41,793 bases of DNA from Lutibacter sp. Lineage in GTDB: Bacteria > Bacteroidota > Bacteroidia > Flavobacteriales > Flavobacteriaceae. Every line of letters starts with the position of its first letter. Position 1 is the first letter of the stretch. The notes beneath the pieces are model-generated. The model was not told the origin of the DNA, did no database searches, and saw nothing but the letters and a program-made list of their open reading frames with translations. Below are positions 1 through 41,793 of the stretch, one piece after another. The stretch covers positions 1-41,793 of the forward strand of contig NZ_WTAR01000118.1 in NCBI RefSeq assembly GCF_013139515.1, read 5' to 3'. The position numbers were made by a program, and so were the translations under genes.

Positions 1-121
1 CTTGTTAATTAATCTTGTCACAAATGTACAAGCACATCTAAGCTTATTTCTAGAAAATTAGTTAACCAAATCTTAACTGTCGACCAATGGAACTTATCTC
101 CCGTTTAACAAATCCTAAAAC

Positions 122-154
122 AAAAAAGAGGGAAGATTTACATCTTCCCTCTTT
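122..154 (-). terminator. Rho-independent terminator of the purD operon
   Basis: A hairpin with arms 128-137 and 142-151 (gagggaagat / atcttccctc) and a TTAC loop is flanked by an A run at 122-127 on the left. Read on the minus strand this is a stem followed by a T run, directly downstream of the purD stop. Positions 1-121 hold no gene I can support. Confidence 0.85.
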
Positions 155-194
155 CATATTATATTGTAAAAAATTTAATGTATAGTGTTGTTAT

Positions 195-1466
195 TTATAA
201 ATCAAAGCCAAGGTCTGTTCTAAAATTCATGTTTTCAAAATTTATCTTTTCTATAGTTTGATAAGATTGCTTTAATGCTTGTTTAAAATCACTTCCGTAA
301 GAGGTAATTGCAATAACTCTACCGCCATTTGTAACAATATTATTGTTACTTATAGTTGTACCTGCATGAAAAGGTATTGAATTTTCAACTTTATCAAGTC
401 CGTTTATTACTTTTCCTTTTTCATAACCTTCAGGATAGCCACCTGATACTAACATTACTGTACAAGCGCTTTCTTCCTTAAATTCAATAGTTTTTGTATG
501 TAGTTCATTGTTTCCAGTTGCTATTAATAGTTCTAAAAAATCACTTTTAACACGTGGTATAACAACTTCAGTTTCTGGATCACCCATACGGCAATTGTAT
601 TCAATTACTTTTGGCTCATCTCCAACTTTTATAATTCCGAAGAAAATAAACCCTTTATACGGAATATTATCTTTTTGAAGTCCTTCAACTGTTGGTTTAA
701 TAACGCTGTCTTCAATTTTCTTCATAAATACATCATTGGCAAACGGAACAGGTGAAATAGCTCCCATACCACCCGTATTTAAACCTACATCTCCTTCTCC
801 AATACGTTTATAATCTTTAGCATTGGGTAAGTTTATATAACTTTTACCATCAGTTAATACAAAACAACTTAACTCAATACCGTCTAAAAATTCTTCAATA
901 ACAACTTTGCTACTTGCTGCTCCAAATTTTTGATTGGCTAACATTTCTTTTAGCTCGTCTTTTGCTTCTTGTAAATCGTTTAAAATTAGCACTCCTTTTC
1001 CTCCTGCTAAGCCATCTGCTTTTAAAACATATGGCGAACTTAAAGTTTCTAAAAACTGATATCCTTCTTCTAAATTATGGTTTGTAAAACTTTTATAAGC
1101 TGCAGTTGGAATATTATGTCTGTACATAAATTCTTTTGCAAACTCTTTACTTCCTTCTAGTTGTGCAGCATATTTTTGTGGACCTATAACAGCTATATTC
1201 TTTAATTGATCATCATTTAAAAAGAAATCATGAATACCTTTTACTAATGGATCTTCAGGGCCAACAATAACTAATTTTATATTATTTTGAAGTACGGTTA
1301 ACTTAACTGCTTCAAAATTGGTTGGGTTTACGTTTACGTTTGTTCCAAATTGCATAGTTCCTGCATTTCCTGGCGCAATAAACAACTGAGTTAATAAATT
1401 GCTTTGTGCTATTTTCCAAGCTAGTGCATGTTCTCTTCCTCCTGATCCTAAAATTAGTACATTCAT
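195..1466 (-). CDS. purD: Phosphoribosylamine--glycine ligase (GARS)
   Basis: Joins 5-phosphoribosylamine and glycine with ATP to make GAR, the second step of de novo purine synthesis, in the cytoplasm. The 423-residue length is normal for a stand-alone bacterial PurD. The N-terminus MNVLILGSGGREHAL is the family signature, followed by GPEDPLVKGI, the ATP-grasp glycine-rich segment LKADGLAGGKGV and the C-terminal CRMGDPETE motif that binds metal and nucleotide. It is the last gene of a run with the sugar transferase (10 bp upstream) and the DUF6909 gene, and a terminator follows it. Nothing in the sequence suggests fusion or truncation. Confidence 0.97.
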   Translation of the reverse strand: MNVLILGSGGREHALAWKIAQSNLLTQLFIAPGNAGTMQFGTNVNVNPTNFEAVKLTVLQNNIKLVIVGPEDPLVKGIHDFFLNDDQLKNIAVIGPQKYAAQLEGSKEFAKEFMYRHNIPTAAYKSFTNHNLEEGYQFLETLSSPYVLKADGLAGGKGVLILNDLQEAKDELKEMLANQKFGAASSKVVIEEFLDGIELSCFVLTDGKSYINLPNAKDYKRIGEGDVGLNTGGMGAISPVPFANDVFMKKIEDSVIKPTVEGLQKDNIPYKGFIFFGIIKVGDEPKVIEYNCRMGDPETEVVIPRVKSDFLELLIATGNNELHTKTIEFKEESACTVMLVSGGYPEGYEKGKVINGLDKVENSIPFHAGTTISNNNIVTNGGRVIAITSYGSDFKQALKQSYQTIEKINFENMNFRTDLGFDL

Positions 1467-1476
1467 AAATGTGGTT

Positions 1477-2073
1477 TTATCTGCCTTTTCCTTTAATTAC
1501 TACTATTATTGTGCTTAAAATTACTTTAATATCTGTCCAGAAAGATAAATTGTCTAAATAAATTAAATCGTATCTCGCTCTTTTTAACATTTGATCTAAA
1601 TTATCTGCATAACCATATTTAATTTGACCTAACGATGTGATTCCTGGTTTAAGCTGTTGCATTTTTTTATATTTAGGAAGATGCTTTTTAATTTCATCTA
1701 AAAAATACTGACGCTCTGGTCTTGGGCCAACAACACTCATTTCCCCTATTAAAACATTATAAAATTGCGGAAATTCATCAATTCTAAAAGTTCTAATAAA
1801 TTTTCCAAATTTTGTAATTCTAGTTGTTTCATCTTTTGATAATAATGGATCATTTATAGGTGGCATACCTCTCATGCTTTTAAACTTATAAATGTTAAAA
1901 GTTTGTCCATTTTCTCCAATTCTTTCTTGTGTGAAAAATGTTTTTTCTCTACTTTCTAAAAAAATGAGCAACGCAACAATTGGTGTTAACCAACTTAAAA
2001 CAAATAATAACACCAACATTGAAAATACGATATCAAAAATTCTTTTAAAAAATATGTACGGCTTTGTATTCAA
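1477..2073 (-). CDS. PglC-like sugar transferase (monotopic phosphoglycosyl transferase)
   Basis: Predicted to transfer a sugar phosphate from a nucleotide sugar to undecaprenyl phosphate, starting a surface glycan at the inner face of the cytoplasmic membrane. At 198 residues it has only the catalytic core and lacks the multi-pass N-terminal part of WcaJ-type enzymes. Visible are the N-terminal membrane hairpin (about 8-38), the KFKSMR motif (about 63-68), the catalytic Asp-Glu pair in FRIDEFPQF (D99, E100) and GPRPE at 116-120. It lies 9 bp after the DUF6909 gene and 10 bp before purD, so it is probably co-transcribed with both. The sugar cannot be read from the sequence, and no glycosyltransferase cluster is nearby. 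Confidence 0.9.
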   Translation of the reverse strand: MNTKPYIFFKRIFDIVFSMLVLLFVLSWLTPIVALLIFLESREKTFFTQERIGENGQTFNIYKFKSMRGMPPINDPLLSKDETTRITKFGKFIRTFRIDEFPQFYNVLIGEMSVVGPRPERQYFLDEIKKHLPKYKKMQQLKPGITSLGQIKYGYADNLDQMLKRARYDLIYLDNLSFWTDIKVILSTIIVVIKGKGR

Positions 2074-2082
2074 CTGTATTTT

Positions 2083-3771
2083 CTAAAAAATTTGCTCTAA
2101 AATTTTTTCAGTAATCACATATGTTGGTAAAACACCCGTTGTACCTAAACCTCCTGAGGCAAGCGTACTTCCAGTTTCTAACGGATTATCTGATGCATAA
2201 TACGCGTAACGAACTTTAACTTTGCTTGATATGTTTCCTCTTATTTTTGCTGCTGCTTGTATTGCTTTTTGATAATGAGCGCCTTCCATTTCAAGTCCTG
2301 TAACTTTCCATGTTGAATCATGGAAAAAACTTAAAATATCTTTATTTTGGAGTGATGTTCCTAAAACGGTAACCATTGCACCTGTGTAAACATCTACGCC
2401 ACAACCTTCAAACATTCTCTTTTTTAACTGGTTTTTAAATGGGTAATTGTCAGCCGTTCCTTCAAAAATATGTGAAGAAGGAATCATAATATCTCCTTTA
2501 CCACCTTCTAAAATACCTGCTTTTCCCATTATTGAAACAGATTCAATATTTAAATGGTGTTTTTTATTATTACCGCAAACATATGGTTTTAGCAATTCAT
2601 CCATAGTTTCATAAGCTTGTTCACCAAAGGCATAATCCATTACAATTAATACAGGTTTTCCGCTAGCATTTAAACTGTTTTCTATTGAATATTGAGTTTT
2701 ACTCATATCAATTTTAGCAGTGTCTATAACTTGTACATTTATGTTGGTTCCTGAAGTGTCTTTTATATAAGTTAATCCGTTTTCAGCAGCATAATCCATA
2801 ACTTGTTTTCTTAAGTCTTCATTTTCATCATTACTTAATAATTCGAATAATGAAATAGTATCGTTATTTTTAATTTGTTGTGGAAGTACAATTGGTGCGT
2901 AAATTGAATTCATAACACTATGCATATTCGCGCTAATAATATGAATTGGACGGTTTAATAAATTTTGTTCATTTAAAACGTCTTTTATATTAGTTGCCCA
3001 AATTTCACCATAAATATGATGCCCAATTCGTTCTCTTAAACTTGGACTAAAATTAATAGCTCTTTTTATAGTGTGCACTTTTTCATTAATTGCAATATTT
3101 CCTAACCAATAAATTATTTGAAAAAACCGATCAGGGTTTTGTTCTTCACCTAATGTTGCATGTACATTTTGTGTTTCTTCAAAACTTCTTCCTAAAATAC
3201 TTGCCATATGCGCTAACATAATATCTCTATTATCTCTTGTTAACTTTCTATTGTGTAATACAATATCTTCTAATTTCTTCCATTCTCTAATAGTTTCACC
3301 TTCATCATTTACCAATACTTTGGCAGCTATTTTGTGAGATTCAATAAATAAAAATGTTAAATGGGTTAAAATATCATAAATCTCAGAACGTCCACGAGTA
3401 ACTTCAATGTTCATTTGATCTTTATCAATTCTAAAACAAGTTCTTCTTCTTTTTGCTGGAATTATTGGTTTAAAATGTGAATTTGAATATCCTTCATCTG
3501 CTGTTAAATTAACATACCTACATTCTTCAATTCCTTCAGGTAAGCGTTCTATTACATAAATTAAACCATTTAGTTCTACTTTTTCTTCAGCTATAGAACC
3601 GTATATTTCTGGTCTAAGAATTAATAGTGCTTCACGTAATGCATCTCCAGATATTCCCATTGGTTTGTAAAAACCACGAGTAAATAAATGACGCATTGAT
3701 ATATACAAACGTTCAATTGCTTTTGACGATTCTTGAGCGCGTGTTCTTCCTTTTATTTTTGTGTGTGGCAT
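2083..3771 (-). CDS. DUF6909 family protein with nucleoside-phosphorylase-like C-terminal region
   Basis: I recognise the 562-residue protein as the DUF6909 family of Bacteroidota, which has no assigned function as far as I know. It has no signal peptide or membrane segment. The C-terminal ~150 residues carry motifs of the PNP/UDP phosphorylase and AMP nucleosidase superfamily in the right order: GKAG at 416-419 with GD at 426-427, YTGAMVTV at 462-469, GLEMEGA at 492-498 and ASDNPL at 526-531. In AMP nucleosidase the corresponding elements are a GxxAGL...GD stretch, RTGT, DMES and VSDKPL. The N-terminal ~330 residues resemble nothing I know. Co-direction with purD fits a role in purine metabolism, but that is inference. 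Confidence 0.75.
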   Translation of the reverse strand: MPHTKIKGRTRAQESSKAIERLYISMRHLFTRGFYKPMGISGDALREALLILRPEIYGSIAEEKVELNGLIYVIERLPEGIEECRYVNLTADEGYSNSHFKPIIPAKRRRTCFRIDKDQMNIEVTRGRSEIYDILTHLTFLFIESHKIAAKVLVNDEGETIREWKKLEDIVLHNRKLTRDNRDIMLAHMASILGRSFEETQNVHATLGEEQNPDRFFQIIYWLGNIAINEKVHTIKRAINFSPSLRERIGHHIYGEIWATNIKDVLNEQNLLNRPIHIISANMHSVMNSIYAPIVLPQQIKNNDTISLFELLSNDENEDLRKQVMDYAAENGLTYIKDTSGTNINVQVIDTAKIDMSKTQYSIENSLNASGKPVLIVMDYAFGEQAYETMDELLKPYVCGNNKKHHLNIESVSIMGKAGILEGGKGDIMIPSSHIFEGTADNYPFKNQLKKRMFEGCGVDVYTGAMVTVLGTSLQNKDILSFFHDSTWKVTGLEMEGAHYQKAIQAAAKIRGNISSKVKVRYAYYASDNPLETGSTLASGGLGTTGVLPTYVITEKILEQIF

Positions 3772-3788
3772 ACCGTTTTTTTGGAATT

Positions 3789-3796
3789 CAAAGATA
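3789..3796 (-). promoter_or_regulatory. -7 promoter box upstream of the DUF6909 gene
   Basis: TATCTTTG on the minus strand, 17 bp before the DUF6909 start, matches the Bacteroidota -7 consensus TAnnTTTG exactly. I see no convincing -33 TTTG. The box lies in the 44-bp gap after the S41 protease stop, so the DUF6909-sugar transferase-purD unit probably has its own start. Confidence 0.5.
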
Positions 3797-3815
3797 CAAC
3801 TTATCTGTTTATTGT

Positions 3816-5453
3816 TTATTTTTTTAATATCAAAGTATATTCTTCAGTACTATTTAAAATTGACATTGCTTTTATAATTGTAGTATCAAATTTAGCTTTT
3901 TGCATATAAACACCTTCTTCATAATAATAGCGTTTTACTATTTCTTCGGTTAACTTATGCAAAATTTCATTGTTGTTTTTGTCTAATTCTTTTAATTTTT
4001 CTTCTTCAATTTTCTCTAAAAGCTCTGTATACGTTTTAGCAAAATTTCCATCTAAGTTTTCTGAAACAGCTTTTTCTTTTGCTAATTTAAATTTAGTTTC
4101 GGTTGGTGTTTCAAAATCTTTATTGTTTTTACTTAGGTAATTTTTAAGTAATGAAAAATCAGATTCGTTTAAAACAAATGTTGAAGGTGTTGAAATTGTT
4201 GTGTTTTTATAAAAATAATTAGTTACATAATTAAAAAACGCCTCAGATTTTAACAACGTTTTTGTAGTTTCAGTTGTTGGTGTTTTTTTAATTTCAATAT
4301 CGGGTAAAATTCCACCGCCACCATAAACTGTTCTTCCAATTTCAGTTTTATAGGTTTCTCTACCTGCATCAGAAAATTTTGGAATAGTTCTATCATCTTT
4401 TCTGTTGGTGTAATCTAGTTCCTGAATACACCTTCCGCTTGGCGTGTAATATTTAGAAATTGTGATTTTCATTTGCGTACCGTAAGAAAGTTCTCGGTAT
4501 CGTTGCACCAACCCTTTTCCAAAAGAACGTTCGCCAACAATTACAGCTCTATCATAATCTTGTAATGATCCTGCTAAAATTTCTGAAGCAGATGCAGAAC
4601 GGTTATTTACAAGTATTGTAATTGGTATTTCTAAATCTAATGGTTCTTGTCTTGTTTTAAAGGTGTTACTCCATTTTTCAACCTTGGCTTTTGTAATAAC
4701 CACAATTTTATCTTTCGGAATAAAAAAATTAGTGATTTTTACGGCTTCCATTAACAATCCCCCAGGATTTCCTCTAACATCAATAATTAATTTTTGCATG
4801 CCTTCTTCCTTCAATTCTAAAAATGCTTTTTTTACTTCAGAAGCTGCTTTTTCATTAAACTTTGTAAATGCTATATAACCAACATTATTAGCTAACATGG
4901 TGTAATAAGGTACTGGATTTACTACAACTTTTTTTCGTGTAATCTCAACGTCAATCTTTTTACTTTGACGTTCAATTTGAAGTTTTAAAGTAGTATTTGG
5001 CAATCCATTAAATAATGCTGAAACTCCTTTTTCGTCATAATCTTTAATAACAATATCATCTATTTTTAAAATTTTATCTCCTGGTTTTATGTCTGATTTT
5101 TCAGCTGGAGAATTTTTTAAAATTTCACGAATAGTAAGTGTTTTGTTTTTATATGTAGATATTGCTCCAATTCCACCATATTCACCTGTTGATTGAATTC
5201 TTGCATCTTCAACTCCTTGCTCATCATAATAACGCGTGTAAGGATCTAAATTTTGAAGCATATGATTTACGGCGTTATTGGTAAGTTTTGCCGGGTTTAC
5301 CTCATCTATATAATACATATTTAACTCCTTAAATAAAGTGGTATAAATATCTATTTGTTTTGCTATTTCAAAAAAATCAGATTGAAATCCAATAGAAACC
5401 AACATAGAAATAGTTATAAAAACTCCTATAATTAGTTTTTTAATTTTGCTCAT
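3816..5453 (-). CDS. S41 family C-terminal processing peptidase (CtpA/Prc-like)
   Basis: A serine protease with a Ser-Lys dyad that trims or degrades periplasmic proteins. An N-terminal signal or anchor segment (about 5-23) is followed by a PDZ domain (about 85-165) and the S41 catalytic domain. The catalytic Ser lies in NNRSASASEILAG (about 283-295) and the Lys in GERSFGKGLVQ (about 307-317). The GNPGG loop (about 228-232) is also typical. The C-terminal ~150 residues are charged and helical, as in the Bacteroidota versions. The start overlaps the 3' end of rnpA by 14 bp, so translation is likely coupled to rnpA. Confidence 0.94.
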   Translation of the reverse strand: MSKIKKLIIGVFITISMLVSIGFQSDFFEIAKQIDIYTTLFKELNMYYIDEVNPAKLTNNAVNHMLQNLDPYTRYYDEQGVEDARIQSTGEYGGIGAISTYKNKTLTIREILKNSPAEKSDIKPGDKILKIDDIVIKDYDEKGVSALFNGLPNTTLKLQIERQSKKIDVEITRKKVVVNPVPYYTMLANNVGYIAFTKFNEKAASEVKKAFLELKEEGMQKLIIDVRGNPGGLLMEAVKITNFFIPKDKIVVITKAKVEKWSNTFKTRQEPLDLEIPITILVNNRSASASEILAGSLQDYDRAVIVGERSFGKGLVQRYRELSYGTQMKITISKYYTPSGRCIQELDYTNRKDDRTIPKFSDAGRETYKTEIGRTVYGGGGILPDIEIKKTPTTETTKTLLKSEAFFNYVTNYFYKNTTISTPSTFVLNESDFSLLKNYLSKNNKDFETPTETKFKLAKEKAVSENLDGNFAKTYTELLEKIEEEKLKELDKNNNEILHKLTEEIVKRYYYEEGVYMQKAKFDTTIIKAMSILNSTEEYTLILKK

Positions 5454-5826
5454 CTTCTTTAATTTTGGTTAAAAATTTATTGCCAACTTTTTGTATTGAT
5501 AACTCTAAATCTTTATAATTTATTTCTTCATTAGTCATGTAAATAAACATAAAACTATAATTTTCGTTTAAGTTTTCAGAAAACAATTGTTTATGTAAAC
5601 GATACGCTTCACGCATTAATCTTTTAATTCTATTTCTATTAACTGCTAATTTTACTGAACGTTTTGGAACTGTAAATCCTACTTTTATAGGAAACTCTGA
5701 ACTGTACTTATTTTTCAAATATATAAGTTGAAGAGGAAATGATTTTACACGACTACCTTCAGCAAATAATTGCTCTATCGCTTTTTTACTTTTTAATTTT
5801 TCTGTTTTTCCTAAGGTAAATCTCAT
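5440..5826 (-). CDS. rnpA: Ribonuclease P protein component
   Basis: The small basic protein subunit of RNase P, which supports 5' maturation of tRNA precursors. The RNR signature is visible in KLAVNRNRIKRLMREAYR. I take the ATG at 5826 (MRFTLGKTEKL, 128 residues) as the start. An in-frame GTG at 5832 would add two residues, but it overlaps a perfect -7 promoter box (TACATTTG), so it could not be inside the message. The 3' end overlaps the S41 protease by 14 bp. rpmH, its usual neighbour in many bacteria, is not present here. Confidence 0.95.
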   Translation of the reverse strand: MRFTLGKTEKLKSKKAIEQLFAEGSRVKSFPLQLIYLKNKYSSEFPIKVGFTVPKRSVKLAVNRNRIKRLMREAYRLHKQLFSENLNENYSFMFIYMTNEEINYKDLELSIQKVGNKFLTKIKEDEQN

Positions 5827-5831
5827 TAGCA

Positions 5832-5861
5832 CAAATGTAAGGAATAAAAGATTTCAACAAA
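5832..5861 (-). promoter_or_regulatory. rnpA promoter, probably producing a leaderless mRNA
   Basis: On the minus strand, TTTG (5858-5861), an 18-bp spacer and TACATTTG (5832-5839) match the Bacteroidota consensus TTTG-N~19-TAnnTTTG. The -7 box ends 6 bp before the rnpA ATG, so transcription should begin at or next to the start codon. Confidence 0.65.
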
Positions 5862-5886
5862 TCAAATTCTAAAAGACTTTAATTAG

Positions 5887-5894
5887 TAAATTTG
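5887..5894 (+). promoter_or_regulatory. -7 promoter box of the acyl-CoA dehydrogenase gene
   Basis: TAAATTTG matches TAnnTTTG exactly and lies 22 bp before the start codon. A -33 TTTG is not evident at the expected place. The box faces away from the rnpA promoter, so the 84-bp gap is a divergent promoter region. Confidence 0.5.
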
Positions 5895-5916
5895 TATACA
5901 TTAAAATTTAAAAACG

Positions 5917-7095
5917 ATGTCACAAGATTTATTTCAAGCTCCAGATTATTATCAATTAGATGAATTGTTAACTGAAGAACATATATTAGTACGAGATGCA
6001 GCTCGCGAATGGGTAAAAAAAGAAGTATCTCCAATTATTGAAGATGCTGCACAACAAGCAAAATTTCCAACATCAATAGTTAAAGGTTTGGCTGAAATTG
6101 GTGCTTTTGGGCCTTATATTCCTGAAGAATATGGTGGTGCTGGATTAGACCAAATGTCTTACGGATTAATTATGCAAGAAATAGAAAGAGGCGACTCAGG
6201 TGTTCGTTCAACCGCATCTGTACAATCTTCTTTAGTTATGTATCCTATTTGGAAATATGGAAACGAAGCACAAAAACAAAAATACTTACCAAAATTAGCT
6301 AGTGGTGAATTTTTAGGCTGCTTTGGATTAACAGAACCTGACCATGGATCAAACCCAGGAGGAATGGTAACCAACATTAAAGATATGGGTGATCATTTTT
6401 TATTGAATGGTGCAAAAATGTGGATTTCAAATGCTCCTTTTGCTGATATTGCTATTGTTTGGGCTAAAAATGAAGAAGGGCGTATAAAAGGATTAATTGT
6501 TGAACGTGGAATGGAAGGTTTTACAACTCCTGAAACACATAATAAATGGTCACTTAGAGCTTCCGCTACTGGAGAATTGATTTTTGACAATGTTAAAATT
6601 CCAAAAGAAAATATTTTACCAAATAAAGATGGTTTAGGTGCTCCGTTAGGATGTTTAGACTCTGCTAGGTATGGTATTGCTTGGGGTGCTATTGGTGCTG
6701 CAATGGATTGTTATGATACTGCGCTTCGTTATTCTAAAGAACGTATGCAATTTGGTAAACCTATAGGTGCTTTTCAACTTCAGCAAAAAAAATTAGCTGA
6801 AATGGTTACAGAAATCACAAAAGCTCAATTATTAACTTGGCGCTTAGGAACTTTAAGAAATGAAGGAAAAGCAACAACTGCCCAAATTTCTATGGCTAAA
6901 CGTAATAATGTTGAAATGGCCATAAACATTGCCAGAGAAGCGCGTCAGATTTTAGGCGCAATGGGTATTACTGGTGAATACTCAATTATGCGTCATATGA
7001 TGAATTTAGAAAGTGTAATTACGTATGAAGGAACACACGATATTCATTTGCTAATTACAGGAATGGATATTACAGGGTTACCTGCTTTTAAATAA
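5917..7095 (+). CDS. gcdH: Acyl-CoA dehydrogenase, glutaryl-CoA dehydrogenase type
   Basis: FAD enzyme predicted to oxidise and decarboxylate glutaryl-CoA to crotonyl-CoA in lysine and tryptophan breakdown. Within the acyl-CoA dehydrogenase family it is assigned to the glutaryl-CoA group by GVRSTASVQSSLVM (Arg97 corresponds to the glutarate-binding Arg) and by the catalytic Glu371 in YEGTHDIH. The flavin and substrate segments FGLTEPDHGSNPGG and KMWISNA are intact. The 392-residue length is normal. Its stop codon directly abuts that of the TonB receptor on the other strand. An ALDH7-like enzyme at 32900-34453 would fit the same catabolism, but it is not linked to this gene. Confidence 0.9.
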   Translation: MSQDLFQAPDYYQLDELLTEEHILVRDAAREWVKKEVSPIIEDAAQQAKFPTSIVKGLAEIGAFGPYIPEEYGGAGLDQMSYGLIMQEIERGDSGVRSTASVQSSLVMYPIWKYGNEAQKQKYLPKLASGEFLGCFGLTEPDHGSNPGGMVTNIKDMGDHFLLNGAKMWISNAPFADIAIVWAKNEEGRIKGLIVERGMEGFTTPETHNKWSLRASATGELIFDNVKIPKENILPNKDGLGAPLGCLDSARYGIAWGAIGAAMDCYDTALRYSKERMQFGKPIGAFQLQQKKLAEMVTEITKAQLLTWRLGTLRNEGKATTAQISMAKRNNVEMAINIAREARQILGAMGITGEYSIMRHMMNLESVITYEGTHDIHLLITGMDITGLPAFK

Positions 7096-9558
7096 TTATA
7101 AGTTTAACAAAATAGAAAGTGAAACATTACGTCCTGGTGAACTAATTGCTGATGCAAATTCTTTATAATGCACATCAAAAATATTATCAATATTCATAAA
7201 TAATGTAATATTATTTTTTAGTTTATAGTTGGTGTTAAAGTTAAATATACTCCAACCAGGATTTCCGTAATAAGTATCTGTAATACTATTGTACGGTGTT
7301 TGTTCTTCATTATCAATTCCTGCAATTAAATTATAATCTTTTATGTCTTTTTTAGCATTAAATTTCCAAAGAAAAATAGTTTGTAAACGGTCGTTTTGAT
7401 AACCTATTTCAATATCTCCAAATAATGGTGGAATAGATGATAATGGTAAATTAGTATCGTATGCTTTTCCTTTCGTGTACGTTAAAGAACCTTTTGTAAA
7501 CCAATTTGCACTTAAATACCCTTTAAAACTAAAAGTGCTTCCAACTATATAAGCGTTGTTTTTATTAACATTAGCCATTACATTACCTTCTTCGCCATTG
7601 TAAACAATTGTTGTTGAATTATTTATTTCAAAAAAATCACGTGTAATATAATTATCTAAAAGTGTGTAATACACATTTAAACCTGTATGAAATTTTCGAT
7701 TATTAAAATACCTAACTGCTCCAGTCTCAAAACTATAAGCGTATTCAGGTTTTAAATTAATATTTGGTACAGTAACATTTCCTGATTTTTCTCTAACTTT
7801 TCCCACATCATCAATATTAGGTGATCTAAATCCTGATGAAATAACACTGTTTAATTGCCATTTTACAGTTGGTTTATATACATAACCTAATGTTGCTGTT
7901 ATTGCTGAATTATGAAGAGATATATCAGGTTTTGGTAACGTTATAAATGTATCATCAATCCATTTTGCAGTAAGTATTGTATTGCTTAACCTTATTCCTG
8001 TATTTAAGGTTGATTTACTACTAATATCTTGTCTGTAATTTACATAAGATGCGAAACTTGTGTAAGTACTTCCACCATCTGGATAACGAGATTGTTCAAT
8101 AAATTGATTACTAAAACCAACAACCGTATTTCCTTCAACTTCTAAAGTTCTACCAAAAGCATTAGAGTTTACTTTGTTGTGCGTAACTTCAAAACCATAC
8201 GACATAATTCTGTCGTTAGATGTTGTTATTGGAACAAAAAAATCTCCGTTTAAACTTAATACATCTAAATTTTCAAAACTATAATAACGATCTAAACTAG
8301 AAAATCTTCTATCAATTCTAGATTCTTTAATATTTTGAAAAGCAGCTGTTATTGTTCCTTTTTGAAGCCATTTTTTAGAAGGGTTTATTTTTAGCTGTGA
8401 AGAAAGTAATACTCTTTTTTGAGGTCCATAATACCATTCTGCATATTTTAATTTGTCATCAAAATACGTTGCTAAATTATCAAACCTATTTATATTTGAT
8501 GAAGTTGAATATTGAAAATTAAATAAAAGCTCGGTTTTTTTAGAAAGTGGAATTGTAATTTTTTGTAAAACATCCGTTTGGTTATAATCTGTATTTTCTT
8601 GAGTATTCACATTTGAATTTGTTACTGAATTTTCAGTATAAAACGTATTTGTATTTGTTGAATAATCAAAAACTTTTCCCCAATCTTCAAAACCATGTGT
8701 ACGGTTTTTACCCATTTTTAAGTTTCCAAACTCGCTGTAAGAAATACTGGTGTAAGATGCCCATTTTTTATTTCTAAGTTCAATATTTCCTTCAGTAGTA
8801 AATTCATTATTAACTGAGCTAAAACGAGAATATAGCGATGTATTTACTTGATTAACATTAGTTGTTGTTACTTTTGGTGTTTTGGTATAATAATGTACAA
8901 CACCACCTAATGCATCTGAACCATAAATTACCGATGAAGGGCCAAAAATAACTTCAGTTCTTTCAATAATATTTGGAGAAACTGTTATTGAATTTTGTAA
9001 ATGCCCAGTTCTATAAATTGCATTGTTCATTCGTACACCATCTACCACTAATAAAACACGATTGGCTTCCATTCCTCTTAATACCGGGCTTCCACCACCT
9101 GCTTGTGTTTTCTGAACTTTAATACCTGGTAAACTAGCCAGTAAATCGGCTGATGTTTGTGGCGCTAATTTTTTAATTTCTTCTTTTGAAATAATATCAA
9201 TTTGCTCGGCAACTCTACTTCTACTTTCTTTTCCTTTTGAAGCTGATAAAACTATTTCATTTAGTCGTTCAGATTTTTTATTTAAATACACAACAAACTC
9301 TATTATCCCCAAGTTTTTTTTTAAAATTTCATATTCTATAAACGCTAAGTGATTGAACGAAATAACATCAGAATTTGAAAACGCTGTTAAATCAGCAATT
9401 CCTTTTTTATTTGTGTAAACTACCGTATTATTTGAATCGTTATAAATGGTAACATTTTCAATAGGGAAATTAGATTCACGTTCCAAAACTTTTACTTGTT
9501 GAGCTTGTAATGAAACTGATAGCAATAAAAAAATTATTATAACACGTAATACCCTCAT
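7096..9558 (-). CDS. TonB-dependent outer membrane receptor, haemoglobin/haem type
   Basis: An outer membrane beta-barrel that imports a ligand using TonB energy. A signal peptide (about 1-19) is followed by a carboxypeptidase-regulatory-like beta domain (about 20-105), a plug (about 118-230) and a 22-strand-type barrel to the C-terminus. The plug contains GGGSPVLRGMEANRVLLVVD, VRMNNAIYRTGHLQN and FGPSSVIYGSDALGG, the pattern of HmuR/haemoglobin-type receptors. The ligand call is by similarity only, and no haem lyase, HmuY or siderophore gene is adjacent. It is the last gene of the porZ-recO run, 2 bp after recO. The barrel ends in Leu rather than the usual Phe. Confidence 0.85.
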   Translation of the reverse strand: MRVLRVIIIFLLLSVSLQAQQVKVLERESNFPIENVTIYNDSNNTVVYTNKKGIADLTAFSNSDVISFNHLAFIEYEILKKNLGIIEFVVYLNKKSERLNEIVLSASKGKESRSRVAEQIDIISKEEIKKLAPQTSADLLASLPGIKVQKTQAGGGSPVLRGMEANRVLLVVDGVRMNNAIYRTGHLQNSITVSPNIIERTEVIFGPSSVIYGSDALGGVVHYYTKTPKVTTTNVNQVNTSLYSRFSSVNNEFTTEGNIELRNKKWASYTSISYSEFGNLKMGKNRTHGFEDWGKVFDYSTNTNTFYTENSVTNSNVNTQENTDYNQTDVLQKITIPLSKKTELLFNFQYSTSSNINRFDNLATYFDDKLKYAEWYYGPQKRVLLSSQLKINPSKKWLQKGTITAAFQNIKESRIDRRFSSLDRYYSFENLDVLSLNGDFFVPITTSNDRIMSYGFEVTHNKVNSNAFGRTLEVEGNTVVGFSNQFIEQSRYPDGGSTYTSFASYVNYRQDISSKSTLNTGIRLSNTILTAKWIDDTFITLPKPDISLHNSAITATLGYVYKPTVKWQLNSVISSGFRSPNIDDVGKVREKSGNVTVPNINLKPEYAYSFETGAVRYFNNRKFHTGLNVYYTLLDNYITRDFFEINNSTTIVYNGEEGNVMANVNKNNAYIVGSTFSFKGYLSANWFTKGSLTYTKGKAYDTNLPLSSIPPLFGDIEIGYQNDRLQTIFLWKFNAKKDIKDYNLIAGIDNEEQTPYNSITDTYYGNPGWSIFNFNTNYKLKNNITLFMNIDNIFDVHYKEFASAISSPGRNVSLSILLNL

Positions 9559-9560
9559 AA

Positions 9561-10277
9561 TTAATCAAATACCGACTTTAAGATAGCTAATGATTTTGGT
9601 TTTTTAAAGCCCCCCAAATGTAATTCAAAATATTGAATTAAAATAGCCAATATTGCTTGTCTATTAGCCGCATTAAAATCAATAGTATGTAAAACATCAA
9701 AGTTTATGCCTAAGAGCTTTTTAAATTGCACTAAATTACTGCCAGAAACAGTAGTTGGCTTTTTAACGTTTGTAAAAGTTCCTTCTAACAAATCAAAATA
9801 TAAAGCGTTTATATTAGTAGTCTCGGGATAAAATCCTAAAAATTTAGTTAGGTTTAATAAAAAAAGTAAATGAAAATTTGAAATATTAGTATGTGTATCT
9901 AACCATAAAAATGAAGTTTCTAAATATTGAAATAAGGTGCTGTTTTGCTCTTCTTCACGAATTGAATAATATATGGTTTCAGCTAAAAATAAGGCGATTG
10001 TCTGCTTTTTAATATCGGTATAAATAGAGCTGTAAAAATTTAAAACTTCAATATCTCTAACAGAATTTAAGTTTCCTTTATTATTGTGATTGGCTGTTAA
10101 ATTAAGTTGCATTAAAGGCTGAAAATATGCGGGTTTAATTTTAGCTTTTTTGGCTGTTAAAACACCTTTAAGCATATATACTTTTATCCCACAATTTTTT
10201 GTGTAACACGTAGCTATTAAACTAGTATCTCCATATTTAATAGTGTTTATAACTATTGCCTTGGTAGTTTCAATCAT
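9561..10277 (-). CDS. recO: DNA repair protein RecO
   Basis: RecO works with RecF and RecR to load RecA on SSB-coated DNA in recombinational repair. The start MIETTKAIVINTIKYGDTSL forms the N-terminal OB-fold signature, and a helical C-terminal part follows, with 238 residues in total as expected for Bacteroidota RecO. The zinc-binding cysteines of some RecO proteins are not seen as a cluster. The gene begins 3 bp after the porZ-like gene and ends 2 bp before the TonB receptor, so the three genes form one operon. Confidence 0.93.
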   Translation of the reverse strand: MIETTKAIVINTIKYGDTSLIATCYTKNCGIKVYMLKGVLTAKKAKIKPAYFQPLMQLNLTANHNNKGNLNSVRDIEVLNFYSSIYTDIKKQTIALFLAETIYYSIREEEQNSTLFQYLETSFLWLDTHTNISNFHLLFLLNLTKFLGFYPETTNINALYFDLLEGTFTNVKKPTTVSGSNLVQFKKLLGINFDVLHTIDFNAANRQAILAILIQYFELHLGGFKKPKSLAILKSVFD

Positions 10278-10280
10278 TTT

Positions 10281-12578
10281 TTAATTAATAATTGCAATTT
10301 TTGCCACCTTAGTTTCTAAATTATCTTTTGTAATTAGTAGTACAATATATATCCCTGACGCAACTTTAGTGCCCGCTAAATTTGTTTTATTCCACACTAC
10401 TTTTCCTCCAAACAATTCTTGTCCTTCTTTTGTATTTGTTTCATAAACTAAGTTTCCTGCAGCATCTAAAATTTTAATATTTGTGTCTTTGGGTAAATGC
10501 GCACCGTTTCTTCCGTCAATAGTTATAAATTCGTTATCTTTTGTTGAAGGATTTGGGTAAGTGTAAACTTCGGGTAAACTAGTACCGTATAAAGAAACAT
10601 TACTATTAAAGGCTACAATTCCTTTGTCTGTTGCAAAGTATACTTTACCAGAATTGTTATCAATGGTAATTTTTAAAATATTATTTGAAGGTAACGGAGA
10701 ATTATCTTTATTGAAGTTTTTTAATGTTGTATCACCAGCTGGTGTTGTTTGAAGTGTTCCCCCAACCTCAGTACCAAACCACTTATTATCAGCTCCATCA
10801 ATAGCAATAGTGTTGATTGTTTGCTCTCCTAATAATTTTTTTGGAATACCATCATCTAAAATAATTACTGGCTCAGCATCAATAATTGTTGAATTAAAAA
10901 TATTGGCTGCGTTATAAAAAACAACCAACCCTTTTTTTGTTCCAATCCAAATTCTATTGTTAGCATCTACTTTAATTGATCGTACATTTAAATCAGGTAA
11001 AGCTCCTTTAGTTTGTTCGGTTGTTAAAGACTTTTTATTTGTACCATTTTCATTAAAAACCAAAGCTCCGTTTCTTCTAGAACCAATCCAAATATTGGTT
11101 GTTTTATCAATTTCTAGTTCATTTAAACCAAAAGCTGGATTTGTAATTACAGTACTCATATCAAAACTAGACCAAGCTCCGCTACTAGTATACTTTTTAA
11201 CTCTATCTTCAACCCAAGCATTTGCTATCCATAAATTTCCTTGGTTATCAAATGCTGAGCCATTTATTCTTGTACTAATATAACTTGGATTTGGAAAATC
11301 CAGTTTTTCTAAACCGCTATTTGTATGGTTCCAATGTGTTGTTAAAACATCGTCTTCAACAATTATCATTCCTCCACCCCACGAACTAATATATACTTTA
11401 TTTTCATGTATTGGGTCAAAAGTAATGTTCACCAAATCACTTACTCCTATTTCAGAATACTGTGTGTTTAACCAATTAGAACCATTAAAATGACTATAGC
11501 CTGCTCTTCTTCCTAATGGACCATATGCTGCATTATAACCTCCGTAAACAACCCAAAGATTATTATTGTTTGTAGCTATTGAAAACGCAAAATTAGATAC
11601 TGGCCCTGCTGGATGAATTTCTTCAAAATTAGAAATATTGTTTAGAGTGCTTTTTAATATTCCAAATTCTTTAGTTCCTAAATACAGTGTGTTTTCTTCA
11701 AAAAAAGCTGTATTTAAATTAAAATAAAACAAATCGGTTGAAGTTGTTGTGTGATTCAATATTTCTATATTGCTTATATCATTTACATACACACTTCGTA
11801 AAGTGCTAATAGTTAAAAAATTGGTTGTAGCTTTTAATTTCTTTATGGTTGAAGAATAATTTTTTTGAAGAACAAGTGTATTATTTTCAACTATTGATAA
11901 CGTGCGGTTATTGGATACAAAAACTTGATTATTAAATACCTCAACAGTTGTATAAGATCCTGAAGAATGTTGTGTCCAGTTATTAAAGTCTATTAAATTA
12001 GGGTTTGTTATATCTGCAGTATAAATACCATTTTGTGTAACTGCATAAATATTATTTTGGTGGATTTTAATTTGATTTATTTCTATTTCAGAAGATTGAT
12101 TTCCAATAAAATAAGTATCACCAAATTGAAGGTTTTCAATATCGTAAACAACAATGGCAAATGAAGTAGATAAGTATAACTTGTTATTATATTCTGTAAT
12201 ATCATTAATTTGCTTACTACCCGAATAACTAAAGTTCACAATATCTTTAGCTATTGTAATTTCGTTGTTACTATCAATTATTTCTAACATTCCTGTTTCA
12301 TAACCAATAATAACTTTTTTAAAAGTGTTGCTGTAATATAAGCTTGTTGTTGTTTCACCTGAAAGACCATTTACTGAAGAAATTTTAGTTACTTCGTTTG
12401 TTAATGTATTATAAGTGAAAAGCGCATTATCTACAATTGCATAAATTTGATGATCTGTTTTTACAAAGTCTTTAACATTATTGTAAGAATAGAAATCTTC
12501 CCAACTATTTGAATAATCAATTTGTGAGTATATAGAGTTAATGAAAAGAAAAATAAATAGTTGAATAAGTTTTTTCAT
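10281..12578 (-). CDS. porZ: PorZ-like beta-propeller protein with type IX sorting domain
   Basis: Predicted cell-surface component of the type IX secretion system. In Porphyromonas, PorZ takes part in attaching anionic LPS to T9SS cargo. A signal peptide (about 1-18) is followed by two long beta-propeller regions with repeated blades ending in NNIWIGSRRNGA-like and NRIWIGTKKGL-like strands, as in two-component-regulator propellers. The C-terminus is a type A sorting domain (YTYPNPS start at about 675, ending KVAKIAIIN). The 765 residues match PorZ length, and the recO neighbour is common in flavobacteria. It could also be a generic propeller protein exported by T9SS, so the symbol is tentative. 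Confidence 0.75.
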   Translation of the reverse strand: MKKLIQLFIFLFINSIYSQIDYSNSWEDFYSYNNVKDFVKTDHQIYAIVDNALFTYNTLTNEVTKISSVNGLSGETTTSLYYSNTFKKVIIGYETGMLEIIDSNNEITIAKDIVNFSYSGSKQINDITEYNNKLYLSTSFAIVVYDIENLQFGDTYFIGNQSSEIEINQIKIHQNNIYAVTQNGIYTADITNPNLIDFNNWTQHSSGSYTTVEVFNNQVFVSNNRTLSIVENNTLVLQKNYSSTIKKLKATTNFLTISTLRSVYVNDISNIEILNHTTTSTDLFYFNLNTAFFEENTLYLGTKEFGILKSTLNNISNFEEIHPAGPVSNFAFSIATNNNNLWVVYGGYNAAYGPLGRRAGYSHFNGSNWLNTQYSEIGVSDLVNITFDPIHENKVYISSWGGGMIIVEDDVLTTHWNHTNSGLEKLDFPNPSYISTRINGSAFDNQGNLWIANAWVEDRVKKYTSSGAWSSFDMSTVITNPAFGLNELEIDKTTNIWIGSRRNGALVFNENGTNKKSLTTEQTKGALPDLNVRSIKVDANNRIWIGTKKGLVVFYNAANIFNSTIIDAEPVIILDDGIPKKLLGEQTINTIAIDGADNKWFGTEVGGTLQTTPAGDTTLKNFNKDNSPLPSNNILKITIDNNSGKVYFATDKGIVAFNSNVSLYGTSLPEVYTYPNPSTKDNEFITIDGRNGAHLPKDTNIKILDAAGNLVYETNTKEGQELFGGKVVWNKTNLAGTKVASGIYIVLLITKDNLETKVAKIAIIN

Positions 12579-12645
12579 AAGTTATTCAAATATATTTATT
12601 AAAAACGGAATAAGGAAAGTATTATTTACAATTAAACTTTATTGC

Positions 12646-12691
12646 AAAAAAAAACCTTGAACATTGTAATTCGAATATACAATGTTCAAGG
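12646..12691 (-). terminator. Strong rho-independent terminator of the candidate small RNA
   Basis: Perfect 14-bp inverted repeat (12655-12668 ccttgaacattgta and 12678-12691) with a 9-nt loop. It is followed on the minus strand by nine T (A run at 12646-12654). The T run is on one side only, so it stops leftward transcripts. The nearest leftward gene on the right already has its own terminator at 12951-12989, which implies a separate transcript in between. Confidence 0.85.
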
Positions 12692-12766
12692 AATAAATAA
12701 ATCAACCCCAAAGACTTATTTAATGTTTTGATGTATAACGCCAAAACCCCTCTTGACATAAATACA
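12646..12766 (-). ncRNA. Candidate small RNA with its own promoter box and terminator
   Basis: A leftward unit of about 120 nt has a perfect -7 box just upstream (12770-12777) and a strong terminator at its end (12646-12691). Between them the RNA contains GTTTTG...CAAAAC arms around GCGTTATACAT and two GGGGTT segments. An ORF from ATG at 12759 (MSRGVLALYIKTL...) would run straight through the terminator hairpin to 12622, so protein coding is unlikely. The element may belong to a conserved flavobacterial RNA such as the Flavo-1 class, but I could not test this. A direct-repeat pair lies 54 bp upstream of the box. Confidence 0.5.
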
Positions 12767-12769
12767 AAA

Positions 12770-12777
12770 CAAATATA
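12770..12777 (-). promoter_or_regulatory. -7 box of the candidate small RNA
   Basis: TATATTTG on the minus strand matches TAnnTTTG exactly. No -33 TTTG lies 18-20 bp upstream, which fits a promoter that needs an activator. A direct-repeat pair (12832-12860) begins 54 bp upstream. Confidence 0.5.
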
Positions 12778-12831
12778 GTATAGTTAATGATTACTTTATT
12801 AAAAAATAAACAAAAATCTTTAAAAAATATA

Positions 12832-12860
12832 TAAATGGTAGGTAATTATATGTAAATGGT
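12832..12860 (-). promoter_or_regulatory. 21-bp-period direct repeat, probable LytTR regulator site (site A)
   Basis: On the minus strand ACCATTTA occurs twice (12853-12860 and 12832-12839) with 13 bp between, a 21-bp period. LytTR regulators bind such tandem half sites on one face of the helix; the E. coli BtsR site is ACC(G/A)CT(C/T)A-N13-repeat, and the half site here differs from it at one position. The site is upstream of the small-RNA promoter box. Confidence 0.6.
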
Positions 12861-12950
12861 AATTGTTTAATATCTGCTTTACACAAATAATATAGTTAGC
12901 ATTTACAGTATTAGTGTTTGTTCTCACTAATTTGGCAGTTTCTTAAAAAT

Positions 12951-12989
12951 AAAAAAGGATATTATAGTTAAACTATAATATCCTTTTTT
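12951..12989 (-). terminator. Bidirectional-type terminator after the 76-codon gene
   Basis: Inverted repeat ggatattatagtt / aactataatatcc (12957-12969 and 12971-12983) flanked by A6 on the left and T6 on the right. It ends leftward transcription 31 bp after the stop of the small gene at 13020. Confidence 0.8.
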
Positions 12990-13019
12990 AATGAAGGTTT
13001 TATTAAAAATCTATACCTA

Positions 13020-13250
13020 CTAGAAATTTACAACTTCAACAGAACTAAAGCCCCAAGAAAATGCATTTCTTGTATAAACTACTTTTTTAACATTGTCTTC
13101 ATTGTTAAATTTAATCATTCTAACAAAAACTGTCTCTTTTATATTTTGACAAACACTACCTAAACCAATAAACCTGATTGAATTATCAGTATTATTAATA
13201 TCCCTAAGGATTTTATTATCAGATGGTGTTAAGAAATTTAAGATAGACAT
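13020..13250 (-). CDS. Small protein of unknown function (76 aa), downstream of LytTR-type site
   Basis: I do not recognise this protein. It starts MSILNFLTPSDNKILRDIN and has no signal peptide, no membrane segment and a single Cys. The C-terminal half (VFVRMIKFN...VYTRNAFSWGFSSVEVVNF) looks beta-rich. Support for a real gene comes from its surroundings: a near-consensus -7 box 27 bp before the ATG, a direct-repeat pair 54 bp further upstream and a terminator 31 bp after the stop. It lies downstream of the LytS-type kinase in the same direction, so it may be a target or accessory of that system. Function cannot be stated. Confidence 0.65.
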   Translation of the reverse strand: MSILNFLTPSDNKILRDINNTDNSIRFIGLGSVCQNIKETVFVRMIKFNNEDNVKKVVYTRNAFSWGFSSVEVVNF

Positions 13251-13277
13251 AGTGTTAGTTATTAGTATATTAAAACA

Positions 13278-13285
13278 CTAAAGTA
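13278..13285 (-). promoter_or_regulatory. -7-like box of the 76-codon gene
   Basis: TACTTTAG on the minus strand matches TAnnTTTG at five of the six fixed positions and lies 27 bp before the ATG. The distance to direct-repeat site B is 54 bp, the same as between the small-RNA box and site A. Confidence 0.45.
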
Positions 13286-13339
13286 GTTAACTTAAACTTA
13301 ATTTTTTCTTAAAATTTACAAACACATTTAAAAAAACTG

Positions 13340-13368
13340 TAAATGGTTTAAATTACCTAATAAATGGT
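13340..13368 (-). promoter_or_regulatory. 21-bp-period direct repeat, probable LytTR regulator site (site B)
   Basis: On the minus strand ACCATTTA occurs at 13361-13368 and 13340-13347 with a 13-bp spacer, the same half site and period as site A. Both half sites are preceded by an extra A (AACCATTTA). The site begins 7 bp after the stop of the histidine kinase gene and lies upstream of the 76-codon gene. Confidence 0.6.
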
Positions 13369-13375
13369 TATTTAG

Positions 13376-14701
13376 CTATTTTAAAGGGAAGGTAATCGTA
13401 ACTTTAGTTCCTGTTGTAGTTTCATTAGAAATATCTTTTGTTTCAATTTCTACACCTTTATTTTGGTGTAACATTCTAATTCTGTTCTCAGTAGCTTCAG
13501 CGCCTAAAAATTTACGTCGTTCTGAAATATGAGTTACTTTTTTATTCTTATTAATACCAATACCATTATCAAGTATCGTACAAATTACATTCTCGTTTTC
13601 TTCTTTAATAGTTAGTTCAATAAATTTTTCTCCTTCTACTTTCATAATTCCATGCCAAATAGAATTCTCAATAAATGGTTGTAAAAATAAAGTTGGAACT
13701 TTTATACTATCTAAATCTAGGCTTTCATCAACAGTAACAATATATTCAAAACCTCCTGAAACACGCATTTGTTCAAGCTTAACATAAAGCGCTAAAATAG
13801 ATAACTCTTCTGAAAGTGTAGTTGTTGGACTTGACGAACTATTTAATATAACTCTTATCAATTTTGAAAACTTTGTAATATAATCTGATGCTTTTTCTAC
13901 TTCGCTTTTAATTACAAAATTATTAATAGAATTTAAAGAATTGAACAAAAAATGAGGGTTCATTTGACTTTGAAGTGCGGTCATTTTAAGCTCTTCCATC
14001 TCTTTTAACTTTAAAGCAAGTCTTACTTCAGCATTTTTACTTTTGTCTTGAATTCTTTTAATAATAAATCCTATAATTACTGAAAATATAATACATTGAA
14101 GAATTGCTCCTAAATACACAAAAAACATTGGTTGAACTCCTAAACTTGTAAAAAAATCAGGCCCTGTAAAAACTTCAACAAAGCTAATATTTGCTAAAAG
14201 CACATAAATTAACGATCCTGCAACAAAAATATAGGAAGAACTATCATTAATAGTTTTTACAATATTATAATAAGCTAATAAAGCTGCAATTGTTAAAAAA
14301 GGAACTACCATTATAAAAGCCTTTGTTTGAAAAGCTTCACCTAAAAATAATTGAATTACTATAAAAACACCAGCCAAAAGTAATAATACATTTGTCCCTA
14401 TTTCTAAATACTTGTCCCATTTTATTAAATAAGCTCTGGTATCTAACAATTCTCTTGCAAAAGCAACATAGGCTGCATATGCTAAAAATTGTATTGCGTA
14501 ATTAATGTAATTATAAAACCCGTCAAATTTACCAGAAACAACTGGTTGTATTAAGTAAATTGTTAATGCTAATAAATACAAACTGTAGTATAAGTACATT
14601 TTGCTTTTATTCTGAAAAAAAATCAAAAAGTGGTATATGAATAAAACGAAAAGACCTCCTCGTATCCAAGAAAATATTTCAGAATGAAAATCTAACAGCA
14701 T
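13376..14701 (-). CDS. LytS/YehU-type sensor histidine kinase with 7TM input domain
   Basis: Sensor kinase of the His_kinase/HATPase type that partners LytTR regulators. The first ~215 residues form about seven membrane helices like the 7TMR-DISM membrane part, without the extracellular ligand domain those receptors often carry. A short helical linker (about 215-243) leads to QSQMNPHFLFNSLNSINNF with the phospho-accepting His250. The ATP-binding part has ENSIWHG (N box, about 340) and ILDNGIGI (G1 box, about 371). The gene starts 3 bp after the LytTR regulator gene, so the two are one operon. The signal it senses is unknown. Confidence 0.92.
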   Translation of the reverse strand: MLLDFHSEIFSWIRGGLFVLFIYHFLIFFQNKSKMYLYYSLYLLALTIYLIQPVVSGKFDGFYNYINYAIQFLAYAAYVAFARELLDTRAYLIKWDKYLEIGTNVLLLLAGVFIVIQLFLGEAFQTKAFIMVVPFLTIAALLAYYNIVKTINDSSSYIFVAGSLIYVLLANISFVEVFTGPDFFTSLGVQPMFFVYLGAILQCIIFSVIIGFIIKRIQDKSKNAEVRLALKLKEMEELKMTALQSQMNPHFLFNSLNSINNFVIKSEVEKASDYITKFSKLIRVILNSSSSPTTTLSEELSILALYVKLEQMRVSGGFEYIVTVDESLDLDSIKVPTLFLQPFIENSIWHGIMKVEGEKFIELTIKEENENVICTILDNGIGINKNKKVTHISERRKFLGAEATENRIRMLHQNKGVEIETKDISNETTTGTKVTITFPLK

Positions 14702-14704
14702 TCT

Positions 14705-15445
14705 TTAATCTAGGTATAATTTTTTAAACAATTCAGCTTTTCTATTTCTACTTATACTTGCTGTTAAGCCATTTGTCATAATTAATTCTCCACCTAAACC
14801 TTTTAAATATTCTTTAATATGGTTTAAATTAATTAAGTAAGAATTATGAACTCTAAAAAACTCAGGAAATTGAAATTTTTTCTCAACTTCTTTTAATGTT
14901 TTTGAAACCAAAATTTGTTGTTCAGATTTTAAGTAAATTGTAGTATAACTTTTATCAGACTTTAACATTACAACATCGTCTTTATCTAGTAAATAAACTT
15001 TACCATCAGCTGAAATGTTAATTTTATCGTTATTATTATCACTTAAGTTATTTAATAATAATTGTAATTTATTTTCAAGTAAACCTCCTTTTTTAGATGT
15101 TTCTATTTTTTCCATTGATGCTAATAACTCATCTTTATCAACAGGTTTTAATAAATAATCTATGGCTGAAACTTTAATTGCTTTTAGTGCAAACTCATCA
15201 TGTGCAGTGGTGAAAATTAGATTAAAATCTCTATTCTCTAATTTCTCAATCATAGTAAAACCATCCATTTCAGGCATTTGTATATCTAAAAATACCACAT
15301 CAGGTTTTAGCTCATTAATAATATCAATGGCTTTAATAGGCGAGTTACACGTTGTAACCTCTATATCTTTTATGTAATTATTTAATTTCCATTCAAGAGC
15401 TTCTAAAGCATCTTTTTCGTCATCAACAAGTAAAATTTGTAGCAT
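14705..15445 (-). CDS. LytTR family response regulator
   Basis: A two-domain DNA-binding regulator of 246 residues. The receiver has the acidic pair at D8-D9, the phospho-acceptor D54 in VFLDIQMPEMDG, the conserved Thr in FTTAHDE and Lys in LLKPVDKDELL. The LytTR domain occupies about 140-245 and includes FFRVHNSYLINLNHI, the usual conserved stretch. It is the first gene of the operon with the kinase. LytTR proteins bind tandem half sites about 21 bp apart, which is what is seen at 12832-12860 and 13340-13368, so those are its most likely targets. No such repeat is seen before its own gene. Confidence 0.94.
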   Translation of the reverse strand: MLQILLVDDEKDALEALEWKLNNYIKDIEVTTCNSPIKAIDIINELKPDVVFLDIQMPEMDGFTMIEKLENRDFNLIFTTAHDEFALKAIKVSAIDYLLKPVDKDELLASMEKIETSKKGGLLENKLQLLLNNLSDNNNDKINISADGKVYLLDKDDVVMLKSDKSYTTIYLKSEQQILVSKTLKEVEKKFQFPEFFRVHNSYLINLNHIKEYLKGLGGELIMTNGLTASISRNRKAELFKKLYLD

Positions 15446-15487
15446 ATTTAATGTGTGGACGTTAAGTTATTTTCCATGATTTTAAGT

Positions 15488-15518
15488 GCAAGATACAACT
15501 TTTGAATAAACAGTCAAA
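15488..15518 (-). promoter_or_regulatory. Promoter of the LytTR-kinase operon
   Basis: On the minus strand TTTG (15515-15518), a 19-bp spacer and TATCTTGC (15488-15495, four of six fixed -7 positions) lie about 43 bp before the regulator start. The -33 element almost touches the stop of the pbpC gene at 15523. Confidence 0.45.
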
Positions 15519-15522
15519 AAAG

Positions 15523-17865
15523 TTAGTATCTTATTTCAACTCCCCTATTAATCTCGTTTCCAAGTTCGTCAATTGCAGTTATTAAATATTTTCCTTTTTT
15601 AGGTAACGTTTCTATTTCATGAATATTTTTAGTTTGCCCAATAAATTTATTATTTAAATACCAAAACACCTTTATATTAGGTGTTGAATGCACTATTTTT
15701 AATAGCAAACTATTGTAATTTCCTTCAAAGTTTTTTGTCAAATAAATAGTTATGTTTTCACTTGGAAAAACAAATTCCATTTGAGATTTTTCTTCACTTA
15801 AACAGTCTAATCTGTAGCTTGGTAATTTTTTATAAAGTGGGTTCATTTTCTGATAATAAAACTCTTGTAACGGTGGTAAAACAAACCAACTTTTGTGAGT
15901 TATGTTCTCTAATGATTCACACGATGAGTTTACTTGAAATTGCTCATTTTTATCTAAATGAACCCAAATATGGTATGGACAAGGTTTTGTTTTCAATCCT
16001 GTTTGTTGTACAAAAACTGTATCTTTTATTTCACAAATTTCGTTTGATCTATAACCACTTTTACTACAAATTTCTACTTCTCTTAATTCGTCAAAAGGAA
16101 TTTCAAACCATTTACTTTTAGGTAAAATATCAAATACATTAAATAATATTGGAGCTGCTGCAGAAAGCCCAACCAATCCTGGCCTTCCTTCACCATCTGC
16201 ATTTCCAACCCAAACACCAACAACATAGTCTTTTGTAGTTCCAATAGCCCAGGCATCCCTAAACCCAAAACTTGTGCCTGTTTTCCAAGCAATTTTATTT
16301 GATGAATCAAAAAATTGCCAATTTTCTTCACCTTCCGGTCTATTTACCTTGTTTAATGCCTCAAAAGTTAAATAGGTTGAGCCAGCGTCAAAAATTGTTT
16401 TTTCACGTGAAACTTCACCAAAATTTGGGTTAAAATTTGCCAAATATGAAGGCTCTATAAATTCATTTTTATAATATTTTCCTTGTGTATCATCATAATG
16501 ATTTATAGTTGAAGCCATTGAAGCGTAGCTTTTGCATAAATCCCATAAATTACTTTCAGCACCTCCTAAAATTAACGACAAACCATAATGGTTCGCATTG
16601 TATTTTACATCTTTTAGATTTAGTTCTTTTAAATAATGATGAAATCTATCCAAACCAAAATTTTGTAACATTCTAACTGCTGGTACATTTAACGATTTAG
16701 ACAAAGCGGTACTTGCAAAAACAGCTCCGTCATATTTTTTATTGAAATTTTGCGGATTGTAACTTCCTATTTGTGTTGGCACGTCTGCAATCAACGTATT
16801 TGGTAATATATCACCTGCATCTAGCATAGCAGCATATAAAAATGGTTTTAAAATACTTCCTGTACTTCTTGGTTTGTTAATAATATCAACATCTTTATGA
16901 TGAGTTACTGTAGTTGGGGAATTTCCAATATACGCTAAAACTTGTCTGGTTTTTACATCTAAAACCAATACAGCAATGTTGTTTATTTGATTTTTATTTA
17001 ACTCATTATAATGGTTTTTTACAATTGAATTTACGCGTTGTTGCAATTCTATTTTAATAGACGTTTTTACATTTTTACCTTTCTCGGCTTTTGCTACATT
17101 TTGTAATAAATGAGGTGCAATTTGAGGAATTCTATATGGTTTTTGTGGTAATTCTTCTTCAATGGCTAATTGATACGTTAGTGTATCAATAATTTTCTCT
17201 GTAAATAGTTTTTTCAATAACCGGTTGCGTTTTAAAACTAATTTTTGTTGATTTTTTCCCGGATAAATTAAACTTGGTGCATTTGGTAAAACAGCCAAAG
17301 TTGCACTTTCAGCCCAAGAAAGTTCATTTGGTAACCGACCAAAATAACGCCAAGAAGCAACATCTAATCCAATTACATTTCCTCCAAAAGGCGCATTTGA
17401 TGCGTACAATGATAAAATTTTTTCTTTTGAATATCTTAATTCTAATCGTGTTGCTACTATTATTTCTTTTAGTTTTTCAAAATAGGTTCTTTTTTGATTT
17501 TTCCGAGATAAACGAATAACTTGCTGTGTAAGTGTACTTCCACCACGTTTTACACGTTTAAATTTAAAATTTTCGTAAAATGCTTTTACAATTGAAACCG
17601 GATTAAACCCTGGATGTTTATAAAAATATGCATCTTCAAATTGTACAATACATTCCTTAAATTTTTGCGGTACACTATCATTATGTGGAAATCTCCATTG
17701 GCCATCATCAGCAATTTTAGCACCTAATAATTCTCCTTCAACACTCTCAATTACTGTTGAAGTTGGATTATTAAATAATTGTTTTGGTAACGAAAAATAA
17801 TAAGCCGTTAAAAGTATAACGGCTATTATTAATTTGTATTTATGTTTATATAAATAAGGTTTCAT
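15523..17865 (-). CDS. pbpC: Penicillin-binding protein 1C (bifunctional glycosyltransferase/transpeptidase)
   Basis: A membrane-anchored class A penicillin-binding protein of 780 residues that polymerises and may cross-link peptidoglycan. After one N-terminal membrane helix (about 12-26) comes the GT51 domain with catalytic Glu77 in FEDAYFYKHPG and GGSTLTQQ. The transpeptidase follows, with the SxxK motif S337-I-L-K340 and the KTG motif at 528-530. A C-terminal BiPBP_C-like beta domain (about 690-780) marks the PbpC subgroup. It starts 1 bp after the alpha-2-macroglobulin gene, the same pairing as in E. coli, where the two are thought to act together in periplasmic defence and wall repair. 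Confidence 0.95.
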   Translation of the reverse strand: MKPYLYKHKYKLIIAVILLTAYYFSLPKQLFNNPTSTVIESVEGELLGAKIADDGQWRFPHNDSVPQKFKECIVQFEDAYFYKHPGFNPVSIVKAFYENFKFKRVKRGGSTLTQQVIRLSRKNQKRTYFEKLKEIIVATRLELRYSKEKILSLYASNAPFGGNVIGLDVASWRYFGRLPNELSWAESATLAVLPNAPSLIYPGKNQQKLVLKRNRLLKKLFTEKIIDTLTYQLAIEEELPQKPYRIPQIAPHLLQNVAKAEKGKNVKTSIKIELQQRVNSIVKNHYNELNKNQINNIAVLVLDVKTRQVLAYIGNSPTTVTHHKDVDIINKPRSTGSILKPFLYAAMLDAGDILPNTLIADVPTQIGSYNPQNFNKKYDGAVFASTALSKSLNVPAVRMLQNFGLDRFHHYLKELNLKDVKYNANHYGLSLILGGAESNLWDLCKSYASMASTINHYDDTQGKYYKNEFIEPSYLANFNPNFGEVSREKTIFDAGSTYLTFEALNKVNRPEGEENWQFFDSSNKIAWKTGTSFGFRDAWAIGTTKDYVVGVWVGNADGEGRPGLVGLSAAAPILFNVFDILPKSKWFEIPFDELREVEICSKSGYRSNEICEIKDTVFVQQTGLKTKPCPYHIWVHLDKNEQFQVNSSCESLENITHKSWFVLPPLQEFYYQKMNPLYKKLPSYRLDCLSEEKSQMEFVFPSENITIYLTKNFEGNYNSLLLKIVHSTPNIKVFWYLNNKFIGQTKNIHEIETLPKKGKYLITAIDELGNEINRGVEIRY

Positions 17866-17866
17866 G

Positions 17867-20800
17867 TTACTTCACAACTTCAATCCACTGTCCTTTTGTA
17901 CGTGTAAAAAACTCATTATCGTACATAGCTTCTGCCTGCACGCCATATAAATAATAATTTCCTAGATACGATGCATTTAACTGAACTTTAAATGTTTTTG
18001 TTTCATTCTTATTTAAATTGAAATAGAAATTTACTCTATCATCTCTTATATCTGTAAAATTAGCACTACCTACAGTTGTTGTTCCAAAATCTGTAAATCG
18101 TGTATTTACTATTTCCCAACCTGAAGGGAAAATTTCTGTTAAGGCAATATCATGAACTTCACTAACTTTTAAATTTTGAACAGTTACCCATGCTTCAAAC
18201 TCGGTTCCTTGTGATAATTTAGAAATATCAATACTATTTCCTTGCGTATCTTTATAAGCTACTTTCACACCTAAACCACGTTTTTCAGCAATCTCTTCAC
18301 CTAGAGGTAAAATTCCTGAATTAAGCACATTAACAAAAACTAAATTCGCATCATTATTAGTAATGGTTATTGAATTTTCACCTTCTTTTATACTTAATTT
18401 TCGTTGTGCAATTGAAAATTTAGAATTTACACTTTCTTGTTTTCCTTCATTTAAATTATAAGTGAGTTTAATTGATTTTCCTCCATTAATTTCAACCATT
18501 TTAGCCATTGAAAGTAAACTATACGCAGTTGTTTGAGTACTCATCCATGATTTTGATGATAATCTTTTTGCAATATATTTTGCCAATTCTCTAGACTCTG
18601 AATTTCCAGTTAACAACATTGTTTCTAGTGCCATTGCTCTATTTCTATCAACCGAACCGTATGTGTAATAATCGTATTTAACAGGTTTAAAATTAATATT
18701 TGCCGTATTAGACACTTTTGTTGCTGCTTCTTTTTGACCTGCCAAAGCATACGCAGCAGCTAAACGCCATTTTGCATCGTTTGAAATTTCTTTAAACTCA
18801 CGCAATCTATTCATTGAAGATAAATCTGGATGACCAGCCAAAGCCAATGTATATAATCTATACGCTTGTGCTAAATCTGAATTGTAATATTGATAACTTG
18901 GTCTCCAATTACGAGCAGCTTGCTTTTGGTATTTTAACCAATTACTCATAAAAGTAAGTGGTAAAACATATCCTTTTTTCTCGGCTTCAATCATAAAATG
19001 ACCAGCATAACTTGTTCCCCAATCGTTTGCTGAATTTTGTCCCATCCAATAACTTAAACCACCACTTGAGGTTTGAAAATTACCTAACCTTTCAATTCCT
19101 TTTTTAACATTGTTAGTCATTTCTTGTTTCTTCTGAACTGATAAATCAAAAATATTTCCTAAATACAACTGTGGAAAGACACTTGATGTTGTTTGCTCAA
19201 CACATCCGTGTGGATATTGAATTAAATACTGCAATCTTCCTGCAAAATCCATTGACGGCAATGTTGAAAATTCTATTTGTGCGGTATTACTTCCTTTTAT
19301 TCCGAAAGTTGAAAAATCAATTTTTTGTGTAGCTTTTGCTTCTAATTCTACTGAAGTAGATTTTGAAGATACCGGATTTGGATTTACAACATCTATTTCA
19401 ACTTCATAAGAAGATTTTTCTCCGTTTCCTGAAGCTATTACTTCAATTTTAGCAATTCCTTTTACATCAGAAACATCTAATTGAAAATACGCCATTTTCT
19501 CATCAGGAGTTGTAAATGTTAACTTTTGAGAATTTACACCTACAACTTTAATTCCATTGCTTAATTTCAACTGAACCTCAACATTTTTTACTTTCTTTTC
19601 CATGGCAAAAACAGTCACAGGTAGAGTTACTTTTTCTCCCGGACTTAATTTACGAGGTAAAGATGCTAAAACCATTAACGGTTTACGAACTGGAGTAGTT
19701 TCTTCGACTTTTCCATAAGCGCCTTTTGAATTATCAGCAGCAATTACCATTGTTCTTACTGAACCAATATATTTTGGTAATTGAACTGTATGTTTTGCTG
19801 TTTTTCCTTTTTTAAGCGTAAAAGGTCCTAAATAACGAACTACAGGTTTAAACCTATTTGCTTTTTTGTTTTTACCAGCTGCTGCATCTCCATCTCCTCC
19901 AATGGCAAAAACTTGTTCAATACTTCCTCCAAAAGCACCAATTACATCATCAAAAATGTCCCAGGTTTTAACTCCTAATGCTTCACGCGTGTAAAAAGCA
20001 TCCCAAATTCTTGGTGTTTTAAAACGAGTTAAATCCAATAAACCTTCCTCAACAATAGCAATGGTATACGACATTCGTTTGCCATTTTTCTCACTAACTT
20101 TTAACGTGAATTTTTCTTCAGGTTTCAATACTTTTGGCATTGAAATTTCAGGTTCTAAACGTGTGGTTGGGTCTTCAACCAATATTGGAATTACACCATA
20201 TAAACGCAACGGTAAATCGTTTGCTGTTGAAGCGTGTGGTTGTAACAATGAAATGTTTATAAACACATTTGGTGTCATTTCTTTAGTAATCGGAATTTGA
20301 ACGGTTGTTTCACCTTTTTGAGTTTTTTGCCAAACAGTTTGCAATACTTCTGTTCCATTTTCAATGCTTATTAAGGCTCTTCCTTCAGTTCCTGAAGGAA
20401 ATGTAATAATTGCTGTTTCTCCAACATTATACCTATCTTTATCTGAAGAAAATACCAACATTTTTGATGCTTCAGGGTCATTTGAAGGTCGTTTCCACCA
20501 ATTTTTATAGAAATATGTTGTTGTACCTGTTGCGTGACCACTTTCTTTATCTATTACTTTTATTAAATATCTTCCTCCATCATCATCGGGAATATTTAGT
20601 GTAAAAGTTCCTTTTCCTGTTGAATTGGTGCTGGTTTTTAATTTTTTATACGATTTATGATAACTACTTCCATTATATGATGATATATTATCATACGATG
20701 AACTCCACCACCAACGCCATTCCATTTTATAAACGACTACTTCAATATTATTTTTTGATAAAGGTTTTCCTTCTGAAGAAATTGTAGCAATATCAAATGT

Positions 20801-23437
20801 GATATTTTCATCTGTATCATACGAACTATACGCTTTTGTTTTTGGTGATTTTAATCCAACAAATGAAGTGTATGGTGCGTAATTTTTTGAAATTACATCC
20901 ATAGAAAAATCGCCACCGTTTTCATAAGCTTTGGTTAAAAATGCTGCTTTTAGCATTCCAGGTGCGTTATTTTCTAAACTTACTTTTTTGTTAATTGTAG
21001 CATTTCCATTTTCATCTAATTTTGCATCAAAAACAATTACTTCTTCAGAAGAAAATTCTTTTGTTGGATCATTAAAAACATAGTTTGGATATTGCTTATT
21101 AAATGCTGTTGAGTTTGAAGTAAACTTAGCATTAACTTCAACCTTAATGTTTTTTGCAAGTGCACCGTGTAACCACTTAACATCTAATTTTCCATTTATA
21201 GATTTGTTATTGGTTAACACCTCATCATCAAAATCAATTTTAATTTTTAAGCGGTTTGGTTTTACACTTTCTACTTTTAATTGTTTGTGAAATTTTGCTC
21301 CTCCAACACTCACTATTCCATTCCAATTTCCAGTAGGATCTGTATCTGAAGTTGGAATTGTAAACTTGTAAAACCCATTTACATTGTTGGTTCTAATTTC
21401 TTTAAAAGCTAGTTTTCCACGAGCATCATTAACTTCTAATTTAACAGGATGTTCCTTTGGTAGCGGATTTGCATTGTCATTTAAAACAAATGTTAAATGA
21501 ATTGAATCTCCAGGTCTCCAAACACCACGTTCTCCATAAATAAAGCCTTTCAATCCTTTCTGTAATTTTTTTCCTGAAACATTAAATTTACTTAACGATA
21601 AAGAATGACCATCATCTAGTTTTACATACGTTTTATGTTTTCCGTTTGAAACAATTGCGAAAAAAGCATTTTTATCAACATCCATTCCCGTAAAACCTTG
21701 ATTGTCGGTTACTGCTTGTGCAATTTCTTGTTGTTGATAATTGTAAATAGTAACTTTTGCTCCAGAAACCGGATTGGTAGTTAAAATATCAGTTACTGCA
21801 AAAAAGTACGATTTATTTTCTCCTTTTTTGGCAATTACACCTAAGTTTGAAGCTAAAATATTTGTAGAAACTACTTGATCTTCATTATCGTAATACGCTT
21901 TTTTACAAGGGTCTTCTCTGTCTCTCCAATTGTAATAATTGTTGTTATAACTATAGATTAAATTGTCCCAATATTGTTCTTCTCGTTCGTCTAAATCATT
22001 GGCTTTCTCTGTTGTATATTCCTGATTACCGTAATAATAATCTTCTTCATAATATTCATCACCGTCACTTGAATTTATTTGAGTTCCTTCACATTTATAG
22101 AGAGAATATTCTTGTTTTATAGTAAGTTCAACTCTATAAATTGCTCCTGGATCTGCTTTTATCATTTTAGATAAATCTATCGCATACGCTTTCCATTTTC
22201 CGCTGTTTTCAATTTCATTATTAATTAAAGTCATAGTTTTTTTAGCCACTCTCCTACCAACTCTTTTAATATCGTATCTACTTGTACTTCCTAAATTGCT
22301 GTTTTGCAAAAATTGTAACACATTGTCTTCAAAAATTTTAATAATGCGTACATCAACCGCTTTTAAATTTACTGCTTCAAAATTAAATTTTAAACCGTTT
22401 GAACTTGGTAAAATTACACCGCTAGATAACAATCTTACAGCAGGTTTTAATTGTTGAAATGCTACTTTTTGTGAAAAAGCATTCTTCAATTTATAACCAT
22501 CAACACTTTTTATTCCTTGAAAAATAGCAACATTAACGCTACCCGAAACACGAACATTTGGATATACTTTTAATACATTTCCATCAACAACATATTTTAA
22601 ATTTTTAATAGTTTGAAGTTCAACTAAACCATTAAAATTTTGTTGTTTTTTAAGCGGATCAGAAAAATTAATAGTTAAATGTTGCTCAGGCAATTGAAAA
22701 ACATCAATACTCAAAATTGAAAAATTATTTTTACCTGGAATTCTTAATGAAGATTCACCTTCATTATCAACATTTATGTTATCTCCTGACCAAGAAAGTG
22801 TTACTTCAGAATCATCTTCAAAACGTTGAACACTATCTATTTTAAATTGAAATTGTGTGCTTATTGAATCTATACTTTCCCATTTAATAGCTAATTTTTT
22901 ATCATTTTGAATTGCTTTTATTAATGCTTTAGCTTTTTCTAATTCTAAAACATCAGCCGTTTTAATTTCACCTTCAATGTATTGCCATTCTTTATTGTAC
23001 GACTGAAAACTCGTAGTTACAACGTTGAAATTTTGTTCAACAGTTTTAAATTTGAAGGTGTATGTTTTAAATTCAGAAGGAATTGAAGCATATATTTCAC
23101 CTAAATTAACTGTTACAGTATACTCTTTATTTGGTTCTAAACTTTTTGAAGGTTGAAATAATAAACTTCGTGAATTTAATGCTGATAATTTACCTTCAAT
23201 TTTTGGTGAAATACTTATTGCTTTTTTTGAAACTTCTTCATTTGAAACCCAAGATTCAACTTCATTAACTAAATCAATTTTAATAGGTTCAGCAACTGAA
23301 ACTACACCTGAAGTTGTGTAGCCAATATGCTTTCTAAATTTAAAAATATTATTTGTTGTTTCTTGTGGGTTGTCATTTTTACATGACAAGAAAATCACAC
23401 TTACTAAAAGTGTAAAGATTAAATGTTGAAGTTTCAT
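17867..23437 (-). CDS. Bacterial alpha-2-macroglobulin lipoprotein with thioester motif
   Basis: A very large (1856 aa) periplasmic lipoprotein of the bacterial alpha-2-macroglobulin family (YfhM-like), thought to trap foreign proteases covalently. The lipobox FLSC puts lipidation at Cys19. MG-type beta domains fill the first ~1100 residues, with an MG2-like segment around 620-720. The thioester motif GCVEQ is intact (Cys1412, Gln1415), followed by an alpha/alpha toroid (about 1400-1680) and a C-terminal receptor-like beta domain. A DE/Y-rich stretch at about 450-510 looks like an insertion. Adjacent pbpC, 1 bp downstream, supports the assignment. Confidence 0.94.
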   Translation of the reverse strand: MKLQHLIFTLLVSVIFLSCKNDNPQETTNNIFKFRKHIGYTTSGVVSVAEPIKIDLVNEVESWVSNEEVSKKAISISPKIEGKLSALNSRSLLFQPSKSLEPNKEYTVTVNLGEIYASIPSEFKTYTFKFKTVEQNFNVVTTSFQSYNKEWQYIEGEIKTADVLELEKAKALIKAIQNDKKLAIKWESIDSISTQFQFKIDSVQRFEDDSEVTLSWSGDNINVDNEGESSLRIPGKNNFSILSIDVFQLPEQHLTINFSDPLKKQQNFNGLVELQTIKNLKYVVDGNVLKVYPNVRVSGSVNVAIFQGIKSVDGYKLKNAFSQKVAFQQLKPAVRLLSSGVILPSSNGLKFNFEAVNLKAVDVRIIKIFEDNVLQFLQNSNLGSTSRYDIKRVGRRVAKKTMTLINNEIENSGKWKAYAIDLSKMIKADPGAIYRVELTIKQEYSLYKCEGTQINSSDGDEYYEEDYYYGNQEYTTEKANDLDEREEQYWDNLIYSYNNNYYNWRDREDPCKKAYYDNEDQVVSTNILASNLGVIAKKGENKSYFFAVTDILTTNPVSGAKVTIYNYQQQEIAQAVTDNQGFTGMDVDKNAFFAIVSNGKHKTYVKLDDGHSLSLSKFNVSGKKLQKGLKGFIYGERGVWRPGDSIHLTFVLNDNANPLPKEHPVKLEVNDARGKLAFKEIRTNNVNGFYKFTIPTSDTDPTGNWNGIVSVGGAKFHKQLKVESVKPNRLKIKIDFDDEVLTNNKSINGKLDVKWLHGALAKNIKVEVNAKFTSNSTAFNKQYPNYVFNDPTKEFSSEEVIVFDAKLDENGNATINKKVSLENNAPGMLKAAFLTKAYENGGDFSMDVISKNYAPYTSFVGLKSPKTKAYSSYDTDENITFDIATISSEGKPLSKNNIEVVVYKMEWRWWWSSSYDNISSYNGSSYHKSYKKLKTSTNSTGKGTFTLNIPDDDGGRYLIKVIDKESGHATGTTTYFYKNWWKRPSNDPEASKMLVFSSDKDRYNVGETAIITFPSGTEGRALISIENGTEVLQTVWQKTQKGETTVQIPITKEMTPNVFINISLLQPHASTANDLPLRLYGVIPILVEDPTTRLEPEISMPKVLKPEEKFTLKVSEKNGKRMSYTIAIVEEGLLDLTRFKTPRIWDAFYTREALGVKTWDIFDDVIGAFGGSIEQVFAIGGDGDAAAGKNKKANRFKPVVRYLGPFTLKKGKTAKHTVQLPKYIGSVRTMVIAADNSKGAYGKVEETTPVRKPLMVLASLPRKLSPGEKVTLPVTVFAMEKKVKNVEVQLKLSNGIKVVGVNSQKLTFTTPDEKMAYFQLDVSDVKGIAKIEVIASGNGEKSSYEVEIDVVNPNPVSSKSTSVELEAKATQKIDFSTFGIKGSNTAQIEFSTLPSMDFAGRLQYLIQYPHGCVEQTTSSVFPQLYLGNIFDLSVQKKQEMTNNVKKGIERLGNFQTSSGGLSYWMGQNSANDWGTSYAGHFMIEAEKKGYVLPLTFMSNWLKYQKQAARNWRPSYQYYNSDLAQAYRLYTLALAGHPDLSSMNRLREFKEISNDAKWRLAAAYALAGQKEAATKVSNTANINFKPVKYDYYTYGSVDRNRAMALETMLLTGNSESRELAKYIAKRLSSKSWMSTQTTAYSLLSMAKMVEINGGKSIKLTYNLNEGKQESVNSKFSIAQRKLSIKEGENSITITNNDANLVFVNVLNSGILPLGEEIAEKRGLGVKVAYKDTQGNSIDISKLSQGTEFEAWVTVQNLKVSEVHDIALTEIFPSGWEIVNTRFTDFGTTTVGSANFTDIRDDRVNFYFNLNKNETKTFKVQLNASYLGNYYLYGVQAEAMYDNEFFTRTKGQWIEVVK

Positions 23438-23583
23438 CTTACGCGAATTAAATTATTTGCAAATTTTTTATGAAATTACTAAAAAATAAACAACGAAAGT
23501 TGAAAAATTCAATTTTTTAATTAGAAAAATACAACGTGTTTCTGCTATACAGACTGTCTTGATTCCTTTACAAAATTTGTTAT

Positions 23584-23608
23584 GGATTCCTGTTTTCACA
23601 GGAATGAC
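23584..23608. repeat. REP-like palindrome
   Basis: The arms attcctgt / acaggaat around a TTTC loop, extended to GG...GAC at the outer ends, have the form of the REP-type element (read on the other strand GTCATTCCTG...CAGGAATCC) scattered between genes of many bacteria. It lies in the 187-bp gap between the alpha-2-macroglobulin start and the hemolysin III stop. It is the only clear copy in this window and has no T run, so it is not a classical terminator. Confidence 0.55.
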
Positions 23609-23624
23609 AAAAAAGAAAACTATG

Positions 23625-24281
23625 CTATCTTTTAATTGGTAAAACGTAAAAAAATACTGCTACAAAATGGGCAAAACTTCCTAACAATACAAAAATATGA
23701 AAAATTGCATGGTTGTATTTTAAGTTTTTAATGCTGTATAAAACTGCGCCAACGGTATAAAAAACACCACCGGCTAATAACCACATTAAGCCTTCAAATG
23801 GTAAATTATGAACTAATGGTTTTATAGCAAAAATTACAACCCAACCCATTAATACATAGGCAAACGTTGATATTTTATCATATTTTCCTGTGAAAAAAAG
23901 TTTTAAAATAATACCTGCAATTGCCAAACCCCAAGAAACTCCAAAAATTGTCCAACCAACCCAACCGTTTAAAACTACTAAAGTAAAAGGTGTGTATGTT
24001 CCAGCAATTAAAACGTAAATAGCAGAATGATCAAAAATATTTAACCGATGTCTTAATTTAGGACTTTGAACATAGTGATAAAATGTTGATGCAGAATATA
24101 ATACAATTAAACTAGCGCCGTAAATACTAAAACTTACAATATGCCAAGCACTACCATAAATACTAGAATAAACCACTAATAAAACTAATGCGGCTATACT
24201 TAAAACCAATCCAACTGCGTGTGAAATCACGTTTAATTTTTCTTCTTTTGGCTCGTAATAGGTAATATCTTTTTTCTCCAT
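23625..24281 (-). CDS. Hemolysin III / PAQR family membrane protein
   Basis: A seven-helix integral membrane protein of 218 residues of the HlyIII (YqfA/PAQR) family. The conserved metal-site residues are visible: SASTFYHYVQS after helix 2, FDHSAIYVLIAGTYTP at helix 3 and HAIFHIFVLLGSFAHF near the C-terminus. Relatives have been linked to membrane lipid homeostasis, and the hemolysin name is historical. It follows plsC by 25 bp in the same direction, which fits a membrane lipid theme. Confidence 0.92.
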   Translation of the reverse strand: MEKKDITYYEPKEEKLNVISHAVGLVLSIAALVLLVVYSSIYGSAWHIVSFSIYGASLIVLYSASTFYHYVQSPKLRHRLNIFDHSAIYVLIAGTYTPFTLVVLNGWVGWTIFGVSWGLAIAGIILKLFFTGKYDKISTFAYVLMGWVVIFAIKPLVHNLPFEGLMWLLAGGVFYTVGAVLYSIKNLKYNHAIFHIFVLLGSFAHFVAVFFYVLPIKR

Positions 24282-24306
24282 TTTAGTTAAACGGAAATAA
24301 TTGTAG

Positions 24307-25065
24307 TTAAGTACTTAATTGTTGATTATTTAAATCTGATGTTAACTCATTATAAATAATATCAAATGTTTGTTTTTTTAAGCTATTGTTATCTTCTAAT
24401 GTAAGTCCTTCAGTTTTTATAAAATTATGAATTTTTACACGTAATTTCCCTGGGCTTCCGCTAAAAAAAGTATATGAAAGTCTTTTTTTACAATCGTAAA
24501 AAGTCATTGGTACAATTGGTATTTGGTGCTCAATTGCCAATCTAAAGGCGCCGCTTTTAAATTCACTTAAAATAACACTTTCGTCATCGGGTACTAATCC
24601 TTCAGGAAAAATACAAATATCTAGTCCGTTACTCATTCTTCTTCTAGCTTCATCAAAAACTGCTTTTCTGCTTTTAGCATCTCTTCTATCTACTAAAATA
24701 CACGTTCGTTTATAAAAATAGCCAAAAATTGGAATTTTAGTCAATTCTTTTTTTCCTACAAAAACAAACGGATTTTTAGTAACAGAAAGCATCACCATAA
24801 TATCAATCATTGATGTATGATTTGGACAAAACATAAAACTTTTCTCTTTTTCTAAAACCTGATCTTCGTATAAAACAATTTTAAAACCCATAACAAAAAG
24901 AATAGTATTTGCCCAAGCTCTTGCTATTTTAAAAAATGTTGGATATAGTTTTTCTGAAGATGTAACAATAATTAATACTGGGAAAATAGGAATTAAAGTT
25001 AGCAACACCCAACTTATAAACCAAACTCGCCAAATGATGTAAAAAATATTTTTAAAAATTTTCAT
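24307..25065 (-). CDS. plsC: 1-acyl-sn-glycerol-3-phosphate acyltransferase
   Basis: Makes phosphatidic acid from lysophosphatidic acid at the inner membrane. A hydrophobic N-terminal segment (about 10-36) precedes the acyltransferase motif NHTSMID (H83, D88) and FPEG at 153-156. The 252 residues are typical of the family. The chosen ATG at 25065 lies inside an inverted repeat that could fold over the start codon (see 25063-25100). It is followed by the hemolysin III gene. Confidence 0.92.
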   Translation of the reverse strand: MKIFKNIFYIIWRVWFISWVLLTLIPIFPVLIIVTSSEKLYPTFFKIARAWANTILFVMGFKIVLYEDQVLEKEKSFMFCPNHTSMIDIMVMLSVTKNPFVFVGKKELTKIPIFGYFYKRTCILVDRRDAKSRKAVFDEARRRMSNGLDICIFPEGLVPDDESVILSEFKSGAFRLAIEHQIPIVPMTFYDCKKRLSYTFFSGSPGKLRVKIHNFIKTEGLTLEDNNSLKKQTFDIIYNELTSDLNNQQLST

Positions 25066-25100
25066 ATGTTGCCATTTTATTTTTTTAATAGTAACATATG
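25063..25100 (-). promoter_or_regulatory. Inverted repeat that could cover the plsC start codon
   Basis: CATATGTT (25063-25070) and AACATATG (25093-25100) are perfect 8-bp arms separated by 22 bp. In the plsC message the second arm contains the AUG. The repeat may instead be an operator. The evidence is only the palindrome and its position. Confidence 0.3.
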
Positions 25101-25208
25101 CTGTTCGCTATTAATCACTTTTTTATAATTCAAAAAATTAGATTGCTCGTTTCACAAGCTCCAAAAATAGTAATTTTAAATCTATTCTTATTTTCTTTTT
25201 GAAATATG

Positions 25209-25216
25209 TATTTTTG
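25209..25216 (+). promoter_or_regulatory. -7 promoter box of trpS
   Basis: TATTTTTG matches TAnnTTTG exactly, 17 bp before the trpS ATG. No -33 element at the usual spacing. Confidence 0.45.
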
Positions 25217-25233
25217 CGTCAAAATTTATATAA

Positions 25234-26202
25234 ATGTCAAGAATTTTAACTGGTGTTCAAAGTACAGGAACACCACATTTAGGTAACTTATTAGGAGCTA
25301 TTATTCCAGCGATTGAAATGGCTAACAATCCTAAAAACGAATCATTTTTATTTATTGCAGATATGCATTCGTTAACTCAAATTAAAGATGGTAAAACATT
25401 ACGAGAAAACACGTATAGTACTGCTGCAACTTGGCTCGCTTTCGGTTTAAATGTGAATAAAACTGTATTTTATCGTCAAAGTGATATTCCTGAAGTGACA
25501 GAACTTTCTTGGTATTTAAGTTGCTTTTTCCCTTACCAACGTTTAACATTAGCACATAGTTTTAAAGATAAATCTGATAGATTGGAAGATGTAAATGCAG
25601 GTTTATTTTCGTATCCAATGTTAATGGCTGCAGATATTTTACTGTACGATGCGGAAATTGTTCCGGTTGGAAAAGATCAATTACAACACTTAGAAATAAC
25701 GCGTGATGTTGCCAATAGATTTAACCATCAAATGGGTGATGCATTGGTTCCGCCTGAAGCAAAAATACAAGAAGGAACCATGTATGTTCCTGGAACTGAT
25801 GGTGGTAAAATGAGTAAATCTAGTGGAAATATTATCAATTTATTTTTACCAGATAAGCAACTGCGTAAACAAATTATGAAAATTCAAACGGATTCAACAC
25901 CTTTGGAAGATCCTAAAAATCCTGATACTTGTAATTTATTTTCTTTGTATAAATTAATAGCTTCTGAAGACAAAATTAAAGAAATGAGAGTTAATTATGA
26001 AGGTGGAAACTACGGTTATGGACACGCAAAACAAGCTTTTTTTGAACTATTAATTGAAAAATACTCTACTGAAAGAGAACGCTACAACTACTTTATGAAT
26101 AATTTAGAAGAAATTGATAAAGCCTTAGCTGTAGGTGCTGAAAAAGCTAGAAAAGTTGCAACCAATGTTTTACAAAGAGTTAGATCTAAATTAGGATATT
26201 AG
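25234..26202 (+). CDS. trpS: Tryptophanyl-tRNA synthetase
   Basis: Class I synthetase charging tRNA-Trp. The HIGH-type motif PHLG is at 14-17 and KMSKS is at 192-196, with a 322-residue length normal for bacterial TrpRS. It is monocistronic, with a promoter box upstream and a bidirectional terminator 30 bp after the stop. No leader peptide or tandem Trp codons are present upstream. Confidence 0.97.
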   Translation: MSRILTGVQSTGTPHLGNLLGAIIPAIEMANNPKNESFLFIADMHSLTQIKDGKTLRENTYSTAATWLAFGLNVNKTVFYRQSDIPEVTELSWYLSCFFPYQRLTLAHSFKDKSDRLEDVNAGLFSYPMLMAADILLYDAEIVPVGKDQLQHLEITRDVANRFNHQMGDALVPPEAKIQEGTMYVPGTDGGKMSKSSGNIINLFLPDKQLRKQIMKIQTDSTPLEDPKNPDTCNLFSLYKLIASEDKIKEMRVNYEGGNYGYGHAKQAFFELLIEKYSTERERYNYFMNNLEEIDKALAVGAEKARKVATNVLQRVRSKLGY

Positions 26203-26231
26203 TTAATCTAAAACTTAACTATTTATTGAAT

Positions 26232-26268
26232 AAAAAACAGGTAATGAAAAATTCATTACCTGTTTTTT
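26232..26268. terminator. Bidirectional terminator between trpS and the DUF5689 gene
   Basis: Stem caggtaatgaa / ttcattacctg (26238-26248 and 26252-26262), AAA loop, with A6 on the left and T6 on the right, so it can stop transcripts from both sides. Confidence 0.88.
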
Positions 26269-26275
26269 ATTTACA

Positions 26276-28342
26276 TTATCTTACTCTTGGGTTAAAATTT
26301 TCAGGTGCATTTTGTAGCATATTTGGGTTTGTAATTAACGTATTTGAATTATCAGAAAAAATAGTCCATTCACTAATTGTAAAAGAAGTGTTTGGTTCAA
26401 TAACCGCTAAATTTCTAATTGATTTTCCGTCTTCGTATTCCCAATTTGTACCGTTACCATCTTGACCAATAACTCCAAAAACATCTATTCTTGTTCCTGT
26501 GTTATCAACTAACTCATACACATCATCACCATTTCCAGAAATATAGGTTGACGTTATATTTGGAGTATCATTAAAAATAGCCGAATAACCTGTATTTGCT
26601 ATAATTATAAAACCACCAACGGAAATTGTAATTCCTGTTAAATCAATTGGTGAACTTGAAACTGAAGTAGCACCATTCGTATATTTATTCAATTTCCAAC
26701 CTGTTAAATTTATTTCTGAATCACCAGCATTGAATAATTCTACAAAACGAGATGTGGTACTGTTTTTTGGGTCAGCAACCTCAGTTATCATAATTTTAGG
26801 AATAATTATTGGGCAAGTTTCATAACCAGCGTTAAATCGAACATCACTTATTGTTCTTAATTCTAAACTATTACTTAAAACTCCCGTTATTTTACCGTGC
26901 CCTTCCGGGAATAATTCATTAGCAAAAGTTGCATCACCATTTGTGAATACTGATACTTTTATAGTTTCTCCACAAGTTTCAAGTGTTCTTGTACCATCAT
27001 CATCACCTGTAAAAAAAGCAAATGATTTTCCTAATTCGTTTTCAACTAATTGGGTGTTTAAAATGCTAACTAACGTGTTTTGATAGTTAGTATTTAATAC
27101 TTCTGAAATTGGAATTTCAGTTGAAATTATATCAAAATTTTCACCACTATTATATATAAAATTACCTATTACTGAAGCATCAATCTTTGAAATTTTATTG
27201 CCGTTAGGAAATCCAATGGTTAATATTCCATCATTTTTAGCCATATACAATTTATCTAATTTTATAAAAACCCTGTCACCCACATTATAATCTTCAAAAA
27301 TAGCATCACTTTCAATTAATAGCTGAATACCAGCAGTTGGGCTTTCAATAGTGTTTTGAATCACTAATTTTTCTTTAAAATTACCCGATTCATCACTTGA
27401 AACAACATATCCTTCTATTATGTAATTATTATTGATTCCAAATTCAACCATAGATCCTTCATACAAATCTCTGACTTCAGAAATTGTAATAGTTGGTGTT
27501 AATGCGTTTGAATAATCGCATCGTTCTTCTGTGAATTTTACATCTTCTGTATCTCTTAAATACAATTGAAAATCATCATAAAAATTTCCAAAAACAGCAA
27601 TAACGCTTCCTTTTCCTTCTGGTACTAAATTATTTTTAAATTTTGAAAATCCACTGTTTCTAATAATTACCTCTTCAACTATATCACAATTAGTATTAAA
27701 GCTCTCTAACACTCGGTTTACAGTTTCTGTATCTTCAATATTTGCATACGACAATCCTAAATCATTCGTTTTAAATTGTACATTTTCAATTTCAATCAAC
27801 ATTTCTAGCATAGCTTCATTCAACTCTGTAATTGCAACTTTTTTTGGAATAATTTCAGCAACTTCACACGAGCGAAAAATATGATTTTTAACTTCAAAAG
27901 CAGAAATACGAGCCAACCCTCCTTCAACTGCTTGTCCAATTTGAATACTTCCAAAACTATAGCCAACGGCTAATCCATTTAAATTCACATAAATTTTCCG
28001 ACCAACATCATATTTGGTGTATAAATTAGTTTCATCAATAGAAATTTTTATTGCTGAAGTAGGGTTTTCGGGTTTATCTTGTATTGAAAGGGTTTTGTAA
28101 ATATTACCCAATTTATCGCTTGAAACCACATAACCTTCAATAATAACTTCAGTGTCAATAACAGTTGCGCCACCAAAAGTGTACATATCTTTTACTTGTT
28201 GAATAGTGTTGGTAACTGTAAAATTAGGTTCAAGACAATCAACTGTTGGAGTTGAAAAATCTTGATCTTTAACACATCCTAAAAACTGGCTGAGTACTAA
28301 GAGTATTCCTATTACTTTTTGATAATTTTTAATTTTTTTCAT
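26276..28342 (-). CDS. Lipoprotein with two DUF5689 repeats and a lamin tail domain
   Basis: A predicted surface lipoprotein of 688 residues; the lipobox FLGC puts the lipid at Cys23. Two related halves (about 45-275 and 285-515) each begin with an ITISEVRDLYEG-like segment, then a GYVVSSDxxGN motif and a CETIKV- or CEVAEI-like segment, which I read as tandem DUF5689/OB-like domains. The C-terminal part (about 522-640) is a lamin tail domain (FVELFNAGDSEINLTGWKL, DVYELVDNTGTRIDVFG). Both domains often sit beside secreted nucleases in Bacteroidota. It starts 10 bp after the TonB receptor gene and is probably that receptor's surface partner. Confidence 0.82.
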   Translation of the reverse strand: MKKIKNYQKVIGILLVLSQFLGCVKDQDFSTPTVDCLEPNFTVTNTIQQVKDMYTFGGATVIDTEVIIEGYVVSSDKLGNIYKTLSIQDKPENPTSAIKISIDETNLYTKYDVGRKIYVNLNGLAVGYSFGSIQIGQAVEGGLARISAFEVKNHIFRSCEVAEIIPKKVAITELNEAMLEMLIEIENVQFKTNDLGLSYANIEDTETVNRVLESFNTNCDIVEEVIIRNSGFSKFKNNLVPEGKGSVIAVFGNFYDDFQLYLRDTEDVKFTEERCDYSNALTPTITISEVRDLYEGSMVEFGINNNYIIEGYVVSSDESGNFKEKLVIQNTIESPTAGIQLLIESDAIFEDYNVGDRVFIKLDKLYMAKNDGILTIGFPNGNKISKIDASVIGNFIYNSGENFDIISTEIPISEVLNTNYQNTLVSILNTQLVENELGKSFAFFTGDDDGTRTLETCGETIKVSVFTNGDATFANELFPEGHGKITGVLSNSLELRTISDVRFNAGYETCPIIIPKIMITEVADPKNSTTSRFVELFNAGDSEINLTGWKLNKYTNGATSVSSSPIDLTGITISVGGFIIIANTGYSAIFNDTPNITSTYISGNGDDVYELVDNTGTRIDVFGVIGQDGNGTNWEYEDGKSIRNLAVIEPNTSFTISEWTIFSDNSNTLITNPNMLQNAPENFNPRVR

Positions 28343-28352
28343 AGCTTTTTTT

Positions 28353-31112
28353 TTAAAATCTTACATATAAATTTAGATAGTATGATGTATTATTCCCAAA
28401 CCAATATTTTGGTCCGAAAATGGGTTTATTTAATTGTTTGTCTTGCTTTAATTCTGGATAATTGGCATTTCTAGATTGTTCAAAACCACCTGTTTTAAAA
28501 ACCTCGCCAAAAACATTATTAATACCCAGAAAAAATCCAACGTAATTATGATTAATTAACCAAGATTTTCCACCAACAAGATTTACTAAAAAAGCATCGT
28601 CAAATTTTTCTTGAATTAATAATGAATTTACTTGTTCTTGAGTAACTTCAACTCCGGTTTCATCATCAACAAAAGGAACGCTATCAGTATCTGTGTAAAA
28701 ATTATCGGTTCTTAATAATGGTGAAATATCTAAATAATTGTTTGACAAAAAATTGGTGCTTGCTTGAAACCACCAAAAATTTGGGTCTCTATATTCAAAT
28801 CCTAAAGAATAAGCTTTTTGAGGTGTGCCTGATAAATGATAATTTTTCAAATAAGCAGTTCCGAAATTGCTATTTTCATCGGTAAAACTTTCAGATTGTA
28901 TATATAATTGTGGATTATTATCATAGGTAAACTGGCCAAAACCAGCTGCTCCCAACAATTTAATTGCAGATGTAATTTGATAATCAACACTTAATTCTAT
29001 TCCTATATTCTTTTTATCAACTCCTGTAATAATTTCATTTACAAAATCAGCTTGATCTCCTAATAATCCTTCAGCAAAAAAGAACGAAGTTTCAACAGCG
29101 TCACTAAATTTAGTAAAATAAGTGGTGATTCTTGATTGAAATTTTGACGATCTAAACATATAACTTAGGTCGGCTGTTACAATTTTTTCACTTGTTAAAT
29201 CGGGTGTAATATTGTTATTTACTCTTGAATTTGAAAACGTATTTCTAATAGTTGGCGCATTTGAAATATAAGCTCCATTAAAATTTAATAAATGACGGCC
29301 TGTAAATTTATACGTAAAACCTCCTTTTATACTAAAGTTAAAGAATGCTAATTTTTCACTTTTCCCGAAGGAATTAGTTGAATATGTTCCGTTTTTATAT
29401 AAACCTTCTCTTTGATAACTAGTATTTTTTAAGTTGATGCCTACAAAATAATCAAGGTTTCTTTTTGTGAATTGTAATTGAGAAAACGCACTTGTTTCAT
29501 TAGCATTTATTAAATAATTATACTGGAATTTATCATTAACTTTTACAGTTCTATTTGGGTTATTTAAATCATTTTGTTGTGCTTCATTTTCAGCATATTG
29601 GTCTAAATCTACAAAACCATTACCACCTAGTAAATCTAACATATTTCCGTAATTTTTAGATGTTAAATTTTTATACGAAATCCCTGCATTTAGTTGTGTG
29701 TTTTCACCAAAAATTGTGTTAACTATAGAGTTAAAACTAATTTGAGAATCGTCAACTCTGTCTTCATACAAATAATACAATGAGTTGCCATTGTTAACAT
29801 TTACTCTATATAATTCCTTCCAATTTAATTGTCCGTTATCTAAAAATTCTTGTTCTGATAAATACGCATTTGCATAGTCTAAATTATCTTCAAAACGTAA
29901 ATAACTGCTTGGCAAATATTTCCAATAAGTTGGGTCAGGATTTGGCGCATTAAAATAACCTAATCTGCTATTTCCAATATGCCCAAATTGAAAGGCTAAT
30001 GTTGTTTTTAACGAAGTCTTTTCATTCGTATAATAATGACTTAACATTACAATTGGCTCCATAATTTCCTTCATTCGAGAGTTTCGTTTGTCACCTTCTT
30101 GGTTTCCCCAATATGCATTGTATGTATATCCTTTTAAATCATAAACTTCTTGTGTGTTTGGTGAAGATTTCCCTCTTCTATTTGGAGCAATAAAAGCTGT
30201 TAAATTTAGACTATGGTTATTGTTTAATTTCTTTTCAGCAGCTAAAAAAGCGGCCCAAGCATTGTAAGATGTACCTTCTAAATAACCTTCATTAGCAATT
30301 CTTCGAGAGCCAGAAACCACAAAAGCCCAATTGTTTTTATTAAGGCCACTTGCGTAAGTTGCCATAACACGTCCTGTATAACTTTTGTTAGTTGCTGATA
30401 ATGATACTTTTGAAACTTTTTGATAATCTGAAGCTCTTGTACTAAAATTTGTACTTCCTAAAATTCCACCAAAAGTAGTTGAAGAAGGTGCCAAACCGTT
30501 GGTGAAATCCTGATTTCTAAAAGCATCATTTAATCCTCCCCAATCGCTCCATTGTGGTCTTCCATCAAATAACTTATTCATTTCAACACCATTTATTGAA
30601 ATAATTCCATAACTAGAGTCGTACCCGCGAACTTTAAACCAAGCTTGTCCAAAATTAAAAGCGGCAGCTTTTAAATACGTGTCTTTTGACGATTGAAACA
30701 AACCAGCAATATAATCTGAACTTCCATCTTTATCACCTAACAAATCATCATCTGATAATGAAATAATACTTGTAACTTCTAGTTTATTAATTGCTTTATA
30801 CAAAAAAATTGTTCCTAAATTATACGTTTCATTTTCAAGTAAATTTATAGGTAAATTTTGACTGCTAAACCCTTCAACAGAAATTTGAATTATTTGTTTT
30901 CCTATAGGGATGTTTTCTATACTAAATTCACCATTAGAATTAGTTTTGGTAAAAATATTGGTGTTTTTAATATGAATTAAAACTTCTTTTAAAAAAATTT
31001 CAGAAGGCACTTCAACTACTTTTCCCTTAATTGAAGTTTGTGTTTGAGAAGCAGCGTTTATTGTACAGCATAGCCATACAATAGTCGCAATAACTATTAT
31101 TTTCATTTGCAA
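28353..31112 (-). CDS. TonB-dependent receptor with carboxypeptidase-regulatory-like domain
   Basis: An outer membrane importer of 919 residues with a signal peptide (about 1-22), a carboxypeptidase-regulatory-like domain (about 27-105), a plug (about 125-240) and a large barrel ending in the typical terminal Phe (YLNLYVRF). The plug shows FKVRGYDSSYGIISINGVEM and TFGGILGSTNFSTR. The pairing with a downstream lipoprotein looks like a SusC/SusD-type module, but the partner is DUF5689 rather than SusD. The substrate is not evident; the neighbouring nuclease suggests nucleic acid or phosphate esters. Confidence 0.88.
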   Translation of the reverse strand: MQMKIIVIATIVWLCCTINAASQTQTSIKGKVVEVPSEIFLKEVLIHIKNTNIFTKTNSNGEFSIENIPIGKQIIQISVEGFSSQNLPINLLENETYNLGTIFLYKAINKLEVTSIISLSDDDLLGDKDGSSDYIAGLFQSSKDTYLKAAAFNFGQAWFKVRGYDSSYGIISINGVEMNKLFDGRPQWSDWGGLNDAFRNQDFTNGLAPSSTTFGGILGSTNFSTRASDYQKVSKVSLSATNKSYTGRVMATYASGLNKNNWAFVVSGSRRIANEGYLEGTSYNAWAAFLAAEKKLNNNHSLNLTAFIAPNRRGKSSPNTQEVYDLKGYTYNAYWGNQEGDKRNSRMKEIMEPIVMLSHYYTNEKTSLKTTLAFQFGHIGNSRLGYFNAPNPDPTYWKYLPSSYLRFEDNLDYANAYLSEQEFLDNGQLNWKELYRVNVNNGNSLYYLYEDRVDDSQISFNSIVNTIFGENTQLNAGISYKNLTSKNYGNMLDLLGGNGFVDLDQYAENEAQQNDLNNPNRTVKVNDKFQYNYLINANETSAFSQLQFTKRNLDYFVGINLKNTSYQREGLYKNGTYSTNSFGKSEKLAFFNFSIKGGFTYKFTGRHLLNFNGAYISNAPTIRNTFSNSRVNNNITPDLTSEKIVTADLSYMFRSSKFQSRITTYFTKFSDAVETSFFFAEGLLGDQADFVNEIITGVDKKNIGIELSVDYQITSAIKLLGAAGFGQFTYDNNPQLYIQSESFTDENSNFGTAYLKNYHLSGTPQKAYSLGFEYRDPNFWWFQASTNFLSNNYLDISPLLRTDNFYTDTDSVPFVDDETGVEVTQEQVNSLLIQEKFDDAFLVNLVGGKSWLINHNYVGFFLGINNVFGEVFKTGGFEQSRNANYPELKQDKQLNKPIFGPKYWFGNNTSYYLNLYVRF

Positions 31113-31181
31113 TTTTTTTTAAAAGTACTAATTTTCAGAGTAAATACCTTAAAAATGGTAAATTTTTATTTGTGTTTTTTT

Positions 31182-31189
31182 TATATTTG
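31182..31189 (+). promoter_or_regulatory. -7 promoter box of the STAS-like gene
   Basis: TATATTTG matches TAnnTTTG exactly, 29 bp before the ATG at 31219. No -33 TTTG at normal spacing. Confidence 0.45.
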
Positions 31190-31218
31190 GTGTTTTACTA
31201 CGCTTAATTTAATTTAAA

Positions 31219-31659
31219 ATGAAGAGCTGCATTAGCTATAAAATTATACCAGAAAAGAAACTTGTGTTAGAATATTTTTGTGGTAATTTAGTTTGGGATG
31301 ATCTTATTAATAATAAGAAAAAACTTGCACTGGAAAAAAATTACAATCCAACATTTAATATTATAGATGATGTTAGAGATGCTTTTGTAGTGTATAAAGA
31401 AGAAAATATTGTTGAGTTTGTTGAACTTTTAAGAAATAATAGCGAATTATATGGCATAAGAAAAACAGCTATTTTAACAGATACTCCAAATCAATTAATA
31501 AATTCAATAACTTTAGATACTGTAAAAAACACTCCTTTTAAACTTAAAACCGTTAGTACGCTTTTAACTGCAACAAAATGGGTAAATGCTTCTCCTTCCG
31601 ATTTTAAATTAGTTAAAGATTCTTTAACTGAATTAAAAAATAAAGCACAAAGTTTATAA
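31219..31659 (+). CDS. Small SpoIIAA/STAS-like protein of unknown function
   Basis: The 146-residue soluble protein alternates beta strands and helices in the order of the SpoIIAA/STAS-like fold: ISYKIIPEKKLVLEYFCGNL, a helix, FNIIDDVRDAFV, a helix, KTAILTDTP, a helix. Similar short cytoplasmic proteins occur singly in flavobacteria. The phosphorylatable Ser or Thr of anti-sigma antagonists is not obvious. It has its own promoter box and lies between the divergent TonB receptor and the nuclease gene, from which 131 bp separate it. Function not known. Confidence 0.6.
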   Translation: MKSCISYKIIPEKKLVLEYFCGNLVWDDLINNKKKLALEKNYNPTFNIIDDVRDAFVVYKEENIVEFVELLRNNSELYGIRKTAILTDTPNQLINSITLDTVKNTPFKLKTVSTLLTATKWVNASPSDFKLVKDSLTELKNKAQSL

Positions 31660-31790
31660 CGTTATATCACCTACCTTCTTCTTCCTTCTTTTGAAGAATA
31701 ATTATCTTCGTTTCCAATTTACATCTTATTTAATTTTAATTATTTTTCTCCAAAATTTGTTAGTAAATTAGCTGTTCTCAAAATAAGATT

Positions 31791-32834
31791 ATGAAACAAT
31801 TTTACTCAATATTTCTTTTATTATTACTTTCTTCAACATTACTATTTTGTCAAAAAGATTACCAAATTAAAACCGTTGCATTTTACAATCTTGAAAATCT
31901 TTTTGATACAATTAACGATCCCACAAAAAATGATGAAGCAAGTCCAATCATGGAAATTAAAGAAAATAGAGGTGTTATTTATCAAAAAAAGCTAACTAAT
32001 ATGGCTAAAGTTCTTTCTGAAATTGGAACCAAAGAAGCTAAAAATAGCCCTGTAATTATAGGTGTTTCTGAAATTGAAAACAGAAAAGTACTTGAAGATT
32101 TAACTCAAACTAACTATTTAAAAGATAAACAATACAGTATTATTCATTATGATTCTCCTGATTTAAGAGGAATTGATGTTGCTTTATTATACCAAGAAAA
32201 GTATTTTAAACCTATACACCATGAAACTTTTGAATTAAAATTATGGAAGGAAAATGGAATGAGAATTTACACAAGAGACCAATTATTGGTTTCGGGATAT
32301 TTAGATGATGAACTAATTCATATTATTGTTAATCATTGGCCTTCAAGAAGAGGTGGCGAAGAAAAAAGTAGAGCAAAACGAGAAAAAGCAGCTTATTTAA
32401 ACACTCAAATAATTGAGAAAATAAAATTAAGTGATCCAAACCCTAAAATAATTATTATGGGTGATTTAAACGATGATCCAACAAATTCTAGTTTAAAAAA
32501 GGTGCTAAAAACAAAAACTAGAAAAGCGAACGTTAAAAAAGGAGATATTTACAACCCAATGGAAGATATGTTTAGACGTGGCGAAAATACTTTAGTGTAT
32601 AGAGATAATATTAATTTGTTTGACCAAATTATGTTTACTTCTCCATTATTAACAACTACAAAAGATTATTCTACTTATAAAATGTATAAAACCAATGTTT
32701 TTAATCCACAATATTTAACTACACAAACAGGGAAATATAAAGGATATCCTCATAGAAGTTTTTCAGGAAATCGATTTATTAATGGTTATAGCGATCATTA
32801 TCCTGTATATATGTATTTGATAAAAGAAAATTAA
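31791..32834 (+). CDS. Secreted endonuclease/exonuclease/phosphatase family protein
   Basis: A Mg-dependent phosphodiesterase fold of the DNase I/EEP superfamily, 347 residues, with an N-terminal signal peptide (about 1-20) that directs it out of the cytoplasm. The catalytic elements are complete: FYNLENLFD (N33, E35), GVSEIENR (E94), NHWPSRRGG (N181, H182), GDLNDDP (D225, N227) and YSDHYP (D335, H336). The NHWPSRRGG form is typical of Bacteroidota secreted nucleases. It may act on extracellular DNA or on phosphate esters. It follows the STAS-like gene in the same direction and ends at a strong terminator. Confidence 0.9.
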   Translation: MKQFYSIFLLLLLSSTLLFCQKDYQIKTVAFYNLENLFDTINDPTKNDEASPIMEIKENRGVIYQKKLTNMAKVLSEIGTKEAKNSPVIIGVSEIENRKVLEDLTQTNYLKDKQYSIIHYDSPDLRGIDVALLYQEKYFKPIHHETFELKLWKENGMRIYTRDQLLVSGYLDDELIHIIVNHWPSRRGGEEKSRAKREKAAYLNTQIIEKIKLSDPNPKIIIMGDLNDDPTNSSLKKVLKTKTRKANVKKGDIYNPMEDMFRRGENTLVYRDNINLFDQIMFTSPLLTTTKDYSTYKMYKTNVFNPQYLTTQTGKYKGYPHRSFSGNRFINGYSDHYPVYMYLIKEN

Positions 32835-32874
32835 AAATTTCGTTATTCAATATGAATTTTGAATAACGAAATTT
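32835..32874. terminator. Terminator between the nuclease and ALDH genes
   Basis: A perfect 16-bp inverted repeat (32835-32850 aaatttcgttattcaa and 32859-32874) with an 8-nt loop starts right at the nuclease stop codon. AT-rich outer ends allow action from either side. Confidence 0.8.
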
Positions 32875-32899
32875 CTATAAACATCTTAAATAATATAAC

Positions 32900-34453
32900 T
32901 TACAAATCAAACTTTATACCCTGAGCTAAAGGAAGTTCCGTTGTATAATTAATGGTGTTTGTTTGTCTTCTCATATACACTTTCCAAGCATCAGAACCAG
33001 ATTCTCTTCCTCCACCAGTTTCTTTTTCACCACCAAAAGCGCCTCCAATTTCAGCTCCTGAAGTTCCAATATTTACGTTTGCAATTCCACAATCTGAACC
33101 AGCTTGAGATAAGAAAGCTTCAGCTTCGCGTAAATTATTAGTCATAATTGCTGATGAAAGTCCTTGAACAACACCATTTTGAATTTCAATAGCATTATTT
33201 ACATCACCACTGTATTTTAATAAATATAAAACCGGTGCAAATGTTTCATTTTGAACAATTTCGAAGTGATTTTTAGCTTCAGCAATTGCAGGTTTTACAT
33301 AACAACCACTTTCATAACCTTCACCACTTAAAACACCACCTTCAACTAATAAATTACCACCTTCTTCAGTTACTTTTTGTAAAGCGTTTTCATACATTTT
33401 CACAGCATCTTTATCAATTAGTGGCCCAACATGATTATTTTCATCTAATGGGTTTCCAATATTTAATTGTTTATAAGCAGCAACTAAAGCATCTTTAACT
33501 TTATCGTACATAGATTCGTGAATTATTAGTCTACGAGTAGATGTACAACGCTGCCCGGCAGTTCCAACAGCTCCAAAAACAGCACCAATAATCGTCATTT
33601 TTATATCAGCATCGGGTGTTACAATAATAGCATTGTTTCCTCCTAATTCTAATAATGATCTTCCTAATCTCTCAGCTACTGTTTTAGCAACAATTTTACC
33701 CATTCTAATTGAACCAGTTGCAGAAATTAAAGGAATACGTTTATCTGTTGTCATATATTCACCAACTTTATAATCGCCATTTATAATGCTCGAAATTCCT
33801 TCTGGTAAATTATTTTCTTTTAATACATCAGCAATAATATTTTGACAAGCAATGCTGCATAAAGGTGCTTTTTCTGAAGCTTTCCAAACACAAACATCCC
33901 CAGCAATCCAAGCTAAAGCAGTATTCCAAGCCCATACAGCTACAGGAAAGTTAAATGCAGAGATAATTCCTACAATTCCAAGCGGATGGTATTGATCGTA
34001 CATTCTATGTCCGGGACGTTCAGAATGTAATGTAGAACCGTTTAATTGACGTGATAAACCAACTGCAAAGTCACAGATATCTATCATTTCTTGTACTTCA
34101 CCCAAACCTTCTTGTAGTGATTTACCCATTTCATACGAAACCAATTCACCTAAAGGTTGTTTTAATTCACGTAATTTTTCACCAAACTGACGAACAATTT
34201 CACCGCGTAAGGGTGCTGGTTTTAACCTCCAAGTTTTAAAAGCACTTTGAGCGGTTTCCATTACTTTTTCAAAATCATCATTTGTAGTTGAAGTAACTTT
34301 ACCTATTAGTTTTCCATCAACTGGAGAATATGATTCTAGTATTTCACCATTTCCAAAGAAATTAGAACCTGTTGAAGTTCCTTTATTTAACTCTTGTATT
34401 CCTAATTCTTTTAATGCTTTTTCAATAGTGTTTTCGAGTGTTATGATTTCCAT
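32900..34453 (-). CDS. Aldehyde dehydrogenase, ALDH7 (aminoadipate semialdehyde) type
   Basis: NAD(P)-dependent aldehyde oxidation in the cytoplasm. The ALDH7 group, assigned here from LELGGNNAIIV (general base Glu269) and GTAGQRCTSTRRL (nucleophile Cys303), oxidises alpha-aminoadipate semialdehyde / piperideine-6-carboxylate in lysine breakdown. The 517-residue length is typical, and FNFPVAVWAWN and the C-terminal GGAFGGEKETGGGRE are intact. It is monocistronic, with a terminator on each side. The exact substrate is inferred. Together with the glutaryl-CoA dehydrogenase-like enzyme at 5917-7095 it suggests lysine catabolism. Confidence 0.88.
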   Translation of the reverse strand: MEIITLENTIEKALKELGIQELNKGTSTGSNFFGNGEILESYSPVDGKLIGKVTSTTNDDFEKVMETAQSAFKTWRLKPAPLRGEIVRQFGEKLRELKQPLGELVSYEMGKSLQEGLGEVQEMIDICDFAVGLSRQLNGSTLHSERPGHRMYDQYHPLGIVGIISAFNFPVAVWAWNTALAWIAGDVCVWKASEKAPLCSIACQNIIADVLKENNLPEGISSIINGDYKVGEYMTTDKRIPLISATGSIRMGKIVAKTVAERLGRSLLELGGNNAIIVTPDADIKMTIIGAVFGAVGTAGQRCTSTRRLIIHESMYDKVKDALVAAYKQLNIGNPLDENNHVGPLIDKDAVKMYENALQKVTEEGGNLLVEGGVLSGEGYESGCYVKPAIAEAKNHFEIVQNETFAPVLYLLKYSGDVNNAIEIQNGVVQGLSSAIMTNNLREAEAFLSQAGSDCGIANVNIGTSGAEIGGAFGGEKETGGGRESGSDAWKVYMRRQTNTINYTTELPLAQGIKFDL

Positions 34454-34513
34454 AAATTGGTTTTTTTTATAGTTGTTTTACACAAATTTACAATAATAAA
34501 TAGTATAAAAAGA

Positions 34514-34541
34514 AAAGCCGTTTCAAATTTGAAACGGCTTT
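34514..34541 (-). terminator. Terminator of the sigma factor/beta-barrel operon
   Basis: A 28-bp perfect palindrome (aaagccgtttcaaa and its complement) with T-rich sequence following on the minus strand, 41 bp after the stop at 34582. Confidence 0.85.
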
Positions 34542-34581
34542 CTTCATTCAATATTTGGTAACCAACCAAATAATAAACCAA

Positions 34582-35766
34582 CTAAAACTTATAATTTAAA
34601 CCTGTATAAACTCCTAAATAATACGGTTGAATACTTCCCGAATTTTTAGAAAAGGTGTTTGTTTGAATTTTGAACATTGGTGATACATTAATGTATAAAT
34701 TTTTACGAATAGAATAATCTACGTCTAGCCCAATGTTACCGCTAAAATTAATAGATCTTAAATTGTTTGAAGAACCTAAACTTTGAGAAAAATTATTGGT
34801 TTCAACAAAAACTTCATCTTTATTTAAAAGCAATGTACTAAATCCACCAACTAAATTTACACCCAATTTACCATTAGCAACATTGTATTTTATTTCAACA
34901 GGAATTTCTACATAACCAAAAACCTGATTTAAACTTCCTGAATTTTCATTTTCTTTGGTTGATATAGTTTCGTTTTTAGATAAAATAGGATCACTAGATA
35001 AATTTGAAAAACCAAGAACAGAAACGCCAGGTGTTACATAAATATCATTAGTAGTATATCCTAAATTAATAAGGTTTACACCTGATTGTACACTAAACTT
35101 ATTATTTAGTTTATATGCAATTTTTACACCGTATGAGTATGATGAGTTTCCAGAAGTTGGGTTACTTTTAAATTGAGAATCTACTCCTGATCCATCACCA
35201 AAAGAATTCACATAGATTGGAGCAAAAACTGTAGCTACAGTTAGTTTTCCGTTTAAAAATTCTTTATTTGATATTTTAGTGTTTTTAGTGTTTTTTTGTG
35301 GCACATTAACAATGCTAGCTATTGAATAGCTATTCAATTCTTTTTTAGTTTCTAGTGTTTCTTCATTTGAATTTTCGCTAGTTTTTTCAGTAGTATCAGT
35401 CAATTTGGCTATATTCGTATCGCTATTTATTTCAATAGGTTTTTTTGTTGAAATTTTAATTTTAGTCTCTTTGGTTGAAGTTATAGCGCTATCTTTTTTA
35501 TCCGAAGTTTCTAATGATTTATTATTTACCGGTAGTATATTTTTGGATAAGTTATTTGATGGAAGTAAATAAATAGTACCAACAGTAAATAGTAAAGCAA
35601 ATAATGCGGCAATACTTGAAATTTTAACCCATAAAGGCGTAAAACGTTTTTTGGAAGGTTTCTCTAATTTTTTTTCAATAGCATTCCATGCTTTATTTGG
35701 TGGGGAAACCTCAAAGTCTTTTAAATTCTCTTGGAATAATCTATCAATGTTTTTTAAATCTCTCAC
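34582..35766 (-). CDS. Single-TM protein with periplasmic beta-barrel-like domain, partner of ECF sigma factor
   Basis: Not a named family that I can give. The order is a short cytoplasmic N-terminus (about 1-45, with FEVSPPNKAWNAIEKKLEK), one membrane helix (about 48-68), a Ser/Thr/Lys/Glu-rich linker (about 75-150) and a C-terminal part (about 165-394) with alternating strands like an outer-membrane-beta-barrel (PorT-type) domain. It follows the sigma factor gene by 15 bp. The N-terminal half has the layout of an anti-sigma factor, which suggests it may hold the sigma factor at the membrane; I see no zinc-binding (ZAS) motif. The two-membrane architecture is unusual. Confidence 0.7.
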   Translation of the reverse strand: MRDLKNIDRLFQENLKDFEVSPPNKAWNAIEKKLEKPSKKRFTPLWVKISSIAALFALLFTVGTIYLLPSNNLSKNILPVNNKSLETSDKKDSAITSTKETKIKISTKKPIEINSDTNIAKLTDTTEKTSENSNEETLETKKELNSYSIASIVNVPQKNTKNTKISNKEFLNGKLTVATVFAPIYVNSFGDGSGVDSQFKSNPTSGNSSYSYGVKIAYKLNNKFSVQSGVNLINLGYTTNDIYVTPGVSVLGFSNLSSDPILSKNETISTKENENSGSLNQVFGYVEIPVEIKYNVANGKLGVNLVGGFSTLLLNKDEVFVETNNFSQSLGSSNNLRSINFSGNIGLDVDYSIRKNLYINVSPMFKIQTNTFSKNSGSIQPYYLGVYTGLNYKF

Positions 35767-35781
35767 TACTATCTTTTAATC

Positions 35782-36318
35782 TTAAATAGACTGTTGACTT
35801 TCTTGATGTAATTCTATTTTTTGTTTTAAAATGGCTCTTGCTCTGGCTAAATTTGATTTTGATGTGCCTTCTGCAATTTGCAACATTTTTGAAACTTCTT
35901 TATGTGAAAATCCATCAAGAACATATAGGTTAAAAACCATCCTGTATCTATCAGGTAATTCCTGTATCAGATTTAATAAAAAATCTAAAGAAACTTCATC
36001 ATCATCTATGTCAACAATCACTTCATCTGGTATCTCCTCAGTAACTAAGTTTAACACATTCTTTTGTCTGTATTTCAAAAGAATTGTGTTCACCATAACA
36101 CGCTTTAACCAACCTTCAAAAGAACCTTTAAATTTAAACTGCCCAATTTTATTAAAAATGGTAATAAAACCATCTTGAAAATTATCCTGAGCCTCTTGTT
36201 TATTTTTAGAGTACTTTAAGCATATAGAAAATAACTTACCAGAAAAAAGTTGGTAAATTTCTCCTTGTGCTTTTCGGTCATTCTTAGCACATTGTTTTAC
36301 GAGCTCGTTTAAACTCAA
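35782..36318 (-). CDS. ECF-type RNA polymerase sigma factor
   Basis: Sigma-70 family group 4 regulator of 178 residues. Region 2 (about 20-90) has KLFSICLKYSKNKQEAQDNFQDGF and GSFEGWLKRVMVNT. Region 4 (about 115-170) has LPDRYRMVFNLYVLDGFSHK and EVSKMLQIAEGTSKSNLARA, the helix-turn-helix that reads the -35 element. I chose the TTG at 36318 (MSLNELVKQCAKNDRKAQ), because close relatives start this way; a TTG at 36324 is two codons longer and no ATG is available before region 2. The downstream membrane protein is probably its regulator. Confidence 0.93.
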   Translation of the reverse strand: MSLNELVKQCAKNDRKAQGEIYQLFSGKLFSICLKYSKNKQEAQDNFQDGFITIFNKIGQFKFKGSFEGWLKRVMVNTILLKYRQKNVLNLVTEEIPDEVIVDIDDDEVSLDFLLNLIQELPDRYRMVFNLYVLDGFSHKEVSKMLQIAEGTSKSNLARARAILKQKIELHQESQQSI

Positions 36319-36380
36319 AAGCAACTGTTTTAATTAATAATTAGATACCTATAAAGATAATAGGTTGCGTAAATTTACAT

Positions 36381-36388
36381 TACTTTTG
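36381..36388 (+). promoter_or_regulatory. -7 promoter box of the LuxE-like gene
   Basis: TACTTTTG matches TAnnTTTG exactly, 18 bp before the ATG, in the divergent gap to the sigma factor gene. Confidence 0.45.
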
Positions 36389-36406
36389 TGATGTTTCCCA
36401 AAATTT

Positions 36407-37384
36407 ATGACAAGAAATAGCATTTTTAACATTCGTAATCTCAACGATTTCAATAAAATAGCGCTTGAAATATTTCAATTTCAAGCTGAAAATTGTGCTG
36501 TTTATAAAGACTTTATAAACCTTCTAAATATTAATATTTCTGAAATTAAAAGTATTGATGAAATTCCTTTTTTGCCAATTCAATTTTTTAAATCACACAA
36601 AATTTTAGCAACTACAAACACTATTCAAAAAACTTTTTTAAGTAGCGGAACTACTGGAAACACTCAAAGTAAGCATCATATCACAGATGTTTCTATATAT
36701 GAAAATAGTTTCACAAAAGGATTTGAAAACTTATACGGCGCTATAGAAGATTATACGGTATTAGCTTTGTTGCCTTCATATTTAGAACGTGATGGATCTT
36801 CATTAATTTATATGACAAATCATTTTATTGAAAAATCTAAAAGTTCTAAAAGCGGGTTTTATTTAAATAATTTAGATGAACTATGTGAAATTTTAATTGA
36901 ATTAGATGAAAAAAACGGAAAAGTACTGTTAATTGGAGTTTCATTTGCCCTATTAGACCTAGTTGAAAAGCATAATTTTAAGTTGAAAAACACTATAATT
37001 ATGGAAACTGGCGGAATGAAAGGCAGAAGAAAAGAACTAATTAGAAAAGAATTACACCACGTTTTAAAAGAAGGTTTTGGAGTTGACACAATTCATTCTG
37101 AATATGGAATGACAGAATTATTAAGTCAGGCATATTCTAAAGGAAATGGAATTTTTGAATGTCCACCTTGGATGAAAATTTTAACTCGTGATACGGAAGA
37201 TGCATTGTCTATTTTACCTGAAGGAAAATCAGGGGGAATTAATGTAATTGATTTGGCAAATATAAATTCTTGCTCATTTATTGCCACACAAGATTTAGGT
37301 AAAACATATGATAATGGAACCTTTGAAGTGTTAGGTCGCTTTGATGATTCTGATATTAGAGGTTGTAATTTAATGGTGTTGTAA
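36407..37384 (+). CDS. LuxE-like acyl-protein synthetase / acyl-adenylating enzyme
   Basis: A 325-residue member of the LuxE/PaaK-like adenylate-forming superfamily, predicted to activate a carboxylic acid with ATP. The phosphate-loop motif LSSGTTGNTQSKH (about 78-90) and the later HSEYGMTELLSQ (about 229-240) are the A3- and A5-type motifs. A C-terminal ATQDLG and a GRFDDSDIRGCNLM ending stand in for A7-A8. No luxC or luxD partner is near, so a light-emission role is not expected; fatty acid or surface-lipid chemistry is more likely. The gene stands alone between a divergent promoter and a terminator. Confidence 0.82.
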   Translation: MTRNSIFNIRNLNDFNKIALEIFQFQAENCAVYKDFINLLNINISEIKSIDEIPFLPIQFFKSHKILATTNTIQKTFLSSGTTGNTQSKHHITDVSIYENSFTKGFENLYGAIEDYTVLALLPSYLERDGSSLIYMTNHFIEKSKSSKSGFYLNNLDELCEILIELDEKNGKVLLIGVSFALLDLVEKHNFKLKNTIIMETGGMKGRRKELIRKELHHVLKEGFGVDTIHSEYGMTELLSQAYSKGNGIFECPPWMKILTRDTEDALSILPEGKSGGINVIDLANINSCSFIATQDLGKTYDNGTFEVLGRFDDSDIRGCNLMVL

Positions 37385-37412
37385 AAAAAGACAATAAGTT
37401 CAGCATGATAAT

Positions 37413-37441
37413 AAAAAGACTGCAAATTTGCAGTCTTTTTT
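37413..37441. terminator. Bidirectional terminator between the LuxE-like gene and tyrS
   Basis: Palindrome aaaaagactgcaaa / tttgcagtcttttt (A run on the left, T run on the right) between two converging genes; it can serve both. Confidence 0.88.
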
Positions 37442-37461
37442 AGATATATATCTTGGTTATA

Positions 37462-38751
37462 TTAGATAACTTTCAATAAAAAATAACTCTTTTTTCCACG
37501 TTGTAATAACACAAATTTATCAGCAATTAAATCAGAAGTTGTAATTACACAATCATCTTTTACCTTTTCTTTATTTACTGAAATTGAATTTTCTTTTAAA
37601 GCTCTACGTACTTCTCCGTTTGAATTTAAAAAACTGTTATCAGCAAAAGCAGGAACAATTTCTAATCCATTTTCAATAACAGAACGTTCAATTTCTGCTT
37701 GTGGTACGCCATCAAAAACATCTAAAAAAGTTTGTTCATCTAGTGTTTTTAAATCATCCGCAGTTGATTTTCCAAAGAGAATATTTGAAGCTTTTATAGC
37801 ATTATTGTACGCTTCTTTTCCATGAGTCATTACTGTAACTTCTTCTCCAATTTTCTTCTGAAGAACCCTAACATGTGGCGCTTCTTTATGTTCAGCAATT
37901 AATTGCTCAATAGTTTCTTTATCTAAAAAAGTAAATATTTTAATGTACTTTTCTGCATCTTCATCAGAAGAATTTAACCAATATTGATAAAATTTATAAG
38001 GTGAAGTTCTGTTAGCATCTAACCAAACATTTCCACCAGCAGTTTTACCAAATTTAGTACCATCAGCTTTTGTAATTAGTTTACAAGTTAGTGCGTATGC
38101 TTTTCCTTGGGCTTTTCTTCTAATTAATTCAGTTCCTGTGGTGATATTCCCCCACTGATCTGAACCTCCCATTTGAAGTTTGCAATTATTTTCTTTATAT
38201 AAATGGTAAAAATCGTACCCTTGAAATAATTGATACGTAAACTCTGTAAAACTCATTCCAGTTTTAGATTCTGAATCAATTCTTTTTTTAACGGAATCTT
38301 TTGCCATCATGTAATTTACGGTAATATGTTTACCAACATCGCGTACAAATTCAATTAGAGAAATTCCTTTCATCCAATCGTAATTATTTACCAATTGAGC
38401 AGCGTTTTCAGAAGTACTATTATCAAAATCTAAAAATCGTGCTAATTGTCCTTTAACACCAGCAATGTTTTTGTTCAATGTTTCTTCATCTAATAAATTA
38501 CGTTCGTCTGATTTTCCTGAAGGATCACCAACCATTCCAGTAGCTCCACCAACCAATGCAACAGGATTATGACCTGCTTTTTGAAAATGCATGAGTATAA
38601 TAATAGGTACCAAACTTCCAATATGTAAAGAATCGGCAGTTGGATCAAATCCAATATAACCCGTAGTTTTATTTTTTAATAAATATTCTTCAGTTTCCGG
38701 CATCATATCGTGTAACATGCCTCTCCAACGTAGTTCTTCAACAAAATTCAT
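37462..38751 (-). CDS. tyrS: Tyrosyl-tRNA synthetase
   Basis: Class I synthetase charging tRNA-Tyr. From the ATG at 38751 ([15 protein letters not shown], 429 residues) the HIGH motif HIGS is at 43-46 and the KMSKS equivalent KFGKT is at 233-237, with an S4 RNA-binding domain at the C-terminus (about 365-429). A TTG at 38775 would add eight residues (MLKLKILK) that are not seen in the family, so the ATG is preferred. No T-box or other leader is apparent in the ~120-bp gap to the divergent epimerase. Confidence 0.96.
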
Positions 38752-38859
38752 TTTCAAAATTTTTAATTTCAGCAAAGATAAAATTTTAGTTGTTAGTTAC
38801 TGCTTTTGCTTTGTAGTTTTTTAAATCACACACTTTGTAAAATACCCAAACATTTTTTA

Positions 38860-38867
38860 TACTTTCG
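38860..38867 (+). promoter_or_regulatory. -7-like promoter box of the epimerase gene
   Basis: TACTTTCG matches TAnnTTTG at five of six fixed positions and ends 4 bp before the ATG at 38872; a TTTG lies 22 bp upstream (38834-38837). A message starting here would have almost no leader. Confidence 0.4.
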
Positions 38868-38871
38868 TTTT

Positions 38872-39876
38872 ATGATTTTAGTTACCGGAGGAACAGGTTT
38901 AGTAGGTGCACATTTATTGTATCATCTTTTATTAGAAAATGATAGTGTGAAAGCTATTCATAGAAAAAACAGCGATTTACAAGCTGTAAAAAATGTTTTT
39001 AGCTATTATTCTAGTGATTTTGAAGTTGTTTTTAAAAGAATTGAATGGATTGAAACTGATATAACGGATGTATATTTGTTAGAAAAATCTTTTGAAAATG
39101 TTACGGAAGTGTATCATTCTGCAGCATTGGTTTCTTTTAACCCGAAGGACTATAAGGAAATGCGAAAAATTAATATTGAAGGAACTTCAAACATTGTAAA
39201 TTTTTGTATAGATAAAAAGGTGAAAAAATTGTGTTTTGTAAGTTCAATTGCCACAATTGACAAAGCAATAGGTGCTAAAATAATTGATGAAACTTGTGAG
39301 CGTAATGCCGAAAATAATAATTATGGGTATGCCATTACAAAATATGGCGCTGAAATGGAAGTTTGGCGCGCATCACAAGAAGGTGTTGAAGTTATAATTG
39401 TTAACCCCGGTGTAATTTTAGGTGCTGGTTTTTGGAATAATGGAGGCCCTGGAGAACTGTTTACTAAAATACACAATGGTTTGAAATTTTATTCTGAAGG
39501 GATTACAGCTTTTGTATCTGTAGGTGATGTGGTAAAAACAATGCTGCTGTTAATGAAAAGCACTATAAAAAACGAACGATATATTTTGGTTTCAGAAAAT
39601 GTAAGTTTTAAAGAAGTGTTTTTTCAAATAGCAGATGGTTTTAGCAAAAAACGACCTTCAATTAGAGTTACAAAATTTATGAGTTCAGTTGGCTGGAGGC
39701 TTGAAAAAATAAAATCGATTTTAACAGGGAAACCACCGCTGTTAACAAAACAATCTTCACAATCTATTCATAACAAGCATTACTATTCTTCAAAAAAAAT
39801 CAAGATGGCACTTAATTTTGAATTTGAATCAATTTCAAAAACTATAAAAAGGGTGTGTAAATTATATGATAACTAG
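38872..39876 (+). CDS. NAD-dependent epimerase/dehydratase family protein
   Basis: Extended short-chain dehydrogenase of 335 residues. The start MILVTGGTGLVGAHLLYHLL carries the Rossmann TGGTGxxG motif; the active-site Tyr-Lys is in YGYAITKYGAE, and FVSSIATID precedes it. I chose the ATG at 38872 because this is where the Rossmann fold begins; the longer frame opens with a TTG and a segment lacking any domain signal. The substrate is unknown: sugar nucleotide, steroid-like or flavonoid-type reductases share these motifs. Its stop codon abuts the DUF4296 stop on the other strand with no gap. Confidence 0.85.
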   Translation: MILVTGGTGLVGAHLLYHLLLENDSVKAIHRKNSDLQAVKNVFSYYSSDFEVVFKRIEWIETDITDVYLLEKSFENVTEVYHSAALVSFNPKDYKEMRKINIEGTSNIVNFCIDKKVKKLCFVSSIATIDKAIGAKIIDETCERNAENNNYGYAITKYGAEMEVWRASQEGVEVIIVNPGVILGAGFWNNGGPGELFTKIHNGLKFYSEGITAFVSVGDVVKTMLLLMKSTIKNERYILVSENVSFKEVFFQIADGFSKKRPSIRVTKFMSSVGWRLEKIKSILTGKPPLLTKQSSQSIHNKHYYSSKKIKMALNFEFESISKTIKRVCKLYDN

Positions 39877-40305
39877 TTACTTAATAATAGGTTTCCCTTT
39901 AGGAATTTTATTACGAGTAAGCCTTATTGAATCACGTCTTACACGGTCTAACGAATCTGCAATTTTAATTTCAGCATCAAAGATGCTTTTTAATGCTTTT
40001 AAACGGGCATCAACTTTTCCAAGAATATCATCGTAATCATCAATTCTTGAAGTGTAATAATAATTACTTTCTTTAAATCGAGTGGTATCAATTTGGTGTT
40101 TTTCAAAAACTAGAGGAAAATAATTTACATTTCTTTGAAGGTGAAGGTTTTTAATGTTATCCCCACCATCGGCTAAAAAAATATCGGTTAATAAATCAAC
40201 CATTTGATCTTTAGGAATTAAATTTTTAGGTTTTTTTATAATGGTATTACTAGTGCAGGCTCCTAAAAAAACACTTAAAATAAGTATGCTAAAAAATTTA
40301 TTCAT
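39877..40305 (-). CDS. DUF4296 lipoprotein
   Basis: A short lipoprotein (142 residues) of the flavobacterial DUF4296 family, whose function is unknown. The ATG at 40305 gives MNKFFSILILSVFLGACTSN, a signal peptide with lipobox LGAC (Cys17). The conserved core IPKDQMVDLLTDIFLADG and YYYTSRIDDYDDILGKVDAR is visible. A start further upstream would put 18 extra residues before the signal peptide, which is unlikely. The start overlaps the dihydroorotase stop (ATGAATAA), so translation is probably coupled. The C-terminus is basic and rich in Arg/Lys. Confidence 0.88.
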   Translation of the reverse strand: MNKFFSILILSVFLGACTSNTIIKKPKNLIPKDQMVDLLTDIFLADGGDNIKNLHLQRNVNYFPLVFEKHQIDTTRFKESNYYYTSRIDDYDDILGKVDARLKALKSIFDAEIKIADSLDRVRRDSIRLTRNKIPKGKPIIK

Positions 40306-41647
40306 TTGTTCTGTTAAATAGTAATCGTTTTCCTTTGATTGTGTTATGAAATATACCATTTTGATATGCTAAATGGCCATTTACAAAAGTATGGGTAATT
40401 TTTGAATAAAATGTAGTGCCTTCAAATGGAGACCAACCACATTTGTATAAAATATTATCTTTAGTAACTGTCCAAGGAGAAGAAACATCAATCAATACCA
40501 AATCTGCATAATAGCCTTTTTTAATAAAACCACGTTTTTTAATTTTGAAGATTTTAGCCGGATTATGACACATTTTTTCAATGATTTTTTCAATTGAAAT
40601 TTTCCCTTGTCTGTGTGCTTGTAACAGTGCAGGTAACGCATGTTGAACTAATGGGCCTCCACTTGGAGCTTTGGTATAAACTTGTTCTTTTTCTTCTTTT
40701 GTATGTGGCGCATGGTCGCTTGCAATTACATCAATTTTATCTTCAAGTAAGGCTTTCCAAAGGCCTTCTTTATCCTTTTTAGTTTTTACTGCCGGATTCC
40801 ACTTAATAAATGTTCCTTTGGTTTTATAATCACGTTCATCAAACCATAAATGATGTACACATACTTCAGCAGTAATTTGCTTTTTTTCTATTGGAATTTT
40901 ATTGGTAAAAAGGGCTGTTTCTTTTGCTGTCGACAGATGAAATACATGTAAGCGAGCACCAGTTTTCTTAGCTAATTCAATAGCTTTTGATGATGATAAA
41001 TAACATGCTTCTTCACTTCTAATTTTCGGATGTAATTCAATAGGGATATCATCACCATATTCTTTTAAATAGGTGTTTAAATTCTTTTTCACAGTAGCTT
41101 CATCTTCACAATGTACCGCAATTAACATGTTGGTTGAAGAAAATATTTTTTCTAGAGTTTTTTCATCATCTACAAGCATATCTCCAGTTGACGAACCTAA
41201 AAACAATTTTATTCCTGCAACATTAGTTGGGTCTGTTTTTAATAATTCATCTAAATTATCATTGGTGCCACCAAACATAAAAGAATAGTTGGCATAAGAA
41301 CTATTGGCAGCGATTTTAAATTTTTTCTCTAATAATTTTTGTGTTGTTGCTTGCGGAACTGTATTTGGCATTTCAATAAATGAAGTAATACCACCAGCAA
41401 TGGCAGCTTTACTTTCACTTTTAATAGTTGCTTTGTGCGTTAATCCAGGCTCTCTAAAATGAACCTGATCATCTATCGCTCCTGGAATTAAGTATTTTCC
41501 TTCTGCATCAATTATTGTTGTATCGGCAGATTTTGAACTTATTGAAGCATCTATATCAACAATATATTCTCCATCAATTAATACATCCCCCTCAATTATC
41601 ACACCTTCATTAACAATTTGGGCGTTTTTAATAAGTGTTAAGCTCAT
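40298..41647 (-). CDS. pyrC: Dihydroorotase (class I type)
   Basis: Closes N-carbamoyl-aspartate to dihydroorotate in pyrimidine synthesis; binuclear zinc amidohydrolase of 449 residues. Metal-site elements: H63 in DDQVHFREPG, the carbamylated-Lys position K147 in GIKLFLGSSTG, H179 in AVHCEDE, H237 in HVFHLSTAKE and D311 in ASDHAPH. The first His of the usual HxH is Gln61 here; I believe this is a feature of the Bacteroidota group, but it makes activity or metal content worth checking. It lies 14 bp after a mannosyltransferase-type gene and overlaps the DUF4296 gene by 8 bp. Confidence 0.9.
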   Translation of the reverse strand: MSLTLIKNAQIVNEGVIIEGDVLIDGEYIVDIDASISSKSADTTIIDAEGKYLIPGAIDDQVHFREPGLTHKATIKSESKAAIAGGITSFIEMPNTVPQATTQKLLEKKFKIAANSSYANYSFMFGGTNDNLDELLKTDPTNVAGIKLFLGSSTGDMLVDDEKTLEKIFSSTNMLIAVHCEDEATVKKNLNTYLKEYGDDIPIELHPKIRSEEACYLSSSKAIELAKKTGARLHVFHLSTAKETALFTNKIPIEKKQITAEVCVHHLWFDERDYKTKGTFIKWNPAVKTKKDKEGLWKALLEDKIDVIASDHAPHTKEEKEQVYTKAPSGGPLVQHALPALLQAHRQGKISIEKIIEKMCHNPAKIFKIKKRGFIKKGYYADLVLIDVSSPWTVTKDNILYKCGWSPFEGTTFYSKITHTFVNGHLAYQNGIFHNTIKGKRLLFNRTNE

Positions 41648-41661
41648 AATTTTCTTTTTCT

Positions 41662-41793
41662 TTATTTAGGCAATCCTTGCAATTTCATTTTAATAACTCC
41701 AAAAACGGCTTCTGAAATTATAGAACCACTCATTTTTGAAGTTCCTTTTGTGCGGTCGGTAAAAATTACCGAAACTTCTTTGTGTTTAAATTT
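41662..41793 (-). CDS. Polyprenol monophosphomannose synthase-type glycosyltransferase, C-terminal fragment
   Basis: Only the last 43 residues are inside the window (gene continues past 41793). They read EVSVIFTDRTKGTSKMSGS, then a helix ending KLQGLPK and the stop, the characteristic C-terminus of GT2 dolichyl/polyprenol-phosphate mannosyltransferases (FxDRxxGxSKMS). It is probably the first visible gene of the operon with pyrC and DUF4296, 14 bp upstream of pyrC. Confidence 0.85.
   Translation of the reverse strand, partial: KFKHKEVSVIFTDRTKGTSKMSGSIISEAVFGVIKMKLQGLPK

Follow-up and report, generated by a model that had tools for sequence, protein, structure and literature searches.

A LytTR two-component locus of Lutibacter with an adjacent conserved small RNA that may act as an antisense regulator

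The locus and its genes

The window analysed here, a stretch of 41,793 nucleotides from Lutibacter sp. (contig NZ_WTAR01000118.1), carries on its minus strand a two-component system followed by two short transcription units. The first gene (14705..15445) codes for a response regulator of 246 aa, the proposed activator, which contains both a receiver and a LytTR DNA-binding domain, each far above the cut-off of its Pfam model (Response_reg 8.4e-24, LytTR 3.2e-20). The NCBIfam BtsR model scored 151.8 bits on this protein, below the curated cut-off of 246 for this equivalog. Next comes a histidine kinase of 7TMR-DISM/LytS type (13376..14701, 441 aa; Pfam His_kinase 5.8e-24, 7TMR-DISM_7TM 5e-11); of 38 Lutibacter genomes, 35 carry its orthologue.

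Downstream of the kinase lies a gene for a 76-aa protein (13020..13250), for which a helix and a four-strand sheet are predicted (structure model pLDDT 84.7). Eighteen distinct homologues of it were found, and a Pfam search gave no match. This gene is accessory, being present in 7 of 30 Lutibacter loci, and is followed by a hairpin with a T run on both strands (12950..12990), likely its terminator. The second unit, a small RNA of approximately 119 nt (12648..12766), is followed by porZ of type IX secretion (10281..12578, Pfam PorZ_N 6.7e-29), a downstream neighbour outside the proposed system. The preliminary description of this DNA had envisaged a compact four-part system of kinase, regulator, small RNA and 76-aa protein; the small-RNA unit proved to be conserved, but the picture as a whole was too narrow, given the patchy occurrence of the 76-aa gene and the position of most site pairs elsewhere.

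Tandem site pairs and promoter geometry

Two exact copies of the tandem pair ACCATTTA-N13-ACCATTTA were recovered on the minus strand where they had been described, at 13340..13368 before the 76-aa gene and at 12832..12860 before the small RNA. When up to 3 mismatches were allowed, the window contained 5 matches against 2.06 expected, and only these two were exact. The common geometry claimed for the two units was likewise borne out, as the 54-bp spacers that follow the pairs are identical at 34 of 54 positions in an ungapped alignment, an agreement never reached when one spacer was shuffled by mononucleotide 10,000 times. As for the TAnnTTTG-like boxes said to end these spacers, the -7 box before the small RNA is TATATTTG (12770..12777), while the one before the 76-aa gene, TACTTTAG (13278..13285), is weak and no better than TAnnTTTG-like.

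The comparison with related genomes upheld the expectation that the pair would accompany orthologous systems in Lutibacter. An equivalent pair precedes the small RNA in all 30 kinase-linked loci measured, scoring at least 13 of 16 positions in 28 of them, and the distance from site to box is 54 bp in 26 and 53 bp in 4, as measured from the best-scoring pair within about 140 nt with ties broken towards 54. A scan of the own genome for ACCRTTTA-N13-ACCRTTTA revealed 7 exact matches against none for the reversed control, and the 38 Lutibacter genomes together contain 69 against 12. Most of these 69 pairs lie away from the kinase/small-RNA locus. Leaving out the small-RNA cases, 47 have an ORF no more than 450 nt away on the reverse side and 35 have one on the forward side, so that the gene served by a given site is often ambiguous.

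Outside Lutibacter the co-occurrence of site and kinase is weak: 12 genomes with a kinase match contain 4 site matches against 1 in the control, and 284 genomes without one contain 34 against 27. The statement that the sites travel with the system would be too wide, given that 9 of 13 site matches in kinase-bearing genomes of the family belong to Lutibacter, 7 of these to the own genome.

A conserved, structured small RNA

The suggestion that the unit before porZ is a small RNA gene is supported by its conservation: a predicted structured RNA follows the kinase in all 35 Lutibacter genomes read and shows no conserved long ORF. The window's copy matches the covariance model with 136.3 bits, a score from a model that includes this copy among its rows. 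The predicted fold consists of two hairpins with GGGGUU loops, SL1 (12732..12766) and SL2 (12694..12722, loop UUUGGGGUU), and of a third hairpin with a T run, SL3 (12648..12691), as the intrinsic terminator. In an alignment of 21 sequences the GGGG loops are invariant, and six base pairs are changed on both sides, five in SL3 and one in SL1; SL2 displays one-sided changes only. At the sequence level the promoter box and the terminator hairpin are present in 30/30 loci, and kinase, site and small RNA occur together in each of them. Several sister genera also carry the small RNA, in part as copies without SL1 but with SL2 and the terminator.

An ATG lies in SL1 in 21 of 30 loci and opens a frame of 14 to 56 codons; its place is taken elsewhere by TTG (6), CTG (1), TCG (1) or TAG (1). 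Many copies of the small RNA may encode a 14-codon peptide. Rfam gave no match at gathering score in the window; what appeared at 12550-13400 stayed below threshold. Exact 20-mer matches from L125, L152 and L164 (Metabacillus, Chitinophagales and a record named 'uncultured archaeon') and from L173 were discounted, their surroundings being unrelated.

Complementarity to a start region at a MarR locus

In an unlinked position next to a MarR gene lies a translation start region to which the small RNA is complementary, a feature beyond the preliminary description. This region is bipartite, matches both hairpins and stops either at the ATG of a small ORF or directly beside it, and the predicted pairing covers bases up to and into the start codon; in many genomes a gene for a CAP-domain lipoprotein follows. 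Over 30 loci the best duplex downstream of MarR ranges from -33.5 to -53.8 kcal/mol, and in 30/30 the controls, namely the reversed small RNA, its antisense and the opposite strand, all gave higher energies. The partner of SL1 is kept in 27 of 30 loci, in genomes whose kinases, where found, are 64-76% identical to that of the window; it is absent from the MarR loci of G036, G037 and G013. No site pair was found within 700 nt after the MarR gene.

One base of the small RNA, outside the GGGG/CCCC core, co-varies with its partner. Small RNAs with A face T in 5 of 6 cases and C in one, and those with G face C in 21 of 21 and never T (Fisher p 7e-5, with descent ignored). The sisters G002 (G/C) and G016 (A/T), a supported pair, represent a clean double change, and the base of G012 was predicted before it was read; G020 is the exception. 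Taken together, the match to the start of an unlinked mRNA and the co-variation suggest that the small RNA is a trans-acting antisense RNA.

AACCCC leaders and other possible targets

In leaders that follow reverse-oriented sites, AACCCC was more enriched than any other 5- or 6-mer tested (21/41 vs 1/107). Many AACCCC leaders offer short complementarity only, and part of the energy shift of reverse-site leaders is due to composition, since the reversed small RNA differs too (p 7e-4). In the own genome, a start region on C16 and an RNA on C91 form predicted duplexes of -57.8 and -56.6, each unequalled in 200 shuffles, and both look like complements, with gaps, of a large part of the small RNA. 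The C-loop RNA on C54 (48/200) and a leader on C15 (14/200) did not beat the shuffles. The own genome shows scarcely any enrichment of the antisense 14-mer (102 vs 84 in the control, with up to 2 mismatches). A hairpin resembling a terminator separates promoter and gene in several CAP leaders located behind sites. Separately, 16 CAP loci were counted, with both features scored in 14 of them.

Proposed mechanism and alternatives

We propose, with a probability of roughly 0.7, that the sensor kinase and the LytTR regulator drive an antisense small RNA and work in the manner of agr-RNAIII. The membrane sensor kinase would activate the response regulator, which, as conservation and position suggest, would bind ACCRTTTA-N13-ACCRTTTA direct repeats that lie 53-54 bp upstream of the promoter of the small RNA. 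The transcript is predicted to fold into the two hairpins, which would display their GGGGUU loops and pair with AACCCC-bearing translation start regions, ahead of the terminator. The strongest candidate target, from complementarity and the co-varying position, is the bipartite region downstream of the MarR gene, and from the position of the duplex the likely outcome would be a block of translation initiation. Since the promoter of the small RNA carries an apparent switch site and its loops are complementary to the start of another gene, an outside signal may become an RNA signal. By way of inversely oriented sites, the same regulator probably also acts on genes with AACCCC leaders that code for surface proteins, secreted LRR and CAP proteins among them, and transcriptional and small-RNA control would therefore meet on one surface-protein regulon. 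The 76-aa protein would be an optional extra output.

Among the alternatives, the opposite sign of control, in which pairing would activate by making start regions accessible, by opening terminators in leaders or by prolonging the life of mRNA, appears less likely. The terminator-like hairpins of the CAP leaders would fit it, and deletion of Rfp18 in Flavobacterium psychrophilum lowers two protease mRNAs in the available account (PMC9723704); however, the predicted pairing at the MarR locus reaches up to and into the ATG, where pairing of FopS represses in Bacteroides, as described in the portion of the source at hand (PMC11697453).

The pairs have the appearance of sites for the neighbouring LytTR regulator, and the identity of the binder is taken from this adjacency because the genome holds 12 LytTR genes with an intact frame. 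That number, the four-repeat array upstream of an unlinked TPR histidine kinase gene (C71) and the weak co-occurrence outside Lutibacter would also suit another LytTR protein binding the sites, with the kinase-regulator pair only a neighbour of the small RNA. The constant company of kinase, site and small RNA in Lutibacter makes this improbable.

Even less probable is that small RNA and pairs are real but the GGGG loops titrate a protein, as the titrating RNA CsrB does, with AACCCC as a translation or protein-binding signal. Two similar, invariant hairpin loops and the short complementarity of many leaders agree with such a role; the long complementarity at the MarR locus and the co-variation outside the core argue against it. 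That the complementarity is a relic without present regulation, the small RNA gene being an inverted duplicate of the leader at the MarR locus or the leader one of the small RNA gene, might be read from the gapped complements on C16 and C91, but is very improbable given the persistence of the SL1 partner in 27 of 30 loci, with matched base changes.

Within the antisense reading we put forward one further idea, tentatively and at somewhat below even odds, namely that Lutibacter and its sister genera use an RNA code of G loops and C leaders. One LytTR system would transcribe the GGGGUU small RNA and, from sites of opposite orientation, the AACCCC-tagged targets and terminator-ended C-loop decoys (for example those on C91 and C54 of the own genome), forming a feed-forward loop with sponges, and AACCCC before the ATG would replace the Shine-Dalgarno sequence as an address tag.

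Firmicutes offer well-known cases of LytTR regulators that control a regulatory RNA, such as agr/RNAIII. Searches of an open-licence literature library, with passages of PMC5395568, brought up no account of a LytTR-controlled regulatory RNA in Bacteroidota. If true, the proposal would predict a regulon of surface and secreted proteins in flavobacteria, together with its promoter geometry and a pairing code open to experiment, and would provide a natural case of co-variation between small RNA and target, and an instance of antisense RNA addressing mRNAs where Shine-Dalgarno sequences are absent.

Comparison with known systems

BtsS/BtsR and YpdA/YpdB are LytS/LytTR two-component pairs like the one described here, with which they share tandem sites of 21-bp period. 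They differ in controlling transporter genes in response to pyruvate, according to the available part of PMC5552118, and the BtsR model stays below its cut-off on the Lutibacter regulator.

Within Bacteroidota, Rfp18 of F. psychrophilum is likewise a conserved, strongly structured flavobacterial small RNA affecting secreted proteases, with its pairing placed in a third stem-loop in the available text, the comparison being one of descriptions (PMC9723704). FopS and GibS of Bacteroides thetaiotaomicron pair near start codons, FopS on a surface-transporter mRNA; FopS differs by its single-stranded 5' seed and multicopy nature, and its description, in the part available, mentions no LytTR site (PMC11697453).

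With a regulatory RNA apparently adjacent to its LytTR system in every genome read (35/35), Lutibacter would stand beside agr/RNAIII by analogy, not homology. In Clostridium perfringens, the LytTR regulator VirR of the VirR-VirS system controls VR-RNA. The loops of RNAIII face Shine-Dalgarno sequences, whereas the GGGG loops of Lutibacter face AACCCC leaders. The agr and VirR systems belong to another phylum and differ in kinase class, which is 7TMR-DISM here, and in the RNA; by eye, no peptide pheromone gene such as agrB or agrD was recognised in the ORFs of 50 aa or more at 9000-19000. What agr of Staphylococcus aureus shares with the proposed system, as far as the available part of PMC3673130 describes it, is a LytTR-type regulator controlling a regulatory RNA that is encoded beside the system and sets surface and secreted output.

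Organization of the locus and its putative regulatory sites

The locus, on a contig of a 2.83-Mb genome, runs on the minus strand through a LytTR response regulator (14705-15445), a 7TMR-DISM/LytS-type kinase (13376-14701) and a 76-aa ORF (13020-13250), followed by a small-RNA unit (12648-12766) and then by porZ of type IX secretion (10281-12578). Upstream of the regulator, PBP1C is paired with bacterial alpha-2-macroglobulin (15523-23437, Pfam). Genome G217 has three copies of the kinase gene close together (L182, L191, L192), and G149 has two adjoining copies (L178, L190).

As the preliminary description claimed, two exact ACCATTTA-N13-ACCATTTA pairs precede the small RNA (12832-12860) and the 76-aa gene (13340-13368), and 54 bp separate each from a promoter box (12770-12777 and 13278-13285). 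The two spacers are alike at 34 of 54 positions, a level that none of 10,000 shuffles attained. Of the two boxes, the second (TACTTTAG) is weak. With R at position four of the half-site, our comparison revealed 7 exact pairs in this genome versus none for the reversed pattern, and 69 versus 12 in 38 Lutibacter genomes. In a family sample of 299 genomes (totals summed over rows), the 15 with a kinase match (E<=1e-60; at most five candidates scored per genome, so that some kinases were possibly overlooked) gave 13 pairs against 1 control match, and the remaining 284 gave 34 against 27. The enrichment is secure within Lutibacter and only suggestive outside it, because 9 of these 13 pairs come from three Lutibacter genomes, 7 of them from the genome studied here, and the other 12 kinase-bearing genomes hold 4 pairs versus 1 control. 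In this genome the densest array seen is a tandem of four half-sites with a 21-bp period, one of them mismatched (L015:7213-7283, contig C71); it stands immediately ahead of a gene for a TPR/HisKA/HATPase histidine kinase (Pfam).

Conservation of the small RNA

The succession of GAGGGGTTTTG, GGGGTTGATTTATTTA and a terminator was found 3' of the kinase in all 30 loci first read and in 5 of 5 fetched later, and the small RNA follows the kinase in 35/35 Lutibacter genomes having a kinase match. Its sequence matches are mostly Lutibacter-labelled records, on which ground the host is taken as a Lutibacter, and its covariance model, under strict filters, has matches in 10 genomes of the family sample. 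In 30/30 loci, the box follows the best-scoring site pair at 53 or 54 bp (about 140 nt searched, ties resolved towards 54), and 28 of these pairs score at least 13 of 16. RNAalifold predicts three hairpins, two with GGGG loops (SL1 among them) and the third the terminator; of six pairs with changes on both sides, SL1 holds one and the terminator five. The second hairpin, SL2, is invariant among 21 aligned Lutibacter sequences; across ten sequences of six genus groups, two of them from one genome (G039), 94% of cells pair, versus at most 53% when slid, with zero double compensations. An ATG in SL1 is retained in 21 of 30 loci and opens a frame whose length ranges from 14 to 56 codons; the small RNA is therefore without a conserved long ORF.

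A version lacking SL1 was seen in some records labelled Urechidicola, Aureivirga, Lutibacter sp. or unclassified Flavobacteriaceae, and four records carry two copies (L154, L159, L168, L170). In G155, no GGGG was found in 1,500 nt 3' of the kinase, though the site and a 76-aa homologue are present. The 76-aa gene was found in 7 of 30 Lutibacter loci and also in sister genera, the distinct sequences totalling 18. It accompanies the locus as an optional element and not as a core part; neither a family nor a clear structural relative was found for its product, modelled by AlphaFold as one helix and four strands (pLDDT 84.7).

A MarR-linked leader as the strongest putative target

An exact search with an SL2 20-mer in named genomes also gave the SL2 complement in leaders 3' of a MarR-family gene (Pfam MarR, 9e-10). 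Because finding leaders through SL2 carried ascertainment, the MarR gene itself was searched, and it was present in 31 of 38 genomes, of which 30 loci were read. When 800 nt were scanned for pairing with the small RNA, the best 70-nt duplex reached -33.5 to -53.8 kcal/mol, shuffles averaging roughly -15 to -21, and lay below all controls in 30/30 loci (control medians: reversed small RNA -28.3, antisense -21.0, opposite strand -27.5), by more than 8 kcal/mol for the reversed small RNA in 26. The SL1 partner CAAAACCC occurs in 27 of 30 loci. In 26 of the 27 it is preceded within 45 nt by an SL2-partner-like word and followed within 26 nt by an ATG. The candidate ORF beginning there is short and weakly conserved, and in many loci a CAP gene then follows.

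The two partners also co-vary. The small RNA reads GGGGTTTTG[X]C, where X is A or G; facing X in the target is base Y of G[Y]CAAAACCCC. Both were read in 27 genomes: the A-type small RNA meets T in five (G004, G006, G008, G012, G016) and C in one (G020, a mismatch), and the G-type meets C in 21/21 (Fisher p 7e-5). In G002 the motif counted was CAAAACCCT, one of two candidate copies; left out of the count are G036, G037 (both A-type) and G013 (G-type), in which the motif is missing, G027, for want of a kinase match, and any genome lacking a MarR match. For G012, the base in the small RNA was predicted in advance, and the reading made afterwards agreed. A tree of the kinases joins G002 (G/C) and G016 (A/T) as sisters, which makes for a single clean double change; the remaining A/T genomes belong to three more supported groups on an unresolved backbone.

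A repeated unit of about 260 bp lies 3' of the MarR gene (L231 on contig C16; L279-L308), with an anti-SL2-like stretch in three copies in the genome studied here and a GAGGTAG...CTACCTC-like element occurring in relatives as well; Rfam gave zero matches in four such repeat loci.

Within this genome, the start region on C16 (-57.8) and the RNA behind a reversed site on C91 (-56.6) each pair better than 200/200 shuffles, and shuffles matched the CAP start on C54 (-26.7) in 3/200, the C15 leader (-24.4) in 14/200 and the C-loop RNA on C54 (-23.2) in 48/200. An antisense 14-mer search of this genome gave 102 versus 84 control matches; the pairing claim therefore stands on the MarR locus and the site-linked leaders.

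Genes beside other sites

At 47 of the 69 exact Lutibacter pairs an ORF lies at most 450 nt away in the reverse direction, and at 35 in the forward direction, small-RNA cases excluded. Reverse boxes were found at 25 sites: 7 at 30/31, 4 at 41-43 and 2 at 52 bp, spacings about one helical turn apart, and 12 scattered from 4 to 101 bp. Forward boxes were found for 30 sites; the 7 at 53-54 bp are all small-RNA promoters, and the 10 at 91-94 bp mostly precede a PIG-L deacetylase gene, which may have its own promoter. Reverse-direction genes often encode secreted products (an LRR protein, CAP lipoproteins adjoining an M3 peptidase gene, a Por-secretion-tail protein); those in the forward direction code, among others, for an OmpA-domain protein and, on C15, a giant Ig/CHU_C protein. 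Pfam assignments cover ten examples.

When the 5- and 6-mers shared by six or more reverse-site leaders (80 nt 5' of the gene) were ranked, AACCCC came top, in 21/41 versus 1/107 background genes, with p-values that are optimistic because many leaders belong to orthologues. With slightly different limits, ACCCC occurs in 20/37 reverse-site leaders versus 4/111 background, and in 4/35 forward-site genes. A survey of M3-peptidase loci (30 read, from 36 matches; site pairs at <=2 mismatches) placed a CAP gene within reach at 16, of which 14 have the site pair and ACCCC together and 2 have neither; the 14 loci without a CAP match have the site pair in 1 and ACCCC in 3. Several CAP leaders present, in order, CCCC in predicted hairpin loops, a terminator-like hairpin, AACCCC and the ATG. 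L199, L201, L214 and L225 share, 5' of the CAP gene, a similar inverted repeat of the form TTCAG-AGTG...TTTGCTAGTTA...CAC-CTGAATT. In L022 (G003:C12), a unit of site, leader and OmpA-domain gene is tandemly duplicated, retaining the site and both AACCCC motifs.

Proposed mechanism and relation to known systems

Comparative analysis at the sequence level establishes a conserved pair, box, spacing, hairpins and terminator, together with complementarity and co-variation. The adjacent LytTR regulator would bind the site pair and activate, and the small RNA would pair with its target in cells; since the pairing extends to the ATG, it may block translation initiation. Such start-site repression is plausible by analogy with FopS of Bacteroides, for which start-site repression by a small RNA is reported (PMC11697453). 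Work on Rfp18 indicates that target mRNA can decrease when a flavobacterial small RNA is lost (PMC9723704).

A description of a LytTR-linked regulatory RNA in Bacteroidota was not found in searches of an open-licence library, which does not prove its absence. VirR/VR-RNA is one known case of a LytTR regulator with a regulatory RNA. Another is agr/RNAIII (PMC3673130).
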